A DNA stretch of 52,739 bases from a virus. The position numbers were made by a program, and so were the translations under genes. This document shows positions 1 to 52,739 of the stretch, piece by piece; within the stretch, counting starts at the first letter, position 1, and each line of letters starts with the position of its first letter. The DNA lies in the IMG/VR virus record IMGVR_UViG_3300030104_001024, positions 1 through 52,739 of that record; one strand, 5' to 3'. Under the pieces are notes generated by a model, which saw only the letters and a program-made list of their open reading frames with translations, did not search any database and had not been told where the DNA came from.

Positions 1-851
1 CCAAAGCCACCAGACCCATCTGCCGCTATAGCTGCTCCAAACCCAGAGGTGCTTATTGTACCAGACGTTGTTCCAAAAAAAACATTACCACTACCATCAA
101 TCCTCATGCGTTCTGCTGTTGTACCATCTATGGCTGTTTGAAATCTTATACTACCATTTTCTGAACCGTTAGAAACATCATCTGCTACTACTTTTATTTG
201 TGCAGGAACAAAGACATTACCCCCATCATCATCAGCATAAAACTGTATTGCCGCTATTTCATCATTGTCAGCAGGAGATGCACTATCTTTTTGAAATCGT
301 AAGAAGGGTGGATTTGCATCTGCATTTGTATCTAATAAAACCAAGCCCGGTCTACTTGCTGTTGAGCTAGTTAAAGTAAGTGTTTGGTCAGACATTTTTG
401 CAAAGTCTGCTCCTGCAATCTTAAAATCTATCTGGTCATCGGTGTCTGCTGTTATTGATGTGTCAGCATCGGCATCTAATATAAGCTCTTGACCATTTAA
501 ATCTAAAGCACCTGACATCGTTGCACCTGTAGTCAGGGCATACCGTGAATCACTATCTGTTCTACTGTAAAAGTTACCAACAGAGAACACATCATACACG
601 ATTATCTCTATGACATCACTTACAGATGCACCTGTAGTTAATACAACAGATGTGCCTGATGTAGCTGTGTAGTCTGTGCCACCACCTTTTAAGAGGACTC
701 CGTTCTGAAACACATCAACAAAATTATTATCTGTATAGGTCAATGTGAGATTGCCTAAGTCAGTGCCAGTGAACGTAGTCTGTCCTGCAGTCGCTGTGTA
801 CTGATAGCGTTGTCTAACACCTGCTGATGGGCTTTTTCCTATATACGGCAT
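1..851 (-). CDS. tail fibre protein, N-terminal part (cut by window edge)
   Basis: The gene starts with ATG at 851 (MPYIGKSPSAGV) and stays open for 283 codons to the left edge. The first roughly 90 residues resemble the N-terminal attachment region of T7-type fibres as found in marine podoviruses (VRQRYQYTATAGQTTF, then FVDVFQNGVLLKGG). The rest is beta-rich with Gly/Ser/Thr/Asp repeats typical of a fibre shaft (for example SGALDLNGQELILDADAD). It is the last gene of the left-hand tail cluster on the minus strand. Its first five residues match those of the fibre gene at 1174-2157. The C-terminal piece is probably the ORF at the other end of the window (52277-52739); joining the ends keeps the frame. 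The role as receptor-binding or shaft fibre is inferred from family and position. Confidence 0.75.
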   Translation of the reverse strand, partial: MPYIGKSPSAGVRQRYQYTATAGQTTFTGTDLGNLTLTYTDNNFVDVFQNGVLLKGGGTDYTATSGTSVVLTTGASVSDVIEIIVYDVFSVGNFYSRTDSDSRYALTTGATMSGALDLNGQELILDADADTSITADTDDQIDFKIAGADFAKMSDQTLTLTSSTASRPGLVLLDTNADANPPFLRFQKDSASPADNDEIAAIQFYADDDGGNVFVPAQIKVVADDVSNGSENGSIRFQTAIDGTTAERMRIDGSGNVFFGTTSGTISTSGFGAAIAADGSGGF

Positions 852-855
852 TTAG

Positions 856-1134
856 TTATCCTATTTTTGATGCGTCATCTCTTGCTTTACGATTCTTGTA
901 GTCACTTCGTGCAAGAACTAATTTTACAAAGTCAGCTTGGTTGCTTGGGATTGAGTCAGTAAAAGAACTGTCGTTCATCAACTTAGTTGTCCACTCAGAT
1001 TGCATTCTTTTCCAAGCGTTGTTTATTTTTCCTGTCATTGCGTCTTGCACCCATGTGTTTATATCAAGCAAGTCATTGTTTAATATAGACTGTTGAGTGT
1101 CATCGACTTCAATTGTTAGTGTAAGTTTTGCCAT
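856..1134 (-). CDS. small conserved phage protein of unknown function between fibre genes
   Basis: A 92-residue, mainly helical, charged protein (MAKLTLTIEVDD...). A very strong ribosome binding site (AAAGGAGGTAAC) lies directly before the ATG, so translation should be efficient. It sits between two tail-fibre genes, with only four bases before the next start. No enzymatic motif is visible. The position suggests a fibre-associated or structural accessory protein, but this is only context; proteins of this appearance are seen in other marine podoviruses without a known role. Confidence 0.6.
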   Translation of the reverse strand: MAKLTLTIEVDDTQQSILNNDLLDINTWVQDAMTGKINNAWKRMQSEWTTKLMNDSSFTDSIPSNQADFVKLVLARSDYKNRKARDDASKIG

Positions 1135-1173
1135 TGTTACCTCCTTTAAGATATGTTATTTCGCATTGGCATA

Positions 1174-2157
1174 TTAGGCTACTAGAAATATTGATAAATA
1201 AGTCTCAGCATAGATATCTGTTGTATTAGTAGAGCCTTGAACAAGAACTTTTACAATAGCTGTGTCACTAGCATCCATGTCTGCTAAAACAGTAAAAGGG
1301 AACGTATCATAAACTGGAGAAGAGTCATATTTATCTGGGTCTACTGTTGTATTATAAGTTCTATTTGATGTTTGAATGGCATATTGATAATAATCAGCAC
1401 CTGTTGGCTGTCCACCTATCGTAGCTTGTACACCTATAAAATACCTTCCAGTAACAGGAGCAGTAAAAGTGTAAGTAGAATTATTAAAATCTGCATTTTG
1501 GTCAAATACTTCTGTAGCAAATGGAATAGTATATAAACTACCTGCTGAAATGTTGGATTGTAAACTAGAAACTTTTGCTTGCACAGCAGGTTGATTTTCC
1601 ATTGTAATAATCTTGTTACTATCTACCTTTATAGCTTGAGAGTTACCAATGTTAATAAAGAGACTTTGACCACTTGATGAATTTATTTGTGTCCCACCTG
1701 ATGCAGTTTGCAGTATTGCGTAATTAAGATTACTACCTGTGCTTAAATCTCTATGTTGAAAAGACGCATGGTCACTGGCTTGGATAGTATTACCAATTCT
1801 CCCCCTACCTATTACTATATTAGAGTCTTCATCATCAAATACAGAAAAAGAGGAAGACAGTTGACTGCCTACAATGCTACCTGCAGGTGCTGTTACTGTT
1901 TGTTGTGCAGAACCCAAGAACACCACATAACATGAGTCTGTACTTGCTACTGCTTCAGAGAATGTAATTGTTGTGCCAGACGCTGTGTAAGACTTACCAG
2001 AGCCTTCTTCCTGTTTTACGTTGTTGATATACACAAGAAGCTCTTTGCCGTTTGCTACGGCTCTATCAAGCGTATAGCCTGTGCTACCGTCACCTGTTAT
2101 GGTTTGTGTGGCAAACGCTTGAAACTGCGTTGCTAAATCATTTCCAATGTAAGGCAT
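1174..2157 (-). CDS. tail fibre / adhesin with C1q-like C-terminal domain
   Basis: 327 residues. The N-terminus (MPYIGNDLATQFQAFATQ, then LLVYINNVKQEEG) is of the same attachment type as the neighbouring fibre at 1-851, so both may dock on the same tail site. The middle is a Ser/Gly/Gln-rich shaft. The last roughly 140 residues look like a C1q/TNF-type jelly-roll head: a buried aromatic/Asn pattern around FDQNADFNNSTYTFTAPVTG and RYFIGVQATIGG. C1q-like heads are common receptor-binding tips in phages. It lies in the tail cluster with 8 bases to the upstream gene. The receptor is unknown, and the C1q call rests on motif appearance only. Confidence 0.65.
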   Translation of the reverse strand: MPYIGNDLATQFQAFATQTITGDGSTGYTLDRAVANGKELLVYINNVKQEEGSGKSYTASGTTITFSEAVASTDSCYVVFLGSAQQTVTAPAGSIVGSQLSSSFSVFDDEDSNIVIGRGRIGNTIQASDHASFQHRDLSTGSNLNYAILQTASGGTQINSSSGQSLFINIGNSQAIKVDSNKIITMENQPAVQAKVSSLQSNISAGSLYTIPFATEVFDQNADFNNSTYTFTAPVTGRYFIGVQATIGGQPTGADYYQYAIQTSNRTYNTTVDPDKYDSSPVYDTFPFTVLADMDASDTAIVKVLVQGSTNTTDIYAETYLSIFLVA

Positions 2158-2165
2158 TGTTACTC

Positions 2166-2492
2166 CTATGTACTGATTGCGTCAACAACAGATACCCAAA
2201 CATCTGCAGAACTTGCTGTGTCACTCTTAACCTTGAGTGCGTCACCACTTTGCATCACTATCTTTGCACCACCATCTAAGACTTGCAAAGAAGAGCCAAC
2301 AGGAATGGGAGCATCTTTAACAAGATGTATATCATTTGAGCCATCGTTTATGTACACTTCAACATTTATCTGTGAAGTTGCTACATTAGCTACCATGATT
2401 CCCACTATTGCATCGTCTGAGTTTGCTGTACGTAGTGTTGCTGCACTTGTTCCTACAGCGTTTGATGTGTTTCTTTCAAAATCTTGTGCCAT
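2166..2492 (-). CDS. small beta-rich structural protein, unknown
   Basis: 108 residues, Ala/Ser/Val/Asp-rich, with alternating hydrophobic residues suggesting a single beta-sandwich (INVEVYINDGSNDIHLVKD, IPVGSSLQVLDGGAKIVM). It lies between the large fibre and the C1q-like fibre, on the same strand with short spacers, so a minor tail or fibre-associated virion protein is likely. This wording (IPVGSS..VLDGGAKIV..GD.L) recurs in marine phage proteins of unknown function. There are no catalytic motifs. Confidence 0.6.
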   Translation of the reverse strand: MAQDFERNTSNAVGTSAATLRTANSDDAIVGIMVANVATSQINVEVYINDGSNDIHLVKDAPIPVGSSLQVLDGGAKIVMQSGDALKVKSDTASSADVWVSVVDAIST

Positions 2493-2506
2493 TTATCTTT
2501 CTCCAA

Positions 2507-4933
2507 TCATAAGGCTATTGCCATAGCTGTGGCAAAGCCCTTAGTTGCTTTTGCATCTAGCTGTGTCTGTATTGCTGATGTTACACCGTTTACATAACCT
2601 ATCTCTGTTGAGGTAGTTGTTGCTGCTGATACATCACCACTACCGTCAGATACTAATGCTCTTGATGCTGTTAAGTTTTCCATCTTGCTAAACTCTAGTG
2701 CTGCAGAAGCATTTACATCAGCATTTACTATAACACCACTGCCTATTGCAGCCGTTCCACTAGAGATGGTTATGTCACCACTTATACCACTTTCAATGTA
2801 CGTTGCCACTCTTGACATGGCAGACTTTCTGTTTGTGCCACCTGCACCGTTGTCAACAACTATTAGGTCAGCATCTACTAATGCTTCACCTATATCTGTA
2901 CCACCGTCTATCTCTAATGCACTCAGAGCTACTTTACCTGCTGTGCTTATAGTGGCAAGTTTAGTATCTGCTATAGCTGCACTAGACTTGATGTCTGCGT
3001 TTACAATATTTGTAATAGTGTTGTTGTCAGAATCTATTGACTTGTTTGTTAGTGTAGCAGTAGACGCTGTTGATACTAAGTCAACGTCACCACCTGTGCT
3101 TGGCAGTGTTAGTGTGTTAGATGCACTCTCTGAGTGTGGTGCAGCCTGTAGTGCTTGTGCGTGAGCATTGCCTGACTCACAGTAAAACTTTATCTGTGAC
3201 CTTGAACCTGAGTTCTTTAGGTCAATCAATCCTGACTCAACACCTACGTTACCATCAAGTAAAACCTGACCACTTCCCTTTGGTGTCAGCTTCAAGCTAA
3301 TATTTGTATCACCACCTGTTGCAGATATTTCAGGTGCGTTACCTGTTGCAGCATTTGTTACATCAATCTGATTGACAGCAGATGCTGTGGTCTGAAAGAT
3401 TATCTGCTCATTACCATTCTCGTCTGCAATAAAGTGAGCATCATCTATGAGTATGTTGTGACTGTTGGTGTCAAGGTTGCCACCTAACTGTGGAGATGTA
3501 TCTGCCACAACATCTGTGATACCACCAAGAGCAGAAGATATAGATGCAAGTGTTGTCTTTCTTAATGCACTAGCAGACGCATCATGTATAAGTATAACGT
3601 CATTAGATGTATCAAGAGATGTTTCAGCAGTTTGTCCTGTTATAACATTTGCATTTAGCATAGCAGTTTCAACAGCGTTGTTAGCAATTGTTACTGCACC
3701 ATTTGCTGCTATGGTTACGTCACCTGATACAGCTACAGGGTTGAAGTTAGTTCCGTCAGCAACCATAATGTGACCACTGGTGTTCGTACCCATAGTGAGA
3801 TCATCACCACTTATTGTCAAGTCACCTGCTATGGTTACAGCACCATCTGCTAGTGTAATTAAGTCTGTGTCATCTGTGTGACCAATGGTTGTTCCATTTA
3901 TTACAACGTCATCAATGTCTAGTGAGCCACCTGTAATAAGCCCTGTGGTTGTTATTGTAGATGAGCCTGTGTCTATTGTGCCAAAGCCAGAAGTAATGCT
4001 ACCACTATTTAATGCACCAACAGTTGTGGCTGCAGTGGTTACAAGGTTTGGCATTGCTGTTATTTCATCGTCAAAGTATGCAGCAAGGTCAGTTACAGCA
4101 ACCTGCTTCATTGTTCCTGCATCGTTAAACACAACTCTGTCTGCATCTGCAACTGTTGTAGAAGTAGCAGAAGTATCGCCATCCATTATGTTAAGCTCAG
4201 TGGCAGTAGCTGTAACACCGTCCAAGATATTAAGCTCTGCAGCTGTAGCAGATATTGCTGTACCGTTGAAGTCAATAGCGTCTAAGTAGGCAACACCATC
4301 TATGTATATATCTTTCCACTGCTTACTTGAAGAGCCAAGATCATGTGTGTCATCATCGTCAGGTATAATGTCAGAGTCTACTTCACCACCAAACACGATA
4401 TTGTCTGTGTTGGCATCTCCTAGTGTAAGTGTACCACCGTTGAATGTAGTTGTTCCTGTAACAGTAAGGTTGCCACCTATACCTAAGTTACCTGAAATGT
4501 CAGCGTTACCATTGATGTCTATGGTCGTTGCGGCTATCTGTACTTCTGTGTCAGCTACAATGTCTAGCTGTCCGTCTGTGCTAGAGTTAAGATATATAGC
4601 TGTGTCACGGAACTGTAGCTTCTCTGTAGACGCTACAAGTATGTCATCAGAGAACTCAAAGTAATCTTCATCTTCCATCCACTTGAGTACACCATCATTT
4701 GACTCACCATCAAAGGTTACAGTAATGTCTGTACCTGCAGTGCCATCCCCAAAGGTTAGAGATGTGCCAAGTAGTTTTGTGATAGGACCACCTTCGGCTG
4801 TAGTGCCGTCATGTGTGTGTCCTGTTGAGGCTGCAAAGGCGGCTAATAACTGATTAAACTCATCATTAGTATGGGCAGCCGTTATAACATCACCGTCACT
4901 ATACGTAGACTGTCTTGTGTATGTTGCTCCCAT
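2507..4933 (-). CDS. large repetitive tail fibre protein
   Basis: 808 residues. The N-terminus (MGATYTRQSTYSDGDVITAAHTNDEFNQLL, with a following GHTHDGTTAEGGPI) is the classic start of a marine phage fibre family. The body is a long series of beta-helix-like repeats rich in Thr, Gly, Asn and Asp: AELNILDGVTATATELNIMDG, GNADISGNLGIGGNLTVTG, and repeated TLADGAVTIAGDLTISG-type units. The C-terminal region has further Ser/Ala/Gly repeats and ends in a short helix (IQTQLDAKATKGFATAMA). It directly follows the nozzle-like gene at 4934-6466. The expected role is host recognition as a trimeric fibre on the virion. No endosialidase or depolymerase motif is visible. Confidence 0.8.
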   Translation of the reverse strand: MGATYTRQSTYSDGDVITAAHTNDEFNQLLAAFAASTGHTHDGTTAEGGPITKLLGTSLTFGDGTAGTDITVTFDGESNDGVLKWMEDEDYFEFSDDILVASTEKLQFRDTAIYLNSSTDGQLDIVADTEVQIAATTIDINGNADISGNLGIGGNLTVTGTTTFNGGTLTLGDANTDNIVFGGEVDSDIIPDDDDTHDLGSSSKQWKDIYIDGVAYLDAIDFNGTAISATAAELNILDGVTATATELNIMDGDTSATSTTVADADRVVFNDAGTMKQVAVTDLAAYFDDEITAMPNLVTTAATTVGALNSGSITSGFGTIDTGSSTITTTGLITGGSLDIDDVVINGTTIGHTDDTDLITLADGAVTIAGDLTISGDDLTMGTNTSGHIMVADGTNFNPVAVSGDVTIAANGAVTIANNAVETAMLNANVITGQTAETSLDTSNDVILIHDASASALRKTTLASISSALGGITDVVADTSPQLGGNLDTNSHNILIDDAHFIADENGNEQIIFQTTASAVNQIDVTNAATGNAPEISATGGDTNISLKLTPKGSGQVLLDGNVGVESGLIDLKNSGSRSQIKFYCESGNAHAQALQAAPHSESASNTLTLPSTGGDVDLVSTASTATLTNKSIDSDNNTITNIVNADIKSSAAIADTKLATISTAGKVALSALEIDGGTDIGEALVDADLIVVDNGAGGTNRKSAMSRVATYIESGISGDITISSGTAAIGSGVIVNADVNASAALEFSKMENLTASRALVSDGSGDVSAATTTSTEIGYVNGVTSAIQTQLDAKATKGFATAMAIAL

Positions 4934-6466
4934 TTATCTTCTAGCTCCTGTTTGATATTCCATTTGAAATCCCCTAAGTGCGTAAGGGGCTGTTGTTCCG
5001 TTGTCATCTACTCGTAAGGCTACTGTAAATCCTGATCCTTCTACTGACTGCCTTAACAAAGGCTCTGACTGTCCACCATATGTTGCTGTTCCGTAAACTC
5101 CTGTGCCGTATACAGCCACAATGTCACTAGCTGTAAGAGAGTAGGCTGCAGGTCTTGGTGCGTTTGGGTCTTCATAGTCGTACCTAAGAAACATATCAGC
5201 ACTAATAGAAGACTCTGGTTTGTAGCTTACGAGAACACGGTGCATATGCTTTCGTATACCCGGATCTCCAAAACTTAGGTCAGGACTTCTGTACTTACCC
5301 CCTACGGCTGTGCCATCAAAGTCATTACCTGATTCTTGTCTGTACACATATCCACCATCACCACCGTGTATAACTATTGTTTCTGTTGCTGTAGTCACAG
5401 TGTCTGTTGATGTAGGTCGTATCCCTTTTATGTTAGCAAACTCAAAAGACTGTCCTCTTAGTGAGGTGAGCACCCCCTCTGTTGTAGCTTGTAAAACACC
5501 TGACTTTGTGAAGAACACTCTGTACTGTGTTTTGTTTGGTATCACTAAAGATCTAAACCCACTAGCATTTGCTATATTAGTGTTAAACACAGACTGCACA
5601 GGAGTGCTTATAGTACCAAGTTCAACGTCACCAATTCTTGCTGTACCTGCAACGGTTCTTAGTCCGTCTGGTGCAAGAAATATTAAATCACCTGCAAATT
5701 CCTGTATTGTCTGTCCGTTTACACATCCTATGTTTCTAGTAACAGGCACTACAGCAAAGTTACTTGACGATGTTCCTGACAGTTTGAATATTCTGTCTTG
5801 GCAAAACACAAACAAATCCTCACGGAAAACTTTCAGACCTGTTATAGTGTCGTCTACTTTGAAGCTACCTGCACCACTGCCTGTTGCAAAGTTATCTTCA
5901 TCAAACGGTACGCTAAATACAACCTCTTGTTTGTTATTAGCCATACCTGCGTAAAACATATGGTCTTTAAATACGGCTACAAATTTTGCCCCTGTTACAG
6001 CAGTGCTGACTTCTCCACCACCTGCTGATGTAACATCTGTAGCTGCAAACGATGTATTAAATACTGTAGGTGCGTTATTTCCGTCTGCAACTATAAGCTT
6101 GTCATTACCATCAAAGTTAAATCTTTCAAAAGTATACACACCTGCACTTGTTCTACCTGTATCTCTCTCTGTCCAAGAACCACTTCCTGCTGTGGCTGTG
6201 TGTATCTTTGTACCCCTTGCTGCAACTATTGTACCATTAAATATACAAGAAAGCAAGACTTCTTCTGTAGATGCACTCGTTATTGGTACTATATTAGTAT
6301 TATACTTAGCAAAACCGTTTATTCTTCTGTATCCACCATTAATGTCAGGCTCAAAGTTTACAAGTTCTATTGCCTCACCGGGTTGCATAGCAAAGGTAGA
6401 TTTATTTAGAACTAAACCTCCCTGTAGTGGAAATACGGCAGGGCTTGTCTGCGATAGATCAGGCAT
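4934..6466 (-). CDS. tail tube / nozzle-like protein (T7 gp12 position)
   Basis: 510 residues, beta-rich. The start (PLQGGLVLNKSTFAMQPGEAIELVNFEPD) and the following GGYRRINGFAKY are typical of propeller-like tail-hub or tail-stabilising proteins of podoviruses. Repeated blades appear as VEKVFDNTSF-like units: VLLSCIFNGTIVAARGTKI, DKLIVADGNNAPTVFN, FVAVFKDHMFYAGM, LFVFCQDRIFKLSG and LIFLAPDGLRTVAG. It lies directly after the adaptor-like gene (6468-7397) and before the long fibre, the same order as T7 gp11-gp12-fibre. A role as the tubular nozzle for DNA exit is inferred from order and fold pattern; sequence identity to T7 gp12 is not apparent by eye. Confidence 0.65.
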   Translation of the reverse strand: MPDLSQTSPAVFPLQGGLVLNKSTFAMQPGEAIELVNFEPDINGGYRRINGFAKYNTNIVPITSASTEEVLLSCIFNGTIVAARGTKIHTATAGSGSWTERDTGRTSAGVYTFERFNFDGNDKLIVADGNNAPTVFNTSFAATDVTSAGGGEVSTAVTGAKFVAVFKDHMFYAGMANNKQEVVFSVPFDEDNFATGSGAGSFKVDDTITGLKVFREDLFVFCQDRIFKLSGTSSSNFAVVPVTRNIGCVNGQTIQEFAGDLIFLAPDGLRTVAGTARIGDVELGTISTPVQSVFNTNIANASGFRSLVIPNKTQYRVFFTKSGVLQATTEGVLTSLRGQSFEFANIKGIRPTSTDTVTTATETIVIHGGDGGYVYRQESGNDFDGTAVGGKYRSPDLSFGDPGIRKHMHRVLVSYKPESSISADMFLRYDYEDPNAPRPAAYSLTASDIVAVYGTGVYGTATYGGQSEPLLRQSVEGSGFTVALRVDDNGTTAPYALRGFQMEYQTGARR

Positions 6467-6467
6467 A

Positions 6468-7397
6468 TTAGTTTAATGCTCCTGAGCTAAAGTATCCTGT
6501 AGGTTGTTGTATCATTGTTGAACGCACATACTCATACTTATTTACTAATAAACTTTGCATATTTTTTATGCCTTGTTCAAATCTTTCAAAGTTAAGCTGA
6601 TACTGTGTTGTTTCTCCTCTGTACTGATAGACGTAAGCAGTAGCTCCATCTATTATTACAGGATCAAATCGTGCAGGTATCGTTGTTGTGCTGTCTTGTG
6701 CAGAGAGATCTGTCGGAAAAGCAAAGTAGTCATACTTTAATGTGTAGGCTCTGTTAGGAAAAGGGAACAAAAGAAAGTTGTTATCTAATGTTCTAACTAT
6801 AAATCTAGGTACAGAACCCTTATCAAACTGTGCTACCTGAGTGGCATTATCATGTGTAGCAGCCGTTGTACTGTTAGCACCTCTTGTGCATCCTGTTAGC
6901 GTGTTAGTGCTAATACCTGTATATGTTATTTCTTCGTTTTCTATAAAAATAGTTCCAGTGCTACTAAAGCCTGTGGAACTTGTAATGTCTATCTCTGTTT
7001 CAGTAGCATCTAATGCTTCTGCTAGTGTTGTTGTTACTATCTCGTCTTCTTGTGTTACGTTTTCTCTGTTTATATAATCATTGTACTGCAGTATAGTTAA
7101 GTTTGCACCTGATGAACCTATCGTACTATCCTTAACTATTCTAGCTGTATTGTAATCTACATGCTTTGCATCATCAGGTATACTGTATCTAACCGTTCCC
7201 GGAGATAATGTTTGTGACTTAGTAGTATGATTAAATGGATATTGAAACTCTCTTTGATTTATATATCGTATTGATTCATTGACAGCGTTTTGTGCTTGTA
7301 TCTGTATACCTCTCGCGCTAGAGAAGTTTGAAGAGGTGAGTTGCACTTCGTTTAATCTTGCTAATACACTATTTGTTAATGATAAAAAAGTTGCCAT
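6468..7397 (-). CDS. head-tail adaptor / tail tubular protein A-like
   Basis: 309 residues. The helical N-terminal part (FLSLTNSVLARLNEVQL, AQNAVNESIRYINQREFQYPFNH) and the C-terminal part (FDPVIIDGATAYVYQYRGE, helical tail) are typical of podoviral gatekeeper or tail tubular A proteins, which ring the portal. Between them, about residues 120-190, sits an extra beta domain with the phage motif IENEEITYTGI ... GCTRGANSTTAATHDN, a module found in diverse virion proteins. The order capsid - decoration - adaptor - nozzle - fibre supports the assignment. The function is inferred, not proven by motif. Confidence 0.65.
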   Translation of the reverse strand: MATFLSLTNSVLARLNEVQLTSSNFSSARGIQIQAQNAVNESIRYINQREFQYPFNHTTKSQTLSPGTVRYSIPDDAKHVDYNTARIVKDSTIGSSGANLTILQYNDYINRENVTQEDEIVTTTLAEALDATETEIDITSSTGFSSTGTIFIENEEITYTGISTNTLTGCTRGANSTTAATHDNATQVAQFDKGSVPRFIVRTLDNNFLLFPFPNRAYTLKYDYFAFPTDLSAQDSTTTIPARFDPVIIDGATAYVYQYRGETTQYQLNFERFEQGIKNMQSLLVNKYEYVRSTMIQQPTGYFSSGALN

Positions 7398-7420
7398 TCA
7401 CCCTTGTCCCAATAATGTAA

Positions 7421-7440
7421 GGGGCAAGTTGCCCTGCCCC
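7421..7440. terminator. GC-rich stem-loop between late genes (attenuator-like)
   Basis: In the 57-base gap between 7397 and 7455 there is an inverted repeat, GGGGCA (7421-7426) and TGCCCC (7435-7440), with an 8-base loop. An overlapping palindrome, GGGCAA-G-TTGCCC, gives a second fold. On the minus-strand transcript it lies after the capsid/decoration genes, but the following bases are not a good U-run, so partial termination or mRNA protection is more likely than full termination. Confidence 0.4.
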
Positions 7441-7454
7441 AAACAATAAGTAGT

Positions 7455-7985
7455 TTAAGCTAAGAAGTCTCTATCGACTTCGGTTGCCTTGTCTACTGCA
7501 CCGTGGTCATTACAGTTAATGACTGTTGCGTAGACTCGTAACCTACCTGTAGCTGCTGCAGCCCCTGCAATCGTACAATCAATCGTATCAGCAGTGCCGA
7601 TGAATTGAGTGTAAGTTGAGGCGGCTGAACCTACTACTGTGTTGGTTTGTCCGTTAGAACCTGCAGCACAGAACCCTGTTGATGTGATGTCAGCACCATC
7701 AATGATGTCGTCACCTCCACCAAAGTCCATGTCCAAAGTACAGCTTGAAGTAAAAGCTGCCATAACTTCAGCACCTGCGTTCAACACTAACGTACCTGCA
7801 GGAATCTCAAGCATTTGAAAGACATCTCCGTTAGCAATAGTGTTACCTGCTGCTATAAGAGCGTCAATATCCAAATACTCTTGGATTGTTCGCACATGAT
7901 GCGTTCCTGCGTTTGAAGGTAGTTGTGCAATAGAGTCAGCACCAACACCAGTGGTTGATTTTGCTGTTAAGTCAAAAGTTGCCAT
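7455..7985 (-). CDS. putative capsid decoration / minor head protein
   Basis: 176 residues, beta-rich and Ala/Gly/Thr-rich, without catalytic motifs. It directly follows the major capsid gene (14-base gap) and precedes the adaptor, a position often held by head decoration or cement proteins. The sequence includes VFQMLEIPAGTLVLNAGAEV and LDMDFGGGDDIIDGADI, a pattern common in marine phage proteins that follow the capsid gene. A GC-rich stem-loop lies after its stop codon, which may set the high-level end of the capsid transcript. The decoration role is inferred from position only. Confidence 0.55.
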   Translation of the reverse strand: MATFDLTAKSTTGVGADSIAQLPSNAGTHHVRTIQEYLDIDALIAAGNTIANGDVFQMLEIPAGTLVLNAGAEVMAAFTSSCTLDMDFGGGDDIIDGADITSTGFCAAGSNGQTNTVVGSAASTYTQFIGTADTIDCTIAGAAAATGRLRVYATVINCNDHGAVDKATEVDRDFLA

Positions 7986-7999
7986 ATTAGTACCCTCCC

Positions 8000-9070
8000 T
8001 TACGCTGCGTTATATTTAGCAGTCACGATAGCTTCTGGTCGAAGTATCTTTCTGCCATATAAGTGCATACCACGAACAATGTCAGCAAAGCTGTCAGGGT
8101 CACGATATGTTTCAGTTTTGCTAAGTTGTTCAGCAGTCGCAACAGCAGAACCATGACCTGCAACAAGAACACCAAAGTTTGAGTTTTGGTTAGCTGTTCC
8201 AGTTGTGGCAGGACCTGTACCAACAGAAGGCAGGTTGCTAGACACGTAAAGTCTAAAGCCTGACAAGTTTGTTAGTGCAAGACCGTTTTTAAGTTCGGCT
8301 GCGTTGAAGTCAGCGTTAACTAGCTTGGAGTTTTCGTCACCTAATAGCTCCATGAATACAGGGTCAACAACTAACCATCTATCCTGAGAATCAACTTGCT
8401 GTTGGTTTAACAGTCTGCTCATTCTGTTGATAAGCACCATTGGTGTAATACCTGCTGTAGAAACTGCAGTTGCACCCGGAGCTTGTGTTTGGATAGGGAT
8501 AGAGTGATCCCCTGCTGAAGAAGTAGTAATGCTACCAAAGGAGCTTTTGATTAACTTCATTGAAGAAAGAAGTTCGTCAGATCCTGCAGTGCTTACTGCT
8601 TTTGTGCCGTTAACTTGGTCGTTTACTGCACCTGCATTTGAACTTAACGCAGACTGTTTGTAACCTGCCATGTAACCAAGAACTTCTTGGTCGTAGTTGT
8701 CAGCAAGTCTGTAAGCAGCCCTGTCAGTTGCAAGTTGCATAAAATTCACATGACTGTGAGCTTCCTCGATGTCGTCCATTTTAAAAGCGTAGTAGTTAGC
8801 TTTGTCAACGACAAGTTGGAAGTCTTCGTCATCCAAATCTTGTGCAGTTACATGTGTACCTCGTGCGTACTGTTTGACTGAAATTTCAGGCTCTTTAATA
8901 ATTCGAACTGTATCACCTTGGTTAGAAATTTCACCAAAGTAGTCAGAATTAGTAATGTCACCCACAACAGTCGATTTACGAAACGCAAGCTGTACTTGTT
9001 TCGAATAGATTATTGGCGAAAAATTACCATTAGGTAAATTGCCATAACCTGACGTTGTTTGAAATGCCAT
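8000..9070 (-). CDS. major capsid protein (HK97-like fold expected)
   Basis: 356 residues. The N-terminal region (SPIIYSKQVQLAFRKSTVVGDI) followed by GDTVRIIKEPEISVKQYARG and then LDDEDFQLVVDKANYYAFKMDD is the recognisable start of podoviral HK97-fold capsid proteins of the P22/N4-like marine type. The C-terminal part has DRWLVVDPVFMELLGDE and ends in FADIVRGMHLYGRKILRPEAIVTAKYNA, also typical. It has a strong ribosome binding site (AGGAGG, 8 bases before ATG) and its own consensus promoter upstream (9235-9262), fitting the most abundant virion protein. The scaffold lies just upstream at 9270-10166. Confidence 0.85.
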   Translation of the reverse strand: MAFQTTSGYGNLPNGNFSPIIYSKQVQLAFRKSTVVGDITNSDYFGEISNQGDTVRIIKEPEISVKQYARGTHVTAQDLDDEDFQLVVDKANYYAFKMDDIEEAHSHVNFMQLATDRAAYRLADNYDQEVLGYMAGYKQSALSSNAGAVNDQVNGTKAVSTAGSDELLSSMKLIKSSFGSITTSSAGDHSIPIQTQAPGATAVSTAGITPMVLINRMSRLLNQQQVDSQDRWLVVDPVFMELLGDENSKLVNADFNAAELKNGLALTNLSGFRLYVSSNLPSVGTGPATTGTANQNSNFGVLVAGHGSAVATAEQLSKTETYRDPDSFADIVRGMHLYGRKILRPEAIVTAKYNAA

Positions 9071-9234
9071 AATAAATCCTCCTATAAAAGTTGTTATGAC
9101 GTTAATATAACAAACTTACGATTATAGAGGCTACGCTTTTTTAGAGTTGCAATAATGTTTGATTACATGATTTCAAACAGATTGGGTCTATACTTGTCGT
9201 AGGTAGTCAGACAATCTATTGTTTGTACGTGTTA

Positions 9235-9262
9235 GTTATATTTAAAAACAATGCCTTGTCAA
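9235..9262 (-). promoter_or_regulatory. sigma-70-type promoter for the major capsid gene
   Basis: On the minus strand there is TTGACA (9257-9262), a 16-base spacer, and TATAAC (9235-9240), that is a perfect -35 and a 5/6 -10. It sits in the 199-base gap between the scaffold stop (9270) and the capsid start (9070), leaving a leader of about 160 bases. The hexamers are the same as those of the leftward promoter at 23302-23330. Activity is inferred. Confidence 0.65.
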
Positions 9263-9269
9263 CACTTTT

Positions 9270-10166
9270 TTAGCGTGCAGCACCAGATAAATCATATACA
9301 AACTTACCTGTTCGCATTGCTTCCATTATCGCCTCTTGGTTTTTAGCGTATTCCCCATCAGACATTTTATCTACTTGAGATTCCCTCATGTAGTTATTAG
9401 ACTCGTCTGAGGTAGGTGAGGCTTTAGATTTGGTGTTAACAGCAGTTGCAGCAGATTTGTTGTTGCTTCTTTTTGTTGAAACACCTGTGTCAACTTTGTA
9501 AAGATCTATAACTCTTGCTACAGACTTTGCATCGTCAACATTTTCGTATAGAGCATCCTGAACCCACTTAGGTTGTTGGTCTGCCCACTCGTGAAATTTA
9601 TCATCTTCACGAATTTCTGTAAAGTCAGGGTGAAGCTTTATTAGCTCTGCCTCTGCCTTTTCTTTTGTTGCTTGAACTCGCATATCCTCAATGTCTTGCA
9701 TACGTTTGTCTAAATCACTAGAGCGTTCTCTAGCTTTCTTGTCTGCTATAGTTTCAACTATACCTGCAACATCAGGGTATTTTTTAGTCCATTCAGCTAT
9801 CTCTTCTTCAGTTTTTGGAAGAACTAACTCATTTTTAGTAGCTTTTGATAATTGAACTTCGAGAGCTTTAATTCTCTCATCATTCTGTTTATCTTTGTCT
9901 GCCATGTGTCTACGCAGATCACCGTATCTCTTCTTAAAAGATAACTCCTCTTTAGAAAGATCTTTACCCTCTGCTTCAACTTCCTCTCCCTCTTTAGGAG
10001 TAGATGCTTCTTTGACCTCCTGAGTAGGCTCTGTACCTTCCTCTCTGGCTTTAAGTAGCTCTTGTAGCTCTTGCTCTTCCTTTTCGATGCGTTCTTTGTT
10101 TTTACTCCTGCGAGGACTAACAAATCCTGCAACTTTTACTTGTTCTACGTTTTCTAACTCTGGCAT
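9270..10166 (-). CDS. scaffolding protein
   Basis: 298 residues, very rich in Glu, Lys and Ala, almost all helix and coiled coil. It has an acidic N-terminal third (EEGTEPTQEVKEASTP...) and a coiled-coil centre (RRHMADKDKQNDERIKALEVQ). The C-terminal region contains LHPDFTEIREDDKFHEWADQQP and ends near YMRESQVDKMSDGEYAKNQEAIMEAM, which closely matches the layout of scaffolds in marine podoviruses. The position directly before the capsid gene is canonical. It should be removed from the procapsid before DNA packaging. No protease gene is seen nearby. Confidence 0.75.
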   Translation of the reverse strand: MPELENVEQVKVAGFVSPRRSKNKERIEKEEQELQELLKAREEGTEPTQEVKEASTPKEGEEVEAEGKDLSKEELSFKKRYGDLRRHMADKDKQNDERIKALEVQLSKATKNELVLPKTEEEIAEWTKKYPDVAGIVETIADKKARERSSDLDKRMQDIEDMRVQATKEKAEAELIKLHPDFTEIREDDKFHEWADQQPKWVQDALYENVDDAKSVARVIDLYKVDTGVSTKRSNNKSAATAVNTKSKASPTSDESNNYMRESQVDKMSDGEYAKNQEAIMEAMRTGKFVYDLSGAAR

Positions 10167-10199
10167 AATATTTACTCCTTTTGTTGGGGCTGACTTTCA

Positions 10200-13109
10200 T
10201 CAGGTAGCCATTTTACCGCCAAGACCTTTCTTAGCGTTACGCTTTTTTGGTTTAGTTTTTTTCGGCTTTGAGGCTAAACCACCCTCTTTAAATCCATAAG
10301 TAGGAGATAATTCTCCTGAAGCTGTAAAACCTGTAAATGCTTCGTGGTATGCTCTATCTGCAGCAAATGCGTCACCTGTTTGCATAAACACGTTTTGACT
10401 CGCCTCCCTTGCTTTATCCATACTTACTCCGGGAACTTTTCTCTCTTGTTTCTTGGGGGTTTCTTTTTTAGTTTCCTCTTTCTTTTCTTCTTTCTTTTCT
10501 TCTTTTGCCTTTTTAGTTCTTGTCTTTGGTTTAAATTTTAAAGCATCCTCAACAGCTTTTTGTGCTGCACTCCTTGTTTCTAAAAACTGCTTTGCATCTG
10601 TTACCTTTCTCTGTCCTGTAGTCTGTGGAGCAAATTCCATATCGTCTGCTCTTTTTCTAGCCTCCAAAAAAGATACTGCATCTGTTACCTTACGAGTATC
10701 TCCTATTGGAGGAAAGTCTGGTGTTAATTGTGGTACAAGCTTTGACACTGGTGATTTGTAATTTCTTGCTAACATGAGTTGTGTCTGAGCATCTGAATTA
10801 GTAGCGTCAGGTCCTATTCCTGCTTGTTTAGGAAAGTCAGACATAACACCTATATTTGTTGCTCTTTGATCCATGTCTTTAAATTTTTCAGCAGAGTAGT
10901 CTATATTTTCTCCTCCAACACCTACTGCAGGTATATTACCAACGGCAGGTGGTAGATCCATTTCTTCTACTTCAAGAGGTCTAATGTCTGGTGGTGTAAA
11001 ACCTCTGCTATAAAGTTGCGATACATCTTTAGGTTGTGGTTGTATTATGTTTTGAAAACCGCCCTGTGGTTGTATTATGTTTTGAAAACTTTCTGGAGTA
11101 GAGGGCGTAGGTAAAGGTGCTGTTATTGATTTGTTTGTTAAATCCACTATTTGTTTTTTGTTTGCTAAAAAAGGAGTATTACCTATGGCACTTACTACAT
11201 GATTTCTTAGCCCTATATCTGTTTTCTTAGCTCCGGGAGCATCAAATCGTCTAAAGCTTGTTGCATTTATAACTTCAAATATTTGATCTGTTTTTAATCC
11301 TTCTTTATAGAGTGCTTTTGCAAAATCCGTAGTGTTTGTAGCTAAAGCTATAGCGTTATCAACATCAATTTTTTGGTCTTTAGTCAAAACTTTATTTATG
11401 GACTTATCATCAACAGGTGAATATTGATATATTACATTTCCACTTTTCTGTGCTCGTTGACCATTTATTATATCATTAAATGTCAAATTTTCTTTAGTTA
11501 AAGTTCTAGGTGTTTGTGTATTTGTTCCTGATAAGTTTATTCCGGGATTAAAAGTATTTAGAGGCACAGCACCTGATTTTGTTAGACCATACCGTGTAAT
11601 AACAGATCTAAACACTGTTGCCATACCAACATCGCCCTCTCCTATGGCTTCAGAACGCACAAGCCTCTGTATTCTGTTTTTATCTGCATCATTTAAAGCA
11701 TTGTAATCTCTTAATCCTACATTGTATGCCTCACTGTCTAAAGAAGAATAATCTAAACCTTCCATTCCTCCTGCATAAGCTGCCCCCAATAATGAAAAAT
11801 TAGATGTAGCATCACCTAAAGTGCTAAGAGCAGCATACCCTGTGTCCATAATTTTTTGTACCAAAGATTTCTTCTCAGGCTTGTTCTCTAGTGTCTCTGG
11901 TGTTTCGTTTTTAAGAACCTCTGCAGCTTTACCTGCAACTGTTGCTATATCATCTTTTGAATCGCCACCTAGTTCTCCTAATTGCTCTTCCCCAAGAAAA
12001 TCATTTCCTGCTGTGGTCGTAGCTGATGTACCCTCTGCTACCGCAGATGTAGGTACGTTAGGGTCTGCAGATATAGTTCTGTCTTGTTCTAACTCTAAAA
12101 AGTCTGGTTGTTGTTGATCTATAACAGTTTGTAGTGACTCAAGTAAAGATTTGTTTAAAGGAGCAGTCGCCACGCTATTGAGTGCGTTTATTTCTTCTTG
12201 AGATAAAGCTTCACCTGTTTCTGGATTTTTACCTGTGCGTACTGCCTCTAATGCAAAGTCACGAGCAGCCTTTTCGTTTAACCCCTGAAAGTAGCCAAGT
12301 ATAGGTATTTTACGAGTAATGGATGTTAATGCACCTCTTCTCTGAGAGTTATACCTCTGCCAATCCTCTGCAGTAAAATCTGCAAAAGATGTTGGAGTTT
12401 CTTTCATGTCGTCAAAAGCACTTGGAAGACCAAAAGCAGAGTCTGTAGCACCAGTGGTTCTAGCTCTTTCTGCTTCATCTTCTTGTCTATCTCTATCGTC
12501 TGATACACCTCCTGTACCACCTGTACCTGCTACATCAGATGCCATAAACTCTGGTGGTATGTACTGCATTGGTTTACCATTAAAAAATGGCACAGTTATT
12601 GTTTTACCTGTGGTGGGATTAGTAAAGTTACGAAGTTGAAAACCTAGTCCCTCTGCACCCATAGAGCCGTATCTTTGATTTGGTGTGAACGGTTGTCCAA
12701 AAGCAGTCTCGTATGTTCCTGTATCACCACCGTCAGCAAAACCCATGATACCGCCTCTGTATGCTTCTGTTGTTTCTAATTCTTCTAAACTAAAAGGTAA
12801 CTCTCCCTGATCTTCATTTACTGGTGCTCCACCTATACGTCCATCCTGTTCCATTCGCATCATACCAAGTTTAGCTTCATCTCTAAGGTCTTCAAACTTT
12901 TGTATGCCGTGATATCGAACAACATCTGCAGGAACAACATATTCACCTTCGCTTAACATTGCAGGAACATCATCTCTAACTTCTTCTGCCATACTACCTG
13001 ACGGAATGTCATTACCGCTTACTGGGTCTTTACTCATACCATCATCTGCAAGTACAGCATCATCTTGCATAAAAGCCATTTCCATTTGTTCCTGCGTTGG
13101 TTCAGCCAT
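10200..13109 (-). CDS. large virion-associated protein, unknown (DVPAMLSEGEYVVPADVVRYHG family)
   Basis: 969 residues. The N-terminal roughly 100 residues hold a very conserved marine-phage block: DPVSGNDIPSGSMAEEVRDD, VPAMLSEGEYVVPADVVRYHG and a helix ending in GRIGG. After it, long Pro/Gln/Thr-rich, probably disordered stretches alternate with helical segments. There is a lysine/glutamate run near residues 860-885 and a basic C-terminus (GLASKPKKTKPKKRNAKK). Two copies of a short aromatic-x-x-Gly-Gly motif are visible (FADGG near 124, FKEGG near 940). It lies between the portal cluster and the scaffold. It is likely a virion component; its function is unknown. Confidence 0.6.
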   Translation of the reverse strand: MAEPTQEQMEMAFMQDDAVLADDGMSKDPVSGNDIPSGSMAEEVRDDVPAMLSEGEYVVPADVVRYHGIQKFEDLRDEAKLGMMRMEQDGRIGGAPVNEDQGELPFSLEELETTEAYRGGIMGFADGGDTGTYETAFGQPFTPNQRYGSMGAEGLGFQLRNFTNPTTGKTITVPFFNGKPMQYIPPEFMASDVAGTGGTGGVSDDRDRQEDEAERARTTGATDSAFGLPSAFDDMKETPTSFADFTAEDWQRYNSQRRGALTSITRKIPILGYFQGLNEKAARDFALEAVRTGKNPETGEALSQEEINALNSVATAPLNKSLLESLQTVIDQQQPDFLELEQDRTISADPNVPTSAVAEGTSATTTAGNDFLGEEQLGELGGDSKDDIATVAGKAAEVLKNETPETLENKPEKKSLVQKIMDTGYAALSTLGDATSNFSLLGAAYAGGMEGLDYSSLDSEAYNVGLRDYNALNDADKNRIQRLVRSEAIGEGDVGMATVFRSVITRYGLTKSGAVPLNTFNPGINLSGTNTQTPRTLTKENLTFNDIINGQRAQKSGNVIYQYSPVDDKSINKVLTKDQKIDVDNAIALATNTTDFAKALYKEGLKTDQIFEVINATSFRRFDAPGAKKTDIGLRNHVVSAIGNTPFLANKKQIVDLTNKSITAPLPTPSTPESFQNIIQPQGGFQNIIQPQPKDVSQLYSRGFTPPDIRPLEVEEMDLPPAVGNIPAVGVGGENIDYSAEKFKDMDQRATNIGVMSDFPKQAGIGPDATNSDAQTQLMLARNYKSPVSKLVPQLTPDFPPIGDTRKVTDAVSFLEARKRADDMEFAPQTTGQRKVTDAKQFLETRSAAQKAVEDALKFKPKTRTKKAKEEKKEEKKEETKKETPKKQERKVPGVSMDKAREASQNVFMQTGDAFAADRAYHEAFTGFTASGELSPTYGFKEGGLASKPKKTKPKKRNAKKGLGGKMAT

Positions 13110-13296
13110 TTTTCATTACTTCCTTTAGTTGCATCAGTCTACGAACTGAAGAAATAGCTCCTTGCAATCTGTATATGTCAGATGGCTTCTCTGTCTGTTC
13201 CATAGTTCTCTGATAATTTACAATAGACCTTTGTAACTCATCTACAAAAGCATCCCATAGTTCTTTATTATTCGTTAACTCTTTAATCTTAGACAT
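13102..13296 (-). CDS. small conserved helical protein next to portal
   Basis: 64 residues from the ATG at 13296 (MSKIKELTNNKELWDAF), chosen because it overlaps the portal stop codon (13289-13291) and has a purine-rich AGGATTTT stretch upstream; an in-frame start 15 codons earlier would lie inside the portal gene. It is all helix, with a pattern (LWDAFVDEL, YRLQGAISSVRRLMQL) seen in small proteins next to portal genes in many podoviruses. Its stop overlaps the start of the 969-residue gene by 8 bases, so the three genes are translationally linked. The role is unknown. Confidence 0.6.
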   Translation of the reverse strand: MSKIKELTNNKELWDAFVDELQRSIVNYQRTMEQTEKPSDIYRLQGAISSVRRLMQLKEVMKNG

Positions 13297-15409
13297 TACC
13301 TGAAAATCCTTCTTCATCTGGTAGTGGTGCTGTGCCAACACCTATTTGTGATCCCCCACCGCCTGATGTGTCTTGAACATTTGCCCCTGCAGGTGCAGGT
13401 GGTACTTGTCCTCCTTCAGGTGGTTGTGGAGCTTGTGGTTGCTGTGGAGCAGGTTGTTGAAACTTCTTAAATATTTCAGCCTGTATCACAGCATCTTGCA
13501 GACTATTTGTAACCTTGTTTGGATCAAGATCCATAGCCTTTGCAATCTCTCGTATAATATAATCCATCTTAGCAAACGGTGCAAGTGCAGGGTTAGAAGC
13601 AACCTGTAAAAACTGCATAAGTCGTTGACTTCTTACTTCGTTTGCCATTAGACTTTCTGTGCCTTGTGCTCTTACTTCAAGGTCGCCCTTAATGTCTGAT
13701 TCATAATCAAACTGCATGTTAAAACTAAAGAACGCTTTACCCATTGGGGCTAACAGATAGTCGTCTACATTCTTTACAACATTACGAATAGAACCATTTG
13801 CTGCAGACATAAGCATGGATATACCAGAAGCTGTACGTCCTACTCCTTGTATGCCTGTCTGACCGTGGGCAAAGCTTGGAAAGCCTGTACTTTCGTCTGC
13901 TAACACTCTGGATTTATCAAATAGTTGCATGTTTTCTGCTGCTACGTTTGGAAACTTTGTGCCAAAAATAGCTTGTCCGGGAGCACCGCCTTGCCTCCTA
14001 AAGATTTTTCCGGGATAAACACTCAAGTCTTGTCCGGGGACAAGGTTAGTTTCGTCTACTTCCATTATCAAGTTGCCACTTAATGCAGCGTTGTCGATAG
14101 CCATACGCATAAAGCCGTTCATCAACGTCTGTGTATCGTCCATATTTTCTGCTATGCCAACACCAAAAAAGCTGTATGGGTTGTGTTCATAAGGAACAGC
14201 GTAGTAAGGTATACGTACTGGCTTAAATGGATTTAACACCATTCTTAGTACGTGACCTTGGCATACCCATATGTTACAGTTTAGCTGTTCTACATCTGCA
14301 AGTTCACTAGGAATGTCAACACCATTCTCTTCTAGCTTCTCTGCATCTACATAGCCCCAAAACTCTAATACTTCATAACGCTCTGAGTAGTTTTCTATAG
14401 CGTAGTCTTTCATGTCGTCTTCCCAATACTTCTTATCGTACTGAGCACCCATGTCAAGACACATTTCTATAGACTCTTCTCTAAAGTATGGTCTGTTCTT
14501 GAGATTACGCATTTGTGTTTTGGACAGTTTATGTCTTTGCACACAGTATTCTGCTTCATCCATATTGTAAGCATCAGGGTCAGGGTAAAAGTTCCATATA
14601 GATACGTGATCTGTAGAAGGCACTGTCTTTATAGTTGGGTCGTACTCTCCTTCTTCGTTCCAGTTCGGATACTCTTTATCTAACGCAAAAGGTCCTTTCA
14701 TAATGCCTGTGCCAAATAATGCCATCTCAAACGCTGTGTTGCGAAGCTGTTTGTTTGCTCCAGACTCTTCTAGTTGGTCATGTATCTTCTTTTCCATCTT
14801 CTTTGCTGCAACCATAGCAGGGTGAAAGGTAACAGTTGTTTGTGTCTGTCCATCTCCTTCTATAAGTTTTTCAGAAACATTACCTAGTTTTTCTTCTAAA
14901 GGTCCTAGCCTGTTCTGCAAATCAGCGATTGTTTCACCGGGCTTTAACTTTCCATTAGGTCCAAATAAATAAGGCTCTGAGGGTTTATCCTCAAAAGCCT
15001 GTTTTAGATCATCCAATCCTTGCTCTGCATTTGGGTCTATATTAATATGCACCGACTCTGCTACTCCGTCTGGTAACTTCGTTGGATTTACCGTAAGGGG
15101 GAATGTAGTGTTACCAAATAACACATCTATGATTTGACCATATGCCGCAAGTGTCTTAGTCTTTGTTACCTTTACAAATACTCTTGACTTCTCTGTCTCT
15201 GTAAACTGTACGTCAGGTCCATAAAGTCCTCTATAATTTCTATATGCTTTTAGCCACCTTTGCTCATCCTGTTGTCTCACATCCTCTGCTCTCTTAAATC
15301 TGTTTTGTACAAATGATACTACATCACTTTCTGATCTAAGAGCAGGATCATTGTCCTGCATTGCTGAGACACCATCTGTGTCAAATGCTACTTCATTGTC
15401 TTCTGCCAT
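13289..15409 (-). CDS. portal protein
   Basis: 706 residues, the size range of podoviral portals. Recognisable parts: the N-terminal helix VVSFVQNRFKRAEDVRQQDEQ, then WLKAYRNYRGLYGPD. The core has KVTKTKTLAAYGQIIDVLFG and FEMALFGTGIMKGPF. The crown/stem region has NPYSFFGVGIAENMDDTQTLMNGFMRMAID and GQTGIQGVGRTASGISMLMSAA. The C-terminus is Pro/Gln/Gly-rich (PAPQQPQAPQPPEGG). It starts 2 bases after the large-terminase stop, a canonical arrangement. It forms the dodecameric channel at the head vertex and binds terminase and the adaptor. Confidence 0.85.
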   Translation of the reverse strand: MAEDNEVAFDTDGVSAMQDNDPALRSESDVVSFVQNRFKRAEDVRQQDEQRWLKAYRNYRGLYGPDVQFTETEKSRVFVKVTKTKTLAAYGQIIDVLFGNTTFPLTVNPTKLPDGVAESVHINIDPNAEQGLDDLKQAFEDKPSEPYLFGPNGKLKPGETIADLQNRLGPLEEKLGNVSEKLIEGDGQTQTTVTFHPAMVAAKKMEKKIHDQLEESGANKQLRNTAFEMALFGTGIMKGPFALDKEYPNWNEEGEYDPTIKTVPSTDHVSIWNFYPDPDAYNMDEAEYCVQRHKLSKTQMRNLKNRPYFREESIEMCLDMGAQYDKKYWEDDMKDYAIENYSERYEVLEFWGYVDAEKLEENGVDIPSELADVEQLNCNIWVCQGHVLRMVLNPFKPVRIPYYAVPYEHNPYSFFGVGIAENMDDTQTLMNGFMRMAIDNAALSGNLIMEVDETNLVPGQDLSVYPGKIFRRQGGAPGQAIFGTKFPNVAAENMQLFDKSRVLADESTGFPSFAHGQTGIQGVGRTASGISMLMSAANGSIRNVVKNVDDYLLAPMGKAFFSFNMQFDYESDIKGDLEVRAQGTESLMANEVRSQRLMQFLQVASNPALAPFAKMDYIIREIAKAMDLDPNKVTNSLQDAVIQAEIFKKFQQPAPQQPQAPQPPEGGQVPPAPAGANVQDTSGGGGSQIGVGTAPLPDEEGFSGNV

Positions 15410-15411
15410 GT

Positions 15412-16977
15412 CTAATATCCAAAGTTGGGATCAGCGGCTTGAAATCCTGTTCGCTGATTCGCAGGGTTATAGTCCCAAATGGAACTTCTAGGTCGTGTCA
15501 TAATTCCGTATCGTAGTGCGTCATACATGTGATCCATTGCGTTTGTGTCTACGTCTTCGGAGTTTTTCTTGTCCAAGGGTAGACTAGGCAGTTGAGATAT
15601 AAGATTTGTGCAGTTGTTAAATATAACCATACGAGGTTCTTCAGTAAACTCATCAACCTGTAATCTCCTGTGTAATTCGTTTTTTCCTGCAACTCTACTT
15701 CCTTTACTTCTATCTGAAGGTCGCCATCTGCACCCTCTTACAATCATTTGTTCTGCTAGGCTAGGTCCTGTGTCCCCACGTTTGTGCCAAAGTGAACTGT
15801 CCAGAACTCCGTACTGTATTACTCCATCGTCTGCTTCTAACTGTAATATTCTATCTGCTAAATCTACAGCTAAAACTTTTGATACCTGCAACTCTCTATA
15901 TACTACGAGTTGTTCAGCAGGTGTTATGGCTAACCATACTACAGCAGAGTAACTTCCATAACCATAGTCACACGCTCTAAACTTTTTCCAACTAGCAGGT
16001 ATTTTGTAAGGTTCTACAACATGTACCTGCCTGTTAAACTCTGGAAACGCTGCACCTTCTGAAACGTCCCAATCACCCTCTAATAACTGTCTTCTCTGAT
16101 GTTCAGGTAGAGACAGTAGCATTGCCTCATAGTCTCCTGACTCAGCTAGATAAGGGTTGTCAAACAAATTAGCAGGTATGAAGCGTCTTCTAAAAAGAGG
16201 CTGCCCCTCTCTGCTATGCCCTTTTGGAAATGTAATAACATTACCTGATTCTAACTCCGTTGCCCAAAAAGAATTGTTTGGTGGAGAAGGGTCTACAAAT
16301 GTTTTCTTTACCCATTGATGTCCTATTCCTCCGGGGTTAGTTGTTGCTCTCATATAAAGACCCAACGAACTGTCTGCACTTCTAAGTCGTGAACGCATAT
16401 AGTCCCAAGCATAAGGTGTTGCCCACTGCGTTAACTCGTCAAATCCTATCCAGTTAAATGCCTGACCTTGGTATCGCATTACGTCTAGGTCACGGTCTAG
16501 GTAGGACATCCACAGTCTGCCTCCTTTAGGACTTACCCACTGTGATTTTCGTTCTGACCACTTTATTCCCGGAATTGCTTTTGGATATAACTCCTGAGAC
16601 TTTTGTATAAGTTCTCTTAACTCTTCCGTTGTGTGTCGTACAAGTAACCCACTAAAGTTTGGGTTGTTAATTCCACGAAGAGGGTCAGCTAACATGGCGA
16701 ATGATTTACCGCCTCCTGCTGCTCCTCCATATAGCACCTCTCGTTCTGATGAAGCTAAGAAGTCTGTTTGTGGTCCTTCATTTGGCTTAAACAATACTTC
16801 AGGTTCTACCTCACTTGGTTCTGGTAAAACTATGGGTGCTTCAAGCTTCTGCGGCTCTTCCTTCGTAGGAACTACCGAGGGACTCTTCTTCGAGTTTCTT
16901 AATTTCGTTAAGCGTCTTTTCGAGCCTTTTGGCGAGCTTGCGTTTAACTGTAGTTGTTGTCTTACGTTTTCTGTCAA
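15412..16977 (-). CDS. terL: terminase large subunit
   Basis: 521 residues. ATPase: Walker A GGAAGGGKS (about 84-92), Walker B NWIGFDE (about 175-181), coupling motif RATTNPGG (about 210-217). Nuclease of RNase H fold: acidic residues at D337 (FRACDYGYGS), D393 (GVLDSSLW) and D482/D486 (NAMDHMYDALRYG). It cuts and translocates DNA into the prohead through the portal encoded just downstream. The listed start is TTG at 16977; no ATG or GTG exists before the Walker A motif in this frame. The first 46 codons overlap the upstream gene, so the exact start is uncertain. The catalytic domains are complete. Confidence 0.92.
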   Translation of the reverse strand: MTENVRQQLQLNASSPKGSKRRLTKLRNSKKSPSVVPTKEEPQKLEAPIVLPEPSEVEPEVLFKPNEGPQTDFLASSEREVLYGGAAGGGKSFAMLADPLRGINNPNFSGLLVRHTTEELRELIQKSQELYPKAIPGIKWSERKSQWVSPKGGRLWMSYLDRDLDVMRYQGQAFNWIGFDELTQWATPYAWDYMRSRLRSADSSLGLYMRATTNPGGIGHQWVKKTFVDPSPPNNSFWATELESGNVITFPKGHSREGQPLFRRRFIPANLFDNPYLAESGDYEAMLLSLPEHQRRQLLEGDWDVSEGAAFPEFNRQVHVVEPYKIPASWKKFRACDYGYGSYSAVVWLAITPAEQLVVYRELQVSKVLAVDLADRILQLEADDGVIQYGVLDSSLWHKRGDTGPSLAEQMIVRGCRWRPSDRSKGSRVAGKNELHRRLQVDEFTEEPRMVIFNNCTNLISQLPSLPLDKKNSEDVDTNAMDHMYDALRYGIMTRPRSSIWDYNPANQRTGFQAADPNFGY

Positions 16978-17248
16978 TGTGTATTCTTTTTCTTAGTCCT
17001 ACGTGAGATATATACCTACCAGTTTCTTTAGAAAGCCAGTTCGCAACCTCTCTGTAACTATACTGCCTTAAATGCTCTTTTGCCTTATCTAGTGCGTTTA
17101 ACTGTATACTTACAGGAAGCAAAAAATCATTATCCTCTTCGTCTACCTCATAACCAAAAGGAACAGTTCTTGCTATTCTAGGTATTCTTCTCCAACTTTT
17201 TATATATGGTTTTGGTAATACCCAAAAACCTAATGCTTCGCTACTCAT
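16841..17248 (-). CDS. conserved packaging-cluster protein with HTH-like C-terminal region
   Basis: 135 residues from the ATG at 17248 (MSSEALGFWVLPKPYIKSW), which has AGAAGGA 6 bases upstream; the longer reading frame upstream lacks such a site. The N-terminal block (WRRIPRIARTVPFGYEVDEEDND, quoted in part) and the segment YSYREVANWLSKETGRYISH look like a family widespread in marine podoviruses next to terminase. The latter segment has the spacing of a helix-turn-helix, followed by a lysine-rich helix. A DNA-binding role in packaging or regulation is plausible but unproven. It overlaps the terminase large subunit by 137 bases in another frame. Confidence 0.65.
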   Translation of the reverse strand: MSSEALGFWVLPKPYIKSWRRIPRIARTVPFGYEVDEEDNDFLLPVSIQLNALDKAKEHLRQYSYREVANWLSKETGRYISHVGLRKRIHIDRKRKTTTTVKRKLAKRLEKTLNEIKKLEEESLGSSYEGRAAEA

Positions 17249-17609
17249 TTTTTCCTTCTTTAGCAGGTAATACGAATACTCCTCCTGAAGATTCCACATT
17301 TATCTTTTCAGTCTTCATAAACCCTGCTCTGTCTAGTAAATCTCTAGCTGCAGTCATTTTATCTCTTATGCCTAACTCTGTTGGATCAACAAGAGCATTG
17401 CCCATTGCTACAACAGCTTTTGGAGCAACACGAGCCATATACTCTTTTGTTGCATCCGCTATTTCATCTTTTAGTCCTCGTATAACGTCACTGGTGGCTG
17501 TGGTATCTGCATATCCTGCCATCTTCTTTGCAGTAACAACATCCCCTCCTGCTCCATCAAACAGAACAGCCATAAACTTTTGTTGTTTTTCATTTAGAAC
17601 TTTTGCCAT
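17241..17609 (-). CDS. putative terminase small subunit
   Basis: 122 residues. The N-terminal LNEKQQKFMAVLFDGAGGDVVTAKKMAGY has the pattern of Terminase_2-type small subunits (LT.KQ..F...Y......A..AGY), followed by helices suited to ring formation. It lies upstream of the large terminase, with the HTH-like gene between them, and overlaps that gene by 8 bases. It should bind the packaging start site and regulate the large subunit's ATPase. The call rests on motif and position; the family is too divergent to be certain by eye. Confidence 0.65.
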   Translation of the reverse strand: MAKVLNEKQQKFMAVLFDGAGGDVVTAKKMAGYADTTATSDVIRGLKDEIADATKEYMARVAPKAVVAMGNALVDPTELGIRDKMTAARDLLDRAGFMKTEKINVESSGGVFVLPAKEGKNE

Positions 17610-17778
17610 CTTTATCTTTCTTCTCTTGATCGTCTATTATTTTGTTTACCCATTCTCCATTATCACCAGAGTTCTCACAAAAGATACAGTGAGTGTGTCT
17701 ATGTTGATGTCCACATACTTCGCAAGTCACTAACTTTGCCCCTGCGATGCTGTAAGGACCATGCCTATATTCTGGCAT
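17590..17778 (-). CDS. small zinc-ribbon protein
   Basis: 62 residues with CEVCGHQHRHTHCIFCENSG: two CxxC pairs separated by a His-rich stretch, enough for one zinc site. The C-terminus is charged. It overlaps the gene before it and the small terminase after it, so it belongs to the same late operon. Proteins of this size and motif occur near terminase in marine phages. The partner (DNA, RNA or protein) cannot be told from the sequence. Confidence 0.6.
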   Translation of the reverse strand: MPEYRHGPYSIAGAKLVTCEVCGHQHRHTHCIFCENSGDNGEWVNKIIDDQEKKDKDGKSSK

Positions 17779-18040
17779 CCAAGTTACTTATGTCTTGTTC
17801 TTCCACAAATCTGAGAACATTCTCTTCAGGTACACACATAACTCTTTGAATAGGTCTTTGTCCATATTGATTTGCTAGTGCCTTTATAATAGGAATCGGA
17901 TTGTCTCGTACAAAGTCTCGACACTCCATTGAACTGTGGAAGTGACCGTGTTCTTTCGGTTTCTCAAATATGTATACATCTTGCGTCCCATCCGAATGGA
18001 CTCCCAACATAATAGCTACTATGAACCAAGTTTCTAACAT
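17765..18040 (-). CDS. small conserved protein, probably exported or membrane-linked
   Basis: 91 residues. The N-terminus MLETWFIVAIMLGVHSDGTQ is hydrophobic and short, compatible with a signal sequence. It is followed by DVYIFEKPKEHGHFHSSMEC and a second Cys (VMCVPEE), so one disulphide is possible outside the cytoplasm. It shares one base with the next upstream gene at 18040. The pattern (signal, F.S...C..F......, RV.CV.E) is common in marine phage small proteins of unknown role. Confidence 0.55.
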   Translation of the reverse strand: MLETWFIVAIMLGVHSDGTQDVYIFEKPKEHGHFHSSMECRDFVRDNPIPIIKALANQYGQRPIQRVMCVPEENVLRFVEEQDISNLDARI

Positions 18041-18288
18041 CAGGTTACTTTTCTGTGTGCTCTTGTTTTTTTAGCAATATTTTTAGGTTGCTTAACAAAC
18101 TGTTTCCCTGCTGCTTTGCCTTTTCTTTTAGCTGCCGTTGTGGCTGCGTATTCTTGAGGTGATAGGGATTTGATTGCAGACGATGGAAGATAGCGTTCTC
18201 CTGTCTTTCCACTTGGCTTACCACTCTTAGTTCTCCATTTTTGTTTTGTCCATGATTTAAGACTACGTTGACTTTTTGCGAGTGCCAT
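18040..18288 (-). CDS. small lysine-rich protein (marine phage family)
   Basis: 82 residues, strongly basic (MALAKSQRSLKSWTKQKWRT). The block ERYLPSSAIKSLSPQEYAAT followed by AKRKGKAAGKQFVKQP is a recurrent marine-phage signature. Such basic proteins may bind nucleic acid or be packaged, but no function is established. It overlaps the upstream gene (18263-18568) by 26 bases in another frame and is part of a run of four basic small genes. Confidence 0.6.
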   Translation of the reverse strand: MALAKSQRSLKSWTKQKWRTKSGKPSGKTGERYLPSSAIKSLSPQEYAATTAAKRKGKAAGKQFVKQPKNIAKKTRAHRKVT

Positions 18289-18568
18289 GCTTTGCCTTTA
18301 ATTGTTGCTTCGCCCTCTTAGCTATTCCTGCCTGTTGGGGCTTGCCTCCGTATTTACTTCTTTGCTCCATCACTGTAAGTATCTGTATCTTACGAGCATA
18401 GGGCTTCTTTATCTTCTTTACTTTTCTAGCCGTAGCCTTTGCGTCAGCAGGAGTCGCATACTTTATACGGACAGTATCTTTTGGATTTTCATCTGTATAA
18501 AGTCTGCGTCCTGAACCTTTTGGCTTCTTGCCTGTACCTAGCCTTGGGTCTTTAGCGATAGCCACCAC
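18263..18568 (-). CDS. small basic protein (DPRLGTGKKPKGSGRRLYTDE family)
   Basis: 101 residues. The N-terminal block DPRLGTGKKPKGSGRRLYTD and the centre RKIQILTVMEQRSKYGGK belong to a small family shared by marine phages and some large viruses (possibly the group catalogued as DUF5872; I am not certain of the number). The start is GTG at 18568, three codons before the conserved block; a second GTG follows directly. It overlaps both neighbours. Strongly basic; the function is unknown. Confidence 0.6.
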   Translation of the reverse strand: MVAIAKDPRLGTGKKPKGSGRRLYTDENPKDTVRIKYATPADAKATARKVKKIKKPYARKIQILTVMEQRSKYGGKPQQAGIAKRAKQQLKAKHGTRKKST

Positions 18569-18839
18569 CCTTGGCTTTGTACTGCTTGGCTAACATCTGC
18601 GCCTTTCTAGCACTCCACTGTCCGGGATTACCTCCCTTGCCTCCTGCCTTTATGCTATTGAATAAACTCTTTCGCATAGTAGGCTTGGTGTAGTTACCTG
18701 CTTTATTGACCGTGCTACCCCCTTTGGCAAAGCCTGATAGAGATGATAATGATTTAGCCTGTCCTGCGTGTAACTTAGAAGCCTTCTTCAGCCCCTTAAT
18801 TACCTTTTTGACTTTGGCTTTGTTTTGTGTAGTAGCCAT
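18552..18839 (-). CDS. small basic protein, marine phage family
   Basis: 95 residues: a basic N-terminal helix (VKKVIKGLKKASKLHAGQAK), a central FAKGG motif, then GNYTKPTMRKSLFNSIKAGG and WSARKAQMLAKQYKAKGGGYR, a pair of motifs found repeatedly in small marine-phage proteins. It overlaps the downstream gene by 17 bases. There are no catalytic residues. The shared aromatic-x-x-GG motif links it with several virion proteins in this window. Confidence 0.6.
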   Translation of the reverse strand: MATTQNKAKVKKVIKGLKKASKLHAGQAKSLSSLSGFAKGGSTVNKAGNYTKPTMRKSLFNSIKAGGKGGNPGQWSARKAQMLAKQYKAKGGGYR

Positions 18840-18841
18840 AA

Positions 18842-19141
18842 CTAGCCCTTCATTATCTTATAGCCTCTAGCTTTTGCTGCGGCTCTAAGTTGAGGAACGG
18901 TCATACCGCCTGATGCGTAGCCCTTCTTCTTCATACCGCCTTTAGCCATGCCTTTCTTTTTCATCATGCCACCCTTATTCATTTTGCCTTTTCCGTCCAT
19001 AGCAAACGCAGGAATCATTTTACCTGTCTTAGGGTCTTTAGCCATTGGTAACTTAGCACCACCCTTAGCGTATCCTTTTTTCTTCATGCCACCTCGTGCC
19101 ATGCCCTTTTTCTTCATCATTGGTTTTTTCTTCATCGCCAT
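18842..19141 (-). CDS. low-complexity Lys/Met/Gly repeat protein
   Basis: 99 residues from the ATG at 19141, chosen because AAAGGAG lies just upstream and the reading before it runs into the upstream gene. Almost the whole protein is built from repeats of KKKGMARGG / KKKGYAKGG type: four or five MxxGG or YxxGG units joined by lysine runs, then a short non-repeated C-terminus (VPQLRAAAKARGYKIMKG). Net charge is very high and positive. DNA condensation inside the head or a packaged basic protein is conceivable; nothing proves it. Confidence 0.6.
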   Translation of the reverse strand: MAMKKKPMMKKKGMARGGMKKKGYAKGGAKLPMAKDPKTGKMIPAFAMDGKGKMNKGGMMKKKGMAKGGMKKKGYASGGMTVPQLRAAAKARGYKIMKG

Positions 19142-19142
19142 C

Positions 19143-19823
19143 TTACTTCTCCTTTTTAGCGTATAAGTTATCGAATACTCTCTGGGTGTCCCATACGTAT
19201 TCTGTCTCTTGTTTTGAATGGAACACCCTTTGGCTAGGCATAAAGTCTGGTGCTCCGTTCCCTGTCTCAAACCATGCAGGGTGTGTTACTCGTACTCTAT
19301 TATTAGGCAACGCTACTATGTTACCTGTATAATCTCCTGCTTCCATCAACTCTAACACATGACTTTGCTTGTGTTGAGCAGGGTCGTCAGCTATCTCACT
19401 GTCTGTATAGTCTACAGTGAAATAATACTTCGCAGGGTAGAACTCTCCATCTATCTTGGCTATCCAAGGAGCAGGAGTAGCTCTATTCAAAACGTAGACC
19501 GAATGCTCGTGAGACATACAGTCCCAAGGCTGTGCTACGTATGGTGGTAACTCTTTTGCCCATTTCTCGTAAGGTGTGTCACCAACCAATGCTGTAATGG
19601 GCATTCTCGCCCACATTGCTCCACCGTGTACATTTTCTTCTTCTGTATCGTCTGTCTCACATCCTGTAAATATTACTTGAAAGCTGAGACTTCGGTTCGG
19701 CATACTCGTCACGGCTATTACCATTGCATGAAGAAATTCTCCATGATACTGCGTAAAGTTGCAGGTGTATTCTCGTCTTACCCATGCCTTAAAGTATGGG
19801 ATGTTGCTCTGTAGAAATGCCAC
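19143..19823 (-). CDS. conserved marine phage protein of unknown function
   Basis: 226 residues, mixed alpha/beta. The start is GTG at 19823 with GAGG upstream, giving MAFLQSNIPYFKAWVRREYT, the usual start of this family. Other recognisable blocks are HGEFLHAMVIAVTSMPNRSL, GGAMWARMPITALVG and AQPWDCMSHEHSVYVLNR. It is widely distributed in marine myo-, sipho- and podoviruses, without an assigned activity. It overlaps the adenine methylase gene by 35 bases. I see no catalytic motif that would identify a reaction. Confidence 0.65.
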   Translation of the reverse strand: MAFLQSNIPYFKAWVRREYTCNFTQYHGEFLHAMVIAVTSMPNRSLSFQVIFTGCETDDTEEENVHGGAMWARMPITALVGDTPYEKWAKELPPYVAQPWDCMSHEHSVYVLNRATPAPWIAKIDGEFYPAKYYFTVDYTDSEIADDPAQHKQSHVLELMEAGDYTGNIVALPNNRVRVTHPAWFETGNGAPDFMPSQRVFHSKQETEYVWDTQRVFDNLYAKKEK

Positions 19824-20349
19824 TTAAACCTCGTTTATTACCAACTATTACTGTTTCCTGCGTGTTGTTCTTATCAAACAGATACCAACTGCAGTTGTCT
19901 TTTCCTGTCATCTTGCTATTAGGTATCCACTTTAGTCTGCCAACACTTACAATCTTCTTTAATCTACTTTGATAAGGTTGACTCTGCTTTGTGTGTATCC
20001 AATCTGCATCAAACAGTAACCACGTTGGAGCTAGATCACTTAGGTGTTCTATGATCTGATGTAGTAATTTTCGCTCCCAAGGTGGGTTGGTAATATAATA
20101 CTCTGGTTTTGAAAAAATGTCAAGTACATTTCTCTTTTCTACACTACTATCTTGCGGTTCTATGTCACTTTGTACCCAACAATCGCCATCTTTATACTTC
20201 ATTAGGAACATTACAAGTTGACCATTACCTGCACACGGCTCTATAAACGTAAATTTTTCTTCCAAGTGGGGTAGAAGTGGTAATATTCCCTCTTCTGGTG
20301 TTGGGTAGAAGTCCCTATCCCTTCTTTGGAACTCGCTTCTTTTTCCCAT
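19789..20349 (-). CDS. putative N6-adenine DNA methyltransferase
   Basis: 186 residues. SAM-binding motif I is FIEPCAGNGQL (35-45), the acidic partner SDIEPQD (61-67), catalytic motif IV NPPW (88-91), and FYPTPEE (14-20) is typical of the N-terminal motif X. The short length means there is little room for a target-recognition domain, as in minimal phage Dam-like enzymes. It lies in the late block, so it could protect packaged DNA or act on host DNA late in infection. The target site is unknown. The N-terminus overlaps a 37-residue ORF. Confidence 0.75.
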   Translation of the reverse strand: MGKRSEFQRRDRDFYPTPEEGILPLLPHLEEKFTFIEPCAGNGQLVMFLMKYKDGDCWVQSDIEPQDSSVEKRNVLDIFSKPEYYITNPPWERKLLHQIIEHLSDLAPTWLLFDADWIHTKQSQPYQSRLKKIVSVGRLKWIPNSKMTGKDNCSWYLFDKNNTQETVIVGNKRGLSGISTEQHPIL

Positions 20350-20428
20350 TTGGCTTTTTCTTCTGTACTGCTACTACTGTTAAACTCATTATGGGTACTG
20401 CGGTCACTTTTTTCTTCTTTTTTGTCAT
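20315..20428 (-). CDS. 37-residue lysine-rich small protein
   Basis: An ATG at 20428 overlaps the stop of the HNH gene (ATGA), and the frame ends at 20315 inside the methylase start. The product begins MTKKKKKVTAVPIMSLTVVA and ends in a second lysine-rich run (KKKPNGKKKRVPKKG). Stop-start coupling and filling of the gap between two genes support a real gene. The composition matches the basic small proteins further downstream. Low confidence because of size. Confidence 0.4.
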   Translation of the reverse strand: MTKKKKKVTAVPIMSLTVVAVQKKKPNGKKKRVPKKG

Positions 20429-20646
20429 TTCTTTGCCCTGTTTACCCTTTTACTTACTACTCTTAGGTTAGAACGGCTATTATTTCGTGGGTTTTTGTCT
20501 ATATGGTCTATATCTTTGCCATCACCCTTGCGAACTGCTCCTGTTTTTAGCATTCTGCGTCTAACTTTGTTGCGAGAAGCCCTATTCTTCTTTTCATTGG
20601 GCTTTGCACCGCTAAGTGCGTACTCTCTTTTGTAGTTTCTAACCAC
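20425..20646 (-). CDS. small HNH-like endonuclease
   Basis: 73 residues. The C-terminal half DIDHIDKNPRNNSRSNLRVV has the HNH signature (DH...N...NN..NL), preceded by a basic region with RASRNKVRRRMLKTG. The start is GTG at 20646. Phages with a large terminase often carry a small HNH protein needed for DNA packaging and cutting, which fits its place in the late block. It lacks the N-terminal zinc Cys pairs of longer HNH enzymes. A homing endonuclease remnant is a less likely alternative. Confidence 0.6.
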   Translation of the reverse strand: MVRNYKREYALSGAKPNEKKNRASRNKVRRRMLKTGAVRKGDGKDIDHIDKNPRNNSRSNLRVVSKRVNRAKK

Positions 20647-20650
20647 TTAA

Positions 20651-21115
20651 TTACTTCTTGCCTTTTAAGTTATTGACTACTTTTACAGGGTTCATGTAAT
20701 TTTTAGTTACACTTCCTCCTCTGCTATAAGTTTTTTTAGGCTTAGGCTTAGGTAAATCAGGTCTTTTCATCATTTCAAATATTTTGAATGTAGGATCATC
20801 CCCTGCGTCTGCTCCACCTTTACCTCTCAATGGGTTTAGTCTAGCATCTGGTTTGGCAGGACCTCCCTTATATTTGTCCTTTGCTTCTTTTACTCTTTCT
20901 TGCATGTCACCTTTCATGTCACCAAATCTAGGTGTTCTAGCGTCTAGCCTTTCTATAGTTGCTGCCCCTACTCCTGCTTTAGTTGCTTTAGAAAAAGCTT
21001 TATCTAGTTTTTTCTCTAACCTGTCAACAGTAGCATCAGCACCTGACTTGATTGCCTGACCAATCTGTTTATTTAAACTGTTTATTTCCTTTATAATGGT
21101 TGTTTTCTCACTCAT
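20651..21115 (-). CDS. late protein with N-terminal coiled coil, unknown
   Basis: 154 residues. Residues 1-60 form an amphipathic helix or coiled coil (IIKEINSLNKQIGQAIKSGA, then RLEKKLDKAFSKATKAG). After that comes a Pro/Lys/Gly-rich linker, TFKIFEMMKRPDLPKPKPKK, and then the YSRGG motif followed by a short basic tail. It lies between the HNH gene and the endolysin. The YxxGG motif is shared with virion proteins in this window, so it may be packaged. No known function. Confidence 0.55.
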   Translation of the reverse strand: MSEKTTIIKEINSLNKQIGQAIKSGADATVDRLEKKLDKAFSKATKAGVGAATIERLDARTPRFGDMKGDMQERVKEAKDKYKGGPAKPDARLNPLRGKGGADAGDDPTFKIFEMMKRPDLPKPKPKKTYSRGGSVTKNYMNPVKVVNNLKGKK

Positions 21116-21128
21116 CGTTCTTTTCCTC

Positions 21129-21596
21129 TTAGTTTAATTCAAAGTGAGGACCATCAATAAAGGGTCTTCTACCTTGGCTTCGTCTTACGTCTATGTAGTG
21201 GTTCATTGCATCTTCCATTGGACGCTCCCATTCAGCAATATTGTCTATATTCCATGCAGCTCCCCAACGAATTTTTGCACCAGTAATCTTAGCCGCAGCT
21301 TTCATAGCGTCTGCAATGTCATCATACACTGTAAGTTCCCACGATGGATTTTTACCGTCATAAGCCATAAGGTCCACAGCATGTCCAGTGTCATCGTCTT
21401 GCAGAAGGTGTTTGGAGTTCATTGTCTGCGAGCGTTTTGCTTCATACAAACGCTTTTGCTCATCGAATGTACGAACTCCATATATCACTCCGAAGTCCAC
21501 TTTCGTTAGTTTAATGGCTTCTTTAACTGTATCTTGAAGTAGTTCATTTACTCCTGCTAATTTCTTAAAACTCTTTTGTGATAGGTTAAAACCCAT
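21129..21596 (-). CDS. endolysin, M15-type (L-alanyl-D-glutamate peptidase-like)
   Basis: 155 residues from the ATG at 21596 (MGFNLSQKSFKKLAGVN), preferred over a TTG five codons earlier because GGAGAG stands 7 bases before it. Catalytic pattern of the VanY/CwlK/T5-lysin group: VIYGVRTFDEQKRLY, then SKH (61-63) with H63, GHAVDL with D75, and the C-terminal DGPHFEL with H151, the three zinc ligands. It cuts peptide cross-bridges of peptidoglycan at the end of infection. The spacing between H63 and D75 is a few residues longer than in T5 lysin. It follows holin-like genes in the same operon. Confidence 0.85.
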   Translation of the reverse strand: MGFNLSQKSFKKLAGVNELLQDTVKEAIKLTKVDFGVIYGVRTFDEQKRLYEAKRSQTMNSKHLLQDDDTGHAVDLMAYDGKNPSWELTVYDDIADAMKAAAKITGAKIRWGAAWNIDNIAEWERPMEDAMNHYIDVRRSQGRRPFIDGPHFELN

Positions 21597-21598
21597 GT

Positions 21599-21871
21599 TT
21601 ACGCTCTCCAATCTATAGATCTATGGTACTTCACAGCACCTAACATATCAAACATCTGATTCTTATATAATGTTTGCATTAATAACATATATAACAAAGC
21701 TCTCATTGCTTCCTGAAACCTTTGCTGTAAATCGAGTTGATACTTTTGTGTTACAACCCTATGGGTATTATAACTCGTATCAGGTGTGATTGTCAAGTTA
21801 TTTATTATATTATTAGTCGTATTATACGAATTAGTGTTGTTATACGAGTGCGTTGCTTGTATTGTACTCAT
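21599..21871 (-). CDS. lysis-cluster small protein, unknown
   Basis: 90 residues. The N-terminal third is a Asn/Thr/Tyr-rich stretch (SYNNTNSYNTTNNIINN) of low complexity; the rest is helical (QQRFQEAMRALLYMLLMQTL). Its final codons contain the ribosome binding site of the endolysin, and its ATG overlaps the stop of the 24-residue peptide at 21868. It sits between the three-helix holin and the endolysin. A lysis accessory or tail-fibre-like role are both possible; neither is shown. Confidence 0.5.
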   Translation of the reverse strand: MSTIQATHSYNNTNSYNTTNNIINNLTITPDTSYNTHRVVTQKYQLDLQQRFQEAMRALLYMLLMQTLYKNQMFDMLGAVKYHRSIDWRA

Positions 21872-21942
21872 AAGAATGTATACACTACAAAGCAGCTAAA
21901 CACAAACATAAAGCAGTGAGTTATTAATGCTTGTCTATTCAT
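21868..21942 (-). CDS. 24-residue hydrophobic peptide in lysis cluster
   Basis: A short frame starting at ATG 21942, overlapping the holin stop (ATGA), and ending with TGA that overlaps the next start (ATGA). The product MNRQALITHCFMFVFSCFVV plus four residues is a single hydrophobic segment with two Cys. Exact stop-start coupling on both sides is the main evidence. It could be a small lysis regulator. Too short to judge by homology. Confidence 0.45.
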   Translation of the reverse strand: MNRQALITHCFMFVFSCFVVYTFL

Positions 21943-22319
21943 TTCTTCTTCTTATTAAAGAATTTACCTGCAGACCTTGTAGCAAAGCTTGCACTTACGA
22001 TAGCTCCTAACGCAATCTGATACCACTGCGGCATACCTGCCAGAGCTTCAAATCCATCTGCTACTACACCCCTACCCCACGATCCACAGAAGCTCAAGAT
22101 AAGAGGAATACTGAATAGCAAAGTTAGCCATTCGTCCTTCCACGAGCTTTGGGATGCCCTCATAGCAGCTAAGTCCCAATCTATCTCACCTGTAGCTTCT
22201 TTCATCTTAATAGTAGCTTCAGCCTTTTGTATGGCTGTCTTACCATCAATGTAGGAAGATGCTAAACTTGTTACTGAACTAAGTAGTGTACCTATCATTA
22301 TTAAGAGCCTTTTACCCAT
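21939..22319 (-). CDS. holin-like protein, three membrane segments (GTA-holin type)
   Basis: 126 residues. An N-terminal hydrophobic segment (LIMIGTLLSSVTSLASSYID) is followed by an amphipathic linker. Then comes the paired membrane segments typical of the three-TM holin of gene transfer agents: WKDEWLTLLFSIPLILSFCG and MPQWYQIALGAIVSASFATR. It ends in a lysine run. The W.DE...L pattern and G.....G..R ending match that family. It is encoded three genes before the endolysin, consistent with releasing or controlling it. Confidence 0.75.
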   Translation of the reverse strand: MGKRLLIMIGTLLSSVTSLASSYIDGKTAIQKAEATIKMKEATGEIDWDLAAMRASQSSWKDEWLTLLFSIPLILSFCGSWGRGVVADGFEALAGMPQWYQIALGAIVSASFATRSAGKFFNKKKK

Positions 22320-22609
22320 TTCTTAGACGGAGACTTTGTTTTGCTTGGACTCCATTTTACTTTATCTGCCCAGTATGCTGCAGACATTTTACCCTTTGCT
22401 ATGTTTTTAGCATGTCTGGATTTAAATGCTTTTCTCTGCCCTACTGTCTGGTTGGTCTTTACTCCTGCTTGACCAAACTTTATCTTTCTTACTTTGTCAC
22501 CAACCTTAGCTAATACAACGTGGGACTTACCACTAGAGTCATTGACTAGACGTTTTGGTTTGTTATAACCAGAAACACCTGCTCGTTTTATTCTTGGGTC
22601 TGCAACCAC
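22301..22609 (-). CDS. small basic protein (SGYNKPKR / RHAKNIAKGKMSAAYW family)
   Basis: 102 residues. The blocks GVSGYNKPKRLVND, KSHVVLAKVGDKVRKIKFGQ and FKSRHAKNIAKGKMSAAYWA are a well-known marine phage signature (possibly DUF6321; number not certain). The start is GTG at 22609, overlapping the stop of the upstream 24-residue ORF (TAGTG), so it is likely translated by coupling. It overlaps the holin by 19 bases. The function is unknown; it is strongly basic. Confidence 0.6.
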   Translation of the reverse strand: MVADPRIKRAGVSGYNKPKRLVNDSSGKSHVVLAKVGDKVRKIKFGQAGVKTNQTVGQRKAFKSRHAKNIAKGKMSAAYWADKVKWSPSKTKSPSKKWVKGS

Positions 22610-22683
22610 TATACGCAGTCGCAGTCATCATGGCACTTCTTGTTCCACAACGCACACCATAGTCTTTTAAAGTATTTTCTCAT
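22609..22683 (-). CDS. 24-residue Cys-rich peptide
   Basis: ATG at 22683 overlaps the stop of the membrane protein gene (ATGA) and the frame ends at 22609 next to the following GTG start. The product is MRKYFKRLWCALWNKKCHDD followed by a CDCV tail. Small proteins of this shape (basic/aromatic start, Cys-rich end) occur in other marine phages. The longer frame upstream is inside another gene and is rejected. Real gene likely but unproven. Confidence 0.45.
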   Translation of the reverse strand: MRKYFKRLWCALWNKKCHDDCDCV

Positions 22684-22907
22684 CGTTCTTCCCTCTCCAT
22701 TCTTGTTGGCTCTGACTTCTCCGCATTCATCCATATGGCGAAACTGCCTGTCATCGCTCCTGTAATCACTGATATAAGCCCTGCCTGTTGTGTCGTCAAC
22801 TCTGGCTGACTCAAAGCCCATTCGATACAGCGTATATAAACTCCTGTCATCGTCAGCATCATTAGTCGTGGGAGTATTCTCCATCTATCTAGCATCTCTG
22901 GTGTCAT
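22680..22907 (-). CDS. small membrane protein, holin-like
   Basis: 75 residues from the ATG at 22907. It has two hydrophobic segments: MLDRWRILPRLMMLTMTGVYI and QQAGLISVITGAMTGSFAIWM, joined by a short loop, with a charged C-terminus (EPTRMEREER). The motif TTQQAGLISVITGAMTG is seen in marine podovirus proteins annotated as holin-like. With the three-TM protein at 21939 this gives two candidate holins in one lysis cluster; one may act as antiholin. Membrane location is clear; the pore role is inferred. Confidence 0.65.
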   Translation of the reverse strand: MTPEMLDRWRILPRLMMLTMTGVYIRCIEWALSQPELTTQQAGLISVITGAMTGSFAIWMNAEKSEPTRMEREER

Positions 22908-23166
22908 ATGAGCAGTAGCCTCTTGGTCTTTCAGGGTCTAAAACGTCATGCTTGTCGAGGTGTCCCTCTAAAAACAAGGCACGTTCTACGTGGTCTAGGG
23001 AGTAAAGGTTTCCAGTCTTTGCATAGATGGCTTGACGGATATAGAAGACATCTGATTTAGGAATATGAAGTCTTTGAGCCTTGTTTGGGTTATTTTCACT
23101 GATAGCTTCGTAGAACTCTTCGAGAACATTATCAGATGAATATAGTTTTACTTTATTTTTACTCAT
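22885..23166 (-). CDS. first gene of the leftward late block, conserved unknown
   Basis: 93 residues from the ATG at 23166 (MSKNKVKLYSSDNVLEEFYE). The TTG two codons earlier is not needed. It is mainly helical, with HIPKSDVFYIRQAIYAKTG and LDHVERALFLEGHL, and ends in ERPRGYCSYDTRDAR. This is a strongly conserved marine phage family without known function. It is the promoter-proximal gene of the late unit, about 130 bases downstream of the consensus promoter at 23302-23330. A regulatory function would fit the position but no DNA-binding motif is evident. Confidence 0.65.
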   Translation of the reverse strand: MSKNKVKLYSSDNVLEEFYEAISENNPNKAQRLHIPKSDVFYIRQAIYAKTGNLYSLDHVERALFLEGHLDKHDVLDPERPRGYCSYDTRDAR

Positions 23167-23281
23167 TGTCAATAGTTAATTTAGGTAGGAAGGGAATATT
23201 ATTATTATATATGGGGGAGTCTTAACATATTGTTATAACTATTATTATGTATATATTATATATGTTATAACTAGGTGTTTC

Positions 23282-23304
23282 AACTAAGAAGTCTTAACTT
23301 AGTT
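23282..23304. promoter_or_regulatory. inverted repeat over the late promoter (operator candidate)
   Basis: AACTAAG (23282-23288) and CTTAGTT (23298-23304) form a 7-base inverted repeat with a 9-base centre. It covers part of the -10 box and the expected transcription start of the leftward promoter, a typical place for a repressor or activator. A nearby direct repeat AGTCTTAAC occurs at 23218-23226 and 23290-23298. Confidence 0.45.
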
Positions 23305-23330
23305 ATACCATGTTTTTCACCTCCTGTCAA
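23302..23330 (-). promoter_or_regulatory. consensus sigma-70 promoter for the leftward late block
   Basis: Reading leftward there is TTGACA (23325-23330), exactly 17 bases, then TATAAC (23302-23307). This is a perfect -35, a 5/6 -10 and optimal spacing. It points at the gene starting at 23166, leaving a leader of roughly 130 AT-rich bases. Transcription by the host RNA polymerase is implied; no phage RNA polymerase gene is present in the window. Confidence 0.7.
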
Positions 23331-23643
23331 GTCAAAAAAACCACTTCTGTGTATTTGTACATATATACTAACTGGATATGGGGGGGTGTCCCACGCACTA
23401 TCACGCCCCGGAAAAAAGGGTGGGCAAAAATTACCAGAAAATGCGTGTGTATATTTTGGGAATAGTATTTTTAAAAAGCGGTAGGAATATAGGTATAAAT
23501 TATTGATTTATCTACCTTTATAAACTGATTAGTTATTAGTTGAGTCTGAAATATAACCATAAAAAGCGGTATCGTACCGACTCCAATGCAGACTCTAAAA
23601 ATATCTACAAAGGGACACTAGCGACTCCAAATATATCTATTAA
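23331..23643. other. intergenic control region, non-coding
   Basis: No gene is supported here. The region holds a run of seven G (23380-23386) and a GC-rich patch to about 23434 within AT-rich DNA. AAAAAGCGGTA occurs twice (23473-23483 and 23561-23571); the second copy runs into a perfect inverted repeat CGGTA-TCG-TACCG (23567-23579). Four GAGTC/GACTC sites lie at 23542-23627. A possible rightward -10 (TATAAC, 23552-23557) lacks a good -35. The early rightward promoter must lie here or in the repeat region but I cannot place it with confidence. Confidence 0.5.
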
Positions 23644-23773
23644 AAATAAATAGTCTTCATGCAGTCGAAATAAATAGTCTTCATGCAGTCGAAATAAATA
23701 GTCTTCATGCAGTCGAAATAAATAGTCTTCATGCAGTCGAAATAAATAGTCTTCATGCAGTCGAAATAAATAA
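23644..23773. repeat. five perfect 24-base tandem repeats (iteron-like)
   Basis: Five identical 24-base units begin at 23644, 23668, 23692, 23716 and 23740. Each starts AAATAAATAGTC and ends with CATGCAGTCG. A partial sixth unit (about 9 bases) reaches 23773, where an AT-rich stretch (AATTTATAAAAAACTAG) follows. No ORF crosses the array; each unit contains a stop in every useful frame. Perfect identity, position at the divergence point of the two gene blocks and the adjacent AT-rich DNA suggest protein-binding iterons of a replication origin or a control site. There are no spacers, so it is not CRISPR. Confidence 0.85.
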
Positions 23774-23875
23774 TTTATAAAAAACTAGACTTTATTGTTA
23801 ATTTTTGAGAGAATGGTTGAAACAAACCAGATTCTCCTATTTTTGGCGAATCACTAAATATAAGGAAACGTAAAA

Positions 23876-24313
23876 ATGAATATAACAACTACACAAATAA
23901 ACACCGCAATTTCTACCGCTACTATTAACGGAAATTTCAATTCAGATCTTATTGAGAATGTAAAACTTAAAAAATTAGCTATTCAAGAATACATAAACCG
24001 CATTGCGGAATCTGGTGAGTCTTCTGTTTTAAATGATTATCAAAAACCTATTGAATCCCAAACTGCGACTCCGCTTGACTCTTCTACTGTTATTATTGGA
24101 GGTAAAACCGCTTTGATTATTGAGAAAAGTCAAGATTACATTTTAGCAAAATTTGATAGTCCTACTTTTTCCGATAAGGCATATTTTACAATATCATATG
24201 TTGAGGGGAAATATATAGATGAAGAAAACAAAGGTATATCATTTTTTAGCGGTCATTACGATCTTGACCTAACAACCGCTATTAATGATTTTAATAAAAG
24301 AATTGGTAAGTAA
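23876..24313 (+). CDS. first rightward gene, unrecognised
   Basis: 145 residues. ATG at 23876 has AAGGA 8 bases upstream. The N-terminal half is helical and Thr/Asn-rich (MNITTTQINTAISTATING); the C-terminal half has beta-type segments (STVIIGGKTALIIEKSQDYI, KAYFTISYVEGKYID) and a final helix. I do not recognise the family. As the promoter-proximal gene of the early block, next to the iteron array, it is a candidate early regulator or host-takeover protein, but no DNA-binding motif is visible. The gene has several GAGTC/GACTC sites. Confidence 0.6.
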   Translation: MNITTTQINTAISTATINGNFNSDLIENVKLKKLAIQEYINRIAESGESSVLNDYQKPIESQTATPLDSSTVIIGGKTALIIEKSQDYILAKFDSPTFSDKAYFTISYVEGKYIDEENKGISFFSGHYDLDLTTAINDFNKRIGK

Positions 24314-24364
24314 AGATTATTCGAGTTTAACAAAAACCGCATATAAACCATATTGGAGGTAAAC

Positions 24365-24712
24365 ATGCAAAATTTAGACATAAACGCAATTCACAATAAA
24401 GAAGTTAAAAATCTTATTGAAGTAAGAAATAATACTTCAGATTTGGCAAAATTCATTTTTGATTTTTTAGAATTAAAAGGCATTGAACCATACAGAGTCC
24501 GCATTAATGACAAGACTCAAGAAGACTCTATTTACCTAACTTCTGGCGGTAAATCAAAGGAGGGATTTCTAGTTGTAAGAATTGGAAACCGAGTCAATTA
24601 CTACGCAAACTATTCCAGAAATGGCGGTACTAGAACTTATGATTATCTAGTACAGAAACAGCGCAAGTTGACGAATGGAAAGAGAATAACAACTGTTATC
24701 ACTCAACAATAA
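24365..24712 (+). CDS. early protein, unrecognised
   Basis: 115 residues from the ATG at 24365 (MQNLDINAIHNKEVKNLIEV), chosen because TTGGAGG lies 6 bases before it; the in-frame TTG four codons earlier is part of that site. It has a helical N-terminal half, then a beta-rich part (DSIYLTSGGKSKEGFLVVRI, GNRVNYYANYSRNGG) and a basic C-terminus. No family recognised. A strong hairpin follows the stop codon. Confidence 0.6.
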   Translation: MQNLDINAIHNKEVKNLIEVRNNTSDLAKFIFDFLELKGIEPYRVRINDKTQEDSIYLTSGGKSKEGFLVVRIGNRVNYYANYSRNGGTRTYDYLVQKQRKLTNGKRITTVITQQ

Positions 24713-24722
24713 ATTTAAACAA

Positions 24723-24751
24723 GCGGAGTCTGGTGCAATGCTAGACTCCGC
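24723..24751. promoter_or_regulatory. hairpin between early genes, GAGTC in both arms
   Basis: GCGGAGTCT (24723-24731) pairs with AGACTCCGC (24743-24751); two more pairs extend the stem and leave a 7-base loop. No U-run follows, so it is not a standard terminator; it lies 26 bases before the next ATG. Each arm carries a GAGTC/GACTC site, as does the terminator at 26050. RNA processing or protein binding are possible roles. Confidence 0.5.
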
Positions 24752-24777
24752 CAATAATAAAAAATGAGGAAACAAAA

Positions 24778-25026
24778 ATGTTAAATAAAAATATTTGTAA
24801 AACTTGTTATTCTTACAATCCAAGAATTAAGTTTATAACAGACTCAAGAAAAGTTTGTTTTTATAATGATGAATATAATATTGATTGTATGGTTGATTAT
24901 AAAAAATATGATTATCACGATATGACCAATAACAAAATAAAAGCTTATTGTTTAGACACTCAACAAAACATTATTATTAATGGCAGTTTGTTCAATGTCT
25001 CTGAAACTTGGAGGATTCAAAAATGA
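24778..25026 (+). CDS. small Cys-rich early protein, unrecognised
   Basis: 82 residues, very AT-rich coding. ATG at 24778 has GAGGA upstream. The N-terminus ICKTCYSYNPRIKF contains a CxxCY motif like the one in the Gp88-like protein three genes later (ICKNCYSF); further Cys at VCFYND, IDCMVDY and YCLDTQQ. A metal site is possible. The stop overlaps the next start (ATGA). Confidence 0.5.
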   Translation: MLNKNICKTCYSYNPRIKFITDSRKVCFYNDEYNIDCMVDYKKYDYHDMTNNKIKAYCLDTQQNIIINGSLFNVSETWRIQK

Positions 25027-25118
25027 TTATTGAAACAATAAAATGTATTATCTTTGTAGTTATACCTACTAGCATATTACTTTTAATACCAGAACAACCG
25101 CTATTAATTGGAGTTTAA
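25023..25118 (+). CDS. 31-residue membrane peptide
   Basis: Starts with ATG overlapping the previous stop (ATGA) and ends at 25118, four bases before the next ATG. The product MIIETIKCIIFVVIPTSILL continues with LIPEQPLLIGV: one hydrophobic segment. Its last codons hold the GGAG ribosome binding site of the next gene. Coupling and spacing support it; homology cannot be judged. Confidence 0.45.
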   Translation: MIIETIKCIIFVVIPTSILLLIPEQPLLIGV

Positions 25119-25121
25119 ACA

Positions 25122-25307
25122 ATGGAATATTTTTTTAATAACTTAGATTCTTATCTTTTAATTTATGCAACCATAATTACAGTAATGATTTTATTTATGA
25201 TTATATTTGTGATTGTTGATTATATTAAATTAATGACTCCATTTTGGGAAATAGAAAAAAGATATAAAAAAGAATTAGAACAACTTAGAAAAACAAGGAG
25301 TCTATAA
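25122..25307 (+). CDS. 61-residue single-pass membrane protein
   Basis: MEYFFNNLDSYLLIYATIIT is followed by a long hydrophobic stretch (VMILFMIIFVIVDYI) and a charged, basic C-terminal helix (EIEKRYKKELEQLRKTRSL) that should face the cytoplasm. GGAG lies 8 bases before ATG. The stop shares a base with the next start (TAATG), linking it to the Gp88-like gene. Unknown function; early membrane proteins can target host transport or exclude other phages, but there is no direct sign. Confidence 0.55.
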   Translation: MEYFFNNLDSYLLIYATIITVMILFMIIFVIVDYIKLMTPFWEIEKRYKKELEQLRKTRSL

Positions 25308-26029
25308 TGCCTTTAGATAATACAACATTAAATAATTTCTATATAAAACATAATGTAAATTTAGATTTTTATGAATGGTTAGAAAAAAAAGGTAGAAAGA
25401 TATTTGAGAAAATCGGATTCTTAAAGGTTCATATTTCAAAAGGTTCTGGCAAGCTATTAGATATAGATTCTATCTCAACTAATACTTTAACGAATGAATT
25501 TTGTAAAAAACAACATACCAAACAAACTGATACAATCTGTAAAAATTGTTATTCATTCGCTTTGTTGTTAGGTATGCGCAAAAATATGCAAGAATGTTTA
25601 GAAAGAAATTCGCAACTATTAAGCGAGTCATTACTACCAGAGTCAGTATTACCATTAATAATGCAAAAATATTTAAGAATTGCGAGTCATGGTGAAAATA
25701 TAAATATGACACACGTCATGAATATTTTTAATATTATACACAAGAATCCTACAACAATATTTGCTTATTGGACAAAAAGAACCGATTTAATAAATGAATA
25801 TTTTAGACATTTTGAAAAACCTAGTAATGTAATTATGGTTTATTCGAATCCTAAAAAGAATCATATATTGAAAAAGATTCCGAAAAACTTTAACAAGGTT
25901 TTTAATAACGTACATAAAGACAAGTTTATTGAACAACAAAACTGTACAGGTCAAAAATGTAGAGATTGTTTAGCTTGTTATAATTTTAATACAGAGAATA
26001 TTATAGTTGAAAAGGTCAAAAATTATTAA
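25307..26029 (+). CDS. Gp88-like protein (Cys-rich phage/plasmid family)
   Basis: 240 residues. The pattern matches the Gp88 group first named from mycobacteriophage: SISTNTLTNEFCKKQ, then TICKNCYSFALLLGM (C78, C81, CxxCY) with a following E..RN, a central LRIASHGENINMTHVMNIFN and HKNPTTIFAYWTKR, and a C-terminal Cys cluster CTGQKCRDCLACY (C213, C218, C221, C224). The Cys set suggests a metal or Fe-S site. No biochemical role is known to me for the family. It ends 20 bases before a clear terminator, closing the first early operon. Coding is strongly AT-rich with many GAGTC sites. Confidence 0.6.
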   Translation: MPLDNTTLNNFYIKHNVNLDFYEWLEKKGRKIFEKIGFLKVHISKGSGKLLDIDSISTNTLTNEFCKKQHTKQTDTICKNCYSFALLLGMRKNMQECLERNSQLLSESLLPESVLPLIMQKYLRIASHGENINMTHVMNIFNIIHKNPTTIFAYWTKRTDLINEYFRHFEKPSNVIMVYSNPKKNHILKKIPKNFNKVFNNVHKDKFIEQQNCTGQKCRDCLACYNFNTENIIVEKVKNY

Positions 26030-26049
26030 GAGTCGTTTCCTCCAAACTA

Positions 26050-26087
26050 GGCGAGTCGATAACCACCAAGACTCGCCACTTTTTTTC
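26050..26087 (+). terminator. rho-independent terminator after the first early operon
   Basis: GGCGAGTC (26050-26057) and GACTCGCC (26070-26077) form a perfect 8-base stem with a 12-base loop, followed by AC and eight T (26080-26087). It ends transcription after the Gp88-like gene. Both stem arms contain a GAGTC/GACTC site. Confidence 0.8.
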
Positions 26088-26108
26088 TTCTGAAAAAATT
26101 TGAGAGGT

Positions 26109-26205
26109 TTACTATCATCATGGATAGGGTAGGGTGCGACTTGGAAAGTTTGATAAAAACAAAAATTATGGCAAATTACTATCATAAGATAGGGTAGGGT
26201 AGGGT
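26109..26205. repeat. two copies of a TTACTATCAT...GATAGGGTAGGG element
   Basis: TTACTATCAT occurs at 26109-26118 and 26176-26185, each followed within a few bases by GATAGGGTAGGG (26123-26134 and 26188-26199). CTATC and GATAG in each copy can pair as a small hairpin. The second copy has one extra GGGTA. The pair lies between the terminator and the second early operon, an expected place for regulator binding. Confidence 0.6.
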
Positions 26206-26219
26206 TCGAGAAATAAAAC

Positions 26220-26249
26220 TTGACCGAATCATTTAAAGTAGAGTAAAAC
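26220..26249 (+). promoter_or_regulatory. possible promoter of the second early operon
   Basis: TTGACC (26220-26225), an 18-base spacer and TAAAAC (26244-26249). The -35 is 5/6 and the -10 only 4/6. It lies just after a terminator and 35 bases before the next ATG, where a promoter is needed. The repeated GATAGGGTAGGG elements lie directly upstream and could bind an activator. Confidence 0.35.
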
Positions 26250-26283
26250 TAATTATAGATAATTTATTATAGGAGCAAAACAA

Positions 26284-26664
26284 ATGCTAGACAGACCAGA
26301 AATAAAAAACATGAGAAAAGAACTTGAACAACTACTAAACAAGTATAGTTCTGAAATAACCAAGTATGACATAGAATTGATGCAGGGTGGTTCATTCACA
26401 GAAACAGAAATGACCTTTAAGTTAGCTATGCGGTTAAAGGGTGGTGAAAGTCAATTACAAGTTGACCTAATACGTTTCTCGGCTCTTGACAATGTAGACA
26501 CCACCAAGATTGCAGACATACGAGGTACTAAATATAGTCTTGTAGGGTATAAAAGATCAGCTAGAGTTAGACCATACATTGCACAAAATTTACAAGACAA
26601 CAAACATTATGTATTTACCGAAGAACAAGCTAAAGAGCATTTTGGCAAGGGAGAGGTAGCATAA
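26284..26664 (+). CDS. conserved early protein, unknown
   Basis: 126 residues. ATG at 26284 with AGGAG 9 bases upstream. The N-terminal helix (EIKNMRKELEQLLNKYSSEI) leads into alternating strands (YDIELMQGGSFTETEMTFKL, RLKGGESQLQVDLIRF) and ends in HYVFTEEQAKEHFGKGEV. The pattern looks like a family in marine phages' early regions. No activity is known. Stop and next start overlap (TAATG). Confidence 0.55.
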   Translation: MLDRPEIKNMRKELEQLLNKYSSEITKYDIELMQGGSFTETEMTFKLAMRLKGGESQLQVDLIRFSALDNVDTTKIADIRGTKYSLVGYKRSARVRPYIAQNLQDNKHYVFTEEQAKEHFGKGEVA

Positions 26665-26798
26665 TGGAATGGAAATATATAGTTTGGGTAGGTGGTGTAG
26701 ATGATTATTACACTACCTATGAGAGGGCAAAAGAGCATTATGACGAATGGATTGAACAAGGTTATGATGACGTAATTTTAGAGGAGATAACACAATGA
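26664..26798 (+). CDS. 44-residue acidic/aromatic early protein
   Basis: ATG at 26664 overlaps the previous stop; the frame ends with TGA overlapping the next ATG (ATGA). The product begins MEWKYIVWVGGVDDYYTTYE and continues as an amphipathic helix with many Asp/Glu (HYDEWIEQGYDDVILEEI). It is a common kind of short early phage protein. Coupling on both sides supports expression. Unknown role. Confidence 0.55.
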   Translation: MEWKYIVWVGGVDDYYTTYERAKEHYDEWIEQGYDDVILEEITQ

Positions 26799-27166
26799 GA
26801 GCAATACTTATAGACCCAAAGCATAAACAGATAATGCAAATAGACTACAATGGAGATTATAAGACTATCTATGAGCACCTAAGTTTTACCAATTCGCTTG
26901 GCAATTCACATAAAATACGAGCCTTTGACATTGTGCGAATACCTGTAGGTAATGATGGCATATATGTAGATGACGAGGGATTGTATGCACCAAATGAGGA
27001 CAAGCATTGGTTTACCTACCGCTACAATGCCCATGAGATGCACCAGAATATACCGCTAGTAAACAGAGGTTTAATTATTGGTTGTGATGATAATGGAGAT
27101 AGTGTAGACTGTGATTCGACAGTTGATTCGATTAAATCGCAGATAACATGGGGATTAGTGAGATGA
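26795..27166 (+). CDS. early protein resembling DUF3846-type proteins
   Basis: 123 residues. MRAILIDPKHKQIMQIDYNG with the following DYKTIYEHL, then a VDDEGLYAPNEDKHW region and LVNRGLIIGCDDNGDSVD, is the layout of small DUF3846-like proteins found in phages and plasmids (IDDEGL...., G.G.I.G.D..G). The name is my best match by memory and not certain. It overlaps both neighbours by 4 bases. Confidence 0.5.
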   Translation: MRAILIDPKHKQIMQIDYNGDYKTIYEHLSFTNSLGNSHKIRAFDIVRIPVGNDGIYVDDEGLYAPNEDKHWFTYRYNAHEMHQNIPLVNRGLIIGCDDNGDSVDCDSTVDSIKSQITWGLVR

Positions 27167-27681
27167 ATAGATTTATTATAGATTATGATGTCGTCAGCAT
27201 TGCACAATCATTATGTGACCAACATATTGTAAAGATGCCATTGGAAGAATCGCAGATGTTATGTACTGCTTTATGGCATCACGCACCAGACTACGCAGAG
27301 GAGAATAATCTATATAAACCTGTTCATCAAAAACACCCTTGTACACTATGGGCTATGCACAGTAGAGATAACTATGAGTTTGCTTGGAATTTATACTTTG
27401 CCATGTGTCAAGAGTATAGATTAAGATATAATAGATTTCATGGTTGTGGTAAGCATGAAGATGCACTAAGACCAAGTAGAGTAAAACATTTTTTACCAGA
27501 TTTGGGATTAACAAAACACCCACAATGCTTTAGCGGACATGATGATCTAAAGACAGATGAATTTATGCCAGTAAATGCCTATCGTAAGTTTTATTATGTA
27601 GACAAAATGCGATTCGCTAGGTATAACAAATGTAGACATATGCCACATTGGTTAAATGAAATGAGGGTTGATTATGCCTAA
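27163..27681 (+). CDS. conserved phage protein (LCDQHIVKM...ESQML family), possibly pyrimidine-dimer glycosylase-like
   Basis: 172 residues from the ATG at 27163 (MNRFIIDYDVVSIAQSLCDQ), which overlaps the previous stop (ATGA); an ATG five codons upstream is less suited. The blocks IAQSLCDQHIVKMPLEESQM, HQKHPCTLWAMHSRDNYEFA and YRLRYNRFHGC are typical of a family in marine phages and bacteria with conserved His, Lys, Glu, Cys and Trp. Some members are annotated as pyrimidine dimer DNA glycosylases, but the similarity to T4 endonuclease V is not visible here, so I give only a tentative link to DNA repair. Confidence 0.55.
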   Translation: MNRFIIDYDVVSIAQSLCDQHIVKMPLEESQMLCTALWHHAPDYAEENNLYKPVHQKHPCTLWAMHSRDNYEFAWNLYFAMCQEYRLRYNRFHGCGKHEDALRPSRVKHFLPDLGLTKHPQCFSGHDDLKTDEFMPVNAYRKFYYVDKMRFARYNKCRHMPHWLNEMRVDYA

Positions 27682-27865
27682 AACATATTATAAAAAAGTA
27701 AAGACTCCAAAGCCTAGAAATCCAGAGTTTATTCGTAAGAGTACACAAATCATAGAGGACAAGCGACACAAGGAGCAACAACGTAGACACGAGAAGAGAG
27801 AGCTTGACCTAAAGAGGTGGAGAGCAGAATATGAAAAATCAAAAGGAGTTAAAGATAATGAGTAA
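27674..27865 (+). CDS. 63-residue highly charged early protein
   Basis: Starts with ATG at 27674 (MPKTYYKKVKTPKPRNPEFI), inside the last codons of the previous gene. The rest is a long charged helix with Lys, Arg, Glu and Gln (HKEQQRRHEKRELDLKRWRA). No family recognised. It overlaps the next gene by 8 bases. The same-strand run of coupled genes is the main evidence. Confidence 0.5.
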   Translation: MPKTYYKKVKTPKPRNPEFIRKSTQIIEDKRHKEQQRRHEKRELDLKRWRAEYEKSKGVKDNE

Positions 27866-28028
27866 AACAATAGCAAGTGCTGAACACACAGAAAAGGTAA
27901 ACGATTTAACTATAAGTGATATACTTCAGATGAATAACGAAAACATAATACCTACTGACATTGTAGATAAATTGTATTATCATTTGTTGGATAGCAACAA
28001 AGTAAGAGAGGAGTTGAAAGATGAATAA
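27858..28028 (+). CDS. 56-residue early protein, unknown
   Basis: ATG at 27858 (MSKTIASAEHTEKVNDLTIS) has AAAAGGAG upstream, which rules in favour of this start over one nine codons earlier. Helical, acidic C-terminus (HLLDSNKVREELKDE). Overlaps both neighbours. Unknown. Confidence 0.5.
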   Translation: MSKTIASAEHTEKVNDLTISDILQMNNENIIPTDIVDKLYYHLLDSNKVREELKDE

Positions 28029-28158
28029 GGAAGATAAAATAAAATTTATAATTGAGTGTGAAAAGAACGCAGTTCCACCAAATAGTTGGGAATGGATTCA
28101 ATTAGCAGATGACAAAACTATTAATGAGTTATACGATTATTGGACACAAGAACTGTAG
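28021..28158 (+). CDS. 45-residue early protein, unknown
   Basis: ATG at 28021 lies in the last codons of the previous gene with GGAGTTGAAAG before it. The product begins MNKEDKIKFIIECEKNAVPP and ends in LADDKTINELYDYWTQEL, helical and acidic. Its coupling to the previous gene and repeated GAGGAGTTGAAAG leader (also before the next gene) support it. No function known. Confidence 0.5.
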   Translation: MNKEDKIKFIIECEKNAVPPNSWEWIQLADDKTINELYDYWTQEL

Positions 28159-28171
28159 AGGAGTTGAAAGA

Positions 28172-28351
28172 ATGACATATATACTAGCACAGTTAAACTT
28201 TGTAAAAGTAGATGACGAGGGTAATGAAGAAACAGATAGCAAGGGTAACGTAATAACTTATGTTCCAAAAGGTAGGTGGAAAGAGTTAGAATACCTTTGT
28301 GAAGATAGAAATGATGATGACTTTGAAGTGGAGAAAACAGATGAAAGCTAG
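28172..28351 (+). CDS. 59-residue acidic early protein, unknown
   Basis: The start chosen is ATG at 28172 (MTYILAQLNFVKVDDEGNEE), preceded by AGGAGTTGAAAGA; the longer frame upstream overlaps another gene. A small beta hairpin (ILAQLNFVKVDDEG...VITYVPKGRW) and an acidic tail (DRNDDDFEVEKTDES). Overlaps the next gene. Unknown. Confidence 0.5.
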   Translation: MTYILAQLNFVKVDDEGNEETDSKGNVITYVPKGRWKELEYLCEDRNDDDFEVEKTDES

Positions 28352-28535
28352 AGAATTAATAGAAAAGATTATGAAGTTAGATGACCTTAATACAGAGATA
28401 GATTTTAGGAAGTTTTTTAGTGATGGAGAAGATAAAGATTTACTTTTAGATTTCTGTCATATATTCTATCCAGATGCAGAGGATAAAGATAACGATAGAT
28501 TTATAATAGGTTTCAAGGAGAGAACAGATGTATAA
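28341..28535 (+). CDS. 64-residue acidic early protein, unknown
   Basis: ATG at 28341 (MKARELIEKIMKLDDLNTEI) has GTGGAG 7 bases upstream; starts further up lie in the previous gene. Helical then aromatic/acidic (LLLDFCHIFYPDAEDKDNDR). Overlaps the methyltransferase start by 8 bases, so expression of the two is coupled. No recognised family. Confidence 0.5.
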   Translation: MKARELIEKIMKLDDLNTEIDFRKFFSDGEDKDLLLDFCHIFYPDAEDKDNDRFIIGFKERTDV

Positions 28536-29562
28536 AACAGTAGCAAGTTTCTTTGATGGGTTTTCTGGTACAATGCTTTCACTAGACAAGCTAGGTATCA
28601 CACCAGAAGAATACCATGCCTTTGAAATTGACCCTTATTCAAGTGCAGTTAGTCGCTACAACTATCCTAACATTATTCGTCATGGTGATGCACGAAATTG
28701 GGAAGTGTTAAAGGGTAAGAAGATTGACCTCTTGGTTGCAGGATTTCCATGCCAAAGCTACTCAGTTGCAGGGTTGCAGAAGTTTCAACAAGACCCAAGA
28801 GATATGTCAAAGGTATTACTTGATGCTCTCAAAGGTTTAGACGTAGATAAGGTTCTTATTGAAAATGTTGCATCTATGCCAAGGGTTTGGAAAGATTATT
28901 TTACTGAGATGTTTCAACGTATATTTCCAGACGTACTATGCCACGAGGTAAACAGTTCAGTAGTGTCTGCTCAATCTCGTAAGCGATTATATTGGACAAA
29001 CATTGACTTTGACTTAATGTCAGATAAGGGAATAGTAATGAATGATATCCTTGAAGATGGTGCAATCGCAGACAGAGATAAATCCTATTGCCTAGATGCT
29101 AATTACTTCAAGGGCGGTAGCATGAAGATGTACTACGAGAAAGCTAGGAGACAGATAGTATATGATGATAAAGGTAAGGTTGGTTGTAAACAAGTAGGTG
29201 AGGCAGACATCAAAGGCTATGACATTATTCGCAGAGTTTATAGCAGATATGGTAAAGCACCATCACTTACAACCATGCAAGGAGGTCACAGAGAACCAAA
29301 GGTTGAGTGTCGTAATTGGGAGAATATAAATCCAGAGGAGTTTTTCTGGAGAGCATTAACACCTCTTGAATGTGAGAGGTTGCAAACTGTTCCAGATGGG
29401 TACACTCAATATGGTGACATGGGTGGCGAGCAGTTTGATAAAGATGGTAACTTTATTCGTTACACAACAAAGCCAATTAGTAATTCACAGAGATATAAGA
29501 TGCTTGGTAATGGTTTCACAGTTGATGTTATATCTCACATATTAAAAGGAGTAGAGGAATGA
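28528..29562 (+). CDS. C5-cytosine DNA methyltransferase
   Basis: 344 residues with the full C5 motif set: motif I FFDGFSGTM (8-16), motif IV GFPCQSYS with catalytic C75, motif VI ENV (112-114), motif VIII QSRKRLYW (149-156), and motif X LGNGFTVDVISHIL near the C-terminus. The segment between VIII and IX (about 165-290) is the target-recognition region; the sequence does not tell the site. No cognate restriction nuclease is beside it, so it is an orphan methylase, probably protecting phage DNA from host restriction or altering host gene expression. It lies in the early block with acidic small genes on both sides. Confidence 0.9.
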   Translation: MYKTVASFFDGFSGTMLSLDKLGITPEEYHAFEIDPYSSAVSRYNYPNIIRHGDARNWEVLKGKKIDLLVAGFPCQSYSVAGLQKFQQDPRDMSKVLLDALKGLDVDKVLIENVASMPRVWKDYFTEMFQRIFPDVLCHEVNSSVVSAQSRKRLYWTNIDFDLMSDKGIVMNDILEDGAIADRDKSYCLDANYFKGGSMKMYYEKARRQIVYDDKGKVGCKQVGEADIKGYDIIRRVYSRYGKAPSLTTMQGGHREPKVECRNWENINPEEFFWRALTPLECERLQTVPDGYTQYGDMGGEQFDKDGNFIRYTTKPISNSQRYKMLGNGFTVDVISHILKGVEE

Positions 29563-29795
29563 AGATAACTATTGAACCAAAAGACAGAGTAGACTTACTA
29601 AAATATGTTAACGTATTGAGAGAGTTTAACTGTAACACATCAGAGAAAATACCTATCTACTATGAACACATTTGTGAGATAGAGACTCTTATGTATAGAC
29701 TAGCAAACCTACTACAGTTTGAACAACCTCACAAGGGTGGGTGGTACAGTGACTACCAATTAAAAGAACATTTACCAAAGGAGAAACAAGAATGA
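29559..29795 (+). CDS. 78-residue early protein, unknown
   Basis: ATG overlaps the methyltransferase stop (ATGA). The product MKITIEPKDRVDLLKYVNVL continues with a helical core (YYEHICEIETLMYRLANLLQ) and HKGGWYSDYQLKEHLP. No family recognised. Its own stop overlaps the next start in the same way, so the three genes form a tight run. Confidence 0.5.
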   Translation: MKITIEPKDRVDLLKYVNVLREFNCNTSEKIPIYYEHICEIETLMYRLANLLQFEQPHKGGWYSDYQLKEHLPKEKQE

Positions 29796-29995
29796 CTAAA
29801 GTATACGCAGTGATGTTTGAACCCTTTGAGATTGATGGGTTAGAGTACGTCAAAGAGGGGGGAAAAACTTGGACAGAGCATAGTCCTATTAAGACATTTA
29901 ACACTATGGAACAGGCACAGATAGAGGCTAGTAAGTGGAACACAGGTCAAGTGGTTCTCTATGAAGAACACGAACCAGATTTTATAATGGAGTAA
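29792..29995 (+). CDS. 67-residue early protein, unknown
   Basis: ATG overlaps the previous stop. The product (MTKVYAVMFEPFEIDGLEYV) has an alternating beta start and a helical NTMEQAQIEASKWNT segment; the pattern resembles short phage proteins with a strand-strand-helix-strand layout. Unknown. Confidence 0.5.
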   Translation: MTKVYAVMFEPFEIDGLEYVKEGGKTWTEHSPIKTFNTMEQAQIEASKWNTGQVVLYEEHEPDFIME

Positions 29996-29999
29996 TGAT

Positions 30000-30098
30000 A
30001 TGAATGAGGGACAAAGTTTATTTCTAATGATGGCTATACTTATAGTTGGAACATTATTACTCAATGCGTGTTCTGGTTTCTTTATGAGGATATCGTGA
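30000..30098 (+). CDS. 32-residue membrane peptide, lipobox-like
   Basis: ATG at 30000; the product is MNEGQSLFLMMAILIVGTLL followed by LNACSGFFMRIS. There is one hydrophobic segment ending in LNAC, which could be a lipoprotein cleavage site, but the sequence is so short that it may just be a membrane peptide. Its stop overlaps the next ATG (TGATG). Confidence 0.4.
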   Translation: MNEGQSLFLMMAILIVGTLLLNACSGFFMRIS

Positions 30099-30220
30099 TG
30101 GGCGATTTAGAGGACATTGAAACAATACTAGACGACTACTTTGATGAAATGGTTGATGATTCTGAATTGGATAAAATCAAATCATTACCTACAAAGATTA
30201 AAAAGGAGTTAGAGGAATGA
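30098..30220 (+). CDS. 40-residue acidic peptide
   Basis: ATG at 30098 overlaps the previous stop; the frame ends with TGA overlapping the SleB-like start. Very acidic (LEDIETILDDYFDEMVDDSE), then a basic helix (KIKSLPTKIKKELEE). Stop-start coupling on both sides is the support. Unknown role. Confidence 0.45.
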   Translation: MGDLEDIETILDDYFDEMVDDSELDKIKSLPTKIKKELEE

Positions 30221-30645
30221 TATTAGAAACCGCACTTATGTGTATGGCAGTCAATATTTACCACGAGGCTAACAACCAATCTATGTTAGGACAGATAGCA
30301 GTTGGTCAAGTAGTGATGAATAGAGTAGAGGACAAGCGATTTCCTAGTACAGTTTGTGAAGTAGTAAAACAAGCGGTGACGTACAAGGGTACAAACAAAC
30401 CAGTTTTACACAAATGCCAATTTTCATGGTATTGTGATGGTGCAAAAGATGATGTGAACAAGAATAGCAAATCGTGGTCAAAAGCATTAGAGTATGCCTC
30501 TATTGTTCTAAGCGGTAGAATTGTTCTGGACATTACAGATGGTGCTACACATTATCACGCAACGTATGTAAGACCTGCGTGGAGAAAAACTAAGACTCGC
30601 ACAACAAGAATTGACCGCCACATATTTTATAGGTGGGAGAAGTGA
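30217..30645 (+). CDS. cell-wall hydrolase, SleB type
   Basis: 142 residues. The domain covers the whole protein: CMAVNIYHEANNQSMLGQIA with the expected catalytic Glu (E17), VGQVVMNRVEDKRFPSTVCE, CQFSWYCDG and GATHYHATYVRPAW. This is the SleB/Hydrolase_2 fold, a peptidoglycan lytic enzyme. The N-terminus is slightly hydrophobic (MILETALMCMAV) but has no clear signal peptide. It is encoded in the early block, away from the late lysis cluster, so it may serve cell-wall remodelling during infection or an accessory lysis function. Confidence 0.8.
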   Translation: MILETALMCMAVNIYHEANNQSMLGQIAVGQVVMNRVEDKRFPSTVCEVVKQAVTYKGTNKPVLHKCQFSWYCDGAKDDVNKNSKSWSKALEYASIVLSGRIVLDITDGATHYHATYVRPAWRKTKTRTTRIDRHIFYRWEK

Positions 30646-30725
30646 GAAACAAGGGATTCTGGTTATTCATTGGTCTGGTTACATTATGTTATTTACTAGA
30701 CTTAATATTTAATACTTTACTTTAA
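30642..30725 (+). CDS. 27-residue membrane peptide
   Basis: GTG at 30642 overlaps the SleB stop (GTGA) with GGGAGA just upstream. The product is a basic start (MRNKGFW) followed by one hydrophobic segment (LFIGLVTLCYLLDLIFNTLL). Position next to the hydrolase suggests it might assist export of the enzyme, but that is only context. Confidence 0.4.
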   Translation: MRNKGFWLFIGLVTLCYLLDLIFNTLL

Positions 30726-30734
30726 GGAGAAGTT

Positions 30735-30812
30735 ATGAAATTATTTAAATTATTTGTTCTTGATTTATTAGCAGTAATATTTATGGTATGGGTATGTATT
30801 CATGTATTTTAA
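30735..30812 (+). CDS. 25-residue membrane peptide
   Basis: ATG at 30735 with AAGGAG 8 bases upstream, a good ribosome binding site for so short a frame. The product MKLFKLFVLDLLAVIFMVWV plus five residues is one hydrophobic segment. It follows another membrane peptide. Function unknown. Confidence 0.4.
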   Translation: MKLFKLFVLDLLAVIFMVWVCIHVF

Positions 30813-30848
30813 ATATAGAAAATATCTTTTAAGATTATTAATCCAAGT

Positions 30849-30885
30849 GAGTTGCCTCCTAAATGTTATGTTGGGAGGTAAACTC
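30849..30885. repeat. long imperfect inverted repeat upstream of the integrase
   Basis: GAGTT (30849-30853) and CCTCCTAA (30855-30862) pair with TTGGGAGG (30871-30878) and AACTC (30881-30885). This is a 13-pair stem with a small internal loop and one G-T pair, around an 8-base loop. No U-run follows. It lies in the only notable gap upstream of the integrase and is a candidate attachment or integrase/excisionase binding site, or an mRNA control structure. Confidence 0.5.
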
Positions 30886-30910
30886 AACCAATCCTTTTCC
30901 GCAAGGAACT

Positions 30911-31060
30911 ATGGTTGGCAAATTAGTAGTAAACGCAATGTTGTTAGAACTATTGACTTTGTTTTTGGTAAAACACATTGCCAGAAAGCGTGGGAGAAAT
31001 GGGTATCAAACCAAAAGAAATAAAAACAATAGGACAAATGGTGGAATATTACCTCCATAG
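30911..31060 (+). CDS. 49-residue membrane protein overlapping the integrase start
   Basis: ATG at 30911 with AAGGA upstream. The product MVGKLVVNAMLLELLTLFLV continues KHIARKRGRNGYQ and a basic Asn/Lys tail. One membrane segment, then a positively charged cytoplasmic tail. The frame overlaps the integrase N-terminus by 62 bases. The hydrophobic/basic pattern and ribosome site argue for a real gene. Unknown function. Confidence 0.4.
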   Translation: MVGKLVVNAMLLELLTLFLVKHIARKRGRNGYQTKRNKNNRTNGGILPP

Positions 31061-31922
31061 CCCTCAATTTTTGGCTCTCAGACCTCGTTCACAGAAGGAT
31101 TACGAGTATGTGCTCAACAGAGCCTTACAGACCCCTGTTAGCGTTTCTAAAGCGTTTGAGAGCATACGGATAGCAAAGGTATCGGTGAGTGATTGTAAGA
31201 TTGTTTATCAGTCTTGGCTACAAAAGGGTAAACGTATGGCAAACAACACCGCTACTGTCTTGTCTGTGGTGTTTAACATGGCAGAGGAGCTTGAACTTCT
31301 GGCAAGTAACCCTATGAGGCGAGTAAAAAAGGCAAAACAAGAGGTGCGGAGGGTAATGTGGTCACGAGATCAAGTAAAATTATTCCTTGACACCGCATAT
31401 AGTCAGTACAAGTGGCGAAGTATTGGGTTAATTGTCCACATGGCATACGAATTTGCTCAAAGAGTAGGCGATATGCGACTACTTGAGTGGAAATGTATTG
31501 ATTTTGACACAAAAAGACTTGACTTGGTGCAGTCAAAACGTAGGGCAGAGGTGCATATACCTATTAATGCTAGTCTATTGGCTATGTTGCTAGAACAACA
31601 CAACGATTTTGGGTTTCAAGAGTACGTTGTTCCAAATGTTAGACCTATAAATGGTAGCTACAGACCCTACAATGAGTTTGAGGTGTCCATTTTAGTCAAT
31701 GAAGTCAAGACAGAGGCAGGTTTACCTAAAGAATTAACTGCTATGGACATGAGAAGAACCGCTATTACGGAAATGGTGGAGGCAGGAGTAGATACTACGC
31801 AGATTATGGCGGTATCTGGTCACAATTCGCCTCAATCAATGCGACCATACATCAAACATACGTTTAAATCAGCAAATAATGCACTTGCAAGGAGGGATTC
31901 ATACAAAAATGAAGTTTCTTGA
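30999..31922 (+). CDS. int: tyrosine recombinase / integrase
   Basis: 307 residues from the ATG at 30999 (MGIKPKEIKTIGQMVEYYLH), chosen because GGGAGA precedes it; the TTG seven codons earlier is unlikely. The N-terminal SAM-like core-binding domain covers about 10-110. The catalytic domain has R155 (YEFAQRVGDMRLLEW), K180 (VQSKRRAEV), then MDMRRTAITEM with R252, where the usual His of HxxR is Met249. It continues with SGHNSP (H275) and nucleophile Y284 (MRPYIKH). The gene overlaps the primase by 14 bases. HMO-2011-type phages carry an integrase at this place. It may support lysogeny, but no repressor is recognised in the window. Confidence 0.85.
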   Translation: MGIKPKEIKTIGQMVEYYLHSPQFLALRPRSQKDYEYVLNRALQTPVSVSKAFESIRIAKVSVSDCKIVYQSWLQKGKRMANNTATVLSVVFNMAEELELLASNPMRRVKKAKQEVRRVMWSRDQVKLFLDTAYSQYKWRSIGLIVHMAYEFAQRVGDMRLLEWKCIDFDTKRLDLVQSKRRAEVHIPINASLLAMLLEQHNDFGFQEYVVPNVRPINGSYRPYNEFEVSILVNEVKTEAGLPKELTAMDMRRTAITEMVEAGVDTTQIMAVSGHNSPQSMRPYIKHTFKSANNALARRDSYKNEVS

Positions 31923-32676
31923 GAATATAGAGTTAGCAGATGGTGAAACTTTGACAATGAATTGTCCAGTTTGTAAGGGCATCAAGAAGTTTACTATCAC
32001 TAAGGTGGATAGGGTGCTACTTTACAACTGCTATCGTAATAGTTGCACAGTAAAAGGAGCAAAGAAAGTGGATAGAACGGCAGACGACATAAAACGTAAG
32101 ATGAATGGACACTCAATAAAGTCTGAGCCTCTTGAATTTAAGATACCAGAGTATTTCTCTAGGGATTTAGACGAATGTGATGACTTTATTATGAAATGGA
32201 ACTTGTCAAGTGTAGATTTGTATCATGATGTAAAAAATAATAGGGTCGTGTTTCCTATTAAGAAAAAGGGTAGGGTCGTAGATGCCATAGGAAGAGCTTT
32301 AGACAAAAATGTAGTACCAAAGTGGTACAAATATGGTTCTCATGCCTCTCATTATTCTCACACTGTAGAGAGGCTACCAGTTTCTACTGCGGTGCTTGTG
32401 GAAGATGTCCTCTCTGCTATAACAGTAGCTACTTACTTTCCTGTAACAGGTTTTGGCATTTTAGGTACGGCATTATTGCAGGAACACATATATCTTCTAT
32501 CTAACTTTGATAGGGTCGTAGTCGCTCTTGACCCTGATGCCCTACAGAAAACGCTACAACATAGTAAAGAGTTGACAAATTATGTAAAAAGTGTTAGAGT
32601 CCTACGGCTCACGGACGATTTAAAGTATAAGAATTTAGAAGACTTTAACAAATTGAGGGAGATGTTAAATGAATAA
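31909..32676 (+). CDS. DNA primase (zinc finger plus Toprim)
   Basis: 255 residues from the ATG at 31909, which has AAGGAGG upstream; the longer frame starts within the integrase. Zinc-binding C19, C22, C41 and C46 (MNCPVC ... NCYRNSC). The Toprim core follows: VLVEDVLSAI with E165 and ALDPDA with D208 and D210. It resembles the primase half of T7 gp4 but is encoded separately from the helicase, which lies two genes later. It makes RNA primers for lagging strand synthesis. The C-terminus overlaps the next gene by 8 bases. Confidence 0.8.
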   Translation: MKFLENIELADGETLTMNCPVCKGIKKFTITKVDRVLLYNCYRNSCTVKGAKKVDRTADDIKRKMNGHSIKSEPLEFKIPEYFSRDLDECDDFIMKWNLSSVDLYHDVKNNRVVFPIKKKGRVVDAIGRALDKNVVPKWYKYGSHASHYSHTVERLPVSTAVLVEDVLSAITVATYFPVTGFGILGTALLQEHIYLLSNFDRVVVALDPDALQKTLQHSKELTNYVKSVRVLRLTDDLKYKNLEDFNKLREMLNE

Positions 32677-33223
32677 ATGTAATACTTGTGGTGAAGAACT
32701 TACAGATAAGAACTGGCTTGATTCGTGGAAAGTTGTTAATAGAAAACAATGTAAGGATTGTTCTACAAAGAATAATGTTAGTAGCAATCCGAATCGAATG
32801 TATGTAGATGGGCATTATATACCACAAAGCCATCCTCTACATCAGGCAGGGCGGTACACTAGCTTTGCAGAGCAGTTAAGAGTGGTTTCAAGTCTTCCTG
32901 ATAATATTAGTAAACTTAATAAGAGTAAACGTGGTGAAGTCTATATAATACATAATCCTGCTTGGAAAAAGTGGTACAAGATAGGTATGGCGGTAGAATC
33001 AAAGAATAGGTTGAATGGCTATCAAACGTCAAGTCCCTTTAGAGATTATAGCTTACTTTATACCATCTCTGTGAAGAACAGATATAAGGGTGAAATTATG
33101 GCACATAAGGTAGCAGAAAAGATTTGTCTTGAAAGAAATAACGAATGGTTCTATACTGAGGATATAGGTAAAATTAAATATGAAATGGAAAAGAAATTAT
33201 ATGGGATGAGAATAAATGGTTGA
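32669..33223 (+). CDS. GIY-YIG nuclease-like protein with N-terminal zinc finger
   Basis: 184 residues. N-terminal CNTCGEEL and CKDC (C4, C7, C28, C31) form a zinc finger. From about residue 89 there is a GIY-YIG domain of T5orf172 type: GEVYIIHNPAWKKWYKIGMA, then RLNGYQTSSPFRDYSLLYTI, and the His/Glu ending of the motif (AHKVAEKICLERNNEWFY). It lies between primase and helicase genes, as in several pelagiphages. It could be a repair or recombination nuclease or a homing-type enzyme that has settled in a conserved place. The exact activity is unknown. Confidence 0.75.
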   Translation: MNKCNTCGEELTDKNWLDSWKVVNRKQCKDCSTKNNVSSNPNRMYVDGHYIPQSHPLHQAGRYTSFAEQLRVVSSLPDNISKLNKSKRGEVYIIHNPAWKKWYKIGMAVESKNRLNGYQTSSPFRDYSLLYTISVKNRYKGEIMAHKVAEKICLERNNEWFYTEDIGKIKYEMEKKLYGMRING

Positions 33224-34451
33224 ACTAGCATTAATACGAAGTCTGCTTGATAAAGAGTTCTATGGCGATCATAAAGGGACACGCTGTCCTGATGAACTTT
33301 TTAGTAAGGACATTCGTAAGATAAAAAAGACAGTTGACTTTGCCATGCAGAATTATGGTAAGGACAGTATAACAGTAAGAGAGCTAGAGGGTTTATTCTT
33401 CTCTCACAATAGCACTCTTACTACTGCCTCAAAGCAGGTGTTTAAAGAACTATTCTGCAAATTAGAGCGAGAGCAGGTTATGGATAAGGAGATAGCTAAA
33501 GATGTAATGTCTAAGTTGTTTCAACAATATGTAGGAGAAAAGATTGCCAATATAGGGTTTGATTACGTAAATGGGGAAGAGGCTACACTAGAGCCATTAA
33601 GGAGAATCATTAGTGACCACCAAGACAACTTCCTTCCTAACTTTAAAATTGAGTGGGATGATATAAGTTTTGAGAGTATATTAGAACAAGCTAACCAGAA
33701 GTCTAAGTGGAAGTTTAATATACCTTCACTGGCTAGAAGACTAGAGGGTATAAGCGGTGGGCAACTCATTATAGTGGGTGCTCGTCCCAATACTGGTAAG
33801 ACATCTTTTCACGCAAGTATCATTGCATCCAGAGGTGGCTTTGTCGATCAAGGAGCAAAGTGTAGGGTTCTGTGTAATGAAGAGCCTTACTATAGGGTTG
33901 CATCTCGTTATCTTTGCACCAGAGCAGAGCTTTCTCTTGCGGAGATAGGTAGTGGCAGTGCAAATCATGCTTTGGCAGTCGAGCGATACAATAAAATACG
34001 ACACAATGTTAAGATTAAGGATGTTACTGGCAAGAAGATGGATTGGGTGGAGAATATGATAAAGGTAGAAAGACCTGACGTTGTTGTTCTGGATATGGGC
34101 GATAAGTTTGCTACTCGTACTGGAGAACGAATGGACTTATATCTCAAGGAGGCTGCAATTCACGCAAGAAATATTGCAAAAGAGTACGATTGTGCTATAA
34201 TCTGGATGTCTCAGCTATCTGCAGAGGCAGAGGGTAAAATCAATGTTGACCAATCTATGCTAGAAGGGAGTAAGACAGGAAAGGCGGCAGAAGCGGATTT
34301 GATGCTTTTACTAAGTAAGAATCCACAGATGGAAGGGCAGGAGGACAATGACCCACAAAGGCACATTGTCATAGCAAAGAATAAGATAAACGGATGGCAT
34401 GGAAAGATCCATGTTGAGTTAGATGTAGAGAGAGGTAGATATACTGCATGA
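33216..34451 (+). CDS. replicative DNA helicase, DnaB type
   Basis: 411 residues. N-terminal helical domain about 1-130. RecA-like motor: Walker A GARPNTGKTS (188-197), the acidic coupling residue in LCNEEPYYR (about 219-226), Walker B DVVVLDMGDK (288-297), sensor WMSQLS and the arginine-finger region near the C-terminus. Related to T7 gp4 helicase and marine DnaB proteins. Encoded right after primase and the GIY-YIG gene and overlapping the polymerase gene by 4 bases; it unwinds the replication fork. Confidence 0.9.
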   Translation: MVELALIRSLLDKEFYGDHKGTRCPDELFSKDIRKIKKTVDFAMQNYGKDSITVRELEGLFFSHNSTLTTASKQVFKELFCKLEREQVMDKEIAKDVMSKLFQQYVGEKIANIGFDYVNGEEATLEPLRRIISDHQDNFLPNFKIEWDDISFESILEQANQKSKWKFNIPSLARRLEGISGGQLIIVGARPNTGKTSFHASIIASRGGFVDQGAKCRVLCNEEPYYRVASRYLCTRAELSLAEIGSGSANHALAVERYNKIRHNVKIKDVTGKKMDWVENMIKVERPDVVVLDMGDKFATRTGERMDLYLKEAAIHARNIAKEYDCAIIWMSQLSAEAEGKINVDQSMLEGSKTGKAAEADLMLLLSKNPQMEGQEDNDPQRHIVIAKNKINGWHGKIHVELDVERGRYTA

Positions 34452-36496
34452 AGATTATATTAGACGTAGAGAATACAACAACCAAGAGGGATGGCAAGTT
34501 ACACCTTGACCCATTTGAGCCTGACAATTCGTTAACACTTGTGGGTGTTCAAGACTATTTAGAAAATGAAAGCTCTGTATTTGTGTTTGACCACAACGAA
34601 AAGGTTATAACAGATGATGATGCAGACAAAAGATTACAAAGAGTTCTTGATAATACGACACTACTAATTGGTCACAACCTACAATACGATTTACAATGGT
34701 TGTGGGGATGCGGATTTAAGTATGATGGAGAGATATTTGATACAATGTTGGGTGCTTATATACTCCAACGTGGTCAGAAGGGGTCTGTGAGCCTTGAAAA
34801 CTGTGCTGAGAGGTACAATTTAGAGGTAAAGAAGTCTGATACACTCAAGGATTACTTTAGACGAGGTTTTCAGACAAATGAAATACCTCTTGACGAATTA
34901 TCTGAGTATCTACGTCAGGATTTAGTCGTTACAAAGGATTTATATTGGAAATTAATGGAAGAATATGACAAGCCAGAGGGAAAGACACTTGACAAAGTGC
35001 TAGATGTTTCAAACAAGGTGTGTAAGTCCCTTGCAAAGATGTATATGAGAGGGTTTGCTATAGATAAAGACGTATTAGAAGAAGTGAAGCAGGACTTTGA
35101 AACAGAGTTGAGAGAGATAGAAGAGAGATTGCAGAGCCAAGTGAAGAGACTGATGGGCGACACACCTATCAACCTCAATTCGCCAGAACAAGTGAGTCAA
35201 GTTATATTTTCTCGCATACTCAAGAATAAAAAAGAGTGGGTACTTGCCTTTGATAATGTGCTTGACAAAGACGACTTTCGTAAAACTGTCAAGGATAACA
35301 GTTACTTAATGGTAAAAACTAAAGCAAGTATTTGCCACACATGTAAAGGCAAAGGGCGAGTACACAAGGTTAAGAAGGATGGCACACCATTTGCCAAGCC
35401 AAGCAGATGTCCAGAGTGTGACACCAGAGGGTATCTTCTAACTAAGTCAAACTTCATGGCAGGTCTTGGGTTCTTCCCCTTGTCTAAAGATTGGGTAAGT
35501 GCAAATGGCTTTTCCACAAGTAAGGGCAATCTCGACATACTTATTAATATTGCCAAGTCTAAGGCTATGACTGAGGCAGAGGTGTTTCTGACAGACTTGA
35601 AGCGTCAGAGTGCTGTGTCAAGCTATTTATCCTCTTTTGTAGAGGGTATAGGTGCATACACAAAGCAAGATGGTAAGTTACATGTGTCTCTTACTCAGCA
35701 TGTTACCGCTACTGGTAGATTTAGTGGACGCAACCCAAATATGCAGAATATGCCACGAGGCGGTACATTTCCAGTAAAGAAGGTGTTTGTGTCTCGTTGG
35801 GATGGTGGTAAGATAGTGGAGGCAGACTTTGCACAGCTTGAGTTTAGGGTTGCAGCATTTTTGTCACAAGACCAAACTGCTATGGATGAAGTAGGTACAG
35901 GGTTTGACGTGCATTCTTATACCGCTAAGGTTATATCCAATGCAGGACAACCAACTTCAAGGCAAGACGCTAAGGCACACACCTTTGCCCCTCTCTATGG
36001 AGCTACAGGGTTTGGTAGGACAAAAGCTGAGGCAGAGTATTATAAACACTTTATGAAGAAATATAAAGGTATAGCAGGGTGGCATAAGCGTTTGGGGGAT
36101 CAAGCGTTAAATGAGGGCATTGTTACAGTGCCATCTGGTAGACAGTATGCCTTCCCAGATGTGGAGAGAAGAGCAAGTGGTTCGCCTACACATTTTACTA
36201 TGATAAAGAATTATCCTGTGCAGGGATTTGCAACTGGTGACATTGTTCCCATTGTACTTCTGGAAATAGACAAGAGACTAGAGGGTCTACAATCTTGTCT
36301 TGTCAATACGGTACACGACTCCGTAGTAATTGACGTACACCCTGCAGAAGAAACAGAGGTTATTAACCTTATAAAAAAGGTGAATTATGACCTCAATGAC
36401 ATTATAGATAGTTACTATGATGTAAAGATTAATGTTCCAATGGTGCTTGAAGCAAAAATAGGAAATAATTGGCTTGACACCAAGGACGTTATGTAG
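34448..36496 (+). CDS. family A DNA polymerase with DnaJ-like zinc insert
   Basis: 682 residues. 3'-5' exonuclease: LDVENT (D6, E8), IGHNLQYDLQWL (about 74-85) and YLRQDLVVTKDLY (154-166). Then an insert at about 295-330 with CHTCKGKGR (C296, C299) and CPECDTRGY (C321, C324): two CxxCxGxG-like arms of a DnaJ central domain. Polymerase: motif A VEADFAQLEFR (D460), motif B RQDAKAHTFAPLYG (R505, K509, F513), motif C HDS (623-625). F513 matches E. coli Phe762. The zinc insert is known from phage HMO-2011 and its relatives. It is the replicative polymerase; no separate 5'-3' exonuclease domain is present. Confidence 0.95.
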   Translation: MKIILDVENTTTKRDGKLHLDPFEPDNSLTLVGVQDYLENESSVFVFDHNEKVITDDDADKRLQRVLDNTTLLIGHNLQYDLQWLWGCGFKYDGEIFDTMLGAYILQRGQKGSVSLENCAERYNLEVKKSDTLKDYFRRGFQTNEIPLDELSEYLRQDLVVTKDLYWKLMEEYDKPEGKTLDKVLDVSNKVCKSLAKMYMRGFAIDKDVLEEVKQDFETELREIEERLQSQVKRLMGDTPINLNSPEQVSQVIFSRILKNKKEWVLAFDNVLDKDDFRKTVKDNSYLMVKTKASICHTCKGKGRVHKVKKDGTPFAKPSRCPECDTRGYLLTKSNFMAGLGFFPLSKDWVSANGFSTSKGNLDILINIAKSKAMTEAEVFLTDLKRQSAVSSYLSSFVEGIGAYTKQDGKLHVSLTQHVTATGRFSGRNPNMQNMPRGGTFPVKKVFVSRWDGGKIVEADFAQLEFRVAAFLSQDQTAMDEVGTGFDVHSYTAKVISNAGQPTSRQDAKAHTFAPLYGATGFGRTKAEAEYYKHFMKKYKGIAGWHKRLGDQALNEGIVTVPSGRQYAFPDVERRASGSPTHFTMIKNYPVQGFATGDIVPIVLLEIDKRLEGLQSCLVNTVHDSVVIDVHPAEETEVINLIKKVNYDLNDIIDSYYDVKINVPMVLEAKIGNNWLDTKDVM

Positions 36497-36502
36497 TATA
36501 TT
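36474..36502 (+). promoter_or_regulatory. consensus sigma-70 promoter inside the end of the polymerase gene
   Basis: TTGACA (36474-36479), 17 bases, TATATT (36497-36502): a perfect -35 and a 5/6 -10 with ideal spacing. It overlaps the last codons of the polymerase gene and lies 31 bases before the start at 36533. It could give extra expression of the nuclease and nucleotide-metabolism genes downstream. Confidence 0.6.
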
Positions 36503-36532
36503 CAAATGATTCGTTTTAAGGAGAAACAAAGA

Positions 36533-37414
36533 ATGGAAAATAATTTAGCAGTTATGGGTACGAAGGAAAGCTTGGCAGACATTATGGGAATGTCCAACAC
36601 TCCTCCATCATCACGCTCTGCTCTTGCAGAGATTAAGCAGGTTCACCAGAACATCATGGGGACTAAGAAGGTTGATGGAGAGAACATGGAGGTTGCCGTA
36701 ATCAAGGCAGGTGCGTACTCTGTTACTTTCCCTGACGAGACTGTATATTACAGTTCTACAATAACCATTAGACCTTTCATGCAAAGGTTTCAATGGGAAC
36801 GGTGGGATGATAACTTCACCAGACCTGACGGTGGTTCTGGCAGAATGTTACGATCTGTAATGGGTAAGTCTCTTACAGTGGATTTAAAGGATAACTACGG
36901 AGGTTTTAACTGCGGTAGACCTTCTGGTTATGTCAAGGACTTTTCGTCCTTGCCACAAGAAACACAGGACGTTATGAGAGGTACTAAAAGGTACAAGATT
37001 ATATTCGGAATGTGTACGCTCGATGATGCTAAGGACGAGAACGGTAAATCTGTTGATGTTAAAGAGTTCCCCTTCTTTATGCGTATCAAAAATCGTGATA
37101 GCTTCAAAGCTATGGCAGACATATTTGGTATGATACAACGGAAGAACCGTCTTCCTATTCAGCATAATCTAAAGTTGTCTAGTGAATTAAAGAGTATTCC
37201 TAGTGGTGCGACATACGCAGTTGTCAAAGCCTCTCTAGGGAGTGAAGTAGAGATTACCACTGATGACCAAGAAACGCTGAATAGCTTTGTTGAGTGGGTT
37301 GAATCTATGAACTCAATCACTCTTTCCAAATGGGAAGAGCATAGAAGACCAGAGGAATTGTCTCAAGCAGACGAGGACATTGTATCTTCTATCGTAGAGA
37401 TTGAGGAAGAATAG
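36533..37414 (+). CDS. probable ssDNA-binding protein
   Basis: 293 residues from the ATG at 36533 with AAGGAG 11 bases upstream; the earlier in-frame ATG lies inside the ribosome binding site region. No catalytic motif. The centre has strands with aromatic residues (VYYSSTITIRPFMQRFQWER, DLKDNYGGFNCGRPSG), and the C-terminus is acidic (EELSQADEDIVSSIVEIEEE), like that of many ssDNA-binding proteins, whose tails recruit partner enzymes. It lies between the polymerase and the nuclease genes and has its own promoter, which fits an abundant SSB. The call is inferred. Confidence 0.45.
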   Translation: MENNLAVMGTKESLADIMGMSNTPPSSRSALAEIKQVHQNIMGTKKVDGENMEVAVIKAGAYSVTFPDETVYYSSTITIRPFMQRFQWERWDDNFTRPDGGSGRMLRSVMGKSLTVDLKDNYGGFNCGRPSGYVKDFSSLPQETQDVMRGTKRYKIIFGMCTLDDAKDENGKSVDVKEFPFFMRIKNRDSFKAMADIFGMIQRKNRLPIQHNLKLSSELKSIPSGATYAVVKASLGSEVEITTDDQETLNSFVEWVESMNSITLSKWEEHRRPEELSQADEDIVSSIVEIEEE

Positions 37415-38287
37415 ATGAACCATCCTGCGGAACTGGCGATACACGAGTTTCTACAGAAAGTTTCACTTGGTAAAGCCAAGATGAATAAGGCTACCCTCCA
37501 CCACATAGCCAAAGATGTAGAGAGTGCTCTAGCTCGCCAGTTCTCAGGGGAAAAGCGTAAGTTTAAGCTTCGTATGTCTAACTTGGGACGTAAGAAGTGT
37601 CAGCTTTGGTTTGAAAAGAACCGCCCTGAGAAAAGACAAGCTAATTCGCCTTATTTCTTAATTAACATGATACTAGGGGATATTGTAGAAGCGGTATTTA
37701 AGGGACTTCTACGAGCATCTAAAGTAAAGTTTGAGGACAGTAAAAAGGTAGTGTTAAAAACTAAAAAGAAAGACATAGAGGGAAGTTATGACTTAGTTCT
37801 AAACGATAAAGTAGACGATGTAAAGTCTACGTCACCTTGGTCTTACGATAATAAATTCGTGGACTTCAGCACATTAAAGAGTAAAGATAGCTTTGGCTAT
37901 GTTGCACAACTCGCAGGGTATGCTAAGGCTAGAGGAGTAAAGGCAGGAGGTTGGTGGGCAGTTAATAAAGCCAACGGAAACTTCAAATATGTTGATGCAG
38001 ACGATCTTGACATGGAAGAAGAATTAAAGAAGATAGACGAGACTATTGCCTACATAGAAGATGACGAGCCTTTTGAAAGATGCTACGAACCCATACAAGA
38101 AACATATTATGGCAAGTCTAGTGGTAACACAAAGCTAGGTATAGAGTGTAGTCTATGTTCTTTTAGAGATGCTTGTTGGACAGATCTTCAAGTTTTACCA
38201 TCAAAAGTCTCCAGATCATCAAACCCTCCTCTAATTAATTATGTAAAGGTTGCAGATGGCGAAACTAAAGTTAAAGAGCAAGTTTGA
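37415..38287 (+). CDS. Cas4-like PD-(D/E)XK exonuclease with Fe-S Cys set
   Basis: 290 residues. Nuclease core: EGSYDLVLND with D126, VDDVKSTS with D135 and K137, and the following Q165 (YVAQLAGYA). Four cysteines fit the Fe-S cluster of Cas4/AddB enzymes: C62 near the N-terminus (RKKCQLWF) and C245, C248, C254 at the end (IECSLCSFRDACW). There is no CRISPR array or other cas gene in the window, so this is a phage recombination/DNA degradation exonuclease, probably doing the job of T7 gp6. It starts directly after the previous stop. Confidence 0.8.
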   Translation: MNHPAELAIHEFLQKVSLGKAKMNKATLHHIAKDVESALARQFSGEKRKFKLRMSNLGRKKCQLWFEKNRPEKRQANSPYFLINMILGDIVEAVFKGLLRASKVKFEDSKKVVLKTKKKDIEGSYDLVLNDKVDDVKSTSPWSYDNKFVDFSTLKSKDSFGYVAQLAGYAKARGVKAGGWWAVNKANGNFKYVDADDLDMEEELKKIDETIAYIEDDEPFERCYEPIQETYYGKSSGNTKLGIECSLCSFRDACWTDLQVLPSKVSRSSNPPLINYVKVADGETKVKEQV

Positions 38288-38645
38288 GTATGATGTAGCA
38301 AAGTGGCTTAGATCAGTTAAACAGAAGGTTAGGTATGAAGAAATTAGAATTAAATACGCTGTCTTACGACACAGGTACTATAAGCCTGACTTTATTCTTA
38401 ACAATGGTATTATTATTGAAGCGAAAGGATGGCTAAGACCGAGTGACAGAACCAAACATTTATTAATAAAAGAACAGTATCCTGACCTAGATATAAGGTT
38501 TTTATTTCAAAATGCTAACAACTTTTTAAGGAAGGGATCTAAGACACGGTATTCTGATTGGTGTGATAGACACGGCTTTTTATATGCACACCAAGAGATA
38601 CCAAAACAATGGTTGACAGAACGGAAAAAAAGGATAAAACTATAG
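38256..38645 (+). CDS. T7 endonuclease I-like Holliday junction resolvase
   Basis: 129 residues from the ATG at 38256 (MAKLKLKSKFEYDVAKWLRS); it overlaps the end of the exonuclease gene. The active-site pattern of T7 gp3 is complete: E11 (KFEYD), D45 (YKPDFIL), E55 and K57 (IIEAKGW), followed by the diagnostic RFLFQNANNFLRKGSKTRYS and WCDRHGF. It resolves branched DNA before packaging and may help break host DNA. Very confident. Confidence 0.92.
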   Translation: MAKLKLKSKFEYDVAKWLRSVKQKVRYEEIRIKYAVLRHRYYKPDFILNNGIIIEAKGWLRPSDRTKHLLIKEQYPDLDIRFLFQNANNFLRKGSKTRYSDWCDRHGFLYAHQEIPKQWLTERKKRIKL

Positions 38646-38649
38646 TCTC

Positions 38650-38973
38650 ATGGAAAAACAATACATAAAAAAAGATGATTATGCTCTGGTTATATCCGTT
38701 GACACAGATGATCTTGGTAGAGCTACAGGAGAGAGTACGTTCAATTTATTATATAATGACGACAATAAGTGGGACAAAGGGACGCATGACGGTGTAATTG
38801 ATATGTTGACAATTATGATGGAAGTGATTAGAATAATGGAGATTGATTCTGAGTTTAGACATATGATGTCAGGCTTCCTACAAAAGCACACACCTAAAGT
38901 GCCTAAGCTCGAAGTTGTAGAAAATAAAGATAACATTATTAGAGTAGATTGGAGTGATAAAGATGAAAGATAA
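38650..38973 (+). CDS. early/middle protein, unknown
   Basis: 107 residues. Contains LVISVDTDDLGRATGESTFN and a helical middle (VIDMLTIMMEVIRIMEIDSE), acidic overall. ATG at 38650 follows the resolvase stop by 4 bases and has a poor ribosome site, so it is likely coupled to it. Overlaps the next gene by 11 bases. No family recognised. Confidence 0.5.
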   Translation: MEKQYIKKDDYALVISVDTDDLGRATGESTFNLLYNDDNKWDKGTHDGVIDMLTIMMEVIRIMEIDSEFRHMMSGFLQKHTPKVPKLEVVENKDNIIRVDWSDKDER

Positions 38974-39190
38974 TGTAAACCATCCAGAACATTATACTAA
39001 CGGAAGTATAGAATGTATAGAGGCAATGAAAGCTATGATGGAAGGGTCTAGTGTGTCTCCTTTCATTGGGGATCTGTGGGGTAATGTGTTTAAATATGTA
39101 TGGAGATGGGATAAGAAAGGCATACCCTTAGAGCAATTACAAAAGGCTAGATTTTATTTAAACAAAATGATTAGTGAGTTAGAAAAATGA
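38963..39190 (+). CDS. DUF3310 family protein
   Basis: 75 residues from the ATG at 38963, which has GGAG upstream; the ATG three codons earlier is in that site. The signature NHPEHYTNGSIECIEAM, then GNVFKYVWRWDKKG and LEQLQKARFYLNKMISEL is that of DUF3310, a widely spread small phage protein often beside nucleotide metabolism genes. The activity is not known. Confidence 0.8.
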   Translation: MKDNVNHPEHYTNGSIECIEAMKAMMEGSSVSPFIGDLWGNVFKYVWRWDKKGIPLEQLQKARFYLNKMISELEK

Positions 39191-39360
39191 AGTTCACAGT
39201 AAATATGATAATAGAGGTAGACGAAGAAGAAAACATACTACCTATAAATTATGATGGAAAAGAACAAGATGAACAAGCATTAAAAGATTTACTAAAAGAC
39301 TATTTATTTGACATTGATGGAATAGCGTTGGAAGGAGTGAAAATTAAAAAGCATGGTTAA
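39187..39360 (+). CDS. 57-residue acidic protein, unknown
   Basis: ATG overlaps the DUF3310 stop (ATGA). The product starts with a strand (MKFTVNMIIEVDEEENILPI), then an acidic helix (EQALKDLLKDYLFDIDG). It overlaps MazG by 8 bases. Coupling to both neighbours supports it. Unknown function. Confidence 0.5.
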   Translation: MKFTVNMIIEVDEEENILPINYDGKEQDEQALKDLLKDYLFDIDGIALEGVKIKKHG

Positions 39361-39679
39361 ACAAAAAATAAATATGAAAGTGTATGGAGAAGAAGTAGAG
39401 AAGTTAATTGTCACAGAAAAAAAGAATAGACTTATTGAGAATACACTAGGTCTAGTTGGTGAAGCAGGAGAAGTAGCGGAGAAGATAAAAAAAGTAGTTA
39501 GAGATAAAGAGTTCTCTAAGGAAGAAGTCGAGAAAGAGTTAGGTGATGTATTGTTCTATGTTACAGCTTTAGCTAATTATATTGGCACAGATTTACAGAC
39601 AGTAGCTACAATAAACTTAGAAAAACTACATGACAGACGAGATAGAAATAAAATACATGGATCAGGGGATAATAGATGA
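39353..39679 (+). CDS. mazG: MazG-type nucleotide pyrophosphohydrolase
   Basis: 108 residues. Motif EAGE (37-40) in LGLVGEAGEVAEKIKK, and ELGDVLFYVTALA with E62 and D65, together form the Mg-binding EExxE..ExxD set of MazG. It hydrolyses (d)NTPs to monophosphates plus pyrophosphate; in marine phages it is proposed to adjust nucleotide pools or alarmone level. It overlaps the ribonucleotide reductase start by 4 bases, which fits a nucleotide-supply operon. Confidence 0.88.
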   Translation: MVKQKINMKVYGEEVEKLIVTEKKNRLIENTLGLVGEAGEVAEKIKKVVRDKEFSKEEVEKELGDVLFYVTALANYIGTDLQTVATINLEKLHDRRDRNKIHGSGDNR

Positions 39680-41577
39680 AAAGCACACTACCAACAGACT
39701 ATCAATCATTCATAGCTATATCTAGGTATGCTAGATGGCTACCTGATGAAAATAGAAGAGAAACGTGGGAAGAAACAGTAAGTAGATATATAGACTTTAT
39801 ATCAACAAAGGTCTTAGGTAACTTACCTTTAACGGAGCTAAAAAGAGCTATAACTGGCTTAGAAGTTATGCCAAGTATGAGAGCATTAATGACTGCAGGT
39901 CCTGCCCTTGAAAGGGATAATACAGCAGGTTACAACTGTAGTTACCTACCAGTTGATGATCCAAAGTCTTTTGACGAGGCTATGTATATACTATTGTGTG
40001 GTACAGGTGTAGGTTTCTCTGTTGAAAGACATTATGTAAGTAAGCTTCCAGACATTCCTGAAGTTATTGAAGAGGTATCTACTATCATAACTGTCCAAGA
40101 CAGCAAAGAAGGATGGGCAAAAGCACTGCGTAAGCTCATAGGACACCTGTATATGGGTGAGCTACCACAGTGGGACATATCAAATGTCAGACCTGCAGGT
40201 GCTAGGCTAAAGGTATTTGGTGGTAGAGCTAGTGGTCCTGCCCCTTTGGTTGACCTCTTTAACTTCACTGTGTCTTTGTTTAAGCATAATGCAGGACGTA
40301 AGTTATCAAGCTACGACTGTCATAATCTTATGTGTAAAGTTGGGGAGGTTGTTGTCTCTGGTGGTGTAAGACGATCCGCTATGATTAGCTTATCTAATTT
40401 ATCAGATGGACGTATGAGACACGCTAAGTCTGGCAAATGGTGGGAATCAGCACCACAGATGGCTCTTGCTAATAACTCAGTGTGTTATACTGACAAACCT
40501 GATGGCGAGACATTCTTACGTGAGTGGTTGTCTCTTGTGGAATCTAAGTCAGGAGAGCGTGGTATCTTCAATAGAGTGTCTTCTAAGGAACAAGCAAACA
40601 AGTATGGTAGAAGAGATCCTAACTATGACTTTGGTACTAATCCTTGCAGTGAAATTATACTTAGACCTTATCAATTTTGTAACCTTACAGAGGTTGTAAT
40701 ACGAGAGAAGGATAAGTTTGAAGACTTGAAAAGAAAGGTTGAGCTTGCTACTATACTTGGTACAGCACAGTCTACCTTAGTAAAGTTTCCTTACCTCCGT
40801 AAAATATGGAGAACAAATACAGAAGAAGAAAGACTTCTAGGTGTTAGCCTTACAGGGATAATGGATAACGAATTGACAAGTGGAAAGAAACATGGACTCG
40901 ATAAAACACTCGAAAAGCTCCGACAAGTTGCCGTTGACACAAACAAAAAATGGGCAGAAATATTCGGAATACCGCAAAGCACCGCTATCACCTGCGTTAA
41001 ACCCAGTGGGACAGTATCACAGCTTGTTGACTCAAGCTCTGGTATCCACCCTCGTCATAGCCCTTATTATGTTAGGACTGTCAGGGGTGATAATAAAGAT
41101 CCTCTTGTTGAGTTTATGAAGGACAGTGGTATACCAAATGAACCAGACTTTATGAAGCCTGATGGACAGACGGTATTTAGCTTTCCTATGAAGTCACCTA
41201 AGACATCTATTATGCGAGATGATATGACAGCAATACAACAGCTAGAGACTTGGCTCATATACCAGAGGCACTGGTGTGAGCACAAACCTTCTGTAACGGT
41301 TTCTGTACGAGATGACGAGTGGATGGAAGTTGGAGCGTTTGTGTTTAAACACTTTGACGAGATGTCAGGAGTGTCCTTCTTACCACACTCCGATCACACT
41401 TATCAACAAGCACCCTATCAGGAATGCACAGAAGACGTATACAATACATTTAGCAGTAAATTCAGAAAGATAGATTGGAAATCCTTTATGAGTTATGAGA
41501 AAGAAGATACAACAAAATCTTCACAGACTTTTGCCTGTTCTGGTGATAGCTGTGAAATAGTAGATATAGGAGCATAA
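39676..41577 (+). CDS. nrdJ: class II (B12-dependent) ribonucleotide reductase
   Basis: 633 residues. First redox cysteine in NTAGYNCSYL (C88). Catalytic loop NPCSEIIL with C324 (thiyl radical) and E326, second redox Cys in FCNLTEV (C335). The C-terminal pair is CSGDSC at the end. No NrdB-like radical subunit is present and the layout matches monomeric NrdJ, which uses adenosylcobalamin. It makes deoxynucleotides from ribonucleotides and frees replication from host supply. It requires B12 from the host. No thymidylate synthase is seen next to it. Confidence 0.93.
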   Translation: MKSTLPTDYQSFIAISRYARWLPDENRRETWEETVSRYIDFISTKVLGNLPLTELKRAITGLEVMPSMRALMTAGPALERDNTAGYNCSYLPVDDPKSFDEAMYILLCGTGVGFSVERHYVSKLPDIPEVIEEVSTIITVQDSKEGWAKALRKLIGHLYMGELPQWDISNVRPAGARLKVFGGRASGPAPLVDLFNFTVSLFKHNAGRKLSSYDCHNLMCKVGEVVVSGGVRRSAMISLSNLSDGRMRHAKSGKWWESAPQMALANNSVCYTDKPDGETFLREWLSLVESKSGERGIFNRVSSKEQANKYGRRDPNYDFGTNPCSEIILRPYQFCNLTEVVIREKDKFEDLKRKVELATILGTAQSTLVKFPYLRKIWRTNTEEERLLGVSLTGIMDNELTSGKKHGLDKTLEKLRQVAVDTNKKWAEIFGIPQSTAITCVKPSGTVSQLVDSSSGIHPRHSPYYVRTVRGDNKDPLVEFMKDSGIPNEPDFMKPDGQTVFSFPMKSPKTSIMRDDMTAIQQLETWLIYQRHWCEHKPSVTVSVRDDEWMEVGAFVFKHFDEMSGVSFLPHSDHTYQQAPYQECTEDVYNTFSSKFRKIDWKSFMSYEKEDTTKSSQTFACSGDSCEIVDIGA

Positions 41578-41578
41578 C

Positions 41579-41815
41579 ATGGGAACTGTAATTATATACG
41601 CAACACTCCTTTTAAATGGTATGGTTGATGTAGTTCAATATAAGGGCAATACATTCCAAACGAGTGAGGCTTGTATCACTTACTTAGAAGAATATAACGT
41701 GCATATAAACAAAACACTTAAAGAACATATAGAAAAGAAAGAGAAAGGTGCTACGGTTCTTTTTATTGGATGTTCAGAAATAGGTAAGCTTACTAATAAT
41801 GAAACAACAACTTAA
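41579..41815 (+). CDS. small protein, possibly exported, unknown
   Basis: 78 residues. The N-terminus MGTVIIYATLLLNGMVDVVQ is moderately hydrophobic, followed by a polar region with two Cys (EACITYLEEY and FIGCSE). It starts one base after the NrdJ stop. The pattern (short hydrophobic start, F.....C..Y) occurs in other small marine phage proteins of presumed secretion. Unknown role. Confidence 0.5.
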   Translation: MGTVIIYATLLLNGMVDVVQYKGNTFQTSEACITYLEEYNVHINKTLKEHIEKKEKGATVLFIGCSEIGKLTNNETTT

Positions 41816-42050
41816 AGAAAGAAAAGAGACTCCTTTTAGTCAGGGATTCAGGGTCTTCAGAAAGGGAAAGCTAATTCCTAACACGAAGATGCTGATGGGT
41901 AATCCATTCTACCCACAGAGTAGGTCGTTTAAAGAATGGGAACGTGGCTTCACTGTCGCATATTATCGAAACTTGGAGAGGTTGGATGAACAGAGCGAGA
42001 AAAGAAGCAGAGAAAGCTTTCAAAAAAACGGAGGTAAAGATGGAAAGTGA
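41799..42050 (+). CDS. 83-residue basic protein, unknown
   Basis: ATG at 41799 lies within the last codons of the previous gene. The product MKQQLKERKETPFSQGFRVF contains GNPFYPQSRSFKEWERGFTV and an Arg/Glu-rich tail; the motif N.Y...S...FKEWE.GF is typical of small phage proteins with no known role. Overlaps the next gene by 11 bases. Confidence 0.5.
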   Translation: MKQQLKERKETPFSQGFRVFRKGKLIPNTKMLMGNPFYPQSRSFKEWERGFTVAYYRNLERLDEQSEKRSRESFQKNGGKDGK

Positions 42051-42297
42051 CGTAAGTATGGAAGAAATGGCAGATCAAATCAAAGAGTTGGAAAAACAAC
42101 TGCTTGAAATGAGAAGGGTTTATCGTGAAAGAAAAATGGCAGGTCTTAAATCTGCTATGGAAGCACGTAAATCTGCAGAGGAGGCTGTAAAAGAAGAGCT
42201 AAAGGCTCTTGGCATTGAATATAGTTACTCTAAGAAAAATCATTCTTGGACAGGTTTTGACCCTTCCATGCCTTTTCATCTTAACTATAAACTATAA
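42040..42297 (+). CDS. last gene of the rightward block, coiled-coil protein
   Basis: 85 residues from the ATG at 42040 (MESDVSMEEMADQIKELEKQ), favoured by GGAGG 8 bases upstream. Alternative starts at 41986 (ATG, GGAGAGG upstream) or 41944 (GTG) would give a longer protein in the same frame and cannot be excluded. A coiled coil (ELEKQLLEMRRVYRERKM) is followed by GFDPSMPFHL. It ends just before the terminator. Unknown. Confidence 0.5.
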   Translation: MESDVSMEEMADQIKELEKQLLEMRRVYRERKMAGLKSAMEARKSAEEAVKEELKALGIEYSYSKKNHSWTGFDPSMPFHLNYKL

Positions 42298-42300
42298 ACT

Positions 42301-42332
42301 AAAAAGGGGGAGCTTTGTCTCCCCTTTTTTTT
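42301..42332. terminator. bidirectional rho-independent terminator
   Basis: A-run then GGGGAG (42307-42312), a 6-base loop, CTCCCC (42319-42324) and eight T (42325-42332). On the minus strand the same stem is followed by a run of five T. It separates the convergent rightward early block and leftward virion-protein block, ending both. Confidence 0.88.
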
Positions 42333-45300
42333 CTACTTCGTTGTTCTCTTAATGTAGTCGTCACTACTATCCATATAAGCCTCTAATAACTCTAGTTGGT
42401 CATAGCTGAGGTTATCGTAGTCACCTTCCATGTCTATGTTCTTCATAGCCTTACGTATATCTCCATCCTTATACTTCGTATTCAAACTATAAAGTTTTTC
42501 TAACTGCCTGTCCTCTATAATTACAGAACTCTTCATGGAGTCTTTCGTATTCTTCTTCGCTAATTCTAATATTCTGTCTACCTTTTGTTTTTTCTCATTA
42601 GTTGATAAATCTTTAAATCCTTTACTTAACATCAAACTCTTAGCTCTATCTTCTAAGAAGTAAAATATTCTTTGGTTTAAAGCTGAATCAGCCTCTGGTA
42701 CACCCCCAAAAAAACCAACCCTCCAATTAGATCTACCAATAGAATTAAACATTCTCTCCGTATAGCTCTGTTTACCTATCTCTCTGTAACCTACAACTTT
42801 GGTAAATTGAGAGGGTTTAGATATATCTGTTGTGGCACTCTTCTTTTCAGGTGGATTTTCAAGGGCAAGTAAATTTTGGAATATTTCATCCACATATCTA
42901 AAGCTATTATTAAGAACTTTATTGCCCTGTCTCCTGTCTACGTTTACATAATTCTCTCCCTCCATAAACCCTAAAAATTGATTTATTGGGTCAAGTGGTC
43001 TTGTTAGACCTGCACTTACAGTTGTAACAGCCTCTCCAGTTACTGCACCAACAGCATTCATAATACCCTCAATGTCTCCCATTTCAAGACCAATAGCTAT
43101 ATTACCTATTCCTCTTTCGTACACACCTAAACTTCTGTCTACCTGACCTAGACCAAACACATCCCAAAATACTCTTTTTAAATCTTGTGGTGTTTCCTCT
43201 CCTCTAGTCTTATGTGCGACTATTCGAGCAGTGTATTTAAACAAAGAAGCAGGAAAGTCATATTGTTTAGTTACCGTTTCTCCTCCTGAACCTTTTTCTT
43301 GATCCCAAGAGAGTCCTTGATCTATGTATTTTTCTTCTTGTCGAGATAAATAACCTACATAGCTCAACCCTATAGCTCCTTTTATGATACTTTCAACTAC
43401 ATCACCTTCTTGATAAGTTCGTTTACTAAACTTTTCCATTTGAGCTAAAAATTCTTCTGTTAATTCAGCGTTATAACCATTCTCCTCATTAAACTGTTTC
43501 AGCATTTTCTCTTTTATTTTTTCTTGCTTATAATAACCAACTCTATTCCATATTTTTGCAGGAGCATTTAAACCAGAGTAATCTGCAAAAAAAGCCACAG
43601 TGTTATTAAAGAATTGTCCAAATGGTAGAACCAGACCAAATAAAGGAAAACGTCTAGCTTCTTCTATAAGGTAAGCCCCTTTTGCAATGTACCCTGCTTC
43701 TTTTGACATATTACCATACTTTTTACCAAATACAGCTTTTAGAGTGTCATCAACGGCTCTGCTTTCTAGGGCTATATATTCCTTTGTAGGCATTAACTCT
43801 TCCATTCTACCAGAGTTAATGAAATCATCATAAGACATATTATACTGAGTTCGTATTCTCTTATCAATATTGTACATAAATTCTATAGATTTAGTAAGAA
43901 CATCTTGAGCTTGAACACCATAAAGTGCCTGAAAGAAATTTGTGGTTTTTTCACCTGTTCTAAAAAACACATTTTCCATTGGGTCAAAGCCCAAATCTTT
44001 TATCATTTCTTTACTATCTACACCACCTGAAATATAACGCATAAGTTTATCCTGTACGTCAGGTCTAACAGCTAAGTAGTCTGTAAAATCATTGTAGGTG
44101 CTCTCAGGGTCGAGTACGTTACGAAGCTTGTCTTTCTGTAAGCTAAACAAAAGTTTAGCCTTCTGTATAGAATTTGTAGCATTTGCTGTTTTGCCCACTG
44201 CAGACTCAAAAAAAGCTTGAGGGACATAGAGGGAGGCTTTAATAAAATCTGTTATAGATTGCATTACAGTGTAGTTTGACCACCCTATTATGTTTAACGC
44301 AGACGTACCGGGGTTTGTAACTAAACTTCTAATTACATTTCTTTGCACGTAGTCTACACGCTTTCTTGTAGCTGTTAAATAGTCATCTGCCATCAAAGGT
44401 TTAAGAGCTTCCTCCATAGTTTTTGAAGCTTTAGGTGTCTCAATTTTCCCCCTAGCACCTAATGCTTTTGCAACAGGACTAAATAATCTAAGACCTCTAC
44501 CTTGCAAACTGGCATAAGAGGAGAAGTAGCCAGAGAAAAATTCCATAATCTCTTCATCTTCTATTTTTGCTCCTTCAGGTATCCCCCTTTCTTTCATATA
44601 CTCTTTTAAGGCTCTGTTGTAGTCAGGTAGTCTCTTTCTAACATCCGCTTTATTTAACGTGGCAAGAAATTTTCCCATGTCTCTTGGGTTCATTTGTGAT
44701 ACAATGTCAGCTAAAAATTTAGCAGGTTTACCCTCAAAGTTTGCCTCTAAATAATCATCTGTTATACGTACTCCATTTTCTTTAAGATTGTGAACTAACC
44801 CTTGTACACCTAGTTCATCATTTCCCCAGATAAATGTTTTAAAGAAATCATATTCTGCGTAGGAGTCTGTAGGACCTAAAAATTCTCTAACAAGTTTTCC
44901 CTGTGCTTCCTTTTCCTTCATAGTTAAGGACACACCTTTTTGTAACAAATCCCCAAGCGGTGTCAGAGTTACATCTAGATTCTTAGTAGCTTGTTCTACC
45001 CTTATCTGTTTCTCTGCCCTAAGTTTCTCATATATTTGTTTATCCTCACGGCTCAACTTTTTTGATAATACAGTATATGCAGGTGCTACTATACCTGAAA
45101 AAGCAGCTAAACCAGTTTGTATCTGGCTGTACTCCTCTTGTCTCATAGATTTTATCATACCACTTTGATACGCAAGGTCTATGCCCACAGATACCCCCAT
45201 ATCTGTAACTCCTGCGGTGGCTAATTCTTTACCTATTCTTTTCTTACCCTCTTGTTCAGCGAAGTCTTGCATACCCTTTTTAACAAAGTATCTCTCTGCT

Positions 45301-46022
45301 TCTTTTGCTGTAACCTTTTGTGCAGTTCCTCCCACAATTATCTCAGGCTTTTTTGTTGCCAACTCCAGTGCCTTTTTCTTTGTTAGTTGACTGCCTTTTT
45401 TCTCTAATAACTTTTGTGCTGTTGCTTGTATAGCTAATTTCTTTGCTGTCTGAGCCGCAGCTTTTGCTCCAAAAAAGGTTACAGCCTTACCTGCACCAAT
45501 ACCCACTAAGTTTGCAGGGTCAACTATTGCAGCTCTTGCATAATCTCCTACAGCATCTAACCTCTCTAGGAACGTACTTCTTTTCCCTGTAAATATATTT
45601 TCCATGTTGTCAAATAACTTGTACGCTTCACCTGCTATTTGTCTTTTGTTTTCATCCGCTTTATTTAACCAAGCCACCTCTCCTATAGTTACGACAGACT
45701 GTCCTGCTTGAAACCTACGCATTTTGTTTACAAAAGCCGTAACTATTTCTTTATCGGTAAGATCTGTCAGTTCGTCAATACCCTCTCGTTCTTCCATATA
45801 TGTTTTGATGGTAGTTAAAAAGCGTTCATCTTCAAGAAGGTCACTCTGCGTTAGCTTAGGCAAATTGTCTTTTGAAATTTTAGCCTGTTCTTTTTCTTGA
45901 GACTCTTCATACAACTTGTTTTGTGATGGGTTTAATTTCTGTAAATACCTATTTGGTTTTGTGATAGGAGGTGGAGTTGTAGTGTCTGTTTGAGAGAGCC
46001 TTTCTAAATACCTGTTAGTCAT
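42333..46022 (-). CDS. large internal virion protein (ejection protein candidate)
   Basis: 1229 residues, the largest protein of the window. The N-terminus is polar with repeated NRYLERL/NRYLQKL motifs (residues about 3-8 and 24-30). It contains DAVGDYARAAIVDPANLVGI (about 157-176), then Ala/Lys-rich helices. The rest is helical, with segments such as VRSLVTNPGTSALNIIGWSN-like and EARRFPLFGLVLPFGQFFNN that could touch membranes. Size, alpha-helical nature and place after two other internal proteins fit T7 gp16-type ejection proteins. I see no lytic transglycosylase motif. The last residues end at the bidirectional terminator. Confidence 0.6.
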   Translation of the reverse strand: MTNRYLERLSQTDTTTPPPITKPNRYLQKLNPSQNKLYEESQEKEQAKISKDNLPKLTQSDLLEDERFLTTIKTYMEEREGIDELTDLTDKEIVTAFVNKMRRFQAGQSVVTIGEVAWLNKADENKRQIAGEAYKLFDNMENIFTGKRSTFLERLDAVGDYARAAIVDPANLVGIGAGKAVTFFGAKAAAQTAKKLAIQATAQKLLEKKGSQLTKKKALELATKKPEIIVGGTAQKVTAKEAERYFVKKGMQDFAEQEGKKRIGKELATAGVTDMGVSVGIDLAYQSGMIKSMRQEEYSQIQTGLAAFSGIVAPAYTVLSKKLSREDKQIYEKLRAEKQIRVEQATKNLDVTLTPLGDLLQKGVSLTMKEKEAQGKLVREFLGPTDSYAEYDFFKTFIWGNDELGVQGLVHNLKENGVRITDDYLEANFEGKPAKFLADIVSQMNPRDMGKFLATLNKADVRKRLPDYNRALKEYMKERGIPEGAKIEDEEIMEFFSGYFSSYASLQGRGLRLFSPVAKALGARGKIETPKASKTMEEALKPLMADDYLTATRKRVDYVQRNVIRSLVTNPGTSALNIIGWSNYTVMQSITDFIKASLYVPQAFFESAVGKTANATNSIQKAKLLFSLQKDKLRNVLDPESTYNDFTDYLAVRPDVQDKLMRYISGGVDSKEMIKDLGFDPMENVFFRTGEKTTNFFQALYGVQAQDVLTKSIEFMYNIDKRIRTQYNMSYDDFINSGRMEELMPTKEYIALESRAVDDTLKAVFGKKYGNMSKEAGYIAKGAYLIEEARRFPLFGLVLPFGQFFNNTVAFFADYSGLNAPAKIWNRVGYYKQEKIKEKMLKQFNEENGYNAELTEEFLAQMEKFSKRTYQEGDVVESIIKGAIGLSYVGYLSRQEEKYIDQGLSWDQEKGSGGETVTKQYDFPASLFKYTARIVAHKTRGEETPQDLKRVFWDVFGLGQVDRSLGVYERGIGNIAIGLEMGDIEGIMNAVGAVTGEAVTTVSAGLTRPLDPINQFLGFMEGENYVNVDRRQGNKVLNNSFRYVDEIFQNLLALENPPEKKSATTDISKPSQFTKVVGYREIGKQSYTERMFNSIGRSNWRVGFFGGVPEADSALNQRIFYFLEDRAKSLMLSKGFKDLSTNEKKQKVDRILELAKKNTKDSMKSSVIIEDRQLEKLYSLNTKYKDGDIRKAMKNIDMEGDYDNLSYDQLELLEAYMDSSDDYIKRTTK

Positions 46023-47401
46023 TACTTTTTAGTTCCATCTGAGTTATAATATTTACCCCAAGTCCTATCCCACTTTCTAACATTTACTCTTCCCCCTCCT
46101 AGTAATACGGAAGGTCGCTTTTTATCAATTTTAGCAGGTAGACCCTGAACTTTGAAAGCTTCTACAAAATCATCTACATCACCATACTGTAACAATTCGT
46201 TTATATCTTGTTGTGTTGGCACAGGAATTTGAACTGTTGGGGGCTGTTGATTTGTTGAGACATTTTGATTATTTATTTGTTGACCAGAACCTATCTGTGA
46301 TGTTCCAGTTATTTGTCCTGATGATGAAGCTACTTTTGTTACTTTTAACCCTATGCTCTCTGCTTTTTTGAGTATTTCTTCTTCGGTAAAAGCAGCAATA
46401 CCTGCTTCATTATTATAAAGGTATTGTAATGCTCCTTCTAAAACGTCTTTACTTAAAGCTCCAAGTTTAGTGTTAAGGTATTTCTCCATACTATTATCTT
46501 GAAGCATTAGATCCCCTATAAATTTACCACCAAACTCAGCATTTACTCTGTTAATAGTTGCTAGATCATTGTTCTTATAACTATCTCGATCCCTTATTAA
46601 ACTAGCAAATTTTTGCTCTCCATTTTGCCCATCCGCAAAGTTTAATTTTTTTCTAGCTTCAGGCTTTAACTTTTGTAATTCCTGTATCTTCAGGGTAAAT
46701 TCATCATAAGCTCTGCTATTAAGGTTATCTTGTATAGCTTTTGACTCCGTAACGGATAGAGGAGTTGGGAAGTAACTATAGTCTAAACCACCTTCTGCTT
46801 GTTCAGGAGAGGTATAATCCCCTCCAAGTCCCATTGTATAGAGGTCATACATACTATAATTCTGCCCTACCATCTTCTCTTTTAGCTTTTCGTTCTCTCT
46901 CGCATCTGAGCCAAAGCCTAGAGCAGATAAGAAGAAGTTGTTTTCCATAAGTCCAGAGTCTTTTTTCTCTGCGTCTAAATTAGTATTAAGAATAGCTAAT
47001 CCTGACGCTTTTCTTGCGGCTTGTTCAACAGTCATACCTTTTTCTGGTATAACTAGGTCAAGCGAACTTAAAAAACCATCTATTCTTTTTTTGGTTATTT
47101 TAGTGTTAGGAAACTTTTTGCTGAAGTTCTTTATATAGGCATCAGCTTCTGCTAACATAGTTGGATTTGTGGCTAGTCTTACAACTGCATCTATATCAGC
47201 ATCATATCTATTTATTAAGGAGTTGGCTATATTTTTATACTTGTTAAAATTAGCTTGTCTTTTTAAATACTGTTGCAACCCTGCAGTTTCAGCAATTCGC
47301 TCCTTACGTATTCTTTCTTCTTTTGCTGTTTTTCTACTTTCTAAAATTTGACCTGTCAAACCAGTTAAGAATGCAGTAGCAAATGCTTGACCAAACGCCA
47401 T
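46022..47401 (-). CDS. internal virion protein candidate
   Basis: 459 residues, mainly helical. The N-terminus MAFGQAFATAFLTGLTGQILE is a short hydrophobic/amphipathic helix followed by a charged coiled coil (SRKTAKEERIRKERIAETAG). The centre has LMENNFFLSALGFGSDAREN; the C-terminal region has a Gln/Asn/Thr-rich linker (GSGQQINNQNVSTNQQPPTV). Its stop and start touch the neighbours (46022 shared; 47401 shared), so it is translated with them. Likely packaged with DNA and ejected; inferred from context. Confidence 0.55.
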   Translation of the reverse strand: MAFGQAFATAFLTGLTGQILESRKTAKEERIRKERIAETAGLQQYLKRQANFNKYKNIANSLINRYDADIDAVVRLATNPTMLAEADAYIKNFSKKFPNTKITKKRIDGFLSSLDLVIPEKGMTVEQAARKASGLAILNTNLDAEKKDSGLMENNFFLSALGFGSDARENEKLKEKMVGQNYSMYDLYTMGLGGDYTSPEQAEGGLDYSYFPTPLSVTESKAIQDNLNSRAYDEFTLKIQELQKLKPEARKKLNFADGQNGEQKFASLIRDRDSYKNNDLATINRVNAEFGGKFIGDLMLQDNSMEKYLNTKLGALSKDVLEGALQYLYNNEAGIAAFTEEEILKKAESIGLKVTKVASSSGQITGTSQIGSGQQINNQNVSTNQQPPTVQIPVPTQQDINELLQYGDVDDFVEAFKVQGLPAKIDKKRPSVLLGGGRVNVRKWDRTWGKYYNSDGTKK

Positions 47402-47967
47402 TACTCACCTCTCCTTGCCATTAAACCCATAGGCTTTTCCTCCACCACAGCCTCTTCTTCTTCTTGTGCCTCTATAGGCTCTTCTACCCTATTCTCTTCT
47501 AAAAACTCCTGTGTTTGCTCTAATATGTCTGTTCCTGCATCAGGTGTTTCCATTTTATCAATAGCTCTTTGAAGCCTTGACACGAGAAGTTGCTTCTCTT
47601 TCTTAGCCATCTCTTCTTTCTTGTTTCGAGCTTTGAGTGTTATATTCTTTAAACCTGCTTGTCTAGCCTGTACGTGAATATACTCGACTAGGACAGGATG
47701 TACTAATAAGCTTATATCAATAGAGTGAATACCTTCCATCACACCATTTGTAAGTATTGATTTAACTAATAAATCTAATGGAAAGCCCTCGTCTAGTGCA
47801 GTAAATATGTCATCTAACACTTCATCTTTTGACATATTGTTTATATAAAATGTTAGTGCTTCTTCTGGCTTATCAATCTGTGGAGGTCTTTCCCAAGGAA
47901 AACCTTTTGGTTCTGTTGTGAGTGATTGTCCCGGAATGGGTGCATCAAATGTTACTTCTTCTACCAT
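47401..47967 (-). CDS. conserved marine phage virion-cluster protein (IPGQSLT.EPKGFPWERPP family)
   Basis: 188 residues. The N-terminal block PIPGQSLTTEPKGFPWERPP is an exceptionally conserved signature in marine phages. It is followed by helices (EEALTFYINNMSKDEVLDDI, GVMEGIHSIDISLLVHPVLV) and an acidic C-terminal tail (EEPIEAQEEEEAVVEEKP). It lies between proteins that look like internal virion components. No function is known; a structural or assembly chaperone role would fit the acidic tail. Confidence 0.6.
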   Translation of the reverse strand: MVEEVTFDAPIPGQSLTTEPKGFPWERPPQIDKPEEALTFYINNMSKDEVLDDIFTALDEGFPLDLLVKSILTNGVMEGIHSIDISLLVHPVLVEYIHVQARQAGLKNITLKARNKKEEMAKKEKQLLVSRLQRAIDKMETPDAGTDILEQTQEFLEENRVEEPIEAQEEEEAVVEEKPMGLMARRGE

Positions 47968-47969
47968 AA

Positions 47970-48470
47970 TTAATCTCTTTCTGGAAAGTCTAAACCAATA
48001 GATTCTTGCATAACAGCTTTAGGTGCAGGAGCAAATGTAAACCCTGCCTCATCAAGTCTAGCTTTGTCTTCTGCATCTATAAATATTTCACCATTTTCAA
48101 CATCTGGATTGTCCATGTTTAAAGCATATAATTCTAAAGCAGGTATACCTAACTCGTCAGCTATTTCTTGTAATGTTCTGCCTGAAGGGTATACAGAAAC
48201 TAAATTGCTCTCTTGAAATGGTATTTCTTGTGCTAAAGACCTGAAAGCGTTGCTTACGGCTGCTGTAAACCCTTTAGTTTGTCCCAATGCCATTGTCTGA
48301 GCTTCAGGCATAGAGGCTAAAGGAGTTGTCTTTTTACCACCTAACCCTTTTGCATCTCTCGCTATGGTGTCGGTTACTTGCACTTGCTCACCTGTTTCTC
48401 TGAGCATTACACCGCCTGTGCCAATAGTAAACACATCATCTATAAAACTACTGCCGTTATACTCATCCAT
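47970..48470 (-). CDS. small virion-cluster protein, unknown
   Basis: 166 residues. Contains GTGGVMLRETGEQVQVTD, and a LysM-like stretch in its centre, VSVYPSGRTLQEIADELGIP followed by ALELYALNMD, which resembles the pattern of peptidoglycan-binding LysM domains (Y.V..G.TL..IA...G....L...N). If real, it may help virion contact with the cell wall. The LysM idea is tentative. Flanked closely by same-strand genes. Confidence 0.5.
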   Translation of the reverse strand: MDEYNGSSFIDDVFTIGTGGVMLRETGEQVQVTDTIARDAKGLGGKKTTPLASMPEAQTMALGQTKGFTAAVSNAFRSLAQEIPFQESNLVSVYPSGRTLQEIADELGIPALELYALNMDNPDVENGEIFIDAEDKARLDEAGFTFAPAPKAVMQESIGLDFPERD

Positions 48471-48473
48471 CTA

Positions 48474-50984
48474 TTATGCTCCAAAAAAGTATTTAGGGTT
48501 ATTAAATATACCACCAACCACAGCACTTGCAAATCCACCCAAGGCTGTACCAAATGCGTTATCACCTGACACATCCGCTTTCATGTCTGCAACAATAAGT
48601 TCTTGTCGTCTACCTGCTGCACTTTCTGCAGAAGCAAATGCGTAAGCCATTAGGTCACGCTCTTTTTGCCACAACTCGTCAAGACCTTTTTGTGTAAGGT
48701 TATTTGCCTGTAGTGCATTCTGCCTGTTAGCTTCGTTAAGGGCTGCGTTGTTTATTGTAGCTAAGTTCTGTCGCCACTGTGCGTTAGCCTGTGCTATAAC
48801 AAGTTGGTTTTGAGCGTTAAACTGATCACGTTGATTGTTTATTTGCTCTTGAAACATCTCTAATGCGTTGTCTTCCTTCGCATTAAACTGGTTCATAGCG
48901 TTAGATTGAGCAGAGTTAAACTGCTGTACTTGGTTTCTAAGATTAGCAAAGAACTGATTTGTCTGGTTTTCACTCGTTGCGTTGAATTGTGATGCGGCAT
49001 TTTGTGCTGAAGCGTCCGTAAACAAGCTTTGTATTACCGATTGGTTCTTAAACATATCTGCTTGTTGTGATATGTCAAGATTACGGAAGTCCATCTGTAA
49101 GAAGTTCTGTGCGTTTTGAACCGCTGCCTGTTGTCTATTACTCAAATTAGCCATATCAGCTTGTGCTATCGAAGAAGCTTGAGCCATTGTCACAGCTTGG
49201 CGGTTACTTAGGTTAGTTAAGTCTACTGTCTGAGCAAGTTGTGCATTCTCAAGAGCTACCTGCTGTTCTGCAGAAAAGTTCATATTAGCTATATCGGATA
49301 TCTTGGATGCGTTTTGTACTCGTGCCTGAAACGTCTGGTCAAACTCCATACCAAGAAACTGTGCTCTCTGTTGGGCTGAAAGCATTGCACGTTGTTGTCT
49401 ATTACTAAGGTTTTGTTCTTCAAATCGTGCTACAGTCTGAGCATCCTGTAAAGCTATTGGTAACGCACTTTCCATCGCAGCTTGAGTTATAGCTTGTCCT
49501 GCCATAGAACTAGCTGCCAACCCTCGTTGTGCCATGATTGCTGTAGCTTGACGCATAGCTCCTGCAGCCCAAGGTGGAGGCTCTCCTCCCTCAAACTGGG
49601 TCATAAGGTTGGTTAGTTGTCCTTGAACTGTTGCCGCAGAAGATGGTGCTCCTGTAGCTGCCTCAATACCTTCTAAGAACTGTGCGGATTGTTCTGCGTT
49701 GGCTGCCCCTGATACAAGCTCTCCTTGGTTTAATGCTCTTTTAGCAGGAGAAACAATCTGTTGTCCTGTTCCTTGGGATGCTTGTATATCTCTTATGTTA
49801 AGGTCAGCAGTTGCCTGTTCTTGTGCCTGTGTAACAGCATTTTGAGATATAGTGCCAAAGCGTTCTTGAGGGGCGAAAGCTTGTACGTCTTGTGCGGTTG
49901 TTGTTACACCTGCTTGTGTCGAAACCATTGGTGTTGGAGCGTCAGCAGTAGTTGTTTGTGCCTGTGTACCCTCTGCTGTCACAGTGCCTGTAAGTTGCCC
50001 TGTTCTTGGGTCTATAGTTTGACCTGTAGTTGCTGTTAATTGATCTACAGGTTGTCTTGTAATTATGTCTGCAGGTGCTGAAACAGTAGACCCCACCGCT
50101 TCCGCAGCAGTAGGTATAGCAGATGATTGAAATGCCTGAGAAGCATTGGCTACGGCAGCCTCTGCTCGTGTTATCTGAGGCATAGCCTGATTAATTTGCT
50201 CTATTATCTTGTTTCTAGCATCTTCATTTTCTATGGGTGTGTTAGCTAGTTGTTGCTGTAGTGCAGATACTTTACTCTGCTCTGTTGATAGCTGTTCTTG
50301 AGCTAGATTTAGCTTTGACTTAACCTCTGCTACTATCGGTTGTATAGTAGTAGGTGGTGTCGGTAGTGGATCTCTTCTTTCCATTTGCTGTGCTTGTTGC
50401 AAAGCCCTTCTTCTTTCCATTTCCTGTGCTTGTTGCAAAGCCTTTTTTATCTTTTCACTACCGATTGTAAAGTTTTGCTGTAATATAGCCTCTTCTGCAG
50501 GAGATCTCTTAACTGGAGTAACTCGTACTATTCTATCTTTTCCTAGTTCTCTATCACGAGTTTCTACACGTCCACCCTCCTGATATCCTTGCAACGGATC
50601 AGCAGTGGTAGGATAAACCATTGTTGGTCTACCACGAGTTTCAATCACGTTGTCAAGGTAGCGTTGTATCTCAGGGGTTTGAGGCTGATTACTTGCAGAT
50701 CTCTTAACTGCAGCATCAAATAGTTTTTGAGACTTATCGTCAAAGCCTCCTACAGAGCCACCATACTGAAACCCTTGTCCTTGGTAAAAAGTATTAGCCT
50801 GAGATTGCATCAGCATCTGTTCAGCCTTGTCTGCCATTGCACCAAGGTATTCTGCAGCCTCACGAGTGTTTGCTCTTAGTCCTTTTCCTTCAAGAAGTTT
50901 ACTTATCTGCTGTGGTGTAAATCCTGCAAACCGCCTCATGTTTGTCTTCTTCTCAACGGTTGGTATATTCTGTTCTTCTCTCAT
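48474..50984 (-). CDS. large Gln/Asn/Ala-rich helical virion protein
   Basis: 836 residues. The N-terminal part holds the FQYGG (72-76) and YQEGG (134-138) motifs. Two 12-residue tandem repeats follow (ALQQAQEMERRR and ALQQAQQMERRD). The C-terminal half is a long helical region with repeated NLSNRQQ units (four, near LEEQNLSNRQQ, LTNLSNRQAV, MANLSNRQQA and the FRNLDISQQA variant), NQFNA and QFFANL repeats. This is a family common in marine podo- and myoviruses, thought to be an internal or tail-tip virion protein. A trimeric coiled coil is likely. The C-terminus is Gly/Ala-rich and hydrophobic (GTALGGFASAVVGGIFNN). Confidence 0.65.
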   Translation of the reverse strand: MREEQNIPTVEKKTNMRRFAGFTPQQISKLLEGKGLRANTREAAEYLGAMADKAEQMLMQSQANTFYQGQGFQYGGSVGGFDDKSQKLFDAAVKRSASNQPQTPEIQRYLDNVIETRGRPTMVYPTTADPLQGYQEGGRVETRDRELGKDRIVRVTPVKRSPAEEAILQQNFTIGSEKIKKALQQAQEMERRRALQQAQQMERRDPLPTPPTTIQPIVAEVKSKLNLAQEQLSTEQSKVSALQQQLANTPIENEDARNKIIEQINQAMPQITRAEAAVANASQAFQSSAIPTAAEAVGSTVSAPADIITRQPVDQLTATTGQTIDPRTGQLTGTVTAEGTQAQTTTADAPTPMVSTQAGVTTTAQDVQAFAPQERFGTISQNAVTQAQEQATADLNIRDIQASQGTGQQIVSPAKRALNQGELVSGAANAEQSAQFLEGIEAATGAPSSAATVQGQLTNLMTQFEGGEPPPWAAGAMRQATAIMAQRGLAASSMAGQAITQAAMESALPIALQDAQTVARFEEQNLSNRQQRAMLSAQQRAQFLGMEFDQTFQARVQNASKISDIANMNFSAEQQVALENAQLAQTVDLTNLSNRQAVTMAQASSIAQADMANLSNRQQAAVQNAQNFLQMDFRNLDISQQADMFKNQSVIQSLFTDASAQNAASQFNATSENQTNQFFANLRNQVQQFNSAQSNAMNQFNAKEDNALEMFQEQINNQRDQFNAQNQLVIAQANAQWRQNLATINNAALNEANRQNALQANNLTQKGLDELWQKERDLMAYAFASAESAAGRRQELIVADMKADVSGDNAFGTALGGFASAVVGGIFNNPKYFFGA
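50376..50445 (-). repeat. 36-base tandem repeat inside the virion protein gene
   Basis: Two adjacent units with 36-base spacing (first CTTCTTTCC at 50374, second at 50410) encode the 12-residue repeats of the protein at 48474-50984. They differ at very few bases, so the duplication is recent or kept by conversion. Confidence 0.6.
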
Positions 50985-51217
50985 TTAAGATCCCTACTTA
51001 ATACTCTGTCTAGCTTATCTTCTAATCTGTGTAGTGCTTCCATCACCCCATGCATCTCATGTTTTACTTCTGCCCTTGATGCGTACTCCTCTCTTGTTTT
51101 ATTAAGAAGTATGTCTATTCTTTTTAACTCTAGCATGACATTACGAAATGTCCATATCGCAGGAGCTATCACAAGGGTTAGAATTAAATTCCAAAACATT
51201 ACTGGGTCAATTTCCAT
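50981..51217 (-). CDS. membrane-anchored coiled-coil protein
   Basis: 78 residues. MEIDPVMFWNLILTLVIAPA is an N-terminal membrane anchor, and the rest is a charged coiled coil (LELKRIDILLNKTREEYASR, VMEALHRLEDKLDRVLSRDL). The type (short anchor, long helix) recalls i-spanin-like or tail-membrane linker proteins, but the late lysis genes lie elsewhere. It overlaps the downstream gene by 4 bases. Conserved in marine phages; function unknown. Confidence 0.6.
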   Translation of the reverse strand: MEIDPVMFWNLILTLVIAPAIWTFRNVMLELKRIDILLNKTREEYASRAEVKHEMHGVMEALHRLEDKLDRVLSRDLK

Positions 51218-51688
51218 TTACTTAAAACTCTTATTCATTGAGTCAAGAACACTATCTATGTTAGGCTCTTGACCATCTGGGTTATATTTACAACGGTACT
51301 CAGTCGGACATTGACCTTCTACTACAAGTGTATATGTATCGTTTGCTCCTTTGTACAGACATATCTGTTGTCCATTTTTAGCTTGTACTCTTTTGTATCT
51401 ACGGCATGTTATATACTTAGGGTCTTCCCTCATGCCTAGTCTTTTCTCTTGCTCCCAAGTCCAGTCGCTGAACTTCTTGAGGAAGCAGGTAAAGCATTGT
51501 TTGATGTTCTCTGATTGTGCTAGGTGTATTGTACCATATTTATCTGCACAAAGATACTCAAATGTATGCTGTCCCCCATCTTTTCTTACGCAGTTATCCG
51601 AACCAACCCCTGTCAAACCCCATAAGTGTGTATACAAAGCCACCCAAAACACCAGTACCGACAACAAGAACCACTGCCAAAGCGACAT
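51218..51688 (-). CDS. Cys-rich protein with N-terminal membrane/signal segment
   Basis: 156 residues. MSLWQWFLLSVLVFWVALYT is a clear hydrophobic segment (signal or anchor). The remainder contains eight Cys (NCVRKDG, YLCADKY, KQCFTCFLKK, YITCRRY, QICLYKG, GQCPTEYRCKY) suggesting disulphides outside the cytoplasm. ATG at 51688 has AAAAGG upstream and lies inside the previous gene, overlapping it by 95 bases in another frame. An outer face role in lysis or superinfection exclusion is possible. Confidence 0.6.
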   Translation of the reverse strand: MSLWQWFLLSVLVFWVALYTHLWGLTGVGSDNCVRKDGGQHTFEYLCADKYGTIHLAQSENIKQCFTCFLKKFSDWTWEQEKRLGMREDPKYITCRRYKRVQAKNGQQICLYKGANDTYTLVVEGQCPTEYRCKYNPDGQEPNIDSVLDSMNKSFK

Positions 51689-52091
51689 ACATTATAACCT
51701 TTTCTCTGAACACTTGTTTATCATACACTTCCTTCTGTCTTCTTTTACGGATTTGCCCTTCCATCGCAAGTAGGTCATCCCAAGATTTTGAACCATGAGT
51801 GAACATTAGAAACTGTTTTAGTTCATACCTCTGTTCTTCTAACTTCTTCTTGGCAGTAAAAGCTTCAATGGCTTCTTGTTCTATACTGCCACCACCAAAC
51901 ATCTTGCGAACCATTGATGGGTTCTTGGCTGACTTGTGTGCGTTGTCTACATCACTGACTGCTCCCATCCATCTTGACAGGTCTTGTGACATTGCTTCTA
52001 AGTCTCGTCCTGCCTGAAACATACGCTTGATGTTTGTGAAAGCTGTGGATGCAATCCCAAGACTAGCAGATATAGTAATGGGGTCAAACAT
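51594..52091 (-). CDS. conserved virion-cluster protein with C-terminal membrane segment
   Basis: 165 residues. The N-terminal block MFDPITISASLGIASTAFTN, then MSQDLSRWMGAVSDVDNAHK and QEAIEAFTAKKKLEEQRYEL, is a well recognised marine phage family. Near the C-terminus, after a basic coiled coil, a hydrophobic segment (VIMYVALAVVLVVGTGVLGG) spans the membrane. The end overlaps the start of the next gene by 95 bases, reminiscent of overlapped membrane gene pairs such as spanins, but this family is usually with tail genes. Function unknown. Confidence 0.6.
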   Translation of the reverse strand: MFDPITISASLGIASTAFTNIKRMFQAGRDLEAMSQDLSRWMGAVSDVDNAHKSAKNPSMVRKMFGGGSIEQEAIEAFTAKKKLEEQRYELKQFLMFTHGSKSWDDLLAMEGQIRKRRQKEVYDKQVFREKVIMYVALAVVLVVGTGVLGGFVYTLMGFDRGWFG

Positions 52092-52092
52092 T

Positions 52093-52275
52093 TTAGTCTG
52101 CAGCTTCGGCTGTGTTACCTTCTGCTACCCATTTAAGGTATTCTTGATAGTCGGCGTTGTCTTCATCTAAAGGTATATGACTATGGGAAACACCATTCTT
52201 AATTTTAACTCCTGTAGTTTCACCTGTCATAAGGCTTTTTACTAATTTATAAATTGGGTCTGTTGGGTATGCCAT
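52093..52275 (-). CDS. small conserved protein next to fibre gene
   Basis: 60 residues: MAYPTDPIYKLVKSLMTGET, then HSHIPLDEDNADYQEYLKWV and an acidic Ala-rich end (AEGNTAEAAD). The same kind of protein (MAYPTNPIYKLVKD..., IP.DE.N.DYQ.YL.WVA.GN) follows fibre genes in many marine phages; a fibre assembly or chaperone role is possible. It lies 1 base from the fibre C-terminus. Confidence 0.6.
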   Translation of the reverse strand: MAYPTDPIYKLVKSLMTGETTGVKIKNGVSHSHIPLDEDNADYQEYLKWVAEGNTAEAAD

Positions 52276-52276
52276 A

Positions 52277-52739
52277 TTATAACTCCGCTGAAAATTCTAT
52301 TTTAGCACTTCCACCTGCTGATGGATGACTTCTAACTATACCTGATACTCCTGAGTTTGCTGTAGTACCTACTTCAGAAGCATTATAAGCACTATATTGT
52401 TCTGTACTCGCATTTTCCCAAGTAAAACTATTAAACCCATCTCCTGCATTTTCTCTATAGACTATATACATATTAGTTCCTGACGTAGAAGTGGCAGTAG
52501 GTGATGCTCTCATGGTGGTTGGAAATCTAAATATGGTACTCATGTATGTGGTATTATAAAACCAAGCTACACCAATCTCTTTTGTAGCACCTTCAAGAAA
52601 CTTAAAGTAATACCTCTGACACTTTGCCAACGTCCTCTCAAAAGGCTCATGCTCAAACTCTGTTGCGTTCTGCCCTACTTCTAACTGAACACCTGTGATG
52701 AAGAAGGTTCTGTCTGTGCTGTCAAAGAATGAGGATATA
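52277..52739 (-). CDS. tail fibre protein, C-terminal part (cut by window edge)
   Basis: A frame open from the right edge to a stop at 52277. It begins ISSFFDSTDRTFFITGVQLE and continues VGQNATEFEHEPFERTLAKC, then QRYYFKFLEG. This FITGVQLEVG....FE...F...L..CQRYY block marks the C-terminal region of phage tail fibres. The ATG at 52630 (MAKCQRYY) is inside the conserved block, so it is not the real start. After it comes a beta-rich head domain. The frame fits with the fibre start at 1-851 across the joined ends (437 codons). In relatives more sequence often stands before this block, so part may be missing. Confidence 0.7.
   Translation of the reverse strand, partial: ISSFFDSTDRTFFITGVQLEVGQNATEFEHEPFERTLAKCQRYYFKFLEGATKEIGVAWFYNTTYMSTIFRFPTTMRASPTATSTSGTNMYIVYRENAGDGFNSFTWENASTEQYSAYNASEVGTTANSGVSGIVRSHPSAGGSAKIEFSAEL

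Follow-up and report, generated by a model that had tools for sequence, protein, structure and literature searches.

A tandem array of five identical 24-bp repeats in the divergence region of an HMO-2011-type phage, a candidate site for an early regulator

The DNA analysed, called the window throughout, is a 52,739-bp IMG/VR virus record. Its polymerase shows 59–62% amino-acid identity to those of the Roseobacter phages CRP-603, CRP-2, CRP-207 and CRP-345 and to that of HMO-2011, and the HMO-2011 gene order holds: primase, DnaB-like helicase, integrase, Cas4-like exonuclease and ribonucleotide reductase. The phage is therefore of the HMO-2011 type, as had been proposed in a preliminary description made from the sequence alone; polymerase, helicase and primase are related to those of the group and in matching order. 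A near search among named phages gave no match.

A gap of about 700 bp separates a leftward gene (ATG at 23166) from a rightward gene starting at 23876. Five identical copies of AAATAAATAGTCTTCATGCAGTCG stand in tandem in this gap at 23644–23763 (plus strand) and are followed by an incomplete sixth copy of 9 nt, AAATAAATA, at 23764–23772. Tandem Repeats Finder gave the whole array (23644–23772) a score of 258, with period 24, 5.4 copies and 100% matches, which confirmed the five identical repeats and partial sixth of the preliminary description. When all periods from 10 to 79 were scanned, this was the sole perfect tandem array with at least three copies in the window. The core, AGTCTTCATGCAGTCG, has five exact occurrences; shuffled sequences gave 0.4 matches at up to three mismatches and never reached seven. 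The array is noncoding and AT-rich DNA flanks it on both sides, so its description as noncoding direct repeats at the divergence point beside AT-rich DNA also stands. No palindromy was detected in the unit, single-strand folding of the array gave no structure (z +1.5) and the 24-bp period does not correspond to an integral number of helical turns. Elsewhere in the window, a 36-bp unit (1.9 copies at 97%, Tandem Repeats Finder) was seen inside a leftward gene at 50373–50442.

The leftward promoter expected on the far side of the array is present on the minus strand at 23302–23330, as TTGACA (23330–23325) and TATAAC (23307–23302) separated by 17 bp. Its hexamers and spacing are identical in the relatives L031, L032, L033, L035, L036 and L038–L040, and a similar form occurs in CRP-603, CRP-2 and HMO-2011. 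The leader of the leftward operon (23224–23310) contains a second promoter-like match found by consensus scan, TTGAAA-17-TATAAT (23283–23255, minus strand), and, from repeat and motif scans, AGTT(A)TAACT-like elements (repeats D6 and D9), which were noted over 23172–23310. Across the family this motif has 204 occurrences, more than expected by chance, at 7.7 per kb in the first 340 bp versus 0.2 per kb in the rest, a ratio of about 35 that is inflated because the motif was picked after viewing these regions, related sequences also being counted repeatedly. Between this leader and the array lies a segment conserved in L031 (23541–23640), in which repeat searches and alignment located GAGTC/GACTC elements (GACTCTAAAAATATCTA, GACTCCAAATATATCTA). 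Degenerate copies of the array unit upstream, on either strand, were sought and rejected, local alignments scoring as shuffled sequences did (p 0.19–0.43); AGTCTGCATTGGAGTCGG, inverted at 23577–23594, looks plausible by eye as such a copy and its alignment score is no better than those of shuffles.

On the other side of the array, a weak candidate early rightward promoter, TAGACT-17-GAGAAT (23786–23814, plus strand; 4/6 and 4/6 consensus matches), was picked out by eye. It starts 14 bp downstream of the array and was not reported by the consensus promoter scan; near the matching position L033 has TTGAGT-18-TATAAT. A small hairpin, GATTC..GAATC (23830–23852, plus strand), lies 5′ of the ribosome-binding site of the first early gene and is similar in L031 and L004 (the same contig as L033). 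No credible match to a tRNA or known RNA was found near the array, tRNA fragments being looked for across 23100–31100. The first early gene (23876–24313, plus strand), which had been named as the closest candidate reader of the array, encodes 145 amino acids. Profile searches and comparison point to a two-part protein, L123 having the first half joined to another second half and L120 and L122 having the second half in different settings; the searches gave no family match and no recognisable DNA-binding family. The second early gene (24365–24712, plus strand, 115 amino acids) likewise gave no family match and has homologues only in the GANTC-rich relatives described below. Structure models of the two products were of low confidence (mean pLDDT 48 and 57, respectively).

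With the conserved first leftward gene as bait, 80 homologous regions were obtained. A 24-bp array of the window's kind was absent from all named relatives compared; because the records of most of these begin at the first early gene, their divergence region falls at the record end. The nearest relative, L031, is a 56-kb genome; over 38 kb its nucleotides are 83% identical to those of the window, and its polymerase is 97% identical. In the IMG/VR contigs L031, L032 and L033 the first early gene is common and the gap can be aligned on both sides of the array, yet the array itself is absent despite the kept flanks and genes. L031 aligns closely to about 23640 and resumes at about 23768; between these points it has an AT-rich stretch that is roughly as long as one unit, shares little with it apart from an AGTC and may represent the single-copy ancestor of the array. 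A scan with the shared promoter pattern and two protein-profile scans revealed no further carrier. Searches for the unit gave only one chance 17-mer match, within a coding gene, in other IMG/VR contigs and no match in the GTDB genomes searched. The comparison of the same region in HMO-2011-type genomes, which had been suggested as a check on the array, thus found it in no close relative.

The absence of any difference in 120 bp puts the divergence between copies at no more than about 2.5%, against about 19–25% between the flanks of the window and L031, which argues that the amplification took place after the split from L031. This would hold unless homogenisation keeps the copies identical. That the array is missing from the closest relatives also points to recent amplification and not to a group-wide replication origin. 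Judged by these comparisons, the array appears to have arisen recently, by tandem amplification specific to this lineage, in a control region that changes fast. The full identity of the copies had been taken as a sign of a functional site; it reflects recent origin and is no proof of constraint.

The observation of repeats in this region extends to many relatives, which have short repeated sites there too. Repeated 9-mers exceeded Markov simulations in 11 of 49 nonredundant regions. The palindrome TGTGATCACA occurs four times in the divergence region of CRP-603 (L019:4104–4222) and nowhere in its other 50 kb; two or three copies are found in CRP-345, CRP-1, L061, L092, L100, L103 and others, and it is also present in L109. 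These sets of two to four copies are spaced 31–75 bp apart upstream of early genes. A tie between TGTGATCACA and one shared early protein was looked for and gave no significant association. Across 429 kb of related loci the interrupted palindrome GTTACN4GTAAC occurs seven times, always in the divergence region of L036–L040 (one or two copies each, about 50 bp apart). In L044 a 21-bp tandem repeat near the early genes, at about positions 620–671 of the region to the right of the first leftward gene, contains two perfect DnaA boxes (TTATCCACA); the DnaA-box scan found such a pair only there and none in the window's intergenic region. In L123, a cluster of the GTCAAAAAATTGACA palindrome was seen 3′ of the second early gene (3352–3424), near the end of the sequence stretch. 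The window thus resembles CRP-603, CRP-2, CRP-345 and HMO-2011 in gene order, divergence region and type of leftward promoter, but differs in its 24-bp array, which none of them has, several bearing copies of TGTGATCACA instead. By position, the array seems to occupy the same kind of place as the clade-specific sites of these relatives, upstream of the weak candidate promoter.

The GANTC content (a CcrM-type target) of the early module is a more general and stranger observation than the array. The module at 23500–26250 of the window has 36 sites in 3.3 kb against 8.2 expected from an order-1 Markov model, the figure elsewhere in the genome being about 1.6 per kb. GAGTC/GACTC is the most enriched 5-mer in the module (22 versus 1.7), and there is no GANTC site inside the array itself. 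About eight relatives (L031, L032, L033 and L036–L040) have a similarly saturated module, with 25–33 sites in 3.3 kb where 7–9 are expected. In most relatives the module is nearly GANTC-free, the matching region containing no site or one in L035, L043, L044, L081, L091, L101, L103, L106, CRP-603 and CRP-2. Among the sixteen patterns of this type, none came near GANTC in spread; as a family-wide intergenic signature GANTC was rejected, being enriched in one clade only. In L035, where the module has no GANTC site, the first long early gene (1140–2162) is ArdC-like (ArdcN and MPTase-PolyVal). The window itself has a short DNA-methyltransferase-like gene (19792–20349; phrog_799, a partial profile match) and a C5-cytosine methyltransferase gene (28528–29559). 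Close to the end of the GANTC-rich stretch, a hairpin GGCGAGTC..GACTCGCC followed by a T run (26050–26090) resembles a terminator at the end of the first early genes. Excerpts of published work describe a SAR11 prophage and about half of pelagiphages as depleted of GANTC (PMC9516812) and alphaproteobacterial phages as encoding GANTC methylases (PMC5537653); the excerpts on GANTC in such phages contained no description of saturation limited to one module.

Our tentative preference is to read the array as a candidate multiplied binding site for a regulator of the early operon. A 24-bp segment would have been amplified recently in the control region between the leftward late and rightward early blocks, giving several copies of a binding site for a DNA-binding protein of the phage or its host. 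The bound protein would then repress or activate early transcription at the rightward promoter immediately downstream of the array. The array is perfect and unique in the window, and relatives bear other clade-specific repeated sites in the same region. It is like the operator clusters of temperate phages in that repeated sites lie at the early/late divergence of an integrase-bearing phage whose relatives have clade-specific sites. Against this, the unit is non-palindromic, unlike the usual form of such operators and the sites of other clades, the period is off helical turns, the right-hand promoter is weak and was missed by the scan, and no repressor was found when the whole genome was searched with the HTH_3 profile. 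A neutral expansion would be just as likely to give an array known from a single record, and replication slippage is a close rival of a regulator site, a replication origin being less likely. Expansion by slippage of a functionless 24-bp segment in AT-rich noncoding DNA, somewhat more doubtful than a regulator site, fits an array that is young by its perfect identity and missing from three close relatives; tandem units of 13–61 bp in two or three copies recur in the intergenic region of relatives, with a different sequence each time. Five copies at 100% are nevertheless an outlier, units of at least 20 bp in relatives reaching no more than about three copies at lower identity, and the window has no other perfect array of three or more copies, while this one stands directly upstream of the early genes. 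A wider version of the regulator reading, which we regard as unlikely, would make the array a control site gained recently in a 'binding-site hub' of rapid turnover at the head of the early module, where each clade has its own repeated site and reader, and where module-wide gain or purging of GANTC marks adaptation to host methylation. An artefact of metagenome assembly is very improbable. The array is known from one metagenomic record, with no second contig over the locus; the flanks, however, align cleanly to L031 and 129 bp fits inside ordinary reads. Short-read assemblers usually collapse perfect repeats and do not expand them, which also counts against an artefact.

Phage lambda O sites and P1 RepA iterons are iteron-type origins with tandem direct repeats, and the preliminary description had suggested that the array might be a replication origin, at which a phage initiator would bind the five repeats and open the adjoining AT-rich stretch. 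The array has the form of such a site, with direct, non-palindromic repeats within the usual range of about 17–24 bp, noncoding, beside AT-rich DNA and at the divergence point; lambda O sites, P1 RepA iterons (PMC7157519) and iteron plasmids likewise combine AT-rich noncoding DNA with adjoining tandem direct repeats of about 20 bp. Polymerase, primase and DnaB-like helicase are present and, as had been stated, are not accompanied by a recognised initiator, and the homologous region of L044 contains the paired DnaA boxes. The array differs from known iteron origins in its period of 24, in having no recognised linked initiator and in not being conserved beside near-identical replication proteins, since L031 (polymerase 97%), L032 and L033 do not have it. 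Moreover, the first early genes match no initiator family and the window's intergenic region has no DnaA boxes. Cumulative GC skew makes one turn at the divergence and another near 42.3 kb, where the blocks converge, coinciding with the switch in gene orientation. At fourfold-degenerate sites of the coding strand the skew is near zero in every block (−0.06 and −0.10, and +0.05 in the far part, for the leftward block; −0.07 and −0.02 for the rightward block) and the turn is lost. It is therefore set by positions fixed by amino acids and follows gene direction, a coding-strand effect that is uninformative on replication. Skew and conservation had both been named beforehand as checks on an origin and neither came out in its favour; the skew result and the absence of the array despite near-identical replication proteins therefore make an origin the less likely reading, and we consider it improbable. 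A partition centromere, integrase arm sites (attP) or a CRISPR-like array is very improbable. Direct repeats can occur in partition loci and attP regions and a tyrosine integrase is encoded at 30978, but a search of the genome found no ParA-type ATPase, no spacers separate the copies, and no tRNA-derived core lies beside the site, 23100–31100 holding no tRNA fragment and the integrase gene being 7 kb away. Phage CRP-3 integrates at tRNA-Met (PMC6918029).

Phages of the HMO-2011 type abound in the ocean, and no description of their early-transcription control or replication start was found in the literature examined. Taken alone, the array probably represents something young and local. The comparison that it prompted maps a conserved leftward promoter, family-wide operator-like elements and clade-specific clusters of sites, and these are concrete places in which to seek the missing regulators.
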